DNA of 46,101 nt, from positions 1 to 46,101 of the forward strand of contig JAKLKB010000039.1 of NCBI GenBank assembly GCA_023150835.1, written 5' to 3'. The position numbers and the translations under genes are program-made. The notes under the pieces were generated by a model that had not been told where the DNA came from, did no database searches, and worked only from the letters and a program-made list of their open reading frames with translations. Numbering within the stretch: the first letter of the stretch is position 1; the number at the start of each line of letters is the position of its first letter. This document shows positions 1 to 46,101 of the stretch, piece by piece. Origin of the DNA: Myxococcota bacterium (GTDB lineage: Bacteria; Myxococcota_C; UBA6777).

Positions 1-2
1 AG

Positions 3-26
3 CCCTCCCCCGTGAACAGGGGAGGG
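3..26. repeat. GC-rich hairpin, 8-bp perfect stem
   Basis: CCCTCCCC pairs with GGGGAGGG around an 8-nt loop. A similar hairpin, CCCCCCGT/ACGGGGGG with a 2-nt loop, lies at 111-128, and a looser version (CCCCC...GGGGG around TCGTTCATAA) at about 32921-32943. All three share a GTTCA/TGAAC core, which suggests a third small repeat family. Function is unknown. Confidence 0.5.
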
Positions 27-110
27 AGCGAAAGTCGGAAGCAGCGGGGATGTTGTTTTTTCGTGACGCACGCTGTATGCACGAGACGCAGACGCTGCCC
101 GTTCCAACTT

Positions 111-128
111 CCCCCCGTTCACGGGGGG
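111..128. repeat. GC-rich hairpin related to 3-26
   Basis: Perfect 8-bp inverted repeat with a 2-nt TC loop, followed by a G-run and an A-run. It lies in the 378-bp gene-free left edge of the window. It could act as a terminator for a gene to the left, but no upstream gene is visible. Confidence 0.45.
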
Positions 129-199
129 ATTGAGGGGGGGAGAAAAAAAAAAGGCGATCAAGACCGACTCTACGAGGTTTCCACCTTAACAAGGCGCGT

Positions 200-216
200 G
201 TGGGGCCGCGCCCCAC
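200..216. repeat. F2 repeat fragment (terminal hairpin only)
   Basis: GTGGGGCCGCGCCCCAC is identical to the terminal palindrome of the F2 element at 33504-33520. The rest of F2 is not recognisable here, so this is a fragment. It is followed within 20 bp by an F1 element, an association also seen at 33273-33525. Confidence 0.6.
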
Positions 217-236
217 AGAATCTATCCAACCGCGTC

Positions 237-350
237 ATACGATATCCGAGAGATCTGTGATCGAAGGAGAGCGCCCAAACACCCTGTGCTTGGGCAGCCA
301 CAGGGGGCTGCCCCTACCTTTTTTACGATCACACAATGGGCTGATTTCGT
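237..350 (-). repeat. F1 MITE-like element, copy a
   Basis: Full-length copy of the dispersed F1 element. One end reads ATACGATATCCG...TGTGATCG and the other CGATCACA...GATTTCGT, forming imperfect terminal inverted repeats. The core is the hairpin GGGCAGCCACAGGGGGCTGCCC. Together with the hairpins and F2 fragment it fills the gene-free stretch 1-378; no convincing gene was found there. Confidence 0.75.
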
Positions 351-378
351 CTAAGTCCTATCCCTATACAGAACAAGT

Positions 379-1284
379 CTACGGAACAAAGCAAACTTGC
401 GAGGCACAGCGCATGGACTTGGGGCAACTTGCATCGCTTCCGCCGGGGCAGGTGTACGCGCAGTATTTGAGATTGAGTCCTTGAAAGAAGGCGCAAAACG
501 AAGTGCGGTTGGGATCTTTTGCGGTGCAAGCGGTATCATCGGAGCAAGGCAGCGTGCAAAGACCTTTGTCGGCTCCTTCGGCGCGTACACACAGCAACGG
601 AGCGCGGCAAAAATCCCCTTCGGACGGAGAACACAGACTGCCAAAGTCCAAGGTTCCCGCAGTATCGGCGTAAAAAGGCAAGCAGATCTGTTGTCCTCCC
701 CCAATCGACTGGCAGCGATGCCCGGGATAGGTGCAATCTGAATCGTTCTTGCAGGCGCTTTGCATACAGTAGGTTTTGCCTTGCGCGGTCGCGGTGCAAG
801 CAAAGGCGGATTGTGGGCAGGCAGGCACATCAGCGACTCGACAAGGGCGCAAGCAAACACGCGGTCGTTCGGGTCGATACGACGCACACACCAAGCCATC
901 CGAACAAAAAGACGGGGATTTTGCAGCAAAAGGCTCGCAGCGCTCGCCTTCGATCAAGCAATCTTCGTCCACGCGGCCATCGCAATCGTCATCTTTTCCG
1001 TTGCAAACTTCGGTGGATGGGACGCAGATCGCGTCCTTGTCGCTACCGTCGGTGGTGGGGATTTGGCATCCTTGGTTGACGCAACGCTCGCCTGATACCG
1101 AACAATCGGCGTCTTGTTGACAAGGCACAAGACAACGCTGCTCTCGACAACGCAAGGGTTCGGGGCAATCTTGATCGCCAAAACACGCAAAGCCTTTGAG
1201 ATCGGGGGGCTGGAAGAAACAGGCCGTTTTCAAGGAAAGGAAACACAACAACAAAAGTCCACAAAAGCCGACAGAGCGAAGCAA
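379..1284 (-). CDS. Cys-rich secreted protein with MopE-type motif
   Basis: 301-residue probable exported protein. The N-terminus (RSVGFCGLLLLCFLSLKTAC) is a signal peptide; the Cys at its end could be lipidated, but the lipobox is poor (K at -3). The mature part is built of short Cys-rich blocks of the form CxxDxDCxxxxxCxxxxC, plus one CNGKDDDCDGRVDE motif near residue 95, a presumed metal- or calcium-binding motif frequent in Myxococcota surface proteins. The start is TTG directly after the TAA stop of the methyltransferase gene; a GAGG lies 8 nt upstream inside that gene, so the two are probably translationally coupled. The precise function is unknown. Confidence 0.85.
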   Translation of the reverse strand: MLRSVGFCGLLLLCFLSLKTACFFQPPDLKGFACFGDQDCPEPLRCREQRCLVPCQQDADCSVSGERCVNQGCQIPTTDGSDKDAICVPSTEVCNGKDDDCDGRVDEDCLIEGERCEPFAAKSPSFCSDGLVCASYRPERPRVCLRPCRVADVPACPQSAFACTATAQGKTYCMQSACKNDSDCTYPGHRCQSIGGGQQICLPFYADTAGTLDFGSLCSPSEGDFCRAPLLCVRAEGADKGLCTLPCSDDTACTAKDPNRTSFCAFFQGLNLKYCAYTCPGGSDASCPKSMRCASQVCFVP

Positions 1285-2193
1285 TTAGCCAACCTCATAA
1301 AGACGAAATGGACGGATCATCGGGCGTTGCGGAGTGCTTTCTTTTTCTTTTGCGCGCTTTAAGGCTTCAAAGCGGCGGATCGAAAGATCAAGATATTCTT
1401 TTTTGAGGTCGAAGCCGACGTACGACCGACCGTAGGCCCACGCCATCAGTCCAGCGGTCGAACTGCCTGCAAAAGGATCGACCACCAGATGGCCTTTTCG
1501 AGTGCTTGACAACACCACGCGCTCCAACAACTGTTCGGGTTTTTGGGTGGGGTGTTTGCCGTGAAATTTTTCGTGACCACGAGCCGAACCGATCGACCAG
1601 ACAGAGCGCATCTGTTTGCCGGGCTTTTTCAAGAAGTCTTGTTCGCTCCACGATCCATTTTTCATCATATCGTAATCGAAGGTGTGTTTGGCGCGGGGAT
1701 CTTTAAGCGCCCACAACAGCGTCTCGTGACTGGCGGTAAAATAACGGCAGCTCAGGTTGGGGGAGGCGTTGGGTTTAAACCAACAGATATCGTTGAGCAT
1801 CTTAAACCCTTCGAGTTGAAGGGCATAACCACAAGCATAAATCGAATGGTACGAGCCGCTGATCCAGATCGTCCCTTCGGGCTTGAGGACGTGTCGGCAA
1901 AGTTGGATCCAGTTTCGATGAAAAGCGAAGTCTGCTTCGGCTCCGTTGCTACGGTCCCATTCGCCTTTGTTGACACTTGCGCGCCGCCCGCCTTGGCAAG
2001 TAAACCCCCCGTTGGAAAGGTTGTAGGGTGGATCGGCAAACACCATATCCACGGTGTTTTCGGGGAGCGCTCGAAGGAATTCGAGCGAGTCCCCGTGATA
2101 CAACACAAAACGCTCGCTTTCATAATAAGGCTGAACGCCTTCGATCCTGATCATCTTTGCACCCGCCATCAGCGATGTATCCACAAACGACAC
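1285..2193 (-). CDS. DpnA-like site-specific DNA methyltransferase (adenine N6, class beta)
   Basis: 302 residues. The catalytic motif IV, DPPYNLSNGG (residues 54-63), precedes the AdoMet-binding motif I, DPFAGSST (about residue 240), the order of class beta amino-methyltransferases. Blocks such as SVNKGEWD, WISGSYHSIY, NLSCRYFT and KHPTQKPEQLLERV match my recollection of M2.DpnII (DpnA), which methylates adenine in GATC; specificity is inferred, not proven. No restriction endonuclease gene is visible, so it is probably an orphan enzyme. The GTG at 2193 is the longest start; ATG at 2169 is an alternative and neither has a strong SD. It abuts the downstream Cys-rich gene. GATC is very frequent in the whole window. 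Confidence 0.9.
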   Translation of the reverse strand: MSFVDTSLMAGAKMIRIEGVQPYYESERFVLYHGDSLEFLRALPENTVDMVFADPPYNLSNGGFTCQGGRRASVNKGEWDRSNGAEADFAFHRNWIQLCRHVLKPEGTIWISGSYHSIYACGYALQLEGFKMLNDICWFKPNASPNLSCRYFTASHETLLWALKDPRAKHTFDYDMMKNGSWSEQDFLKKPGKQMRSVWSIGSARGHEKFHGKHPTQKPEQLLERVVLSSTRKGHLVVDPFAGSSTAGLMAWAYGRSYVGFDLKKEYLDLSIRRFEALKRAKEKESTPQRPMIRPFRLYEVG

Positions 2194-2778
2194 GCATTCT
2201 CAAGAGAGAAGCCCCCACAGAAGGCTGCACCCCACGGAAGATTCGGCATATCGCAGACAAAGCCCTTTGGGAGGGCCACCGAACCTTGCTTGAACCTTCG
2301 GACAACCCTTGACGCGAGAACTTTTCCACGCAGCTTTTTGTATGCTGAAAGGTTCAGATCCGTTTGTCAACAACAAAATGCACCTTGTATGCTGAGAGAT
2401 CGCTGGATCCAAACAAAAAAGAGGCGGATACTTGAACGATTTTGTTTGGCAGACCGCCAAAAAGCGAGACAAAACACAGCACCATAGGTCTTTCACACAG
2501 AAAGCTTGAGGGTGGCATGAGAGACCGCGCCAAAAATCTTGCACAACGCCACGTACTCAGGCGACAAGCTTTTTCACGACAGGCCGCTCAACGTTGTCGA
2601 GATCACCCAAATCACCGAAACAACGGCTCGCTAAGAATATGCCTTCATTCAAATCAACGATTCGCATCAAGGATCAACTCCCTTGCCAAAGGCTTTCTAC
2701 CCCCCCCCACTCCCCAAAGACCAAGGCATCGGCTTTTTGACTCGCCCGCCCGTAGCAAAATGGCTTGCGCAAGTCATT
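2194..2778. other. Gene-free stretch upstream of two divergent genes
   Basis: About 585 bp between the divergent methyltransferase and MopE-type lipoprotein genes. Short reading frames exist on both strands, but none has a credible start with an SD site or a recognisable product. It should contain the two outward promoters; I see no clear -35/-10 pair. Confidence 0.4.
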
Positions 2779-3729
2779 TTGCCCCTGCGTTCGGGACGCA
2801 CAAACACCTTGTGGATGGTTGCGTTGTGGGCGCTGTTGTGGGGTTGTACGATCCCGACCTTGCCACCCGATCCGCTGCTTTGCCAACAAGACGATGACTG
2901 TAACGTCGGGCAGTTGTGCCAACAAGGACAGTGTGTCGTGTTTTTTCGAGAGCGCTCCCCTTCGGACGCCAGCCACACCGAACCAGTCGCCGATATCCCG
3001 CCTGCTTGCCTTGATGGTCAAACCAAGCCTTGTTCCCAAGATGGCGCATGTTCGGGCGGTGTCTCGATCTGCAAACAGGGTCGATGGGAACCTTGCCGCC
3101 CCGCCCAACCCACTCCCGAACTTTGCAACGGCAAAGACGACGATTGCGACGGCCAGATCGACAACAACCTGCGTCCACCGCTGTGCAACCTCCAAAAAGG
3201 CGTCTGCGCAGGAAGCGCCCAAGTCTGCGGCGGAAGCAAAGGATGGTTGGATTGCGATCTATCCCGATACAACGCACACAACAGCGATTACCAAGCCACC
3301 GAAGAAAGCTGCGACGGCAAAGACAACGATTGCGATGGCATCGTCGATCCTGCGTGGCTGTGTGGCTGCAAAGCAGGTGATCGCCGCGCTTGTTACAACG
3401 GACCCGGCAAGAGCCGAGATCTCGGTTCCTGTCGGGCAGGTTATCAACTCTGTCAAGACGGCCAATGGGGTCCATGCCAAGAAGAACGACTACCGAGCCG
3501 CGAAGTCTGCGACGGCAAAGACAACAATTGTGACGGTCGCATCGACGAAACCGACCCCAATCTCGACCAGCCTTGTGTTATCCCCAAAGCCAACGGACCC
3601 TGCCAACAAGGCACGATGCGTTGTCGTGATGGCGTGCTTCTGTGCCAAGTCGCCTACATCGCCCGCCCCGAGATCTGCAACGGCAAAGACGACGATTGCA
3701 ACGGCAAGATCGACGAAGGATGCCGCTAA
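2779..3729 (+). CDS. MopE-type lipoprotein with four CxGKDxxCxG motifs
   Basis: About 316 residues. From TTG 2779 the protein begins with an Arg-containing n-region, the hydrophobic stretch WMVALWALLW and a lipobox LLWGC, so it is probably an outer-membrane lipoprotein. The mature part has four regularly spaced motifs: CNGKDDDCDGQID, CDGKDNDCDGIVD, CDGKDNNCDGRID and CNGKDDDCNGKID. Between them are Cys-rich spacers with GxCxxGxxxCxxGxWxxC patterns. Such repeats occur in Methylococcus MopE and in many Myxococcota surface proteins, where they are thought to bind metal. The frame is open from TTG 2683, so the start is uncertain; ATG 2815 would remove the charged n-region. Molecular role unknown. 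Confidence 0.85.
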   Translation: MPLRSGRTNTLWMVALWALLWGCTIPTLPPDPLLCQQDDDCNVGQLCQQGQCVVFFRERSPSDASHTEPVADIPPACLDGQTKPCSQDGACSGGVSICKQGRWEPCRPAQPTPELCNGKDDDCDGQIDNNLRPPLCNLQKGVCAGSAQVCGGSKGWLDCDLSRYNAHNSDYQATEESCDGKDNDCDGIVDPAWLCGCKAGDRRACYNGPGKSRDLGSCRAGYQLCQDGQWGPCQEERLPSREVCDGKDNNCDGRIDETDPNLDQPCVIPKANGPCQQGTMRCRDGVLLCQVAYIARPEICNGKDDDCNGKIDEGCR

Positions 3730-3730
3730 C

Positions 3731-3758
3731 TTGACTGCGTGGCGAAGATGAGTATGTT
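3731..3758 (+). promoter_or_regulatory. Candidate sigma-70 promoter of the Mrp gene
   Basis: TTGACT (3731-3736) and TATGTT (3753-3758) are 16 bp apart, in the 175-bp gap upstream of the Mrp ATPase gene. The call rests on motif similarity and position only. Confidence 0.35.
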
Positions 3759-3904
3759 CTCTTGCCTTCTGAGCATACACGGCACATATCGCCTATCCTC
3801 ACGCTCAGCCAAACCCAAAAGGACGTATCCTCCGCCCTTTCCAAAGCCCCAAAAGCTAGACGCTCTCTGGCCGAAATGCGCCAGCACAAGGAGACCTCAA
3901 TACA

Positions 3905-5008
3905 ATGAGCGCAGAGATCCAAAAGGTGCTTGAGGCCCTTGCCCAAGTCGCCGACCCCGTCATGCACATCCCTCTCACCAGCCTTGAGATGATCCGCGAT
4001 ATCCAAGTCCAAAACAAACAAGTGTCCCTCACCGTCGAACTCACCACCTCTTCCTATCCGCATCGTCAAAAAGTCCAGCAACAGATCGAATCGATCCTCC
4101 AAGGACTTGGCTACACCTGCCACCTCCACATCATCGAAAAGAGCAACGCCCAAAGCAGCAGCCCCGCAGGCAAAAAACACAGCCTCGCCAAACCCGCCCA
4201 GAACACCCAAGAAGCCCAAGCAGCAGAGCAGATGCCGCTAAGCAATATCAAGCACATCATCTTGGTGGCCTCAGGAAAAGGCGGCGTTGGCAAATCAACG
4301 GTTGCCGTCAACTTGGCCGCGTCTCTCGCGCTCTCAGGTGCGAGCGTCGGTTTGTTGGATGCCGATATCTACGGTCCTTCCGTCCCGATCATGCTTGGAC
4401 TCGACGGCAAAGGCCAGCCCGAGATGATCAAAGAAGGCGAAGAACAGCGCATCATCCCGATGCACGCCCACGGCATCGAAGCCATCTCGATGGGATTCTT
4501 TGTGCCTCCCGATGTAGCGATGGCTTGGCGTGGACCGATGGTGCATAGCGCGCTGCTTCAGTTTATGCGCGAAGTGGCTTGGAGTGATCTCGATTATATG
4601 GTCATGGATCTTCCCCCCGGCACAGGCGATATCCAGATGACACTTGCCCAACGTGTCAAAGTCTCGGGATCCGTCGTCGTCACCACGCCCCAACTTGTCG
4701 CTCTTGCCGATGTGATCCGCGCCAAAGCTTTCTTTGACAAACTGCGTGTCCCCATCCTCGGGGTCGTAGAAAATATGAGCTACTTTGTGGGCGATGATGG
4801 CAAAAAATACGATATCTTTGGTAGTGGCGGTGGTGCCCATGCTGCCGAGCGTTTTGAACTCCCCCTGCTTGCCGAGATACCTCTCGCTCCCGAAGTCCGC
4901 ATCCAATCCGACGATGGTACACCTGTTGTGATATCCCACCCCAACCACCCGGTCTCGAAAGCCTTTATGGGACTTGCCCAAAAAGTCCGTGAGATGTGTC
5001 CTCTCTAA
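3905..5008 (+). CDS. mrp: Mrp/ApbC-family P-loop ATPase, Fe-S carrier-like
   Basis: 367-residue cytoplasmic protein, the usual length for bacterial Mrp/ApbC. Residues 1-85 form a DUF59/MIP18-like domain. The deviant Walker A motif GKGGVGKST is at 124-132, followed by a MinD/ParA-type ATPase with DADIYGPSVP and DLPPGTGD. The family binds and transfers Fe-S clusters. The CxxC that normally follows ENMSYF is replaced by VGDDGKKYDIFG, so the bridging cluster seen in other Mrp proteins may be absent. The start ATG has AAGGAG upstream (about 3889-3894). The gene converges with the kinase gene; the two stop codons overlap by 4 nt. Confidence 0.93.
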   Translation: MSAEIQKVLEALAQVADPVMHIPLTSLEMIRDIQVQNKQVSLTVELTTSSYPHRQKVQQQIESILQGLGYTCHLHIIEKSNAQSSSPAGKKHSLAKPAQNTQEAQAAEQMPLSNIKHIILVASGKGGVGKSTVAVNLAASLALSGASVGLLDADIYGPSVPIMLGLDGKGQPEMIKEGEEQRIIPMHAHGIEAISMGFFVPPDVAMAWRGPMVHSALLQFMREVAWSDLDYMVMDLPPGTGDIQMTLAQRVKVSGSVVVTTPQLVALADVIRAKAFFDKLRVPILGVVENMSYFVGDDGKKYDIFGSGGGAHAAERFELPLLAEIPLAPEVRIQSDDGTPVVISHPNHPVSKAFMGLAQKVREMCPL

Positions 5009-7179
5009 GGTTTTTTCTGTCGCTCCGAGCGCCGCATCGCCTTGCGTAACAAACGCGGCATCTTGCTCATCACATCCGACGAAGCCACATAACCCGCCGC
5101 CCCCACCTCCAGCGCCTTGTTCATCAGCATAAAATCCCCGTCCTCTCCGACAAGAAAGATCGGCGAAGAATGCCCTTGCTGTTGGAACAACCCCATCACA
5201 TCCTCCCATCTCGCACCAAACGGTGGGCGAAGATCGACCACCAGCGGGCAAGATCGACCCTCCTGCAAAGCTGCCGCCAGATCAGACCACTTGGAAAAGC
5301 GCGTGGTGCGATACCCGTTGGCGCTCAGGCTCGCCAAGATCGAGTGAGATGGATCGGTCTGCGTTCCCGATTCGACCACCCAGATCATCTCATCACGCAA
5401 CGGATCTTCCGCAACTTCGCTGCGCGCAGGCAAAGCAGGGATCCCCACCGCTGCCGCACGCGATGCCCGATCCGCTTGCTCCAAAAAACGCTTCACTTCG
5501 TCGTTGCTTTGGGCTTGTTTGGCCGATCGCAAAGCGGTCAAAAATTGTTGCGTATCTTTGGGCCGCTGGTTGGGATCTTTGGACATCGACTGCAACGCCA
5601 ACTTCTCTAAGGCTGCGTTGATCGGCTTTTCTTTGTAGCGCACCGAAGGAGGTGTCGGCTCCACGAACATCTGTTGCATCAACACGGCCATGATGTTGTC
5701 GCCCGAAAAAGGCAACTCGCCGCACAACAACTCGTACAAAAGAACCCCCAGCGCGTAGATATCGCTGCGCGCATCGATATCCATCTGGCCTCGGCATTGT
5801 TCGGGTGACATATAATACGGTGTCCCCATTGTCACACCCTCGACCGTCAAGCGCTCTTCCACCGACGTCCCCACCAAAACCGCCAAACCAAAATCCACCA
5901 CCTTGACGATCTCTTTGCCGTCACGATCCTTCAAGATCATCACGTTCTCAGGTTTGAGATCCCGATGGATTAAGCCCGCTCCATGCGCAGAGATCAACAC
6001 ATCGCAGACTTGGCCCAAGATCCCAACGATACGTTCTTCGGAAAGCGGAAATTCGTGCTTGATCAGATCCTCCAAGGAACGCCCTTGTAGGTACTCCATC
6101 GCGATATACGAACGCCCCTCCCATTCGCCATAATCGTACACCATCACCGCGTTCGGATGCACAAAGCGCGTCATCGACCGCGCCTCTCGCTCAAACCGCT
6201 GTTTGCGATCCGCTTGTCGCATCAACTCATCGTGCAACAGCTTGATCGCCACCGATCGCCCCAAGCCCAACTGCTCGGCCAGATACACCTTCCCCATCCC
6301 ACCCCGCCCCAGCAACGAACGCAAGACAAAACGGCCATTCACGATCTGCCCCGCCAACGGATCTTTTGGAACGATCGGCTTGGTCGCCAAAAAAAGCTCC
6401 AGATCCGCATTCACGGGATGCGAAAGCGCCTGTCCTGCGGGTGGCTTGCTTTGATTGGAAGGTTTCGCCCCTGTCGCAGATGCGGAGGGAGTCGACGAAG
6501 GCGGCATCACCGCAGGAAGAGAAGCTCCCGAAGGCGCTTCCATCGTTCCTGCCGCGATCAGTGATGCTTTTGAAGCTGTCCACTCCACAAACTCCCCTGA
6601 CGGCGGCATCACCGCATCCCCCCCAAAAAGCATCGCGTCGGTTGGATGGCCGTCTGCGATATTCAATGCCCCTGTTTGGTTCAAGGCTTCGGGAGTATAG
6701 TACTTTTCTGGCGATGCGTCAGGAAAATCCTCTTGCGCGATGCGGCGTCCCAAGACCGCCGGAGTATCGGAGACCAAGACCCCCGATATCGGAGGCGTCA
6801 GATCCATCGTGTTGATCAGCGTCCGTTGCGGGGCCTTGTTACGGATGACAGGGGTTTCGGAAACCAAGACCCCTGATATCGGAGGCGTCAGATCCATCGT
6901 GTTGATCAGCGTCTTTTGTGGGGCTTTGGGTGACGCTGTCGCTTTTCCTGTACCATCGGCCTCCTGCGCTTTCCCTTGTGGCAAAGAAGAGGCCGCAGCG
7001 GCAGAGTCGGTCTTGTTCTGCGATGCCGCAGCGACACCAACATTGTTCTCCAATGCAGCGGAAGAAGCGTCTTTTTGGACAGCATCGAAAGTCATCGTGT
7101 GCGTGAATGGCTTTCGATGCAAAGGCGTGGGTTGTCCTGCTGTATCCGCCTTTTTACCCCGATTTCCTTGATCAGTCAC
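5005..7179 (-). CDS. Ser/Thr protein kinase with C-terminal receiver-like domain
   Basis: 724 residues from the GTG at 7179, which has GGAGG 6 nt upstream; an in-frame GTG at 7194 lacks such a site. The first ~270 residues are Ala/Ser/Pro/Thr-rich and contain a 30-residue tandem repeat with the core TLINTMDLTPPISGVLVS. A Hanks-type kinase follows (about 277-550): GRGGMGKVY glycine loop, VAIKLL lysine, HRDLKPEN catalytic loop, DFG and GTPYYMSPEQ. Residues ~595-715 resemble a response-regulator receiver, with Asp in LVVDLRPP but no obvious conserved Lys, so it may be degenerate. No transmembrane segment is seen, so it is probably cytoplasmic. It is last in a four-gene minus-strand cluster with an adenylate cyclase and two envelope proteins. 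Confidence 0.93.
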   Translation of the reverse strand: MTDQGNRGKKADTAGQPTPLHRKPFTHTMTFDAVQKDASSAALENNVGVAAASQNKTDSAAAASSLPQGKAQEADGTGKATASPKAPQKTLINTMDLTPPISGVLVSETPVIRNKAPQRTLINTMDLTPPISGVLVSDTPAVLGRRIAQEDFPDASPEKYYTPEALNQTGALNIADGHPTDAMLFGGDAVMPPSGEFVEWTASKASLIAAGTMEAPSGASLPAVMPPSSTPSASATGAKPSNQSKPPAGQALSHPVNADLELFLATKPIVPKDPLAGQIVNGRFVLRSLLGRGGMGKVYLAEQLGLGRSVAIKLLHDELMRQADRKQRFEREARSMTRFVHPNAVMVYDYGEWEGRSYIAMEYLQGRSLEDLIKHEFPLSEERIVGILGQVCDVLISAHGAGLIHRDLKPENVMILKDRDGKEIVKVVDFGLAVLVGTSVEERLTVEGVTMGTPYYMSPEQCRGQMDIDARSDIYALGVLLYELLCGELPFSGDNIMAVLMQQMFVEPTPPSVRYKEKPINAALEKLALQSMSKDPNQRPKDTQQFLTALRSAKQAQSNDEVKRFLEQADRASRAAAVGIPALPARSEVAEDPLRDEMIWVVESGTQTDPSHSILASLSANGYRTTRFSKWSDLAAALQEGRSCPLVVDLRPPFGARWEDVMGLFQQQGHSSPIFLVGEDGDFMLMNKALEVGAAGYVASSDVMSKMPRLLRKAMRRSERQKKP

Positions 7180-7235
7180 CGCGTGCCTCCACACAAAAAA
7201 TTGTCAGCCACCGCGTGCCTCCACACAAAAAATTG
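7172..7235. repeat. 32-bp tandem duplication over the kinase start
   Basis: 7172-7203 and 7204-7235 are 32-bp direct repeats differing at one base. Each carries the same GGAGG and GTG on the minus strand. The promoter-proximal copy opens a short reading frame that ends on the kinase start codon. Confidence 0.9.
7176..7211 (-). CDS. Possible 11-codon leader ORF coupled to the kinase
   Basis: Created by the 32-bp duplication. The GTG at 7211 has its own GGAGG 6 nt upstream and encodes MADNFLCGGTR. The TGA stop overlaps the kinase GTG as GTGA, the classic arrangement for translational coupling. It may be a mere by-product of the duplication; whether it is translated is unknown. Confidence 0.3.
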   Translation of the reverse strand: MADNFLCGGTR

Positions 7236-7239
7236 GCGG

Positions 7240-9036
7240 CTATTCAAGCAGCGTAAATACTTCGATCCCTTCGACTCGACCAACGATCGAATGTTCTCCC
7301 AGCGAACTCACATCGAAGACCGCCCCGACAGCTTCGGCGGTTTCTTGTGTCATCAAGATCTGGCCGGGACGCGCCAAGGTTTCAAGGCGCGCTGCGATGT
7401 TCACGGTATCACCGATCACGGTGTACTCCATGCGCTTTTGCGATCCGATATTTCCCGCCAACGCCTCACCTGTGCTAATCCCGATCCCCATCTGCAACTC
7501 AACACCAAACTCGCTACGCCAACGGGCATTTCCAGACTCCAACCACTGCAACATCTCTTCTGCCGCAGAGACCGCAGAGATCGCATCATCACCTTTTGAA
7601 TATGGCGCACCAAAGACCGCCATCACGCAGTCTCCCAAAAATTTGTCCACCGTCCCACCATACCGAAAAATAATCTCCGTCATGATCGTAAAGACTTCAT
7701 TCAACAACGCAACGACTTTCTCGGGCGGCTGCTTTTCTGCAAGCGGCGTAAACGCAACAATATCCGCAAACATCACCGTGATCAGCTTGCGCTCGCCGCC
7801 CAGTCGCAGGTCCATCTCTCCTTTGACGATGCCTTCGACAAGATCCGCGCTGAGATAACGGCTGAGATCATGGCGGATCTCCGCCTCTTTGATCACTTGT
7901 TCCCGATATGACGAGAGATCCCCCGCCATCTTGTTAAAGGAACGCGCCATCTCGCCCACTTCGTCGCGTGTCATCACCTCCGCAGGGATGCGTACTTCAA
8001 AGTCTCCACCTGCCACCTTCTCTGCCGCCGAAGCCACCGCAAGAACAGGCCGCGCAAGTCGATATCCCAACAACATCCCAAACACCAGCGCCACAAAAAC
8101 CCCCACCACCAACGCCAGCCAAGTCGTGCGCGTCAGCTTGTAAAGAACCGAAAAGGCCCGTTCTTCAGGCTGTAAGACCACAACTCCCCAACCATACGCA
8201 GGCATCGGACGCACAAAGCTCAGATACACTCGGCCTGCTCGCTGATATCGCTTTCCGAATGGAGTGTCCCGATCAAAGGTGATGCCTTCCAAAAACAACG
8301 CTCTATCCGCCATCTGACCGCGCATCGCCTCACGCGCATGAGCCAAGATCCGCAACCCCGCATCCACCAAAAACACTTCCACACTTTCACCCATCTCTTG
8401 CCCAAAACGCCGCAGATCCCGATACACCGCATCCAAGGGCATCACAGACCACAAGTAAGCGTAGATCGCCTTGGTTTCGGGCCGCACAAGCGCAACCACC
8501 ATCGGAAGATACACCTCGCGCCCGCGCCAGATCACAGGAAGATACCGACAATGCGACGGCGACGCTCGCTCCAACAACACGGGAGACAAAGAACGAGGAA
8601 CCTCCCCTACAAAGATCGACTGCTTGCGCGCTTCGACCAAGAGGCCCTTCGGATTGTAGATCCCCAAAGCATACAGCGCATGGGCCTCACGAAACCCCAC
8701 CTCCAACGCTTGCTTCCGATGCAGCCGAAAGATCCGCTGACGCAACGGCACCACCGACGCCGACGACTCGACCGTTTCTTGGAGCACTTTTTCGATCTCT
8801 TGCTGCTGCGCCACACGCGGGACCAAGACGCGACCCACCCCCAAAAGCTCCGCACAAGCCTCACGGCTGCGTTGAAGACCCACTGACACCGCATAGTTCG
8901 CGGCCATCACCCGATGCTCTCGCGCTTGTGCAGCCAAACCACGCTCCTGCTGCACATACACAAAACCCGCCAACCCCACCAACAGCAACGAAGACAGCAG
9001 CAACATCACCAACGCGAGTTTTGAACGCAAGCGCAT
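7240..9036 (-). CDS. Membrane-bound class III adenylate cyclase with HAMP
   Basis: 598 residues from ATG 9036, preceded by AAGGAG. The order is: N-terminal TM helix (about 6-28), a ~290-residue periplasmic sensor region of Cache-like layout, a second TM helix (WLALVVGVFVALVFGMLLGY), a HAMP linker, then the cyclase domain (about 416-598). Catalytic features are present: metal Asp in FADIVAFT (D425), Lys and metal Asp in DKFLGD (K465, D469), and the transition-state block GDTVNIAARLE with Asn and Arg. The TVIGD pattern favours ATP over GTP. It probably makes cAMP in response to an envelope or extracellular signal. It lies between the LysM/FecR gene (31-nt gap) and the kinase gene (60-nt gap), probably in one operon. 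Confidence 0.93.
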   Translation of the reverse strand: MRLRSKLALVMLLLSSLLLVGLAGFVYVQQERGLAAQAREHRVMAANYAVSVGLQRSREACAELLGVGRVLVPRVAQQQEIEKVLQETVESSASVVPLRQRIFRLHRKQALEVGFREAHALYALGIYNPKGLLVEARKQSIFVGEVPRSLSPVLLERASPSHCRYLPVIWRGREVYLPMVVALVRPETKAIYAYLWSVMPLDAVYRDLRRFGQEMGESVEVFLVDAGLRILAHAREAMRGQMADRALFLEGITFDRDTPFGKRYQRAGRVYLSFVRPMPAYGWGVVVLQPEERAFSVLYKLTRTTWLALVVGVFVALVFGMLLGYRLARPVLAVASAAEKVAGGDFEVRIPAEVMTRDEVGEMARSFNKMAGDLSSYREQVIKEAEIRHDLSRYLSADLVEGIVKGEMDLRLGGERKLITVMFADIVAFTPLAEKQPPEKVVALLNEVFTIMTEIIFRYGGTVDKFLGDCVMAVFGAPYSKGDDAISAVSAAEEMLQWLESGNARWRSEFGVELQMGIGISTGEALAGNIGSQKRMEYTVIGDTVNIAARLETLARPGQILMTQETAEAVGAVFDVSSLGEHSIVGRVEGIEVFTLLE

Positions 9037-9067
9037 CGCGCTCTCCTTTTTCTTGTTCCTCGAAACG

Positions 9068-11818
9068 TCAACGCAGCGATGGAAAGGCAAGATCCACCGC
9101 GATACCGACGTGAAAATCACCGGGAAGCCCTGCGTGTTGGGGGATCATCCCACCGCCCGTCAGCGATATCCGAACCTGCCCAAGATAGGCCCGTACACCT
9201 GCGCTCGCCCCAAACGTCACAGGCAACGCCCCATCGACCGAGGGAGCCGCTAGGTGGATCTCCGTCACAAACGACAAGAACCGCCAGCGTAAGTGAAGAC
9301 CCGCGTTTCCTGTAAAGAAAAAGCCTGTATTTGCCCCAAAGTCCGTATCCAACACAAACGCAAGATTGGTGTGCAGCATCAACCAAGACAGCGGACGCCA
9401 CTCCAACAACAACGCAGGATCAAAAAACGTCGAGAGCGCGTTGCCCGCCTTGCTTTTACCGGGCGTATAGCGCTCCAACGAACGAAACGTCGGCAGTATC
9501 GCGCCTTGTGTATCGCGTGGTGGAAAACGATAACCTCCCGTCGGCAAGATCACCCGCAACCCCGCCCCGACCGTCAGATCTCTTCGTTCGTACAACAATC
9601 CCTTGATCCCGATCCGTATGTCTCCAATCTTTCCATAAGAGATATTGTCGAGATATCCTTCGGGCTGCACCACGATCACGTTTAACAACGGGATATCCAG
9701 TTCAAGGCTCATGCGATCGTGCCACAAAGCCAACTCACCCGCGATCGAAAATCGCGAAACAACGGGCTTTTGTATCGTTCCTTGCGCCGCAACCAACGGC
9801 CCGCTGTAAGCCTCGTTAGGGGGCGTATAATCACCAAAAAACGCCCGAACACCCGCCCATGTCATCGGTTTTGCCCCGCGAGCAGGAAGCCCAGCGAAAG
9901 GCCGCGCAAACTCCAAAACCAACGGGGTTTCGGCCCACTCCCACACCCGAACACGCGACGGCGCGGTCTTGTCATGGGACGGAGAGGCACGCAACAATAC
10001 TTGTTCGGGCCACCGAAGCTCGGGCTCTTTTGAGGGTTCAACAGGAGGAGGCTCGCGACGTAGCGCAACCTCTGGAGGCTTTTTGACGGATATCATCGCC
10101 AACGCCAGATCTCCTGCCGCCCAAGTAGCCCGAATATACAGGGCTTTGTGCTTGTACGCCTTAGGCGCAGAGATCATCGCCTCGCATCGGCCTCGCCCCA
10201 CGCAACGAAACGCCGCCCCGTCGCCTTCGGGCAAGATATCCAAACGCAGCCCGGGCAAAAGCACAGGAAAGCCCTTCTCGTCGGTCAATTGCAGACGTGC
10301 TTTGACGCTTTGCCCCCGCACATCGATCTCTTTCTGCTCCAGAGACAACGTCGCCTTCACTTGCAAAAGCTGGATACGAAAAGCCGTTAGCACCGAGCCT
10401 TTCGGACCACGCCGAAAAAACAGCGTGTAGTGCCCGGGCTTTTGCAGACGCACAGGCTCCTGAAACGCTCGAAACGCCATCGTATCCGCACGGATCGCAG
10501 CGGCGTCTCCTTCGACAAGTGCGATATCAACGGCTTTTTTAGGCGGTGCGATCTGCAACAGTCCCACCCCGACCCAGCGATCTCCGCCCGATTGACGGGC
10601 CAGATGCCTTGACATCTGAAGAGTTGCCGCGTGGATGTGCAGAGTTTCGGATGGGCGGCTCTCCAGTCCGTCTTTGTCCAACGCGGAAAGACGGACATAA
10701 TAATCACCCGCTTTTCGGATCGGCAGGCTGTAGCGCTGCAACGATGACGCGGATGGACTTGATGAAGATGGACTTGGTGATACCGGCGCGATCGATGAAG
10801 GCGTCGAGGTCGGCGCAGAGGCCACAAGATCATCCCAGTAGACCTCGCGAAAGCGCGGATCGACCGCTGCTTCGATCCGATAGCGCGTGTCGCTTGTGTT
10901 GCCTTGCCAGCGCAGCTCCAACATCTCTTGCCCTTGTGTCGGAGTCATCGGCACAAACGCTTCATGCACCCCTTGGCTCCAACGCGGCGCACGCGGAAGC
11001 CGACGCGGAGGGGCAGGTGGACGGCCTTTTTTTACGTACGTACCGAAATCATCGGGAACCTGAACAGATTTCCCTTGGGCGCTAACCTTGGCATTCCCCC
11101 GAAAGACCGAGACCATCGAGGTTTTTTGTGCATCAACACCGACCTGTGCTGCGCTGGCTTTGAGCGCGACTTCCGCCGAAGGCGTCTCGATCGGGATCGG
11201 CACATCGTCGAGGCTATCAAGGCCCGCTCGTACCGTCCCTTCTTGGATCACGATCTTTCCGCTTTTCTTTTGGCGCGTGCGTTCGGCTCTTCCGTGGATC
11301 ACCAACAGCGCTTGTTCGCGCATCCGTATCCGCGCACGCCTCTCAAAGCGCACCACCGCAAGAGACTTCTTGCCTGTCGAGACCTTGTACAAACGCCACA
11401 GCGCCATCCCTTCGCGAGCATCGTACCAATCCAAGGCACTCGGAGGCTTGGTCTTGACTTCGCGCCGCTTCTTCTCAAGCTCCGCATCAGGTTGTGGCGC
11501 AGACAGCGGGATCTTCAAGCGCTGCCCGGGTTTTAAGATATGCGGCATCGGCCCAAGATCGTTGTACTGGTGAATGATCGAGTAAGCACTCCCCCGACCG
11601 AACAGCATCTGCGCGATGCTCCAACACGAATCCCCGGGTTGTACCGTGTACCAACGATAATTTTGCGCAGAATACGCCGTTCCCTCCGCACAAATCAGCC
11701 CGACACACAAACACCACAAACATCCCAACACACGCAAAACCACCCTCCACGCCCTCAGCGCTTGTTTCTCCAGAACCCTCGGTGTTTTCTTAAAGGAAGC
11801 TCTGTGCATTCCAAACAT
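9068..11818 (-). CDS. LysM-FecR envelope protein with C-terminal beta-barrel-like domain
   Basis: 916 residues. The ATG at 11818 overlaps the stop of the OmpA gene (TGATG) and has GGGAGG upstream. A signal peptide (LGCLWCLCVGLICAEGTAYS) leads to a LysM domain (about 53-106: YTVQPGDSCWSIA to LKPGQRLKIP) that should bind peptidoglycan. A FecR-like domain follows (about 125-225), then a middle region with Ig/FN-like strands and a Pro/Ser linker. The last ~270 residues alternate hydrophobic and polar residues and end in F-x-S-L-R, suggesting an outer-membrane barrel. LysM-FecR fusions are common in Bacteroidota and Myxococcota; the added barrel is less usual. It probably bridges peptidoglycan and outer membrane. 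Adjacent cyclase and kinase genes suggest an envelope-sensing role. Confidence 0.85.
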   Translation of the reverse strand: MFGMHRASFKKTPRVLEKQALRAWRVVLRVLGCLWCLCVGLICAEGTAYSAQNYRWYTVQPGDSCWSIAQMLFGRGSAYSIIHQYNDLGPMPHILKPGQRLKIPLSAPQPDAELEKKRREVKTKPPSALDWYDAREGMALWRLYKVSTGKKSLAVVRFERRARIRMREQALLVIHGRAERTRQKKSGKIVIQEGTVRAGLDSLDDVPIPIETPSAEVALKASAAQVGVDAQKTSMVSVFRGNAKVSAQGKSVQVPDDFGTYVKKGRPPAPPRRLPRAPRWSQGVHEAFVPMTPTQGQEMLELRWQGNTSDTRYRIEAAVDPRFREVYWDDLVASAPTSTPSSIAPVSPSPSSSSPSASSLQRYSLPIRKAGDYYVRLSALDKDGLESRPSETLHIHAATLQMSRHLARQSGGDRWVGVGLLQIAPPKKAVDIALVEGDAAAIRADTMAFRAFQEPVRLQKPGHYTLFFRRGPKGSVLTAFRIQLLQVKATLSLEQKEIDVRGQSVKARLQLTDEKGFPVLLPGLRLDILPEGDGAAFRCVGRGRCEAMISAPKAYKHKALYIRATWAAGDLALAMISVKKPPEVALRREPPPVEPSKEPELRWPEQVLLRASPSHDKTAPSRVRVWEWAETPLVLEFARPFAGLPARGAKPMTWAGVRAFFGDYTPPNEAYSGPLVAAQGTIQKPVVSRFSIAGELALWHDRMSLELDIPLLNVIVVQPEGYLDNISYGKIGDIRIGIKGLLYERRDLTVGAGLRVILPTGGYRFPPRDTQGAILPTFRSLERYTPGKSKAGNALSTFFDPALLLEWRPLSWLMLHTNLAFVLDTDFGANTGFFFTGNAGLHLRWRFLSFVTEIHLAAPSVDGALPVTFGASAGVRAYLGQVRISLTGGGMIPQHAGLPGDFHVGIAVDLAFPSLR

Positions 11819-13668
11819 CAGCAGCCTCCCTTCTTCTTTGGCGATGCGGTTGTCCTCGTACCCTGCGCAAGAACGGTCCGATCTGGCAAACCCCTCCCCC
11901 CCCCAAACCCCACCTCTCCCCACGAGCGTTGCGCTGTGGGGCGAGGGGGGAGAAGAGAAGACGTGGCTTTTCTGATGCGCAAGATCAAAAACTGCACACG
12001 GCGATTTTCGGCGCGTCCTTGGGTCGTTTTGTTCGTTGCGATCGGCTTTTTGGGTCCGTATCCTTTGGCGCGCAAACGCCCGACCACCACCCCTTCTTGC
12101 ACCAAAAATGACTTGACTCGACGCGCCCGCCTCTCCGAAAGATCGACGTTTTGTTCGCGATCTCCCCGATTGTCCGTATGCCCTTCGATCATGACTTCTT
12201 CGATCTCTTGCTTTGCCTTTAAGAATTGCGCAAGAACCCTTAATATCGGAAACGACCGAGGCTCTAGCCGATCACTGCCCGTCCGAAAATACACTTTTTC
12301 CTTGAGTTTGATCTGCGTTGCGGTCGACTCGATCAGCTTGGAATCCTTGAAGACGACGGGCTTGGGGATCTCGTCGGGGCATCCATCTTCGTCTTTGTAG
12401 CCGTTGAAGGTCTCGGGCTGATCTGGGCACTGATCCAAAGCGTCTGGGATACCGTCGCCATCGCGATCTTGCTCTTGCTTGGCTGCTTGATCGAAAGCCT
12501 CGGGCGAAAGCGGGCGATGCGCCAAGATCGCAGGCTTTTCAGGCATCGCCGCTTCTTGGTTCGGCGGTGGTTGCGGTGCCTTCTTGACTTTCAGAGGTTT
12601 CTTCACAGGCGGCGAAAAAACCTCTGGCTCATACGCGGCCCAAGATGCCGAAGGCTTCGCCTCCGTCAACGACTTCCCCCAAGCGATCTGCAAAAAGAAC
12701 CGAAAGTCCGGCACACCGTACCCCGACGTCAATCCCGCACCCGCACCCGCCGTCAAGATCACACCCGTGTGGTGACGCCAACGCAACCCTGCCAAAAGCT
12801 CCATCCCTACGCGCTGAACGCGCCCTGCCTCTTCGCCATCTGGAAACCCGATCTCCATCCCCGCTTCGCCGATCAACGAAAGCCCTTGCATCATCAAGGG
12901 GATCTCTGTTCCAAGCGCCAAGCGCAACGCATTCCCCACCCGAAACCCCATCAAGGCATCCGTCACCATAGACGGCGAAAACGCCAGATCTTCTGCCGTT
13001 GGGGCTCCCGCACGCAAACGAAACCCCGCATTCAACGACAATAAAAATCCTCCCTTCCATCGGTAATCCATGACCAAACGCGGCGTAAAAGTCGCCGACG
13101 CTTGGCGCATCAAAAACGCCCCCCCCGTCGGAAACGAACCTTCCAACAGTAGCGCCATCCCAAAGCCCGCTGCTTGCGCATTTTCCAAGATCCGCACTTT
13201 CACCCACAACCGAAGATCCCCGATCCCCATCGATTCGAGCGGCTCTTCGCCCTCTGGATACGTTGCTTGACTGCCCGAAAAAGCAAATGGAAAACGCTGC
13301 GACTGTTGGAACCAATACACAGGCAACGACAACGCCACTTCGACCCACGAAAACAACCCCACACCCAACGCAAACTCCGAGGTCAGGCGATGCGCCAACG
13401 GCTGCGAGATCACCGACCCTGTATCAAAACGCCGCGCCAACAACAAACCCTTCGCATAATCGGTCATCACCTGACCGTACAGATGCAAGTGCGGCATCAA
13501 TCGGCTACTTTGGACCCCAAACACACTGTACGGTGAGGCCGAGGCTTCCAACAAACGACCATCCATCGAAAGCGCATAACCCGCAGGAACGGGCTTTGCC
13601 CAGCCCAACCGCCCTCCAACACAAGACAACAGCGCGCCGATACACAACCACCTCAGCCACTTCCTCAC
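11818..13668 (-). CDS. OmpA-family outer-membrane protein with TSP3-type repeats
   Basis: 616 residues from GTG 13668, which has AAGGAG 6 nt upstream and starts a good signal peptide (RKWLRWLCIGALLSCVGG). An N-terminal beta-barrel of ~300 residues is followed by a Pro/Lys linker and thrombospondin type-3-like Ca-binding repeats (DRDGDGIPDALDQCPD, YKDEDGCPDE). Then comes an OmpA C-terminal domain: VYFRTGSDRL, IEGHTDNRGD, LSERRARRVKSFL, GRAENRRVQF. It should anchor the outer membrane to peptidoglycan. About 45 residues after the OmpA fold are Gly/Arg/Pro-rich and encoded by a G/C-rich hairpin region. It is the first gene of the cluster and overlaps the next by 1 nt. Confidence 0.92.
   Translation of the reverse strand: MRKWLRWLCIGALLSCVGGRLGWAKPVPAGYALSMDGRLLEASASPYSVFGVQSSRLMPHLHLYGQVMTDYAKGLLLARRFDTGSVISQPLAHRLTSEFALGVGLFSWVEVALSLPVYWFQQSQRFPFAFSGSQATYPEGEEPLESMGIGDLRLWVKVRILENAQAAGFGMALLLEGSFPTGGAFLMRQASATFTPRLVMDYRWKGGFLLSLNAGFRLRAGAPTAEDLAFSPSMVTDALMGFRVGNALRLALGTEIPLMMQGLSLIGEAGMEIGFPDGEEAGRVQRVGMELLAGLRWRHHTGVILTAGAGAGLTSGYGVPDFRFFLQIAWGKSLTEAKPSASWAAYEPEVFSPPVKKPLKVKKAPQPPPNQEAAMPEKPAILAHRPLSPEAFDQAAKQEQDRDGDGIPDALDQCPDQPETFNGYKDEDGCPDEIPKPVVFKDSKLIESTATQIKLKEKVYFRTGSDRLEPRSFPILRVLAQFLKAKQEIEEVMIEGHTDNRGDREQNVDLSERRARRVKSFLVQEGVVVGRLRAKGYGPKKPIATNKTTQGRAENRRVQFLILRIRKATSSLLPPRPTAQRSWGEVGFGGGRGLPDRTVLAQGTRTTASPKKKGGC
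11913..11946. repeat. GC-rich inverted repeat inside the 3' end of the OmpA gene
   Basis: CCTCTCCCCAC (11913-11923) pairs with GTGGGGCGAGG (11936-11946) around a 12-nt loop, flanked by long C and G runs. It is translated as part of the extra C-terminal tail of the OmpA protein. It resembles intergenic repeat DNA more than OmpA coding sequence. Confidence 0.6.
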
Positions 13669-13775
13669 AACACTCTCCTTCTGCTCACACAACAAAACTT
13701 CTCACAAACAAATCCATCCAACACACACTACAACTCACACAATCTCCGATACAAACCAACCAACGGATCTCGTAT

Positions 13776-13915
13776 GACGCCGCTGACAAAGAAACCCGTG
13801 TTCACGGCACTTCACGCGACAGCGTCGTCTGTTTGAAAAAACAGTGATCTCTTCGCCGACACGGGGTCAAGGGGGCCGCGACCCCTTGCGGGGCATGGGG
13901 CAGCGCCCCAGACAA
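13776..13915 (+). repeat. F2 repeat, copy 1
   Basis: It contains the F2 hallmarks: CCCGTGTTC near the left end, GTTTGAAAAA in the middle, ACACGGGGTC pairing back to the left end, and the terminal hairpin ATGGGGCAGCGCCCCAG. It fills most of the gap 13669-14014 between truD and the OmpA gene. Just left of it, GGATCTCGTAT resembles an F1 terminus. Confidence 0.75.
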
Positions 13916-14014
13916 CAAACTCCATCCAACTCTGTCGATCCTCGCCCTGTATCAAAAAGCTGACCAATGCCCTCGCCTCTCACCAAAAAGATCGACAAAA
14001 CAACAGGCTCTCGC

Positions 14015-15211
14015 TTATTCCGCGTCTTCGTGGCCTTCGTCTTCGCCGCGCCCGCTGCCAAACGAGATCCCCATCTGCGCACACAACACCGATGCATACG
14101 AACCCGCAGGCAGCGAAAAAGTAGCTGATACAGCCGCCTCTTCGCGCTCCACAAGCACATCCCACGGCCACACCGCGATCAAGCGCCTTGTACCTGTTGC
14201 GATGCTCCCAAGCCTCCGAAAAGCCTCGACATCGACACCTTCACGTTCCCACAACGCCGACTCCCATCCTCCCACAAGGCCCTCGGCTTTCTCCACTTGA
14301 GAACCCAACAACACGCCCGTCGGCACCCAACGTCGTGCAGGTTCGGTGTCCCCCAACGAGCCTTTGTTTTGGCGAGACGGCGTCTCGCTTTGAGAAGGCA
14401 AAGAAACTGTGATATCGCGCACATCTCCCGCACCATCGGCCTCTTGCGCGTCTCTGGCCAACTCCCGCGCAAGACCCTCTGGAAAGCTGCGCAACGTCCC
14501 ACCACGCGGGAAAGGCCGCATCCAATCCCCCTCGATCGGAGCCGACCAGTCGCCGCATTGTCCGATCCGCCACGCCAACAGATCATTAAAGCAGGCCGAT
14601 TGGTAGGCGCTGATCATCATACGCTTTCGCCAACGGGCCTTGATCTGTTTGGCCTGCACAAGAAGCCGCTGCCCTTCAAGGTGATTGTCTTGCCCTCGGC
14701 CAAAACGCTGCGGCCCAAAAAAGTTGGGCATCCCCTCGCGCTCCATCCGCCCCAAAGCCCGCAGCAGAGCCTGCTCCTGCACCTCCGAAAGCTCCGGCCA
14801 CACCATGCGAAAGCGATTCCCCAACAGATGCCCCGTCCGTAGCTTGCTGCGATGACGTTGCCACTCCACGATCTCGACCCCTTCCATCGCAAACGTATCG
14901 AGCTTTTCTTGCAGCTTTGCGGGGATACTCAGCCATTGCGTCGTGGTCGCATGCCGATCTTTTAAGCCCGCCACACCGATATCTTCGGGATTCATCTCCA
15001 AATGCGAGGCCAACATCCGACAGATATCGCGTGTGTTGTGACCGCGTTTACGCACCGAAACAAAGAGATGTTCTCCCTCCCCCGAACAACGGTACATCGG
15101 GATCTCTTCGACAAAAAAACGCTCGACGCTGGGAAAAAAACGCAGACCTTTGAGTGCTTCTTCTTCATACATCTTCGGAAGACTCGCAAAATCAACACGC
15201 GGTAAAAACAT
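14015..15211 (-). CDS. truD: tRNA pseudouridine synthase D (TruD)
   Basis: 398 residues. In E. coli this family converts U13 of tRNA to pseudouridine. The catalytic Asp lies in GLKDRHATTTQ (D85), and NFFGPQRFGRGQDN and GHLLGNRFRMV are further TruD signatures. The C-terminal part contains the TRUD insertion domain with a low-complexity stretch near 265-300. The frame is open to 15262, but the ATG at 15211 has AAGGGA 5 nt upstream and begins the conserved domain. It is a single minus-strand gene, divergent from the acylase gene, with an F1 element between. Confidence 0.93.
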   Translation of the reverse strand: MFLPRVDFASLPKMYEEEALKGLRFFPSVERFFVEEIPMYRCSGEGEHLFVSVRKRGHNTRDICRMLASHLEMNPEDIGVAGLKDRHATTTQWLSIPAKLQEKLDTFAMEGVEIVEWQRHRSKLRTGHLLGNRFRMVWPELSEVQEQALLRALGRMEREGMPNFFGPQRFGRGQDNHLEGQRLLVQAKQIKARWRKRMMISAYQSACFNDLLAWRIGQCGDWSAPIEGDWMRPFPRGGTLRSFPEGLARELARDAQEADGAGDVRDITVSLPSQSETPSRQNKGSLGDTEPARRWVPTGVLLGSQVEKAEGLVGGWESALWEREGVDVEAFRRLGSIATGTRRLIAVWPWDVLVEREEAAVSATFSLPAGSYASVLCAQMGISFGSGRGEDEGHEDAE

Positions 15212-15364
15212 CCAAATCCCTTTCGCTCGCACCACACCAAGAAAAACGCCTCGCGCAAACACAAGACGCTGCCAAAAAATTGCACGAAATGGAAGGGCGT
15301 GCTAGAGCCAAACAGAGCGCTCCGCGCAAACGACGGTCCAAAGAGGCTCGCGCAACACTTCTCC

Positions 15365-15478
15365 TACGAAATCCGCCCGTTGTGTGATCGTAAAGAGGTA
15401 GGGGCAGCCCCCTGTGGCTGCCCAAGAATCGGGCCTCTACGTGCTATCCTTGGTGTGCGCATCACTCGGATATCGTAT
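15365..15478 (+). repeat. F1 MITE-like element, copy b
   Basis: Full-length F1: left end ACGAAATCCGCCCGTTGTGTG, core hairpin GGGGCAGCCCCCTGTGGCTGCCC-like, right end CATCACTCGGATATCGTAT. It occupies the gap between divergent truD and the acylase gene, so it may lie within one of their promoters or leaders. Confidence 0.8.
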
Positions 15479-15602
15479 CACGAGACTTGCAACAGCACAC
15501 CATACACAACGCCCACGAACACCGCCTACGTGGAAGTCTGTGGGAGTCCGAAGCCGCGCAACGATGGAACGGATCAACACACCACGCAAAGGAGTACAGC
15601 CT

Positions 15603-18128
15603 GTGTGGAAGAGATGGCTCCAGCCTTGGCAACGACAAGGGGCGTGGTCGCCCCCCGATCGCATCAGCGGTCTTGGCGGCCCCGTTGAGTTGCGCACAGA
15701 TCGCTTTGGCATCTGCCACTTGTTGACGCGCAAAGAAGAAGATCTCTTTCGCGCCCAAGGCTTCCAAACCGCCCGAGATCGGCTGTTTCAGATGGACACC
15801 ACCCGCCGCTTGGGTGGAGGCCAACTCTCCGAGCTTTTCGGCGATGTCTCGGCAGCAACGTGGGATCCCTCGCTTCATTTGCGCGGCCAAGGACTTAGCA
15901 GCATCGACTATCTGATGCGCGTCTTGGGCCTCAAAGAAGCCGCAAATGAGGGCCTGTCATGGGTCTCCCCCCGAACCTATCGGGCTTTGCGCGCCTACAG
16001 CGAAGGCGTCAACGAATACATCGAACAGATCCGCCGCGCCGAACGCTTGCCCCTCCCTTACAAGATCCTCCAAGCCGAACCCGCCCCTTGGCAAGCCCAC
16101 GATAGCCTCTTGGTGCTGCGCGTCCTCGGACTCCAACTCAGCTTCACATGGCGGCTGCTGCTGGCTTTTGGGGCGATCTGTCATCCGCTCAGCCAACGCC
16201 CCGAAGCCCTCCAAAGCCTGCTCCCTTCTCATCTCGGCTTCACCCTCGGCACCGAATACCTCCCCCACGATCTCGCCACACTCTTCCCACCCTCCGCCCT
16301 CGAAGAACCCTCCGCCTCTCGCCTGCTCTCAGACTCCTCCGCTCCTTCTTCTCCACCCGCGACTTCCCCTTCGGATCCCTCCGAGATCCTCTCTCCCGAG
16401 GGCACAGGACGCGGAAGTTGCGCATGGGTGATCGCTGGACGCCACACCCAACACGGTGGCCCCTTGCTTTGCAACGATCCCCATCTCCAAATGCGCCTCC
16501 CTTGCAACTTTTACCAGATCCGCTTGTGGGGCGGAGAATACGACGTGATCGGCCTTTCGATCCCGGGCGTACCCGGCATCTTCGCAGGCCACAACTCCTC
16601 GATCGCTTGGGGAACCACCCTGCATCGCGCCGACGACGCCGATATCTACCTCGAAGAACTCGATCCCTCGGGCGAACGCTATCGCCACGAAGAACGCTAC
16701 CTCCCCTTGATCCGCCGCGAAGAGATCATCCATGTCCAAGGCGAAGCCCCTCGCACCCGATGGGTCCGCTCCACACAACGCGGCCCCCTGCTCAGCGATG
16801 CCTTGCGCGGCCCTCTCCCCACCCTCCGACCCTATACCCTCCGATGGACGGGACAAGAAGGCGTTCGCGAAGCCGAATCCATCCTCCAACTCAACCGCGC
16901 CAAAAAATGGACCGACTTCCTCGAAGCCATCCGCTACGCCCGTGTACCCGCCCTCAACTACGTCTACGCCGACAAACAGGGAAATATCGGAGCCGCTGTC
17001 GCAGGTTATCTACCTCTTCGCAATCGCAAACCTCGCATCTTTCGACCTCTCATCGGCAACCACCCCCAAGCCACTTGGAAAGGCGAAGCCCCTTTCGACG
17101 AACTCCCCCGCTGCCTCAACCCCGAACAAGGCTACCTCATCCTTTCCGGCCAAGCCCCCACCTCTCCCCTCCAAGGCTACGCCCCCACAGGCCTCTGGAC
17201 CTCTGGCACACGCTCTCAACGCATCGAAGACCTACTCTTGCGACTTGTCCGACAAAAGAAAGTCGGCGTCGAAGAGATGGCTCGCCTACAGCGCGATACT
17301 TATTGTCTTTGGAGCCGAGACTTCCTCCAGCGCACACTCAAAACCTTTCAAATGCGCGCAAGGCTCACCCCCGAGATCCGCAAACAAGTCGATCTACTCC
17401 TCGAATGGAACGGACGTGTCGGCCCTGAAAGCATCGCGGCAACGATCTTTTCGACCTTCCAACTCCAACTCATGGAACAACACTACAAACCCGCGATGGG
17501 AGACACGCTCTATCGACGATGGCTTGAGATCTCTCACGAACTTGAACCCCCGATCGAGCCGATCTTTCGCCGCCCTGATCTCTGGCTCCCCGAAGACCGC
17601 GATCAAGCCATCCAAGACGCTCTTATCCGAACCTACCAAGATCTCGAAAAACGCATGGGTCCCGAACCCGACCGCTGGCGGTGGGGCAAGATCCACCGCC
17701 TCACCCTCCGTCCTGTCTTTTTCCGCGACACTCACCACCTCCAAGAATGGGTGCGCGGACCCTTCGCCACAGGCGGCTCCACCCTCAGTATCAATACAGG
17801 CAGCTTTAGCTGGAGCCGACCCTTTGAGCAACGCGTCGGGGCTGCCGCCCGACAGATCATCGACTTCGGCTCACTCGACGCTTCCCAATGGATCCTCTGT
17901 GGCGGGCAATCCGAAGACCCCCAAAGCCCCCATTACGACGACCAGCTCGATATATGGCTCCAAGGCGATCATGTCTCCATGCACGCCTCCACCCTCGCCC
18001 TTCAACCCATGCGCAGCTCTTGGCTACTCCCCGAAGACGCCCCCATCCCCAAACAACCGATCCTGCGCACCAAAACCGAATCCACCCCCAACAACAGCCC
18101 CAAAGCCCAGCCCCAACGAGGTCACTGA
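15603..18128 (+). CDS. Penicillin acylase family (S45) N-terminal nucleophile hydrolase
   Basis: 841 residues from GTG 15603, which has AAAGGAG 8 nt upstream; longer in-frame starts run back into an F1 repeat. S45 enzymes cleave themselves before a Ser that becomes the nucleophile of the beta chain, then hydrolyse amides such as acyl-homoserine lactones or beta-lactam side chains. The likely site is GRGSCAWVIAG (Ser272), with Cys where most members have Asn. Other family blocks are DRFGICHLLT, ARDRLFQMD, NDPHLQMRLP, GHNSSIAWGTT and GGSTLSINTGSF. A Ser/Pro-rich spacer precedes the cleavage site. No signal peptide is evident, whereas many relatives are periplasmic. Its TGA overlaps the minC ATG. 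Confidence 0.92.
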   Translation: MWKRWLQPWQRQGAWSPPDRISGLGGPVELRTDRFGICHLLTRKEEDLFRAQGFQTARDRLFQMDTTRRLGGGQLSELFGDVSAATWDPSLHLRGQGLSSIDYLMRVLGLKEAANEGLSWVSPRTYRALRAYSEGVNEYIEQIRRAERLPLPYKILQAEPAPWQAHDSLLVLRVLGLQLSFTWRLLLAFGAICHPLSQRPEALQSLLPSHLGFTLGTEYLPHDLATLFPPSALEEPSASRLLSDSSAPSSPPATSPSDPSEILSPEGTGRGSCAWVIAGRHTQHGGPLLCNDPHLQMRLPCNFYQIRLWGGEYDVIGLSIPGVPGIFAGHNSSIAWGTTLHRADDADIYLEELDPSGERYRHEERYLPLIRREEIIHVQGEAPRTRWVRSTQRGPLLSDALRGPLPTLRPYTLRWTGQEGVREAESILQLNRAKKWTDFLEAIRYARVPALNYVYADKQGNIGAAVAGYLPLRNRKPRIFRPLIGNHPQATWKGEAPFDELPRCLNPEQGYLILSGQAPTSPLQGYAPTGLWTSGTRSQRIEDLLLRLVRQKKVGVEEMARLQRDTYCLWSRDFLQRTLKTFQMRARLTPEIRKQVDLLLEWNGRVGPESIAATIFSTFQLQLMEQHYKPAMGDTLYRRWLEISHELEPPIEPIFRRPDLWLPEDRDQAIQDALIRTYQDLEKRMGPEPDRWRWGKIHRLTLRPVFFRDTHHLQEWVRGPFATGGSTLSINTGSFSWSRPFEQRVGAAARQIIDFGSLDASQWILCGGQSEDPQSPHYDDQLDIWLQGDHVSMHASTLALQPMRSSWLLPEDAPIPKQPILRTKTESTPNNSPKAQPQRGH

Positions 18129-19693
18129 TGCTGTTTGAACGCGAAACCCCCAAAACGCCCTTTGGCAGCGCTCCGCGCAACGAACAACACACCGTCCACA
18201 TCAAAGGACGCCCGGGCGCCCTCGAGATCCTTCTCGACGAAGAAGCTCCCCTCACTTCGCTCCTGCGCGATCTCCAAGCCCTGCTGTCCCAAAATCAAAC
18301 CATGATCCACGGCGTCGCTGTCCGGCTCAACTTTGGGGAACGCCCCATCGATCGACTCCAACTCTCCGAGATCAAACGCCTCCTCGAACGCTTTGAGATC
18401 CGACTCCAACGCGTCGACCTCGCACCCTCCGCTCTTGAAGACTTCCTCGAAGAAGCCTTCGGACTCCCCATCCATATCAAGTCACAACACCAGATCATCC
18501 AAGCTGCTTCACCACTTCCTGCTCTTTCTCCTTCCTTTCAAGAAGAATCCTTGCCACCCATGCAGACCGATATCTTGGATTCCTCCACATACACCCCCAC
18601 CCACGCTCACCCCCACCACCACGAACCCTCTCGCTACGTACGCCACGACGCCTCCCAAACATCCCACGAACACGCTTCTCCTTCGCAACTCCCCCAACAT
18701 CCGCGATATTCGAGACACCCGCAAACCACGCAACACCCGACTCATCCGCAAACCACGCAATACCCGACTCATCCGCAAACCACGCAATACCCGACTCATC
18801 CGCAAACCACGCAACCTCCGCCACACGCTCGCTCGATCTCATCGACCCCCACACCACAAGGACACAAGCACCACACTCCCGCCCCCACACCACAAGGACA
18901 CAAGCACCACACTCCCGCCCCCACACTACATGCCTACTCCCCCGCTGTCGCCTCCAACCCCACCGCAGACTATCCCGCACATCGGCCTACGGCAACACCT
19001 TCTCATCCTCACTCACGTTCTGCGCAACATCCCGCGAATCCGACATTTCCGCATCCTTCCGAGCCTGCACACACGCCGCAGAACAGTCCCCCTTCGCGGC
19101 GCGCCTCGCTCTCCGAACGCCTTGCCCCCAAACAACCTGCTTACGAACCTGCCTCTCCCAACGCTCGCCGTGACACCGCCCCCTACGAAGAAGATCGCGA
19201 TCTCGACGGCCTCCCCGATACCTTGATGCCCTTCGCCTCCAACCTCACAGAAACCACCCACGAAGACAACAACCGCAACCATTCGCTCCACGCAGAGATC
19301 GACACTTCTTCGTCAGCAGGACGACAAGTCCACCGAATTATGCGTACATGCCGCGCAGGAACTCGTCTTGATCTAGAAGGCGATGTCTGGGTGTTTGGAG
19401 ATGTGAATCCGGGCGCAGAGATCCGAGCAACGGGCGATATCATCATCTTTGGAAGTCTGCGCGGCATCGCCCACGCAGGCTCCGAAGGCAACGACAACGC
19501 GATCATCGCCGCCTTCGAACTGAACCCCATGCAGCTTCGCCTCGGCAACCAGATCGCTGTCTCCCCCCCTGCTGACGGACGCAACAAACAGCGCGTCGAC
19601 ACCGAAGTGGCTTTCCTCAACCAACACCACCAGATCGAAGTCAAGAACTATCAAGGCAAATTCCCCCACGAAGTCCCCAAACCCCACCCCTGA
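18128..19693 (+). CDS. minC: MinC-like septum-site protein with long His/Pro/Thr repeat linker
   Basis: 521 residues, against about 230 for typical MinC. Residues ~20-120 look like the MinC N-terminal domain. The C-terminal ~110 residues (TCRAGTRLDLEGDVWVFGDV, GAEIRATGDIIIFGSLRGIA, HAGSEGNDNAIIAAFELNP, QLRLGNQIAVSP) are the beta-helix dimerisation domain that binds MinD. Between them is a ~270-residue low-complexity segment with nine-residue repeats HPQTTQYPT (residues ~198-231) and a 12-residue duplicated unit TPQGHKHHTPAP (~241-265). The ATG overlaps the acylase stop (TGATG). MinC inhibits FtsZ assembly away from midcell; no minD or minE is visible nearby. Confidence 0.85.
   Translation: MLFERETPKTPFGSAPRNEQHTVHIKGRPGALEILLDEEAPLTSLLRDLQALLSQNQTMIHGVAVRLNFGERPIDRLQLSEIKRLLERFEIRLQRVDLAPSALEDFLEEAFGLPIHIKSQHQIIQAASPLPALSPSFQEESLPPMQTDILDSSTYTPTHAHPHHHEPSRYVRHDASQTSHEHASPSQLPQHPRYSRHPQTTQHPTHPQTTQYPTHPQTTQYPTHPQTTQPPPHARSISSTPTPQGHKHHTPAPTPQGHKHHTPAPTLHAYSPAVASNPTADYPAHRPTATPSHPHSRSAQHPANPTFPHPSEPAHTPQNSPPSRRASLSERLAPKQPAYEPASPNARRDTAPYEEDRDLDGLPDTLMPFASNLTETTHEDNNRNHSLHAEIDTSSSAGRQVHRIMRTCRAGTRLDLEGDVWVFGDVNPGAEIRATGDIIIFGSLRGIAHAGSEGNDNAIIAAFELNPMQLRLGNQIAVSPPADGRNKQRVDTEVAFLNQHHQIEVKNYQGKFPHEVPKPHP
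18719..18815 (+). repeat. 27-bp tandem repeat in the minC linker
   Basis: About 3.6 copies of a 27-bp unit beginning CCGCAAACCACGCAATACCC (18719-18745, 18746-18772, 18773-18799, partial to 18815). The middle copies are identical and all keep the frame, adding nine residues each, so the copy number probably varies between strains. Confidence 0.92.
18848..18919 (+). repeat. 36-bp tandem duplication in the minC linker
   Basis: Two identical 36-bp units beginning CCCACACCACAAGGACACAA, each encoding TPQGHKHHTPAP in frame. Confidence 0.9.
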
Positions 19694-19760
19694 CGAAAGC
19701 CCGCACGAATTGATCAAGGCGTGGGTGTTTCCCACGAAGTCCCCAAACCCCACCCCTGAC
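19665..19760 (+). repeat. 30-bp direct repeat spanning the minC stop
   Basis: The 30 bases at 19665-19694, covering the last codons and the stop of minC, recur exactly at 19731-19760, 36 bp further on. The second copy is non-coding. It looks like a recent local duplication. Confidence 0.9.
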
Positions 19761-19789
19761 CCCGCTCCGTACCGCTGAGACTGCCCCTG

Positions 19790-20077
19790 TCACTTTTTGA
19801 AAAGCGCCTCCAGACGCTTCTTCGCTTCGGCTGCCTTATCAAACTCTGGCGCTTTGCGGTCTTTGTCGAACGTAAATTGACCACAAAAATTCGCCTTCTC
19901 TCGATCACGAATAAAGTCACCCACACCTTCGCGGCACAACGAAGCGTTATCGTCCCAAAAACGGCAGTTTTTACAACAGCGTAAGTCCGCTCCACAATGC
20001 ACGCAGGTATCGCGTCGCTGTAAAAAGCGCACCTCATCCTCAGGAAGTTCTTTTTTGCATTTATAACAGAACAACAT
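19790..20077 (-). CDS. Small zinc-ribbon-like Cys-rich protein
   Basis: 95 residues from ATG 20077, with AGGAG upstream; an open frame continues to 20170 without a better start. Nine Cys are arranged as CYKC, CVHC, CCKNC, a single C in LCREG and a final NFCGQF, consistent with one or two zinc ribbons. The C-terminus is a Lys/Glu-rich helix. I do not recognise a named family, though similar small 'zinc ribbon' proteins are known from Deltaproteobacteria. It converges with minC and lies downstream of the NtrC-type gene with a 148-bp gap. Confidence 0.75.
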   Translation of the reverse strand: MLFCYKCKKELPEDEVRFLQRRDTCVHCGADLRCCKNCRFWDDNASLCREGVGDFIRDREKANFCGQFTFDKDRKAPEFDKAAEAKKRLEALFKK

Positions 20078-20225
20078 GTGTTCTCTCCTCATGGTTTGAT
20101 TCTTTTTTTGCGCTGTATCCGTACTTTCTGCAACACACAAAACCATACTTCGCGCCTTGTCTGTGTGCAAAAGCCACCCTTTCTACGCAAAGAGGCGCGC
20201 ATCATAACCAAGTACTCGCCTTGCT

Positions 20226-21908
20226 TCAAGCAAAATCCTGCGCCTCGATCCCATAACGCTTGATCTTCTCCCAAAGATTCTTGCGATCCATCCCTGACAC
20301 CCGCGCTGCTTGCGAAAGATTCCCTCGACAAGCCCGCAAGATCCGCGTCAGGTAATCCCGCTCAAAATGCTCCACCATCCGCGACTTTGCCTCTCGAAAA
20401 GGCAAGATCCTTCCGCCACCGACGATCTCTTGTTTTTCCCACAGATCCGCCCCTATCGATCCGTCCATCTCTTTGGTTCCTACCGTCGACAACGAGACCC
20501 CCACCCGACTTTTCGAGGATTCTGCCAACCCCAAAGACAAAGTATCTTCCTTTTCCGTCGGAAACATCGATCCTATCGGACCAACCAACCCCTGCTGCGC
20601 AACGTACGCCTCTTCCTTGATCCCTGATGGCAAGGGAGTTAACACCGAAACCACACGACCCGATGAAGCCGATGAATAGGACGATACAGGAGCGGGCGAA
20701 GGATGCCCACCCAACGGAGCCGACACCAACCCCATCCCGTATGCTCGCGCTTCGGGCCAATGGATCGCCTCCGCACGGATGGTATCTTCTTCGCTCATCA
20801 CCACCAACTGCATGATCTTATTTTCCAATTCGCGGATATTCCCCGGCCAATCATATCGCTGCAATCGCTGCATCGCTTGGGCCTCGATCTGCACACCTGT
20901 CCGCCCTGTTTCCTTGATCGCACGCCGCAAAAAATACCTCACCAACAACGGGATATCCTCTCGGCGCTCCCGCAACGACGGCAGCCTGATCGGGATGATA
21001 TTCAAGCGATAATACAGATCCTCTCGAAATCGACCTGCTCTCGTCTCCATCAACAGATCCCGATTCGTCGCTGAAATAAACCGAACATCCGCCCTCTGCG
21101 TCTGCACGCTCCCCAGCGGTTTATACTCTTTCTGTTGTAAAAATCGCAAAAGCTTGACTTGTACCCCCAACGAGATCTCCCCAATCTCATCCAAAAACAA
21201 CGTCCCCCGATCCGCCTCTTTCACCAAACCATCGTGATCTCTCGACGCATCCGTAAACGCCCCCTTCTTGTAACCGAAAAGCTCGCTCTCCAACAACTGC
21301 TCCGGCAAAGCACCACAGTTCACCGTCACCATCGAAGCCCGCGCACTCAACGCATGAATCGCCTGCGCGATCAGCTCTTTCCCTGTCCCCGACTCTCCGT
21401 AGATCACCACCGAAGCGTCTGTCTTCGCGATCGAAGGCAACTTCTTCAAAATATCCATCAACCGAGGTGATTGACCGATGATGTGGCTGAGTTCCTTGCG
21501 CTGCCCCAACTCCCGCCGTAGCTGCGAGTTCTCTTCGGCCAACTGATGCGTCCCCAACACCGTCCGCAAACGATGCAACAACACCTCCTTGTGGACGGGC
21601 TTGGGGATATAATCCACCGCCCCCGCCTTCAGAAAATGCACCGCGCTATCAATGCTTCCGTGCGATGTCATCACGATCACAGGAAGATCAGGCATCCGCT
21701 CACGCAACGCTTCCAACAGCGCTTCCCCACCCATCAACGGCATCATCACGTCCGATAACACAAGGTGGATCGCATCCTGATCCCGCTCCAACACTTCCAA
21801 CGCTTCTTGCCCATTTGACGCAAAACACACCTCCCAACCCGCTCTTTGGCACATCACCTCGATCACCCGCTGCGTATAGCGATCGTCGTCTACCACCAAG
21901 ATCCGCAT
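20226..21908 (-). CDS. NtrC-type sigma-54 response regulator
   Basis: 560 residues from ATG 21908, with AAAGGAG upstream. The receiver (1-115) has the acidic pair at D7-D9, phosphorylation site D53 (LSDVMMP) and IPKPV Lys. The AAA+ sigma-54 activator domain (about 140-385) has Walker A GESGTGKE (171-178), Walker B LFLDEIGE (237-244) and the arginine-finger region FREDLYYRLN. The sigma-54 contact loop reads GAFTDA (216-221), not the canonical GAFTGA. An unusually long Ser/Gly/Pro-rich linker (~390-515) leads to a Fis-type HTH (NLSQAARVSGMDRKNLWEKI). No partner histidine kinase is in the window. Confidence 0.94.
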   Translation of the reverse strand: MRILVVDDDRYTQRVIEVMCQRAGWEVCFASNGQEALEVLERDQDAIHLVLSDVMMPLMGGEALLEALRERMPDLPVIVMTSHGSIDSAVHFLKAGAVDYIPKPVHKEVLLHRLRTVLGTHQLAEENSQLRRELGQRKELSHIIGQSPRLMDILKKLPSIAKTDASVVIYGESGTGKELIAQAIHALSARASMVTVNCGALPEQLLESELFGYKKGAFTDASRDHDGLVKEADRGTLFLDEIGEISLGVQVKLLRFLQQKEYKPLGSVQTQRADVRFISATNRDLLMETRAGRFREDLYYRLNIIPIRLPSLRERREDIPLLVRYFLRRAIKETGRTGVQIEAQAMQRLQRYDWPGNIRELENKIMQLVVMSEEDTIRAEAIHWPEARAYGMGLVSAPLGGHPSPAPVSSYSSASSGRVVSVLTPLPSGIKEEAYVAQQGLVGPIGSMFPTEKEDTLSLGLAESSKSRVGVSLSTVGTKEMDGSIGADLWEKQEIVGGGRILPFREAKSRMVEHFERDYLTRILRACRGNLSQAARVSGMDRKNLWEKIKRYGIEAQDFA

Positions 21909-21936
21909 CTCTCTCTCCTTTCGCCTCGATCCACCC

Positions 21937-21984
21937 TTATCTTCGCTCCCTTCCACACAAGGGCGCGACCGTGTGCTTGGTCAT
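21937..21984 (-). CDS. Possible 15-residue leader peptide before the NtrC-type gene
   Basis: ATG 21984 has AAAGGAG upstream and encodes MTKHTVAPLCGRERR, stopping 28 nt before the regulator ATG. The upstream region (about 21983-22027) resembles the leader of the regulator itself (about 21906-21950), so the ORF arises from an old duplication of the initiation region. Translation is unproven. Confidence 0.3.
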   Translation of the reverse strand: MTKHTVAPLCGRERR

Positions 21985-22156
21985 TGTCTCTCCTTTCACC
22001 TCGATCCATCCTCGCCTTCGCTCCCTACAAAACGCCCTGTCTCTTTTTCCTGTGGTATATACACCACGATAGCGAGGTAAAACAACCACCCACCCTCAAG
22101 CTCCGCTCAACTTGTTCTTTTCCCCACAAAAAAAGCTTGCCTTCATCCCCGAAAAA

Positions 22157-22309
22157 TCAAGCATCCTCGACTTTTTTCCTCCACACACACCTCGTCTTAC
22201 TCTTCCCGCCCAACGCCAACACACCACCCAGTCCCTTCAAAACACGGGCTTTCATCTGTGGTAAAAAAACCATACCGCCCTCCAAAAAAGCTCCCACCTC
22301 CGCCGTCAT
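22157..22309 (-). CDS. Possible 50-residue basic small protein
   Basis: ATG 22309 has AAGGA 8 nt upstream, just downstream of an AT-rich stretch (about 22320-22370) that could hold a promoter. The product begins MTAEVGAFLEGGMVFLPQ and ends with a Lys/Arg-rich tail. No family is recognised. It lies in the 977-bp gap 21909-22885, where I found no other gene. Low confidence. Confidence 0.3.
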   Translation of the reverse strand: MTAEVGAFLEGGMVFLPQMKARVLKGLGGVLALGGKSKTRCVWRKKVEDA

Positions 22310-22885
22310 CGTGGGGTTCCTTTTCACCTGTAAAAAATATTTTATAAAACAAATACAATGACTTAAAAAGTAGAACCGTTTTGGGAACAGATCATGCCCA
22401 ACACGCAAACGTCCACAAGAAGATGACCCCCTCTTCACTCCATCTTCTCGCAGACGTGGGCGGACAAACCGCGCTTGCCACTATGAACGTTCCCCTCCGT
22501 TCGAGCAAGTCTCGTGTTTGTCGCAAATGAGCCGCTTTCTCAGACCCTACTTCTGATCGAGCGTCCACTCATCTTCGCCCCTGGTTCGTTGTCTCATTTT
22601 TTACGGGCTCCCCCTCTCCCGTCCGATGAACAATCACGAACCAGATCAACAAAGCCGTTGTGTAGCAAGTGTGTTCCCCTCACCACTTCCTATCCACAGC
22701 GGCTTTTTTTTATCCTCGCCACCCCCAAAACAAGCCTTCACACGCCACACGCCACCAAATCTCCCCCATCCTCGCCCCCTTCGACAGCCTTGATCTTGCC
22801 GCAAGGCTTTGTTAGCCTACCCAAGCGGCTCAATACAATGCTCCGCCTCTCTTGCCTACAAAAGAAAGAATCCTGCGAGGTAAGT

Positions 22886-23755
22886 ATGCGATTTCTTGCT
22901 TTTCCCCTGTTTGTCTTTTTTTTGACGCTTCCTCTGTTTGCCCAAGCAGAGACGCCCACCCAGACCGCCACCAACACCGACAACACCGTCGCAGAGATCC
23001 CCTGCACCCAAGTCCTACAAACCTACCAAGACGCACTCTCCCAAATCGAACGCTGGCTCGCCCCACGCAGTACATGGCCGCGCAACCTTTCTGCCTTGCG
23101 CCGTGTCGAAAAAGAATTTCCTTCCTGTTTTGCTTCGCGCTCTGGTCTTTCTCTGATCGAACGCCGCAAAAAAGTCGAACTCCGTGTCCGCCAAGATGCC
23201 GAGCAAACCAAGCTGAAAAAGCTGCCTAAAAAAGACCAAGAGGCCAAAGAAGCCGCCAAACACGGATACCGCTCCGCGATGGAGATGAACCTTAAACGCA
23301 GTCGGTTTTGGTGGAGCGTTGAGCTTGGCGCGTATCTGCATTTTTATATGCCGATGGGCCAGATCAATCAACTTCCCCAAGGTATCCGCCCCTTTAACTT
23401 CACAGGGTTTTTGTTAGGCGGACGTTGGGGATACGCAGGCAACGGCTTTTTGATCACAGGAGATCTCTTTTATGCCACAGGCGCTGAGAGCTTTATGCTC
23501 CAATTTGGCGCGACTTTCGGATACATGTTTAACCCTTACTTTACCCTTGAAGCAGGAACAGGTCTGAATGTGATCGGCGCACAAGGACTCGATAGCCCGG
23601 GCATCCATGTTCCCTTTGAAGTGGGGATGACCTTGCGCTTTAACTTCCGCACCACCAGCCTTGGTGTGCGATTTGTCAATAGCCTTGCATACGATCTCGA
23701 ACGCAACGCCTTCGCCACCAGCGTACGCATCAACCTTGTGGTCAGCAGCCTCTAA
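22886..23755 (+). CDS. Secreted outer-membrane barrel-like protein (paralog of the next gene)
   Basis: 289 residues from ATG 22886, which has GAGG 5 nt upstream and opens a signal peptide (RFLAFPLFVFFLTLPLFAQA). A helical Lys/Arg-rich N-terminal part carries two conserved Cys (IPCTQVLQTYQ and FPSCFASRSG). It is followed by alternating strands (FWWSVELGAYLHFYM, GFLLGGRWGYAGNGFLITGD, VPFEVGMTLRF) typical of a small outer-membrane barrel. The next gene has the same layout and shared blocks (RxWWSxExG, GFxxTGDLxxxxG, VPxEVGxxxRxxF). No named family recognised. Confidence 0.8.
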   Translation: MRFLAFPLFVFFLTLPLFAQAETPTQTATNTDNTVAEIPCTQVLQTYQDALSQIERWLAPRSTWPRNLSALRRVEKEFPSCFASRSGLSLIERRKKVELRVRQDAEQTKLKKLPKKDQEAKEAAKHGYRSAMEMNLKRSRFWWSVELGAYLHFYMPMGQINQLPQGIRPFNFTGFLLGGRWGYAGNGFLITGDLFYATGAESFMLQFGATFGYMFNPYFTLEAGTGLNVIGAQGLDSPGIHVPFEVGMTLRFNFRTTSLGVRFVNSLAYDLERNAFATSVRINLVVSSL

Positions 23756-23824
23756 CCCCCACATCTGCCCAACCCGACGAGCATTTGGCGGTTCCTTGCT
23801 GCTTCACTCCAACCCGACGCCTCA

Positions 23825-23937
23825 CACGAGATCCGCAGGGCGTGTGATCGCAAAGCGTAGGGGCAGACAGGTGTGGCTGCCCAACAATCGGGTGTCTACG
23901 CACTCTCCTACGGGAACACTTCACACGGATATCGTAT
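23825..23937 (+). repeat. F1 MITE-like element, copy c
   Basis: Full-length F1 (left end ACGAGATCCGCAGGGCGTGTG, right end CACACGGATATCGTATCAC) between the two paralogous outer-membrane genes. The core hairpin here reads GGGCAGACAGGTGTGGCTGCCC, close to copy h. Confidence 0.8.
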
Positions 23938-23978
23938 CACAACCCCCCAAAGACCGCAGATCCATAGGAGCGCAGACT

Positions 23979-24890
23979 TTGCAAAAGAACCCATCCGCTC
24001 CAATCCATCCAACCCACCGCCTTCTTCAACAACGTACACGACAAGTAACCTTGTTTTTTTGCGGGCTCTTGGGCGGAATGCTCTTTCACTCCTTTCCTTG
24101 CCAAGCGATCCCCGATCCCTACCGCGAGCCCGATGTTTACTGCCTTTTGTTGTTGCAGCACTACAAAACCTTGCTTGGCGCGCTCGCCAACGAACGCAAG
24201 ACCGATCCCCGCGCTCCTACCGATCGTTACGAAGCACAACTCGCCGCCACCTATCAAAGAAGACCCGCTTGTTTTGCCTACAGCGCAGGGCAAGATCTGC
24301 TTCAGATCCGAGACCTTCTGCTTCGACGCCCCCCTCAAAACAAGCCACCCCTTACTCCCCCTTCTTTTCGTGCGGATCATCCTCCGCCCCCCGTTCGGTT
24401 GTGGTGGAGCTTAGAAACAGGCCCGTTGAGCGCAGCCTACGACCCCTCCACACAAAGCGGAGGCCCGGGAACGCTCCCTGTCGCTCTGTCCGTTTGGGGA
24501 ATTGGCGGGCGTGTGGGCTTTCAAGCCTACGGCTTTTTTCTAACAGGCGATCTGATGTTTGGCATCGGAGATGCTCACTACGGGCAGTCCCTCTTTTACC
24601 AAGTTTCCGAGATCGACGCATGGATGGTCAAAGCCAGCGCAACAGCGGGGGGCTTTTTGGGATCGTTTATGTTGAGCGTAGGGATCGGGATCTTGTACAC
24701 ACAGATGCACGATCAACGCACACAGATCGAGGCGTTGTATGTCCCCCTCGAAGTGGGTTTGGGGATGCGCATCCCCTTCGGTCAATATGCCCTCGATCTT
24801 CGCATGATCGCCATGATCGCTTTTGATGGCGGCGACAAAAAAGGCACGCTTTCAGGTGCGCAATTCGTCCTGTCTTTTGGCTCCCGCTAA
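23979..24890 (+). CDS. Secreted outer-membrane barrel-like protein (paralog of previous)
   Basis: 303 residues from TTG 23979, chosen because AGGAG lies 8 nt upstream and the product then has a basic n-region, a hydrophobic stretch (LFFCGLLGGMLF) and a plausible cleavage site after PCQA. TTG 24051 and ATG 24084 are alternatives without an SD. Two Cys (DVYCLLLLQHYK, RPACFAYSAGQ) match the preceding protein, as does the C-terminal strand pattern (WWSLETG, GFFLTGDLMFGIGD, VPLEVGLGMRIPF). Function unknown. It converges with the UPF0489-like gene; the stops are 4 nt apart. Confidence 0.78.
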   Translation: MQKNPSAPIHPTHRLLQQRTRQVTLFFCGLLGGMLFHSFPCQAIPDPYREPDVYCLLLLQHYKTLLGALANERKTDPRAPTDRYEAQLAATYQRRPACFAYSAGQDLLQIRDLLLRRPPQNKPPLTPPSFRADHPPPPVRLWWSLETGPLSAAYDPSTQSGGPGTLPVALSVWGIGGRVGFQAYGFFLTGDLMFGIGDAHYGQSLFYQVSEIDAWMVKASATAGGFLGSFMLSVGIGILYTQMHDQRTQIEALYVPLEVGLGMRIPFGQYALDLRMIAMIAFDGGDKKGTLSGAQFVLSFGSR

Positions 24891-24894
24891 GTCC

Positions 24895-26535
24895 TTAGTG
24901 CGTAGGCATCTTGCGGCGTCCGTTGCCAAACGCCTCTCTTCGGGGCTTTCGGGCCTCTTTTGTTGCGGGGATTGTTTGCGAGGGAAGAGGGAGAGTCGAT
25001 GTTTTTTTCGGGATAGCGGGCTTTTTTGGAAGAGCCACAGGAGCGCGCAACGGATCGATCTGATCACCATAGACCTCGCGGAAGATCTCTCGAACTTTGA
25101 GGCGCAGATGGGCTGTGTGCTCGATCGGAGTATATTCGGACTGGCCTTCGGCTTCGCTATCGAGCGCAAAGGTCATGTACGTCGAATCGGCGATCGTGAT
25201 CACCGAAGGTACGCGCCCTTCAGCTTTTAGCGCGATCAACATACTGCGAAATTGCTCAAGACGCGGCTGGAGCAGTTTGCGGCGCTTGGTGAACAGATCT
25301 TGGTCCCACTCGGGATCGGACCCTGCGGTGCGCTTAAACTGATCCGTCGAGTCCACCGAGGCGAAATAATCCAGATCGAGATCGAGCGTGAACCGCCCTT
25401 TGGGGATCGCCTGTAACAGTTGCGCGAACATCTGCGCCCCTTCTCCCTTGCCTGCGCTTGTGATGGCGGTATCGGAGGTCAAGATCGACAGCCAAAACGG
25501 GCGAAACAGATCGAACTTCTCCGCAACAGGCCGCTGTGCGGGCTGGATCGTGATCCACGCATCACCCATCCCAACAGCGGGCTTCTTCGGCTCCATCTGC
25601 GGATCGTAATACAGCCGATAATGCGAGCGTTTGGACTCCGCTTCTTTGATCTCACGCGCTTGTTTTTTGGCTTTGGCTGCCGACCAACGCGGGTCCGCCA
25701 AAAAAGTGGGGGTTCCTTTTTTCGGAACTCCAAAGAAAAAGCGCCGATTGAGAAACTCGGTGTAGCCGTTCCAAGAAGGCTTGCCCCAGATCACCCGATC
25801 ATACCCCGCTGTCAAAACCCCCCCCGCAACGGGCATCGCGCAATCATAGATCGCGTGGGCGATCGTGTGCCATGCGTCTTTTACGTTCACGCCACGCTTC
25901 AACTGATCCACCGCCTTCAACACGGCACTTGGACTGGGCACAGCCCGCATATCGTTGTGTGTATCGAGGTGAAACAACGGCCCCACATCGCGGCGTTGGC
26001 TTTCCTTGATCCAAAACGGCACAGACAGGTGATGCCCGTTGACCTCGTACACAGGGATGGCCGCATATTCGGCTTGTTCATTTTGGACGGGATAGAGGCG
26101 CGCACCGAGCATATACAGATGCTTCCAACGCGCTACCGTCCGCCAGTCTGTGGACTCTTTGCGCAAACGCTCGTGCAAACCGCGCAGCTTTCGCAACAAA
26201 AAAACATCCATCTGCTTTCCCAAACGTGGAAAAGCCCGTCGGATCGTAATCAAGCAATCCACTTCACGAAACGCACCATGAAAATCCCCATCCCCCCGAA
26301 CTTCTGCACACAACTCTTCTGGCGCAACGTTGTTCTTCCCAAGCAACGAACCTCGGATATCGGCCACAGAAGCCAGCGGGATCGGCTGCGGCCCACGCTG
26401 CCACCACCACGCCGAAGCCCCCAACAAACACACCAAAAAACCGCACGACACAAAGCCGCGCCACCACACCGAAGACAAGGACGCCCCTGCTTGCGCATGA
26501 TGCGCAGGCATCGATGGCGGATACATCTGACTCAT
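24895..26535 (-). CDS. UPF0489-like protein with N-terminal membrane anchor
   Basis: 546 residues from ATG 26535, with GGAG 4 nt upstream. One TM segment (about 22-46, WWRGFVSCGFLVCLLGASAWWW) is followed by a large domain with HLDTHNDM (189-195), CAMPVAGGV...YDRVIWGKPSW and DLDLDYF (384-390). These Asp/His motifs recall the UPF0489 family (human C5orf22) and the metal sites of arginase-like enzymes, so a metal-dependent hydrolase is possible; no activity is established. The C-terminal ~60 residues are Lys/Pro/Arg-rich. It lies 121 bp downstream of an acyl-CoA ligase gene on the same strand and may belong to that operon. Confidence 0.72.
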   Translation of the reverse strand: MSQMYPPSMPAHHAQAGASLSSVWWRGFVSCGFLVCLLGASAWWWQRGPQPIPLASVADIRGSLLGKNNVAPEELCAEVRGDGDFHGAFREVDCLITIRRAFPRLGKQMDVFLLRKLRGLHERLRKESTDWRTVARWKHLYMLGARLYPVQNEQAEYAAIPVYEVNGHHLSVPFWIKESQRRDVGPLFHLDTHNDMRAVPSPSAVLKAVDQLKRGVNVKDAWHTIAHAIYDCAMPVAGGVLTAGYDRVIWGKPSWNGYTEFLNRRFFFGVPKKGTPTFLADPRWSAAKAKKQAREIKEAESKRSHYRLYYDPQMEPKKPAVGMGDAWITIQPAQRPVAEKFDLFRPFWLSILTSDTAITSAGKGEGAQMFAQLLQAIPKGRFTLDLDLDYFASVDSTDQFKRTAGSDPEWDQDLFTKRRKLLQPRLEQFRSMLIALKAEGRVPSVITIADSTYMTFALDSEAEGQSEYTPIEHTAHLRLKVREIFREVYGDQIDPLRAPVALPKKPAIPKKTSTLPLPSQTIPATKEARKPRREAFGNGRRKMPTH

Positions 26536-26656
26536 CGATCTCCACACTCTTGTCGCCAACGTACAACCCATTCCGTCCGAATCAAGCGTCGATCCGAACC
26601 TTTGCCTTTGACGCATCCGAGCATACACCGACAGCCTTTGAAATCAACCCTCCGCT

Positions 26657-28207
26657 CTAGATCTTGATCGGCTTGGGCAGTTCGTGATCAAACCGCGCCT
26701 TGATCGCCTTTTTGTCGAGCTTTCCTGCACTTGTCTTTGGAAGAGCCTCCGAAAAGACCACGTAGCGGGGGATCTTGTAGCGTGCAAGATGCGCTTGCGC
26801 GTACCGCAAGATATCTTGCTCGGTGCATCCCGCCCCTTCCTCTCGGCGGATCAGAGCCAGTCCGACCTCTCCCCAACGCGCATCCGCAACCCCCACCACA
26901 GCGGCCTCTGCAACCCCCTCCGCCTCATGCAACACACTTTCGATCTCCGCAGGATACACATTCTCGCCGCCGCTGATGTACATATCCTTGAGGCGCCCCA
27001 CGATGCTCACGTATCCTTCGGCATCCACACGCACCAGATCGCCCGTATGCAGCCAACCTTCGCGCAACACCTCCGCGCTTGCTTCGGGACGCTGCCAATA
27101 CCCCGCCATCACATGCGGACCACGCAAACAAAGCTCACCCACTTCGTCCGCTCCCACGCGGCTTCCGTCTTCATCGATCACTTTGATCTCGACGTGCATC
27201 AACGGAAACCCTACAGCACCCGGCTTTCTCTCGATGTCCTCTTTCGGCAACCAAAAGTTATTCGGTCCCGCTTCTGTTAGCCCATAACCCGTCTTAAAAT
27301 GTACGCCTTTTTCCCAAAATCGCTCAAACACCGGCAACGGACACGGCGCACCCCCACTGATCACAAACTTCGTCCCCGAAAAATCCGCTGCTTTCCAGCG
27401 CGGATCTTCTTGCATCAAAATAAACATCGTCGGAACGCCAAAAAACACCGTCACACCTTGGTCGCGCACCAAGTCAAACACCATCCCGACCTCAAAACCT
27501 TTGCAAACAATCGATGTGCCACCCGCATACACCAACGGCGTCGTAAAGACGTTCAATCCGCCCACATGGAACAACGGGGCATTGAGGATCGCCACATCAT
27601 GCGCATCCAACTCCCAACTGATGATCGTGTTGATCGCGTTCGCAAGGATGTTTCCGTGTGTCAGGGTCGCCCCTTTTGGAAGCCCCGTTGTTCCGCCTGT
27701 ATAGCAGATCAACCACGGATCATCCGGCGCGATCGACACAGGCAACAGAGACTCTCGCTCGTCCATCGCCTCCGAAACCGAAAGCAACGGATCTTGCGAA
27801 CGTATCGCCTTCGTCAATGCGATCCACGTCCCGACCTCAGCCCGACTTCCCTGTAGCGAACGCACCGCATCCCCAAATTCTTCTCCGTAGATCAACGCAA
27901 CAGGCCGACACTCCGCGATAAGCGCATCCAACTCACGCACCTGCAAACGCCAATTCAAATTCTGCAAGATCGCCCCAAGGCGACCACAAGCAAAGAACAC
28001 ATCGAGATACTCGATGCAATTCATCGCCAAGATCGCCACACGATCGCCCTTTCCTACACCCAACGTCTTTTGCAGAGACAACGCCAGCCGTTGCACTTGC
28101 TGATCCCACGCCCGATAAGACACCTGCCGACCTGTTGCTTGATCGATCAAGGCGGTCTTTTCAGGGCTGAGTTGCGCCCTTTTGCGCAGCCAATCCGCAA
28201 CAAACAT
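26657..28207 (-). CDS. AMP-dependent acyl-CoA synthetase
   Basis: 516 residues from ATG 28207, with GGAGG 5 nt upstream. Family motifs are complete: P-loop YTGGTTGLPKG (169-179), GYGLTEAGPN, GWLHTGDLVRVD, GRLKDMYISGGENVYPAEIE and a C-terminal PKTSAGKLDKKA with the adenylation Lys. It activates a carboxylic acid to acyl-AMP then acyl-CoA; chain length cannot be read from the sequence, though the layout is of the medium/long-chain type. It starts 12 nt after the symporter stop, so they are co-transcribed. Confidence 0.93.
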   Translation of the reverse strand: MFVADWLRKRAQLSPEKTALIDQATGRQVSYRAWDQQVQRLALSLQKTLGVGKGDRVAILAMNCIEYLDVFFACGRLGAILQNLNWRLQVRELDALIAECRPVALIYGEEFGDAVRSLQGSRAEVGTWIALTKAIRSQDPLLSVSEAMDERESLLPVSIAPDDPWLICYTGGTTGLPKGATLTHGNILANAINTIISWELDAHDVAILNAPLFHVGGLNVFTTPLVYAGGTSIVCKGFEVGMVFDLVRDQGVTVFFGVPTMFILMQEDPRWKAADFSGTKFVISGGAPCPLPVFERFWEKGVHFKTGYGLTEAGPNNFWLPKEDIERKPGAVGFPLMHVEIKVIDEDGSRVGADEVGELCLRGPHVMAGYWQRPEASAEVLREGWLHTGDLVRVDAEGYVSIVGRLKDMYISGGENVYPAEIESVLHEAEGVAEAAVVGVADARWGEVGLALIRREEGAGCTEQDILRYAQAHLARYKIPRYVVFSEALPKTSAGKLDKKAIKARFDHELPKPIKI

Positions 28208-28219
28208 CCAAACCTCCGC

Positions 28220-29815
28220 TCAATTTGCAATCTCCGAAACATCCGCACGATCCCCGATCAGATACATCGCAGCGATCACAGCCCATCCCGAAAAAGTCGC
28301 CATCGTCGCCAAAAACGCCGGATTGTTGTGCATAAACGAGATCTTTCCAAACGCCACCGCAAAGTAAGCCACCGTCGAGGCCACCGTACCTATCACGATC
28401 GCACGCCGCGACACCTTCGGAAAAAACATTCCACACGCCAACGGCAAAAACGATACCGTAAAAAGCAAGTACACACCGTACTGACCAAAGATCGCCACCG
28501 ACCGCCCTGTCGGGTTCTTGAGTTGCGCAAAACTTAACCACAACGCCAAGATCCCCAAAAATACCATCCCCACGCGCCCAAACCACATTGCACGCTTCGC
28601 ACGAGCCGCTTCTTCCGCTTCATCTTTCGCTGCTTTGCGCTGCAATCCCAGATACAGATCGTTTGAAAAGATCGTAGACAACGCCAACAAGATCCCTTCG
28701 AGCGTCGATATCCCCGCAGCCAACAACCCCACGCTAATCAACACCTGCGCAGCCGCCGAAAAATTCTGCGCGATATACACGATCACCACCGTGTCGAAGT
28801 TGTGCTGCCCCTTCAACGTCACACGCGCATACAACCCCACCAACATCACCAACATAAACACCACACCCGCCAAAAGCCCCACCAACAAATACGTCCGAAC
28901 ATCTCGCTCTTCTTTGAGATACAACGCTTTGCTCACGATATGCGGCTGGCACACGATCGCACATCCCACCACAAAGTTACATACAAACACCTCAAAAAAG
29001 TTCCGAAAATACAGCGACTTTGGATTGGTGATCTGCGCGAGTTCTGGCTGGATCGCAGCCAACTTCCCAAACAGGCCGCCCTCTTGGAAAAACAGATGTA
29101 CTCCGCTACCGATCATCATCAACGCCACCACCAACATGATAATCGCTTGGATCGTGTTCGTGTACGCGCTGGTGTTCGCACCACCCAACATCACATACGA
29201 AAACACAAAAACCACCGCCCCCACCGCCAAGACCTGCTGATAAAACAGGGCTTGTTCCGCCGCTGTACGGATATTCCAACCATACAACAGCCTAGTGATC
29301 ACACCCAGTTCCTGTCCGCTGTGTGCGGCCTCTTTCATCGACACAAGCGGCGGGATCAACATCACAAACAACACCTTGGCGATGGCAACGACGATCAACA
29401 CCACAAAACTCACCAACGCCAACGACAAGATCGCAAAAAAGATCCGCAACCCCCGCGACTGGTAGCGCGTCCCGATCCACTGCGGAACCGACAACGCCGC
29501 AACCCGCGTCCCCATCGCACGAAAGCGATTCGAGAAAAACACCAGCCCCAAGATAATCCCCAACGACGCAGCGCCTCCCATCCCCAAAAGACCCGATATC
29601 CCGTAAGCATAGATCAACCCGGGATTCACCACAAACGTCGCAACACTCGTCAATTGGGCCGTCAAAGAAAGACCCACAAAGGCAGGGTGGATATCCCGAC
29701 TCCCCACCGCAAAGTTCTTCAGCGAATCGGTCTTCAACAAACCGCGTACCGTCAACCATACCGTCACCGCAACATACAGGCTCAACGCAAGCCAAGCCAT
29801 CTGAAATTTGGTCAT
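28220..29815 (-). CDS. Sodium/solute symporter (SSS family)
   Basis: 531 residues, with about 13 hydrophobic helices spread over the whole length. SSS-type features include FAVGSRDIHPAFVGLSLTAQ, the GGAASLGIILG and GGANTSAYTNTIQA segments, and GLLAAGISTLEGILLALSTI. The family imports solutes such as proline, pantothenate or small carboxylates with sodium. Its position between two acyl-CoA ligase genes suggests a carboxylate substrate (inference). ATG 29815 begins the first helix; its SD (AAAGAGA) is moderate. An F2 element separates it from the upstream ligase. Confidence 0.9.
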   Translation of the reverse strand: MTKFQMAWLALSLYVAVTVWLTVRGLLKTDSLKNFAVGSRDIHPAFVGLSLTAQLTSVATFVVNPGLIYAYGISGLLGMGGAASLGIILGLVFFSNRFRAMGTRVAALSVPQWIGTRYQSRGLRIFFAILSLALVSFVVLIVVAIAKVLFVMLIPPLVSMKEAAHSGQELGVITRLLYGWNIRTAAEQALFYQQVLAVGAVVFVFSYVMLGGANTSAYTNTIQAIIMLVVALMMIGSGVHLFFQEGGLFGKLAAIQPELAQITNPKSLYFRNFFEVFVCNFVVGCAIVCQPHIVSKALYLKEERDVRTYLLVGLLAGVVFMLVMLVGLYARVTLKGQHNFDTVVIVYIAQNFSAAAQVLISVGLLAAGISTLEGILLALSTIFSNDLYLGLQRKAAKDEAEEAARAKRAMWFGRVGMVFLGILALWLSFAQLKNPTGRSVAIFGQYGVYLLFTVSFLPLACGMFFPKVSRRAIVIGTVASTVAYFAVAFGKISFMHNNPAFLATMATFSGWAVIAAMYLIGDRADVSEIAN

Positions 29816-29844
29816 CGAGACATCTCTTTCGTTGGGGATAGGAG

Positions 29845-29975
29845 TGCCAAAAAAAAGCCGTGTTCGTGCCGCTTGAAGCGACAGAGTCGTTGGTTTGAAA
29901 AATAGGGATCTCTTCGCCAAACACGGGGTCCATAGAGCCGCGCTCCCTTGTGGAGTGGGGTGAAACCCCACAAAA
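29845..29975 (+). repeat. F2 repeat, copy 2
   Basis: GCCGTGTTCG near the left end, GTTTGAAAAATAGGGATCTC in the middle, AACACGGGGTCC, and the terminal hairpin GTGGGGTGAAACCCCAC (29955-29971). It fills the gap between the symporter start and the upstream ligase stop, so it would be transcribed within the operon in antisense orientation. Confidence 0.8.
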
Positions 29976-30013
29976 ACCATCAAAACTGCGTGAGTTCTAT
30001 GGGTTAAGAAAAA

Positions 30014-31528
30014 TTAATAAATCCCAAGGCGTTTTTTGACTTCTGCTTTGATCACTTTTCCCGAAGCATTCAAGGGCAATTCTTGTACAAAATGATAGTG
30101 CTTCGGCATCTTGTAGCGTGCCAACCGCACATCCAAAAAGGCGTGGAGAGCTTCGCTTGTCAAACCTTCTGTGCGCGGCACGATCACCGCAACAGGGACT
30201 TCTCCCCAACGCTCCTCCGATTGCCCGACCACCGACGCCATCGCAACATCAGGGTGACCTGCCAAAAGCTTTTCGATCTCCGCAGGATAGATATTCTCTC
30301 CCCCGCTGATGATCATGTCTTTTTTGCGATCGACGATCGTCAAAAACCCTTCTTCATCAAAACGCCCGATATCGCCCGTGTGCAACCAACCCTTGCGGAT
30401 GGTCTTCGCCGTCTCTTCGGGCAGATTCCAATATCCCTTCATCACATTCGGACCGCGCACGACGATCTCGCCAGACTCTCCCGTCGGAAGGGCGTTTCCA
30501 TCGTCATCCACCACCTTGACCTCTGTGTACAAGATCTGCCGCCCTGCACTACCCGCCTTGCGTAAACACTCGCCCGGACCCATCCCCGTCACTCCCGGGG
30601 CCGCTTCGGTCAGCCCGTACCCTTGGCGAAACTCTAAGCCCCGCGCATGGTACAATTGAATCAACGACTCCGACAACGGCGCACCTCCGCTCAACAGCAC
30701 TTGGCACGAACCAAAGTTCGTCTCCGCAAAACGCGGATGATCCGCCATCAAACGAAAGATCGTTGGGACCCCTACCACTCCCGTCACACGGTCTTTTTCG
30801 ATCGATGCCAACACCGCACCCGCATCAAACTTTTGCTGCAAGATCACCGTCGCCCCAACATGCAACATCGGTGTCACCGAGCCATTCAACCCGCCCACAT
30901 GAAACAGCGGCAACAGCACCAAACACACCGTATCTGGCGAAACGCCCAACGACCAGCCGTTGATCGTCTGCCAAAACACATTGCTATGCGTCAACACCAC
31001 ACCTTTGGGATTCCCCGTCGTGCCGGACGTATAGATGATCATCAAGTCATCATCTCCTCCACCCACAGGATCGCCCAACGGTGACTCTCCTTCGCCTCGC
31101 AAGGCGGCTTCATACGCCGATCCTTCCAAGGTTTCGGCGACTTCCGTCAACACAGGCGCTTGTTCCATCCGCCCCGCCAAGCTGCGCGCTCGTTCTGTCC
31201 AACGCCCCGCATAGATCAAAGAACGAGGCGTACAATCGCGCAAGATATACGCAAGCTCGTCCTCCCCCAAACGCCAATTCAGCGGCACATAAATCGCCCC
31301 GATCTGCGCACAAGCAAACAACACCTCGATCATCTCCGCGCAGTTCGGCAACAACACCGCTACGCGATCTCCTTGCCCCACCCCTTGCCCCTTCAACAAC
31401 GCCGCCAGTTGACTCATCCGATGCGAAAGCGTCGTATAACTCCACGCATGGCGCTCATCTTGAACCGCCAGCTTTTTCCGATACAACGCCGCATTCCGCT
31501 CGATCCATGTCGCAATATTGATCCGCAT
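30014..31528 (-). CDS. AMP-dependent acyl-CoA synthetase (second)
   Basis: 504 residues from ATG 31528, with GGGAGAGAG directly upstream. Complete adenylate-forming motifs: YTSGTTGNPKG (166-176), GYGLTEAAPG, GWLHTGDIGRFDEEG, DRKKDMIISGGENIYPAEIE and LNASGKVIKAEVKK. It resembles the other ligase in this window throughout, so the pair are paralogs, perhaps for different acids. Only 42 nt separate it from the phasin-like gene, which suggests a shared transcript from the divergent promoter at about 32055-32083. Confidence 0.93.
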   Translation of the reverse strand: MRINIATWIERNAALYRKKLAVQDERHAWSYTTLSHRMSQLAALLKGQGVGQGDRVAVLLPNCAEMIEVLFACAQIGAIYVPLNWRLGEDELAYILRDCTPRSLIYAGRWTERARSLAGRMEQAPVLTEVAETLEGSAYEAALRGEGESPLGDPVGGGDDDLMIIYTSGTTGNPKGVVLTHSNVFWQTINGWSLGVSPDTVCLVLLPLFHVGGLNGSVTPMLHVGATVILQQKFDAGAVLASIEKDRVTGVVGVPTIFRLMADHPRFAETNFGSCQVLLSGGAPLSESLIQLYHARGLEFRQGYGLTEAAPGVTGMGPGECLRKAGSAGRQILYTEVKVVDDDGNALPTGESGEIVVRGPNVMKGYWNLPEETAKTIRKGWLHTGDIGRFDEEGFLTIVDRKKDMIISGGENIYPAEIEKLLAGHPDVAMASVVGQSEERWGEVPVAVIVPRTEGLTSEALHAFLDVRLARYKMPKHYHFVQELPLNASGKVIKAEVKKRLGIY

Positions 31529-31570
31529 CTCTCTCTCCCATCCTCAAAAATCGAAGCCATCCCGAACGAT

Positions 31571-32008
31571 CTACAGCAAAGCCAAAGCATCCGACGTCGC
31601 CTCCTCGCCGATCGAGGCTTCGTCTAAACGTTTTTTGGATGAGGCATCCAGTTGCTCGTGCATCTGCGCCACTTGGGTTTGAAGTTGTTCGATCATCCCG
31701 ATTAACCGAGCGATCTCTTCTGTTCGCCGTTGTTGGCCTGTGCGGAGTTCGTCCATCAGATCCTCCACTTCCGCCAACAAACGCTGTACACCGTGCATCA
31801 CCTTGAGCTGATGGCTGCGCATCGCTACGCCTAGCTGCGAAAGCAACAGATCACGCGTCTGCTCGACCATCCGCAGATTCCGCATCACCCCCCCCAAAAG
31901 CCCTGCGGATGCACGCAAAAAGGTATCGCTTTGTACCACCCGCTCGATCCGTTCGTTGGCCTTCAACGCCAACCGATCAAAACGCGGCTTCCAGTATCGC
32001 TCAAACAT
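31571..32008 (-). CDS. Phasin/PhaE-like coiled-coil protein
   Basis: 145 residues from ATG 32008, with AGAGGA upstream; the frame continues to 32125 but crosses the promoter region. The protein is almost wholly helical, with heptad patterning in its C-terminal half (VQRLLAEVEDLMDELRTGQQ, IARLIGMIEQLQTQVAQMHE). No family motif is certain. Its divergence from phaR, position before acyl-CoA ligase genes and amphipathic helices suggest a granule-associated phasin or a short PhaE-type synthase partner (inference). Confidence 0.65.
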   Translation of the reverse strand: MFERYWKPRFDRLALKANERIERVVQSDTFLRASAGLLGGVMRNLRMVEQTRDLLLSQLGVAMRSHQLKVMHGVQRLLAEVEDLMDELRTGQQRRTEEIARLIGMIEQLQTQVAQMHEQLDASSKKRLDEASIGEEATSDALALL

Positions 32009-32054
32009 CTTCGTCTTTCCTCTCGTTTGACACTTCCCTCCAAAACGCCGCTGA

Positions 32055-32083
32055 GCATAACCAAGCCCCCATCGCGCTGTCAA
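32055..32083 (-). promoter_or_regulatory. Strong sigma-70-like promoter of the minus-strand arm
   Basis: On the minus strand TTGACA (32083-32078) is followed after 17 bp by TTATGC (32060-32055). A transcript from here would have a leader of roughly 40 nt before the ATG at 32008. The -35 box nearly touches the 25-bp palindrome, so a bound repressor would block it. Confidence 0.65.
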
Positions 32084-32085
32084 GC

Positions 32086-32110
32086 TATTTTTGTGCATTG
32101 CACAAAAATA
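32086..32110. promoter_or_regulatory. 25-bp perfect palindrome, candidate PhaR operator
   Basis: 32086-32110 is a perfect inverted repeat with core TTTTTGTGCA-T-TGCACAAAAA. The half-site GCACAAA recurs at about 32119-32127, 32250-32256 and 32274-32280, on the phaR side. PhaR regulators elsewhere bind TGC-containing sequences. Placement between two divergent promoters fits a shared operator for phaR autoregulation and the phasin/ligase arm. Confidence 0.6.
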
Positions 32111-32133
32111 TGCTGCAAAGCACAAAAATGTAC

Positions 32134-32162
32134 TTGACTTTCACAACGGATTGCTGCATACC
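32134..32162 (+). promoter_or_regulatory. Candidate promoter of phaR
   Basis: TTGACT (32134-32139) and CATACC (32157-32162) are 17 bp apart. The -10 is weak. The leader to the phaR ATG would be about 120 nt and would include two further GCACAAA sites. Confidence 0.45.
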
Positions 32163-32290
32163 CAATCAAGCCAGTCAGACGGGCGGCTTGGCCGCAAACA
32201 ATGCAAGCCCAAAACCGTCCACGATCGCAGAAAAGGCCGCCATCAAAGCGCACAAAACACGCTTTTTTGCAGCGCACAAAGGAATCTCCG

Positions 32291-32875
32291 ATGAAGAAAC
32301 AAGGACCGGTAGAGATCCGCAAATACTCGAACCGTCGCTTGTACAACACCCAAGAAAGCTGCTACATCACGCTGCAAGATCTCGCGCAGATGATCCAAGA
32401 CGGCCTTGATGTCCAAGTCCTCGACGCCAAAACAGGCGAAGATCTCACACGCGCCATCATGTTGCAGATCATCTGCGAAAACAAAGCGCAGCAAGAAGCC
32501 CTTCCGATCTCCTTTTTGCGCCAAGTCATCCAAGCAGGCGATAAGGCCGTCCGTTCCTCGATCCGCAGCTACCTCTCGATGGGATGGCAGGCTCAACGCG
32601 AAGTCCAACGCCAGATCGGCCATTGGGCCCGCGCTGCCATGATGATGAATCCGCTGCTCGCTCCCTTTCTGGCCGCACAACGCGATTACAGCTCATCCCC
32701 CAACGCAAACCGCCACGATCTCGCTCCCATCCCCACACCACAACTGCCTCAAATCCTCCCTCCCACCGACGATGACGGCTCGCCTTGGGAACAGATCGAA
32801 CGCTTACGGCTTCAACTTGCCGCCATGCAAGCCCAGATCGACGCCATGACACAAGAACACGACGGTGCGGGATAA
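32291..32875 (+). CDS. phaR: PHA synthesis repressor PhaR
   Basis: 194 residues from ATG 32291, with AAAGGA 7 nt upstream. The N-terminal block (IRKYSNRRLYNTQESCYITL, residues 9-28) is the PHB accumulation regulator DNA-binding domain. It is followed by the PHB-binding/accumulation region (DAKTGEDLTRAIMLQIICEN, FLRQVIQAGDKAVRSSIRSY). The C-terminus has a Pro-rich spacer and an amphipathic helix (IERLRLQLAAMQAQIDAM). PhaR binds nascent polymer and, when free, represses phasin genes and itself. It heads the plus-strand PHA arm. Confidence 0.94.
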   Translation: MKKQGPVEIRKYSNRRLYNTQESCYITLQDLAQMIQDGLDVQVLDAKTGEDLTRAIMLQIICENKAQQEALPISFLRQVIQAGDKAVRSSIRSYLSMGWQAQREVQRQIGHWARAAMMMNPLLAPFLAAQRDYSSSPNANRHDLAPIPTPQLPQILPPTDDDGSPWEQIERLRLQLAAMQAQIDAMTQEHDGAG

Positions 32876-32965
32876 TCCCCCCATCACCTATCCACCCCAT
32901 CCAAAGAAAGGACGGCGCTTCCTCCCCCCCCTCGTTCATAAGGGGGTCTCCGCGCCGAAAAATCG

Positions 32966-33271
32966 ATGACACAACAGACGGAATCCAAACAAAAAAAACC
33001 TTTGCTTCGCCGCGTTTTTCGCCTTGGTATGGCCCTCAGCGGCATCGACACCATGCGCCAGATCGCCCGTCCCCTCGCTCAGATCGCAGCCAACAACCTC
33101 GAACAAGGATTGCAACTTCAACAAGCCCTCTGGGCGCGCACCGCTGAAGCCCTCCAATCCTCACAAGAAGCCAGTCTCCATCATCTCCGACGCATCGCCG
33201 AGATCAACACTCGCCTCACCGAAACGCTGCGCGACAAGATCAAAGGCATGGCCGATCCCGGTACACACTAG
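32966..33271 (+). CDS. Small phasin-like helical protein
   Basis: 101 residues with a basic N-terminus (KQKKPLLRRVFRLGMAL) and a long amphipathic helical stretch (IAANNLEQGLQLQQALWART). Its length and composition suit a small granule-binding protein. No SD is obvious; a G-run hairpin (about 32921-32943) precedes it, and an F1 element begins 2 nt after its stop. Its place between phaR and phaC is the main support for the function. Confidence 0.6.
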   Translation: MTQQTESKQKKPLLRRVFRLGMALSGIDTMRQIARPLAQIAANNLEQGLQLQQALWARTAEALQSSQEASLHHLRRIAEINTRLTETLRDKIKGMADPGTH

Positions 33272-33272
33272 G

Positions 33273-33384
33273 ACGAAATCCGTCTATTGTGTCAACACAA
33301 CGTATCGGGGAAGCCCCCTGTAGCTGTCCAATCACAGGGCGTCTCCGCGCTCTCCTTCGATCACACATCACTCGGATTTCGTAT
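33273..33384 (+). repeat. F1 MITE-like element, copy d
   Basis: Begins ACGAAATCCGTCTATTGTGT and ends CATCACTCGGATTTCGTAT. The left half is diverged and its core hairpin is degraded. It is followed within a few bases by F2 copy 3, so the phasin-like gene and phaC are separated by two elements back to back. Confidence 0.7.
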
Positions 33385-33387
33385 TAT

Positions 33388-33525
33388 GCCGCATTTCAAA
33401 AACCCCGTGTTCGCTGCCCCTCAAGCGGTGCCTTCGTTGGTTTGAAAAACCTCTGATCGCTCCGCCAATACGGGGTCAAGGGGGCGGCTCTCCCTTGCGG
33501 GGTGTGGGGCCGCGCCCCACAAAGA
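33388..33525 (+). repeat. F2 repeat, copy 3
   Basis: CCCCGTGTTCG at the left, GTTTGAAAAA in the middle, AATACGGGG pairing back to the left end, terminal hairpin GTGGGGCCGCGCCCCAC (33504-33520). The strong hairpins could attenuate transcription into phaC (inference). Confidence 0.8.
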
Positions 33526-33592
33526 CAGAACAATAGAGACAAACTGAACTCTTTCCAAGATGCCCTATCGACGGACGAAAAAGGAGTCTTGC

Positions 33593-34675
33593 TTGCTCAC
33601 GATCTTCAAAAAAGCGACCCATGCCTTCGGCCAAGCGGCCTCTATCCTTGGCGAAGAAGCCCGCAATCTCGGTCGCCGCACACGCAATAGTGCGCGGCTG
33701 CTTCGCACGCCCTACCCGATGGGCGTGACACCTTATGATGTCGTGTTGCAACGCAACAAAATGAAGCTGCTCGCCTTTCACCGCCTCGGCCCTGAACGCG
33801 AAACCACCCGTCGTCCCGTCCTGATCGTCCCCTCCCTAATCAATCGCTACTACATCCTCGATCTCCAAAAAGGCAAAAGCTTTGTCGAATACCTTTCTCA
33901 ACAAGGCTTTCCTGTCTACGTCATGGATTGGGGCCGTCCCGGTCCAGAAGACGCAGAAGTCGACTTTTCGGAGATCGTCGACTCTTTGATCCACGCTGCT
34001 GTACGCAAAGTTTGTGCGTTGCACCATCAAGAAAGCGTCCACCTGATCGGCCACTGCGTCGGCGGGCTGCTCACGCTTACCTACGCAGCCCTTTATCCCG
34101 AGCGCGTCCGCACCCTACTCAATCTCACCACCCCCGTCGATCTCCGCAAAGGCGGTATCTTGGGGCGTTGGACCTCTGGCGAATGGATGGATCCTGACCT
34201 TGTGGTCGATACCTTTGGCAATGCCCCTTGGCCCCTGCTTCAAGCATCCTTTCAGATGCTTGTCCCCCTCGGTATGTTGATGCGCAACGTCTGGATCTAC
34301 GAACAACTCCCCAACGACAATCTCATCGAAAACATCCGCGCCATGGAAACATGGTCCAATGACAACGTTTCCATCCCGGGCGCTTTTTTTCGCAGCTTTA
34401 TTCGAGATCTTTATCAGAAAAATGCCCTCTACGAAGGAACCTTCTCGCTTAACGGACGCCGAGTGGATCTGCGCAGCTTGCGTCAGCCCGTGATGAACAT
34501 CTCATGCCAAGCCGATCACATCGCCCCCCCCGAAAGCGTTGCAGCCCTCAAAGACCTCCTGCCACACACGCAGGATATCGCGATCCCGGGCGGCCATGTC
34601 TCCGTCGTCGCCAGCTCGCGTGCCGTCAAGACTGTCTGGCCGCAGATCCGCCAGTTCTTTGAAGACGCGGCCTAG
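33593..34675 (+). CDS. phaC: Poly(hydroxyalkanoate) synthase, PhaC class III-like
   Basis: 360 residues from TTG 33593, which has AAAAAGGAG 6 nt upstream; ATG 33560 has no SD and would add 11 residues. PHA synthases join hydroxyacyl-CoA into polyester at the granule surface. The lipase-like box GHCVGG gives catalytic Cys155, with Asp308 (CQADHIAPP) and His335 (GGHVSVV), a spacing close to the class III enzyme of Allochromatium vinosum as I recall it. Length also fits class III, which needs a PhaE partner; none is certain here, but the two helical proteins nearby are candidates. Other PhaC blocks are PVYVMDWGRPG and DNLIENIRAMETWSNDN-like. Confidence 0.92.
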   Translation: MLTIFKKATHAFGQAASILGEEARNLGRRTRNSARLLRTPYPMGVTPYDVVLQRNKMKLLAFHRLGPERETTRRPVLIVPSLINRYYILDLQKGKSFVEYLSQQGFPVYVMDWGRPGPEDAEVDFSEIVDSLIHAAVRKVCALHHQESVHLIGHCVGGLLTLTYAALYPERVRTLLNLTTPVDLRKGGILGRWTSGEWMDPDLVVDTFGNAPWPLLQASFQMLVPLGMLMRNVWIYEQLPNDNLIENIRAMETWSNDNVSIPGAFFRSFIRDLYQKNALYEGTFSLNGRRVDLRSLRQPVMNISCQADHIAPPESVAALKDLLPHTQDIAIPGGHVSVVASSRAVKTVWPQIRQFFEDAA

Positions 34676-34757
34676 TCCCTCGAACGCATCGATGCTGTCG
34701 CTTCGGTGCGCCCTTTTGGACCCCAGCGATCATCCCACAGGATGATGGGAGAAACCC

Positions 34758-35897
34758 ATGCTTGAATCACTTGGACTTTTCGGGCTACCCTTCGCATGGT
34801 CACGCGAGATCGCCAAATGGACCCGCACACAGATCCACCGCCACGAAGTCTTTTTGGACAACACCCTGCTCAAAGAACCCGCCAAACCCGCGTGGAGCAG
34901 CCCCAACAAGATCGTGTGGGAACTGCCTAGCCTGCGCCTGCGCGACTTTAGCGAAGATCCCGAAAGCTCGGACATCCCGACTCTTTTGATCAACCCGCAA
35001 GTCAACAGCTCCTACATCTGTGACTACGCCCCGGGACAAAGTCTGATGATGACCCTGCGCGAACAGGGCCTCAAACGCCTGTACGCCGTGGACTGGAAGA
35101 GCGCAACGCTCGAACGTGCCGATGAAACCTTGGATGATGCACTTTGGGCTTTGCACAGCGTGATCGATCATCTCGGTGGCCGCGTGCGTTTGATCGGCTT
35201 GTGCCAAGGCGGATGGATGTCTTTGATGCTCTCTGCCTTATTCCCCCACAAGATCGACAGCGTCGTGTTGGCGGCTGCCCCCATCGACTTTCACGCAGAA
35301 CCCGGCGTGATCAACGTCCTCGCACGTTATGTCTATCCCATGGCTTTCTACGAAGCCCTCGTTGCGATGGGCGGCGGCATCATGCGCGGAGAGATGATCA
35401 GCACAGGTTTCAACAATATGCGACCTTTTGAACGCTACGTCCTCAAATACATCGACCTCTACGCCCACATCGACGATCAAGACTACGTCGCACGCTACCG
35501 CGAACTCGACAACTGGTACGCGTTGGCCCAACATATCCCGGGGGCGACTTACCTGCGGATCGTCAAAGAACTCTTCAAAGAAAATCGCATGGTTTGCGGC
35601 ACGATGATCTGTTGTGATCGCCCGCTCGACTTGAAACATGTCACTTGCCCCGTCCTCATGATCGCCGGTCTGCGCGACCATATCACCTTGCCGGGTCAAC
35701 TCTTTGCAGCCGAACAATACGTCGGCACACAAGAAACTTATCGCTTTACCACAGACGCCGGACATGTGGGCGTCTTTATGAGCAAACGCGCCCTGCGCGA
35801 TGTCTGGCCCAAGGTCGTTGCGGTCCTTCAACAAACCTCTCACGCAACCCAGCCTCCGGCACAGATGATCACCGAACCACCGCGCTTTCAAGCCTAA
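34758..35897 (+). CDS. PhaC-like alpha/beta hydrolase, second synthase paralog
   Basis: 379 residues from ATG 34758, with GGGAG 6 nt upstream, 82 bp after phaC. It has a synthase-type nucleophile box, GLCQGG (Cys149), with Asp307 (LRDHITLP) and His336 (AGHVGVFMSK). Sequence outside these blocks differs clearly from the upstream PhaC (for example PQVNSSYICDYAPGQSLM). A Cys rather than Ser nucleophile argues for polymerisation over depolymerisation. It may be a divergent synthase, or a partner that modifies activity or specificity. Confidence 0.82.
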   Translation: MLESLGLFGLPFAWSREIAKWTRTQIHRHEVFLDNTLLKEPAKPAWSSPNKIVWELPSLRLRDFSEDPESSDIPTLLINPQVNSSYICDYAPGQSLMMTLREQGLKRLYAVDWKSATLERADETLDDALWALHSVIDHLGGRVRLIGLCQGGWMSLMLSALFPHKIDSVVLAAAPIDFHAEPGVINVLARYVYPMAFYEALVAMGGGIMRGEMISTGFNNMRPFERYVLKYIDLYAHIDDQDYVARYRELDNWYALAQHIPGATYLRIVKELFKENRMVCGTMICCDRPLDLKHVTCPVLMIAGLRDHITLPGQLFAAEQYVGTQETYRFTTDAGHVGVFMSKRALRDVWPKVVAVLQQTSHATQPPAQMITEPPRFQA

Positions 35898-35918
35898 ACC
35901 CTAACCGAGAGATCGGCG

Positions 35919-37184
35919 ATGCAATCCAACACCTCCTTCGTCCCTTTTGCTTGGCGTCCCTTTGGGATCATGTCTTGCTTTTGTCTGTTTTCGCTTGGCT
36001 TCTTTTTCTTACAAGGATGTCCCAACGAGACGACAAAAACTTGCTCCCAAGACACCGATTGCCCCTCCGGGCAGATCTGTAAACAAAGCCGTTGCGAAGC
36101 CACCAGCGCAGGATGCAGCACAGACAAGGATTGCCCCGCTGAAAAACAATGCGTCCAGCAGATCTGCAAAGACAAACAACCTGCTTGCCAAAACAACAGC
36201 ACCTGCAAACAAGGCGAAGTCTGCCTCCAAGGTCGCTGTCAACCCCAGCTTTGCACCGATGATCGCAGCTGCCCTGCTGGACAACGCTGTCAAGGCGGAA
36301 GCTGCGTCTCTTCCGAGTCTTCAGAGGAGATCACCCCCAACGAAAAACTTCCCAACGACGGCGGAAGTGAACCCATCCCCGAATCCACTTCCGACACACC
36401 GCCCACCGAAACCACCTCCGAGAACACGCCCGATACGACGCCCGTTTGCGTCCCCAACCGCAACGGCATCATCGAACGCAACGAGCTCACCTTCCGTATC
36501 GGCGCAGCCATCAGCTACACCGCTGCGGGAACCGAAAGCGCCCCTGTGGATGTCGACTTGAAAGGCACCCAAGGCACCGACGGCATCGTGACGTGGGACT
36601 TTAGCAAAAAATTTCCCGACGATAGCCGTGAAATAGATGAAGTCTTGCCCTACAAAGGCCAATGGTTTGAAGGCGATATCCTTGATCCGATCCCCGAATA
36701 TACCTCTATCCTGACACGAAATTATCCTCTTGTCGGTGTCATCCTTGCGGCGTATCGGCCCACTCCTGACGCTCTCCAGATGCTCGGTTGGTACTCCCAA
36801 GAAAAAGATCGCGCCAAGGTCAAATACAACCAACCCGTCGAGATCCTGCAATTCCCGCTCAAACTCGGCGACTCTTGGCTCAACAAACCCACCGCCAAAG
36901 GCTCCTTTCCCAAAAACTTGACCCTCTATAGCGCCAGCGAAGACTACGAATTCAACGTCGACGCCAAAGGCAAAGCCAAACTCCCCGCAGGAACCTACGA
37001 TGTCTTGCGCCTTCGGATGAAGTTTAGCCAAACACAAACCCTACCTGCTTTTGCGAGCCTTTCACGCATCACTTACTTCTTTATCGCAGAGTGTTTTGGC
37101 ATCGTTGCCCGCGTTGATAGCAAGCTCTACGAAAGCGACGAAAACTTTACCAAAGCCAGCCGCCTCAAACGATTGAGCGACTAG
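35919..37184 (+). CDS. Cys-rich lipoprotein with EF-hand-like NRNGIIExxE domain
   Basis: 421 residues. The signal peptide ends in the lipobox LQGC (Cys34). Residues ~40-130 hold four Cys-rich repeats of the form CxxDxDCPxGQxCxxxxC. A Thr/Glu/Pro-rich spacer (~135-170) leads to a ~240-residue domain starting CVPNRNGIIERNELTF, a calcium-site-like motif. This last domain is shared with the lipoprotein at 40192-41079 (WDFxK, PxxILQFPLKLGDSW vs PVPLLRFPLRDGKEW, AECxGxIARxxS). The gene begins 21 nt after the PhaC-like gene. Function unknown; probably outer membrane. Confidence 0.82.
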   Translation: MQSNTSFVPFAWRPFGIMSCFCLFSLGFFFLQGCPNETTKTCSQDTDCPSGQICKQSRCEATSAGCSTDKDCPAEKQCVQQICKDKQPACQNNSTCKQGEVCLQGRCQPQLCTDDRSCPAGQRCQGGSCVSSESSEEITPNEKLPNDGGSEPIPESTSDTPPTETTSENTPDTTPVCVPNRNGIIERNELTFRIGAAISYTAAGTESAPVDVDLKGTQGTDGIVTWDFSKKFPDDSREIDEVLPYKGQWFEGDILDPIPEYTSILTRNYPLVGVILAAYRPTPDALQMLGWYSQEKDRAKVKYNQPVEILQFPLKLGDSWLNKPTAKGSFPKNLTLYSASEDYEFNVDAKGKAKLPAGTYDVLRLRMKFSQTQTLPAFASLSRITYFFIAECFGIVARVDSKLYESDENFTKASRLKRLSD

Positions 37185-37218
37185 CTTTCGATCACACCCT
37201 GAGCCGATCTTGGATGCC

Positions 37219-37331
37219 ACGAGATCCACCCGTTGTGTGATCGCAAAACGTCGGGGTAGCAAGATGTGGCTGCCCAACAACAGGGCGTCTACGCACGACC
37301 CGACGATCACACATCTCTCGGATCTTGTATT
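37219..37331 (+). repeat. F1 MITE-like element, copy e
   Basis: Begins ACGAGATCCACCCGTTGTGT and ends ATCTCTCGGATCTTGTAT. Most of the 175-bp gap between the lipoprotein and the hydrolase gene is this element, and its right end stops 28 bp before the hydrolase ATG. Confidence 0.78.
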
Positions 37332-37359
37332 ACAGGTGTTTTCCGCTGTTGGAGCCGTG

Positions 37360-38334
37360 ATGCCCGTCTTTTTTCGGTATCCTAAGTGTCTCTTGATGCC
37401 GCTCTTTTTCGTTTTACTATGGTGCGGATGTATGCCTTTTCAGACGCAGCCAGTGCGCTCTGGCCTTTCGTCCAAAGACTTTGTACGGATAGGAGATCCG
37501 CAGCGCAAGATCCGAATCTACGAGCGAGGAAAGCCCACCAGCCCAGCGATCGTGTTTGTTCATGGCTACGGATCAGCGGGCCTGATCTGGTTGCCGTTGA
37601 TGAAGACGCTTGAGCAAGCAGGTTATTATTGCCTTGCGATGGATCTTCCCGGCTTCGGCCTTTCTGACAAGTACGCAGGAAACTACGACACAAACTACAT
37701 CGCCGATCAAGTCGCTGAGATCATGCAGAAAAAAGGCATCGATCGCGCCGATATCGTCGCCCATTCTTGGGGAAGTTCGGTCACGCTTGCGTTGGCCTTG
37801 CGTCATCCCAAAAAAGTCCGTCGCATCGTGATCAACGCAGGTTGGGTGTACAGCGCTCAGATCGTTCCTGTCTTGCGTTGGTCAAAGATCCCCGGGATCG
37901 GCGAGATGATCTACTGGCTGTATTACCGCGAGCGACCGGGGGAAAAGTACGCTTCTTCTTTCTATGACCCTGATCGGATGGTCGATATGGCCGTGATCGA
38001 CAAGATCAAAGAAGCCCTCGATCGTCCCGGGGCTTTGGCGGCGGCTCTCGCCGTTGCGCGAGGGATGAAATTTGCCGACAGCGAACGCCGCTACAAGACG
38101 CTGCGCCATCAAACGCTGTTGCTGTGGGGCAAACAAGACCGTGTCGCCTTACCTTTCTACGGACAACGCCTTGAGGCCGACCTCCCGAACGCGCAACTGA
38201 TCTTGCTCGATCGGTGCGGCCACATCCCGATGCTCGAACGCCCTTATCTCGTGCATCGCTATATCCGCAGTTTTCTTGGTCCTGCCGTGGTCTTGGCACA
38301 GCCCGAAGATCCTTCCCCCCCCCAAAAACCCTAG
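37360..38334 (+). CDS. Alpha/beta hydrolase with exported, possibly lipidated N-terminus
   Basis: 324 residues from ATG 37360, with GGAG 5 nt upstream; the frame stays open into the F1 repeat, which is not coding. A hydrophobic N-terminus (LLMPLFFVLLWCGC) suggests export and perhaps lipidation at Cys24. The fold is a classic alpha/beta hydrolase: oxyanion segment VHGYGSAG, nucleophile Ser136 in AHSWGSS, acid near LLWGKQDRVAL and His in CGHIPMLERP. Relatives include carboxylesterases and epoxide or C-C hydrolases; substrate is not predictable. Confidence 0.88.
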   Translation: MPVFFRYPKCLLMPLFFVLLWCGCMPFQTQPVRSGLSSKDFVRIGDPQRKIRIYERGKPTSPAIVFVHGYGSAGLIWLPLMKTLEQAGYYCLAMDLPGFGLSDKYAGNYDTNYIADQVAEIMQKKGIDRADIVAHSWGSSVTLALALRHPKKVRRIVINAGWVYSAQIVPVLRWSKIPGIGEMIYWLYYRERPGEKYASSFYDPDRMVDMAVIDKIKEALDRPGALAAALAVARGMKFADSERRYKTLRHQTLLLWGKQDRVALPFYGQRLEADLPNAQLILLDRCGHIPMLERPYLVHRYIRSFLGPAVVLAQPEDPSPPQKP

Positions 38335-38377
38335 AATTGGGCCTGTAAGCATGCTTATTCTTTTAGGAGCCACGCCG

Positions 38378-38512
38378 TTGACAAAAAATCCCCACGTTCG
38401 CGGCACTTCAAGCGGCAGGGCTGTTGGTTTGAAAAACACCTGTGTACTCCGCCAATACGGGGTCCATCGAGCCGCGCTCTATGGCGGGGCGTGGGGCAAT
38501 GCCCCACAACGC
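38378..38512 (+). repeat. F2 repeat, copy 4, inside a coding region
   Basis: CCCCACGTTCGCGGC at the left, GTTTGAAAAACACC in the middle, AATACGGGGTCC, terminal hairpin GTGGGGCAATGCCCCAC (38491-38507). It is open in the frame of the downstream barrel protein. Confidence 0.8.
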
Positions 38513-40180
38513 AAACCCCATCTCGCCGCTCCTCTGCTTTTGCGATCGTTTCTCGTACTTGCGCTTTGGCTTGGGCTGCACGGCCTCACCCATGCCGCAG
38601 GTTCGGATGGTGGGGCGATCTCCGACCCACGCGGCCAAGGCGACCCACCCCATCGCTACGATCCAGCCCTGTCTGCGATGCCGATCCATTTCTCGATCCA
38701 CGGCTATTATCGGATGCGTTGGACCCTGCTTAGCGGCCTCGATCTAGGTCGTGGCCCCACACCTTCGAGCGGCACAACGATCTTTCCCAAACCCACCGAT
38801 GGCAGCCTGATCAACACCGCCGATATGCGCTTTCGCACCGATCTTTCTCTTGAGATCGGAAGTACCGTCCGCGTCTTTGCCCGTGTAGACGGCCTCGACA
38901 ACGTCGTGCTTGGTTCTACGCCTGAAGGTCTCCCCCGCAACAACCGTGTCCCACAGATCGTCGCAACCACAGGCCAACGCGCCCCTTCTGCCGGCCAAAA
39001 CAACGCCCTCGACAGCATCAACTTGCGCTGGGCCTACGGTGAAGTCCTGTTGCCGTTTGGTTATCTTGCCGTCGGTCGGATGGGTGCGCTCACCCCTTGG
39101 GGGTTGGGCCTGCTCGTCAACCCCGGAAATGCGATCGATGACGATCAAGGCGATGTCGCCGACCGCATCGCGATGGGCTTTGCGCTTTTCGGACACCTCT
39201 TGCTTGTTGCGTACGAGTGGAGCGCAAGCGGACCCACCCTGACCATCCCAAGCAATGCTTCGGTCGATCAAGATCCACGCGATAACGTCCAATCCATCGG
39301 CATCGCGATCGCAAACTACGATCCACCCGATGCCCTCCGCCGCAAACTCAACGCAGGGCAAACCGTGATCAACTACGGCGTAATCTTTTCCTACCGCTGG
39401 CAAGATCGCGATATCCCCGCACTCTACGCCCCAGACGGCTGGTCCGAAGACCAACGCATCCAACGTGGCGACCAAGTCTTGCGAAAAGCATGGAGTGTCG
39501 TGGTCGACGCTTGGTTTTTGCTGCGCACACCTTGGTTTCGCCTTGAGATGGAGGGCCTTTACGCCCAAGCCGAGATCGGCAATGGCTCCCTTGTACCGGG
39601 TGTTGCGCTGACTCTGCCCATCACCTCGCAACAACTCGGCGGCGTAGTCCAGTTCGCCTTCTCTCCGCCCCAAAGCATCTGGGGGATCGGTGCAGAGATC
39701 GGCTATGCTTCGGGCGACAACGCTCCCGGCTTTGGCGTGACAGCCCCCCTCAACCAGATCCGCACCCAACGCGGCGATCTCGACGGCCCGCAGATCAATT
39801 ATCCCAACGATACCACCTCCAACAACCTACGCTTTCACCCCAACTACCGCATCGATCTGATCTTTTGGCGGCGCATCCTTGGCCAAGTGACGGACGCCTT
39901 CTACACCAAGCTTGGCGGTCATCTCGATATCACACCGCGCTTGCGCTTTTGGGCCTCTGTCCTTTACTCCCGCGCCATCGAAGCCAACAGCACACCCGGC
40001 GGCGTTCATGATCTTGGAGTCGAGATCAACACCGGCCTACGCTACGATTACGATCACGGCTTCCAGATCCGCACCACCTTTGGCGCTTTCTTCCCACTCG
40101 CTGGGCTGCGCAACAACGAACTCAACCTCGCTCCTCAGCCTGCCCTCGCCCTCCATACAGTCCTTGCCTACGTCTTTTAG
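38378..40180 (+). CDS. Outer-membrane beta-barrel protein, TIGR04551-like; F2 repeat in its 5' end
   Basis: 600 residues from TTG 38378, which has AGGAG 8 nt upstream. ATG 38351 has no SD. A third option, TTG 38540, starts an ideal signal peptide (RSFLVLALWLGLHGLTHAAG) but lacks an SD. Codons between 38378 and about 38510 coincide with an F2 element, adding ~45 unusual residues before the signal sequence. The rest has many alternating strands and ends in LHTVLAYVF, an outer-membrane C-terminal signature. It resembles a Myxococcota family of ~500-600-residue barrels I recall as TIGR04551. Substrate unknown. Confidence 0.82.
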   Translation: MTKNPHVRGTSSGRAVGLKNTCVLRQYGVHRAALYGGAWGNAPQRKPHLAAPLLLRSFLVLALWLGLHGLTHAAGSDGGAISDPRGQGDPPHRYDPALSAMPIHFSIHGYYRMRWTLLSGLDLGRGPTPSSGTTIFPKPTDGSLINTADMRFRTDLSLEIGSTVRVFARVDGLDNVVLGSTPEGLPRNNRVPQIVATTGQRAPSAGQNNALDSINLRWAYGEVLLPFGYLAVGRMGALTPWGLGLLVNPGNAIDDDQGDVADRIAMGFALFGHLLLVAYEWSASGPTLTIPSNASVDQDPRDNVQSIGIAIANYDPPDALRRKLNAGQTVINYGVIFSYRWQDRDIPALYAPDGWSEDQRIQRGDQVLRKAWSVVVDAWFLLRTPWFRLEMEGLYAQAEIGNGSLVPGVALTLPITSQQLGGVVQFAFSPPQSIWGIGAEIGYASGDNAPGFGVTAPLNQIRTQRGDLDGPQINYPNDTTSNNLRFHPNYRIDLIFWRRILGQVTDAFYTKLGGHLDITPRLRFWASVLYSRAIEANSTPGGVHDLGVEINTGLRYDYDHGFQIRTTFGAFFPLAGLRNNELNLAPQPALALHTVLAYVF

Positions 40181-40191
40181 GATACATCCGC

Positions 40192-41079
40192 ATGAAACCA
40201 ACACTCTCGCTGTTTGTTTTTCTTCTGCTTGCCTGCTTGATCCTCCCGATATTCGGGTGTCCTGATCCGACTCCCCAAAAAGAGCAGACGACGCAACAAG
40301 ACGGCGCTCCCACCGAAGAGATCACCACCCTCCCCGATGATCCACCCGAACGATGTGTCGGAAACAACGACGGGATCATCGAACTCAAAGAAGTGGCCTT
40401 TGTGGTCGGCGCAAGCGTCAACGTCTTGCGCAACAAAGCCGGAACCACCGTCCAAGTCAATCAACAAGGCAACCGAGACAACGAAGGCAACCTTGTTTGG
40501 GACTTCCGCAAACTGCCGCTCGATCAAAAAGATGCCGTCCGCACCGTCGATCCCACAGGAAAGTGGTTTTTGTCCGACTTTCCCGATGCCACGCTCTTGA
40601 TCCCCATCGTCTACCAAGGCTTTTCAGGCATCTCTTATCAAGTCTTACGAAAGACTCCGACGGATCTTCTGCTCGATGGCATCGTCTCCGATCTCGAACA
40701 ACCCGAGCAAGAAAAGATCTCGCTCAAATACGAAACGCCCGTCCCCCTCCTGCGTTTCCCTTTGCGCGATGGCAAGGAGTGGATCGTCGTCTCCAAAGCC
40801 AAAGGCAGCGTCGCAGGACAACCTCTCACCTCCACAGACACCTACCAGATCCGCGTCGCAGGCCGAGGAATCCTCAAGATCCCTGACATCGAGTTCCAAA
40901 ATGCCCTCCGCATCGAGATATCTGTTCAACAGCGTTTGCTCGGTGGCAACAGCCGTACAATTTACCAGATCCTCTATATGGCCGAATGCTACGGCGAGAT
41001 CGCACGCATCGAATCCGTCGAAAATGAAAAAGATCCCGCCTTTACCCAAGCCTCTCTTGCTCGCTTCCTCACCTTCTAA
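40192..41079 (+). CDS. Lipoprotein with CxxNxDGIIExxE domain (paralog of 35919-37184)
   Basis: 295 residues from ATG 40192, 11 nt after the barrel gene. The signal peptide ends in the lipobox IFGC (Cys23). After a Thr/Gln/Pro-rich spacer, the domain starting RCVGNNDGIIELKEVAF matches the C-terminal domain of the lipoprotein at 35919-37184, without its Cys-rich repeats. Shared blocks include VWDFRK, PLLRFPLRDGKEW and AECYGEIARIES. Close packing suggests co-transcription with the barrel gene. Function unknown. Confidence 0.82.
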   Translation: MKPTLSLFVFLLLACLILPIFGCPDPTPQKEQTTQQDGAPTEEITTLPDDPPERCVGNNDGIIELKEVAFVVGASVNVLRNKAGTTVQVNQQGNRDNEGNLVWDFRKLPLDQKDAVRTVDPTGKWFLSDFPDATLLIPIVYQGFSGISYQVLRKTPTDLLLDGIVSDLEQPEQEKISLKYETPVPLLRFPLRDGKEWIVVSKAKGSVAGQPLTSTDTYQIRVAGRGILKIPDIEFQNALRIEISVQQRLLGGNSRTIYQILYMAECYGEIARIESVENEKDPAFTQASLARFLTF

Positions 41080-41121
41080 CTCCCTCGCAACTGGCTTGTC
41101 AGAGACGGATTTAACCTAACG

Positions 41122-41173
41122 CCTATGGGGGCAGCCCCTACGTTTTGCGATCCACCCCCTGCGGATCTCGTAT
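41122..41173 (-). repeat. F1 element, half copy f
   Basis: Only half of F1 is present: GGGGGCAGCCCCTACG...GCGATCC...GCGGATCTCGTAT. It lies in the gap 41080-41343, which otherwise holds the duplicated upstream region of the small Cys-rich gene and no further gene. Confidence 0.6.
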
Positions 41174-41343
41174 CACCACTCTGCCGCCGAGACAGGCGCG
41201 GATGCTGTTTTTTTTGCCCGCTGCATCCTCCTGATCGATGCGAATTTCTCTCGCTTGCGCTTTTGCCAAAGATATCCTACGCTGTGGGGACTTTGCCGTT
41301 GTTTTTGGCTGCCCTCGTTTCCCTGCACCGCGTAAGAGAATGT

Positions 41344-41535
41344 ATGCGAACTACCCTTTGGATCTTGCTTGGCTGCTTTGCGCTCTCGCCAACAGCCCAC
41401 GCACAACCCATCTCGGACTGCGCTCAACGATGCGCAAAAGACTGTTTCCAAAAAGCCGATTCGACCGACCCCTGCGCGACCTTGCGCTGCTCGGTATTCT
41501 GCAAAAAAACTTCCCGACGACAAACACTTCGATGA
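41344..41535 (+). pseudogene. Truncated copy of the small Cys-rich secreted protein
   Basis: 63 residues beginning MRTTLWILLGCFALSPTAHA. It matches the first ~63 residues of the 164-residue protein at 43028-43522 (signal peptide, DCxxRCxKDC, ATLRCSVxCKK), then stops after RRQTLR. The distance to the next ATG is 207 bp against 509 bp in the other copy, consistent with an internal deletion of about 302 bp. The SD (AGGAGG in the intact copy) is also degraded here to AGAGA. It is probably a decaying duplicate. Confidence 0.75.
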
Positions 41536-41550
41536 ACCAAGAGGACGGCC

Positions 41551-42897
41551 ATGCGAAACCATCACGCTCCACCCCTGCACGTGATCCTCATCAGTCTGCT
41601 ATTTGCTTTTTCCATCTTCGGCTATCTCGAAGCCTGCGGCCCCCAAGCCACCTCTTGTAAAGCAGACAGCGATTGCAGCGCCCAAGAATATTGCGCACCA
41701 ACCAGCGGACAAAGCATCTGCACCAAACGCTCCGAGTCTATCCAAGACGGCAGTCCTGACGCAGATCCTCAGCCCGATACCCCCACCCAGACAGGCTGCG
41801 ATATCCCTGCTTATGATCCCACCAAAGATCCCGGCAACGGTGGAACAACCCTCCAACTCGACCAGATCGATCAGTTTTTTTTCCGAAAACTACGCGAGAT
41901 CTTCTACCTCAGCCAACAATGTAGCGAAAAGATCTGGGGTGGCTCCTACCAACTCCACAAAGTCCCCACTTACATCGCCAACATCGGCTCGAACGAACCC
42001 GGATCTGGAAAAGGCGTGCGCGGCTTTTTGATCAACCACCCCAATCCCCCCCAAGGCAGCACCCTTATTGACACCAAGTCGGTTTTCGGTATCCCCAACG
42101 TCTACGCTTACGACGGCGCGATCAAAGATATCACCCCACCCGGCTTTATGTTCGATCTCCCCATCAACAACACCCCCGTGTACGCCTTTTCTTACGGCAC
42201 AAGCCACGCCACCATCAACCCAACCACAGGAAACCAAGCATTTGCCCTTTACGTCCACGAAGGCTTCCACCGCATCCAAGACTTTGAAGAGGCATGGAAA
42301 TACCCTCAAGGCATCCAAGATCCCACAGGATACCCCTACGACACCGAACAACTCACCCTTGCTTTGCTCGAAGACGCGATCCTCACGGACGGACACAACG
42401 AAAAGATCACCGCCGAACAAGCCCTTCAGTGGTTTTATGCAGCCCGAAAAGAACGCATTAAGCTCGATAACAGCCCCAACAAGCTGATCCAATCCCTCGA
42501 AAACTTTCAAGAATGGCTTGAAGGCACTGCCATGTACAGCGAAATACTCTATCTCAACCTGCTCAAGATCCCCTACCCGCTGAGCGATCCCAATTCCATC
42601 CCCGGTCGCCTTACACTCTTACGCCTCATGCAATCCGATTCCAACGCATCCAAAAAAGACGTCATCGAAACACTGCGCGGAAGATACTACGCAAGCGGCG
42701 CCGCCCAAGGCGTTCTCCTCGAACGCCTCGGCAACAAGACTTGGAAAGACCAGATCCGCAAAAGCCAAACCTTTTATGATATCCTTAATGAACTTTATTC
42801 TGGACTACAAACAGAGAGCATTCTTCATCAAACAAAGACAAAATACGATTACGATGCTCTCAAAAAGATCGGACAAAATCTCGCGGATCGCCGATAA
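41551..42897 (+). CDS. HExxH metallopeptidase-like lipoprotein, copy 1
   Basis: 448 residues from ATG 41551 behind AAGAGGACGGCC. The signal peptide ends at LEAC (Cys29), a probable lipid site. A short Cys block (CKADSDCSAQEYC) and a Pro/Asp/Thr spacer precede a ~350-residue domain. This has HEGFH (236-240), an HExxH zinc motif, and EGTAMYSE (324-331), which could supply the third Glu ligand as in gluzincins. No named peptidase family is recognised. It is highly similar to 43537-45006. Probably an outer-membrane or periplasmic protease; zinc binding and activity are inferred. Confidence 0.82.
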   Translation: MRNHHAPPLHVILISLLFAFSIFGYLEACGPQATSCKADSDCSAQEYCAPTSGQSICTKRSESIQDGSPDADPQPDTPTQTGCDIPAYDPTKDPGNGGTTLQLDQIDQFFFRKLREIFYLSQQCSEKIWGGSYQLHKVPTYIANIGSNEPGSGKGVRGFLINHPNPPQGSTLIDTKSVFGIPNVYAYDGAIKDITPPGFMFDLPINNTPVYAFSYGTSHATINPTTGNQAFALYVHEGFHRIQDFEEAWKYPQGIQDPTGYPYDTEQLTLALLEDAILTDGHNEKITAEQALQWFYAARKERIKLDNSPNKLIQSLENFQEWLEGTAMYSEILYLNLLKIPYPLSDPNSIPGRLTLLRLMQSDSNASKKDVIETLRGRYYASGAAQGVLLERLGNKTWKDQIRKSQTFYDILNELYSGLQTESILHQTKTKYDYDALKKIGQNLADRR

Positions 42898-43027
42898 CTC
42901 CCCTCGACTGTTTGGCCCGAATTTCTCTCGCTTGCGCTCTTGCCAAAGATATCCTACGCTGTTCGAGCTTTGCCTCTCTTTCTTTGCCTGCTGCCCTCGT
43001 TTCTGACCCAACTACACAGGAGGACGT

Positions 43028-43522
43028 ATGCGAATTGCCCTTTGGATCTTGCTTGGCTGCCTTGCGCTTTTGCCAACAGCCCACGCACAGCCCGCCTCGG
43101 ACTGCCCAACACGATGCACAAAAGACTGTATCGAAAAAGCCGATGCTACCGACCCCTACGCGACCTTGCGTTGCTCGGTACTCTGCAAAAAAACTTGCCG
43201 GCGACAAACACTTCGATGCCACCGCCAATGTGAGATGCAACACATCCGCGATCTGCGCTCTTGCAACACACAACCCCCCGCGCAACAGGCCGCTTGCCGC
43301 TTGCTCGCTACACAACAACAACAACGCTGCAAACAAACCTGCCCACCACTTCCGCCCAAACCTGCTGTCTCCCCCCTCTGCATCGCTCTTTGCAAAGAAA
43401 CACAACAACGCTCCACCCAAACCTGCATCACGATCAACGATCCCACGCAGCGAAAAGCCTGCCGTATCCGCAGCAAACAAGCCTTTCAACATTGCTTACG
43501 CCATTGTCATACCACCCATTAA
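43028..43522 (+). CDS. Small Cys-rich secreted protein
   Basis: 164 residues from ATG 43028, with AGGAGG 5 nt upstream. After the signal peptide (RIALWILLGCLALLPTAHAQ) there are about twenty Cys in paired CxxxC spacings (DCPTRCTKDC, RCSVLCKKTC, RCHRQC, RCKQTC, LCIALC, HCLRHC), suggesting several disulphides or metal binding. No named family recognised. It ends 14 nt before the HExxH lipoprotein, and the same pair is duplicated upstream in damaged form, so the two products probably work together. Confidence 0.8.
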   Translation: MRIALWILLGCLALLPTAHAQPASDCPTRCTKDCIEKADATDPYATLRCSVLCKKTCRRQTLRCHRQCEMQHIRDLRSCNTQPPAQQAACRLLATQQQQRCKQTCPPLPPKPAVSPLCIALCKETQQRSTQTCITINDPTQRKACRIRSKQAFQHCLRHCHTTH

Positions 43523-43536
43523 CCAAGAGGACGGCC

Positions 43537-45006
43537 ATGCGAAACCATCACGCTCCACCCCTGCGCGTGCTCTTCGTCGGTCTGCTGTTTGCTTTTTCCA
43601 TCTTCGGCTATCTCGAAGCCTGCGGCCCCCAAGCCACCTCTTGTAAAGCAGACAGCGATTGCAGCGCCCAAGAATATTGCGCACCAACCAGCGGACAAAG
43701 CATCTGCACCAAACGCTCCGAATCCAGCACCGACGCCAGTCCCTCCGAAACCACCTCCGAAACCACCTCCGAACCCCGCACCGAGTCCGCACCAGACGGA
43801 ACCCCCGAAGCGGAACCCCAGCCTGAGACCGCCGTAGAAAAAACCCCTGAACCCCAACCCGAACCGACCCCTGAGATCCGACCCGATACCCCCACCACCA
43901 CAAACTGCGATATCCCTGCTTATGATCCCACCAAAGATCCCGGAAATGGCGGAAAGGCCGTCCAACTCGATAACCTCGATCAGTCTTTCTTCCGCAAACT
44001 ACGCGAGATCTTCTACATCAGCCAACAATGCAGCGAAAAGATCTGGGGCGGTTCTTACCAACTGCACAAAGTCCCCACCTACGTCGCCAATATCGGCCCA
44101 AATGCGGGTGGATCAGGAAAAGGCGTGCGTGGCTTTTTGATCAATCACCCCAATCCCCCCCAAGGCAGCGCCCTTGTTGATACCAAATCGGTCTTCGGTA
44201 TCCCCAACGTCTACGCCTATGATGGCGCAATCAAGGATATCACCCAACCCGGCTTTATGTTCGATCTTTCCATCAACAACGTCCCTATGTATGCGTTCTC
44301 TTACGGAACCAGCGACTTTTATATCGACCCCACGCAGGGCAACGAAGTCTTCGCCCTCTACGTCCACGAAGGCTTCCACCGTGTCCAAGACTTCGAAGAA
44401 GCATGGACCTATCCCAACGGCATCCAAGATCCCACAGGCTATCCCTACAACACCGAACAACTCACCCTTTCCATGCTCGAAGACGCTGTCCTCATCGACG
44501 GATACAAGGAAAAGATCACCGCCGAACAAGCCCTTCAGTGGTTTTATGCCATCCGAAAAGAACGCATCAAGATCGACAACAGCCCCAACAAGCTGATCCA
44601 ATCCCTCGAAAACTTCCAAGAATGGCTCGAAGGTACCGCCATGTACAGCGAGATCCTTTATCTCGGTCTTCTCAAGATCCCCTACCCTCTAGACGATCCC
44701 AACTCCATCCCGGGGCGTCTTGAACTGTTGCGCCTCGCCGAGACCGATCCCAACCTCACCAAAGAAGGCGTCATCGGCACTCTTGGCGGAAGATACTACG
44801 CCAGCGGAGCCGCACAAGGCGTTCTCCTCGAACGCCTCGGCAACAAGACTTGGAAAGAGCAGATCCGCAAAGGTCAAACCTTTTATGATATCCTTAACGG
44901 ACTCTATCCGAGCCTCCAAACAGATCCTCTTCTTCAACAAGCCAAGACAAAATACGATTACGAAAGTCTCAAAAAGATCGGACAAAATCTCGCAGCACGC
45001 CAATAA
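43537..45006 (+). CDS. HExxH metallopeptidase-like lipoprotein, copy 2
   Basis: 489 residues from ATG 43537 behind the same AAGAGGACGGCC. The first 60 residues and the catalytic domain are nearly the same as copy 1, including HEGFH (about 277-281) and EGTAMYSE. The spacer is about 40 residues longer, made of Glu/Pro/Thr/Ser-rich near-repeats (SETTSETTSE, EPQPETAVEKTPEPQPEP). A longer in-frame ORF to 43261 overlaps the Cys-rich gene and is not expected to be used. Its stop lies in a 19-bp direct repeat flanking an F1 element. Confidence 0.82.
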   Translation: MRNHHAPPLRVLFVGLLFAFSIFGYLEACGPQATSCKADSDCSAQEYCAPTSGQSICTKRSESSTDASPSETTSETTSEPRTESAPDGTPEAEPQPETAVEKTPEPQPEPTPEIRPDTPTTTNCDIPAYDPTKDPGNGGKAVQLDNLDQSFFRKLREIFYISQQCSEKIWGGSYQLHKVPTYVANIGPNAGGSGKGVRGFLINHPNPPQGSALVDTKSVFGIPNVYAYDGAIKDITQPGFMFDLSINNVPMYAFSYGTSDFYIDPTQGNEVFALYVHEGFHRVQDFEEAWTYPNGIQDPTGYPYNTEQLTLSMLEDAVLIDGYKEKITAEQALQWFYAIRKERIKIDNSPNKLIQSLENFQEWLEGTAMYSEILYLGLLKIPYPLDDPNSIPGRLELLRLAETDPNLTKEGVIGTLGGRYYASGAAQGVLLERLGNKTWKEQIRKGQTFYDILNGLYPSLQTDPLLQQAKTKYDYESLKKIGQNLAARQ

Positions 45007-45146
45007 TACGGGAGACGAGAGATGTGCGATCACAAGGGTCGGTGCGATTCGCTGTAATTGCCCGATTCTTGGGCAGCCACAGGGGGCTGCCCCTACGTTT
45101 TACAATCACACGACGGGCGGATTCCGTATAATACGGGAGACGAGAG
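45003..45146. repeat. 19-bp direct repeats flanking an F1 element
   Basis: The 19 bases at 45003-45021 (starting ATAATACGGGAGACG) recur exactly at 45128-45146, on either side of F1 copy g. The left copy includes the stop codon of the HExxH lipoprotein; the right ends 2 bp before the stop of the phosphatase-like gene. Confidence 0.9.
45023..45128 (-). repeat. F1 MITE-like element, copy g
   Basis: Inverted orientation: TGTGCGATCACA at one end, the perfect core hairpin GGGCAGCCACAGGGGGCTGCCC, then ACAATCACACGACGGGCGGA and TTCCGTAT at the other. It lies in the 141-bp gap between two convergent genes. Confidence 0.8.
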
Positions 45147-45147
45147 G

Positions 45148-45864
45148 CTACACTTTTGTCAGAAGTTCCGCTGTATGGAGATGGGGGATCTGATTAAAAG
45201 AGACCATCCCACGGCCTTTCGGAGAGACTGCGATCTCTGAGATAGAGGCGTTATAGAGTTGCCAACTCAGATCCATGATCGCTTCGGCGGAGATGTGATA
45301 GCACAATCCGACCGCCGCGCTGATCGTGCCTGCGGAAGTGAATACAGCCACACGTTTGCCGTGTCCTTCGGTGCGATGGATGGTGTCCAACGCATCCTGC
45401 ACTCCCTCCAAAAAGCGCGAAAATGGCCCCACTTCGGGAAGATGGATCTCGCCCCGAATCCACATATGCATGCTTTGAACAAAAGCCCGCATCCCAACAC
45501 GCGGATCACCCTTTTGCCCAGCAGCACGCGCCAAAAAAGCCTCACGGATCGCTTCGTCTTGTTCCATCAGTCGCGGCAATGCATGTTGAAACACAGCAAG
45601 CCCACCATGCTCATCCAGCCCCGCCAGTTCGGTCACTTCAGGCCAAGGCAATCCCTGTTCTCGGTACACTCGCTCGATCACCTCCATCGTCTCGCGTTGA
45701 CGACGCAAAGACCCCCGATACACCGCATCGATCCGCACATCCCACTTCGCCCAATACTCCCCCAACAAACGTGCTTGTTGTTTGCCCATCTCTGAAAGTC
45801 GATCATAATCCCCGCTCATAAAGTCTGCGGCCTTGCCATGCCGCACCAGCATCACCGTACTCAT
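45148..45864 (-). CDS. Histidine-phosphatase-superfamily protein
   Basis: 238 residues from ATG 45864, with GGAGAGGA upstream; the frame runs on into an F1 repeat. The catalytic RHG motif is LVRHGKA (His9), followed by RLSEMGKQQARLLGEYW and YRGSLRRQRETMEVI as in phosphoglycerate-mutase-like enzymes. The second catalytic His, usually in SHGG near the C-terminus, is replaced by VFTSAGTISA; a subfamily with TSGG at this place exists, so activity may persist or be altered. Cytoplasmic; substrate unknown. Confidence 0.87.
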   Translation of the reverse strand: MSTVMLVRHGKAADFMSGDYDRLSEMGKQQARLLGEYWAKWDVRIDAVYRGSLRRQRETMEVIERVYREQGLPWPEVTELAGLDEHGGLAVFQHALPRLMEQDEAIREAFLARAAGQKGDPRVGMRAFVQSMHMWIRGEIHLPEVGPFSRFLEGVQDALDTIHRTEGHGKRVAVFTSAGTISAAVGLCYHISAEAIMDLSWQLYNASISEIAVSPKGRGMVSFNQIPHLHTAELLTKV

Positions 45865-45898
45865 CCGTCCTCTCCGTTCTTCGCTGCTCATAAAACTT

Positions 45899-46012
45899 AC
45901 ACGATATCCGCAAGATGTGTGATCGAAGGATCGTGCGTAGACACCCGACTGTTGGGCAGCCACACCTGTCTGCCCCTACGTTTTGCGATCACACGGTGGG
46001 CGGATCTCGTAT
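45899..46012 (-). repeat. F1 MITE-like element, copy h
   Basis: Full-length: ACGATATCCGCAAGATGTGTG at one end, core GGGCAGCCACACCTGTCTGCCC, then CGATCACACGGTGGGCGGAT and CTCGTAT at the other. It lies upstream of the phosphatase-like gene, and a 9-bp tandem repeat starts exactly at its outer end. Confidence 0.8.
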
Positions 46013-46101
46013 TCTACCTCTTCTACCTCTTCTACCTCTTCTACCTCTTCTACCTCTTCTACCTCTTCTACCTCTTCTACCTCTTCTACCTCTTCTACCT
46101 C
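46012..46101. repeat. 9-bp tandem repeat (TTCTACCTC)n running off the window
   Basis: Ten perfect copies of TTCTACCTC from 46012 to the last base. The array is cut by the window end, so its true length is unknown. No open gene is attached on the visible side. Confidence 0.95.

Follow-up and report, generated by a model that had tools for sequence, protein, structure and literature searches.

PhaR is a regulatory switch that detects granules of stored polyester; its operators, its autoregulation and the breadth of its regulons are already known. For Ralstonia eutropha, a 2025 paper used footprinted sites to derive a palindrome around a 1-nt centre, YTKNTGCRNYGCANMAR, as the PhaR motif (PMC12849132), and this published palindrome is the reference motif used here. 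The repressor layout of Ralstonia phaP1 includes a PhaR site immediately upstream of the -35 box, and phaP3 is activated by PhaR from upstream sites (PMC12849132). PhbF of Herbaspirillum seropedicae represses its own gene (PMC3206438), and titration of a PhaR-type regulator has been described in Sinorhizobium (PMC12542648).

The locus analyzed here lies in a stretch of 46,101 nucleotides from a Myxococcota bacterium (the window, meaning that whole stretch), where a 282-bp intergenic gap parts phaR and two phaC-like genes on the plus strand from genes for a helical protein, two acyl-CoA ligases and a sodium symporter on the minus strand. Its control region shares with those of R. eutropha phaP1 and phaP3 the degenerate palindromes with a 1-nt centre, the three sites per control region and a site abutting the -35 box, but the Ralstonia regions serve single phasin-gene promoters, with no divergent pair and no attached ligase or symporter genes. 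Herbaspirillum PhbF is likewise a tetramer of the PhaR type that represses phaP1 as well as its own promoter, acting via TG[N]TGC[N]3GCAA (PMC3206438), although in another genomic setting, where the regulated genes are scattered. The AniA/PhaR regulon of Sinorhizobium meliloti (PMC12542648) has a palindromic motif whose AT-rich arms resemble those of our site O1 (see below), and includes a computer-predicted PhaR site that separates fadD from a transport gene and may link PhaR to acid activation and transport; this site, however, is not adjacent to phaR, and FadD is given there as unregulated or without a module assignment (PMC12542648). In the Terriglobia locus L112, a FadD-type ligase gene follows phaR at about 115 bp and two PhaR-type sites lie upstream, but the genes are on the same strand, with no symporter and no PhaC found nearby.

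The searched open-access literature held no description of a conserved PhaR-type divergent gap that joins synthase genes to a symporter and two ligases. An earlier, sequence-only reading of the locus had called the arrangement unfamiliar among described PHA loci, which is fair for the gene set but overlooks the published S. meliloti prediction, which gives a PhaR role in acid activation a measure of precedent.

Predicted PhaR sites in the divergent gap

The features of the gap are as follows:

32054 to 32083, minus strand: predicted sigma-70-like promoter of the minus arm, TTGACA-17-TTATGC or TTGACA-18-TATGCT, with TTGACA at 32083-32078
32086 to 32110: O1, perfect palindrome with the PhaR-motif core at 32090-32106 (17/17), directly upstream of the minus-strand -35 box
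32110 to 32126: O2, degenerate PhaR palindrome with 2 mismatches, directly upstream of the plus-strand -35 box
32134 to 32162, plus strand: predicted promoter of the plus arm, TTGACT (32134-32139), 17 nt, CATACC (32157-32162), with a weak -10 box
32250 to 32256, plus strand: lone half-site GCACAAA, which is GCACAAC in the sister genome G001
32264 to 32280: O3, like the O1 core a full match to the PhaR motif (17/17), next to the ribosome-binding site of phaR

The perfect 25-bp palindrome claimed from sequence inspection is present: TATTTTTGTGCATTGCACAAAAATA, at 32086-32110, consists of two 12-nt arms that are 100% complementary around a 1-nt centre. When up to 3 mismatches are allowed, its extended form, TTTTTGTGCANTGCACAAAAA, is matched once in the window, and 100 shuffles gave no match. 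The sequence features of a PhaR operator (1-nt centre, TGC-NNN-GCA core and agreement with YTKNTGCRNYGCANMAR) are found without mismatch at 32090-32106 and again at 32264-32280. Two exact motif matches in 282 bp compare with 0.003 expected, a count never reached in 600 gap shuffles. When the motif is ignored, odd palindromes with 8-bp arms are not significant in the gap (P about 0.1), and there is no Rfam match.

Five of the 16 window copies of GCACAAA fall inside the gap, namely those at 32120, 32250 and 32274 plus the two palindrome arms. The three former had been described as half-sites repeated towards phaR, and all three exist, but only 32250-32256 stands alone: the copy at 32274 belongs to the complete palindrome 32264-32280 and that at 32120 to the 2-mismatch palindrome 32110-32126.

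O1 is located between the two TTGACx promoters, and O1 and O2 each abut one -35 box, their centres 20 bp (about two turns) apart and near -50 relative to each predicted start, while the O3 centre lies 154-174 bp beyond those of O2 and O1. The proposed divergent promoter pair holds in that both hexamer sets exist; in its plus-strand member the -10 box is poor, and this promoter is missing from the promoter-scan output. The position of the sites, at the promoter of phaR and granule genes and kept in relatives, is also that of PhaR operators. Together with the conservation and the wider motif comparison described below, this gives good support to a PhaR-bound divergent operator region made up of predicted sites.

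Genes of the two arms

The genes of the plus arm, followed by those of the minus arm, are:

32291 to 32875, plus strand: phaR, 194 aa, PHB_acc_N DNA-binding domain and predicted helical C-terminus
32966 to 33271, plus strand: small ORF, 101 aa, matching no family, a candidate for a phasin or for a partner of the synthases
33560 to 34675, plus strand: PhaC-like synthase 1, class III-like, lipase-box GHCVGG, start codon uncertain
34758 to 35897, plus strand: PhaC-like synthase 2, lipase-box GLCQGG, TIGR01836 175 bits (cut-off 365)
35919 to 37184, plus strand: Cys-rich predicted lipoprotein, which comes after phaC2 in relatives
31571 to 32008, minus strand: helical protein, 145 aa, all-helical, coiled-coil-type, first gene of the minus arm
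30014 to 31528, minus strand: acyl-CoA ligase 1, fatty-acid / 4-coumarate type, PF00501 4e-96, PRK06187 above cut-off
28220 to 29818, minus strand: sodium:solute symporter family (SSF) transporter, PF00474 2e-27, TIGR00813 below cut-off
26657 to 28207, minus strand: acyl-CoA ligase 2, PF00501 6e-88

PhaR belongs to the PHB_acc_N family (PF07879, 94.8 bits with a cut-off of 25, E 3.4e-27). Over nearly the whole TIGR01848 equivalog model it scores 98.2 bits, under the cut-off of 109.45, so the protein is homologous but divergent and its functional equivalence is not certified. The structure model is confident for the N-terminal domain; the C-terminus is helical with lower certainty, and this part has no match to known families. 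Two PhaC-like genes lie downstream of phaR in three genera, linking it to PHA synthase genes. Synthase 1 reaches 281 bits against the class III model TIGR01836 (cut-off 365), 2e-11 against PhaC_N and 8e-30 against solved PHA synthases; both synthases stay under the TIGR01836 cut-off, yet this is their top-scoring family and both have Cys lipase-boxes.

The gene content proposed from sequence inspection was right as to PhaR, the two PhaC-like proteins, the two AMP-binding ligases and the SSF symporter, but both proteins called phasin-like lack a phasin-family match: the products of 31571-32008 and 32966-33271 gave none at E up to 1, and the evidence so far does not allow either to be called a phasin. 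The former is a protein conserved within the family, for which a low-confidence model shows helices throughout and a PDB fold search gave no structural match; small ORFs occupy the position of the latter in G003 and G002. Both ligases belong to the fatty-acid/aromatic-acid type; the nearest solved relatives of ligase 1 are fatty-acyl and feruloyl-CoA synthetases, and the symporter has no solved relative by sequence. A search for an acetoacetyl-CoA reductase returned many short-chain dehydrogenases, none above cut-off.

Several other features of the window were recorded. The Cys-rich lipoprotein gene, an odd neighbour in a storage operon, directly follows phaC2 in three genera, and a gene resembling it is found a few kb away, at 40192-41079. 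A duplicated segment (41241-42072 and 42918-44181, offset 1.7-2.1 kb, 86-94% alike) carries a lipoprotein-like gene. The 9-bp tandem repeat TTCTACCTC occupies 46012-46101 and reaches the contig end, which is probably why the contig stops. There is also an interspersed non-coding repeat family, with about 110-250 bp per copy:

29840-30010, 33272-33519, 13764-13910, 15366-15482, 23825-23941, 37218-37334, 38360-38506 and 45901-46010: repeat copies

G001 lacks the copy between ligase 1 and the symporter (29840-30010, about 165 bp); of the G001 contigs, one has no copy before phaC1 (33272-33519) and another differs there, so that these copies look like recently mobile MITE-like elements.

Conservation in related genomes

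The comparison covered a sister genome of the same genus (G001) and three genomes of the same family (G002, G003 and G004, the last congeneric with G002); in a phylum-level search the family comprises five genomes only, that of the window included. The locus order, with ligase, SSF symporter, ligase and helical protein diverging from phaR, small ORF, two phaC-like genes and lipoprotein, is kept in three genera. G002, seen up to its contig ends, and G003 have both arms in the same order, with enzymes at 52-64% identity.

The G001 gap is roughly 90% identical, with O1, O2 and O3 unaltered and the lone half-site at 32250 changed. Between genera the intergenic gaps have diverged past alignment, and since MAFFT on the four gaps left the operators unaligned, motif scanning was used instead. 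In G003, ATATTGCAGTGCAATAT lies beside the minus -35 box and ATTGTGCAAGGCACAAA beside the plus -35 box; motif-class sites (up to 2 mismatches) number 2 vs 0.10 expected (P 0.003). In G002, ATTGTGCGCTGCACAAA lies beside the plus -35 box and further candidate sites lie over both predicted -10 regions; here motif-class sites (up to 2 mismatches) number 3 vs 0.08 expected, a count that none of 600 shuffles attained. Every one of the three genera has at least one PhaR-type palindrome flanked by two divergent TTGACx boxes.

The sequence-only reading had proposed looking for the palindrome in syntenic relatives. Among the relatives, the sister genome alone has the exact 25-mer, but the two other genera carry different palindromes of this class at equivalent places, and such sequence turnover with site class and place retained is good evidence that the sites are functional. 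What is observed directly comprises the sites, with their agreement with the PhaR motif, and the conservation of both sites and gene order; the suggestion of a PhaR-type operator common to divergent promoters is borne out by motif identity, local clustering and an architecture kept in three genera. G004 is without phaR, both phaC-like genes, the helical gene and a symporter orthologue; this joint absence fits a unit, and a single assembly gap would look alike.

Motif distribution in the genome and across phyla

The 7.56-Mb genome holds four exact motif matches, two of them inside this gap, vs six for the reversed control. Exact matches are thus at chance level genome-wide and this gap is the outstanding cluster; a wider PhaR regulon is not claimed. 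One of the two other matches (C195:38512) is within the coding frame of a phosphatase-type gene. The remaining one (C220:51115) lies between two ATP-grasp-type genes that diverge, on the upstream side of one gene's likely start, with no evident PHA link; it is retained in G001 and may be a further PhaR target or chance. Sites with 1 mismatch also occur inside phaC1, at 33743-33759 and 34011-34027, and recall the within-gene sites of Ralstonia phaP1 and phaP3.

A wider sample was formed by 77 other phaR loci from alphaproteobacteria, Acidobacteriota and others, which are not independent, many being from Sphingomonadales. With up to 1 mismatch, the 250-bp stretches upstream of phaR (17.9 kb in total) hold 28 sites vs 29 in 1,092 kb elsewhere (1.57 vs 0.027 per kb, a 59-fold density), the reversed control giving 0 upstream in the 77 loci; only 21 of the 77 loci carry such an upstream site. 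The ligase-symporter-ligase arm is absent from all 77 and, among 80 phaR loci, found in this family only. In Acidobacteriota (L105, L112, L132, L133, L142, L145 and L147), two PhaR-type palindromes accompany phaR, spaced by about 67 bp and in most cases placed at -105 and -37 relative to the start of the match; so fixed an arrangement suggests autoregulation.

Proposed control of the two arms

The reading we favour, with a probability of roughly 0.65, is that of a PhaR-controlled divergent region in which both arms are repressed at low polymer and freed by titration of PhaR onto polymer. Since the gap sites match the PhaR motif, acid uptake and activation are probably controlled together with granule building. 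PhaR, the product of the first plus-strand gene, would occupy the two sites between the -35 boxes (O1 and O2) as well as O3 at the ribosome site of its own gene. With polymer scarce, it would repress both arms: bound at O1 and O2 it would hinder polymerase at the promoters beside them, and O3 would serve as an auxiliary operator, possibly via looping, given the tetrameric state of PhaR proteins and the LacI-like layout proposed for Ralstonia phaP1. Once polymer forms, PhaR would be titrated onto nascent granules and both arms released, the plus arm yielding PhaR, the PhaC-like synthases and the small protein, and the minus arm the helical protein, the two acyl-CoA ligases and the sodium symporter; the supply of activated acid would thereby be matched to granule growth. 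By analogy with Ralstonia phaP1, phbF autorepression and Sinorhizobium titration, repression with titration is the most likely mechanism; the binding itself, repression over activation, looping, polymer titration and the identity of the substrate are all inferences. Counting against this explanation are the poor plus-strand -10 box, the repeat between ligase 1 and the symporter in the window's genome, and the genome-wide number of exact motif matches, which does not exceed that of the reversed control; the PhaR score under the TIGR01848 cut-off and the C-terminus without family match count against assuming polymer sensing.

PhaR could instead control only itself and the granule genes beside the gap, the ligase and symporter genes being mere neighbours with their own control. 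Autoregulation and phasin control are indeed its classic roles, the restriction of the divergent arm to this family points the same way, and so does the repeat that parts ligase 1 from the symporter, which makes read-through of the minus arm uncertain in the window's genome. We regard this as unlikely given the tight spacing (42 bp from the helical gene to ligase 1, 12 bp from symporter to ligase 2, and about 20 bp between ligase 1 and symporter in G001, at about 23, and in G002), the gene order kept in three genera, and the region 26000-36200, in which the only minus-strand promoter-like site is that beside O1.

The main alternative on the direction of regulation is that PhaR activates one or both promoters from O1 and O2, whose position at about -50 is also compatible with activation and so counts against the repression reading. 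Ralstonia phaP3 offers a precedent for activation from upstream sites (PMC12849132), and neither -10 box is strong, as would fit promoters that need help. Sites abutting the -35 box are, however, the repressor layout of Ralstonia phaP1, O3 is downstream of the plus promoter, and the candidate sites over both predicted -10 regions of G002 favour repression; activation is a slightly less probable reading than that of independent neighbours. Palindromic operators are common to many regulators, and the arms here are rich in T and A, but it is very improbable that the palindromes serve another regulator or form a bidirectional terminator hairpin unrelated to PhaR, as there is a full match to a motif from footprinted PhaR sites, found beside phaR in several phyla, and O1, between both -35 boxes and outside both predicted transcripts, could terminate neither.

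Implications for PHA storage

Beyond the proposed PhaR-controlled divergent region, we put forward tentatively, at somewhat less than even odds, that one PhaR switch conserved in a single Myxococcota-like lineage directly couples sodium-driven acid uptake and CoA-activation to granule assembly. With this locus, the PhaR operator code known from alpha- and betaproteobacteria is extended to a Myxococcota-like lineage that is uncultured, and the natural divergent promoter may find use as a polymer sensor in laboratory strains. The locus offers a compact, testable case in which a storage-polymer sensor would control precursor uptake and activation in addition to granule proteins. If this is true, the polymer itself would open its precursor supply, a positive feedback that we have not found described for PHA systems.
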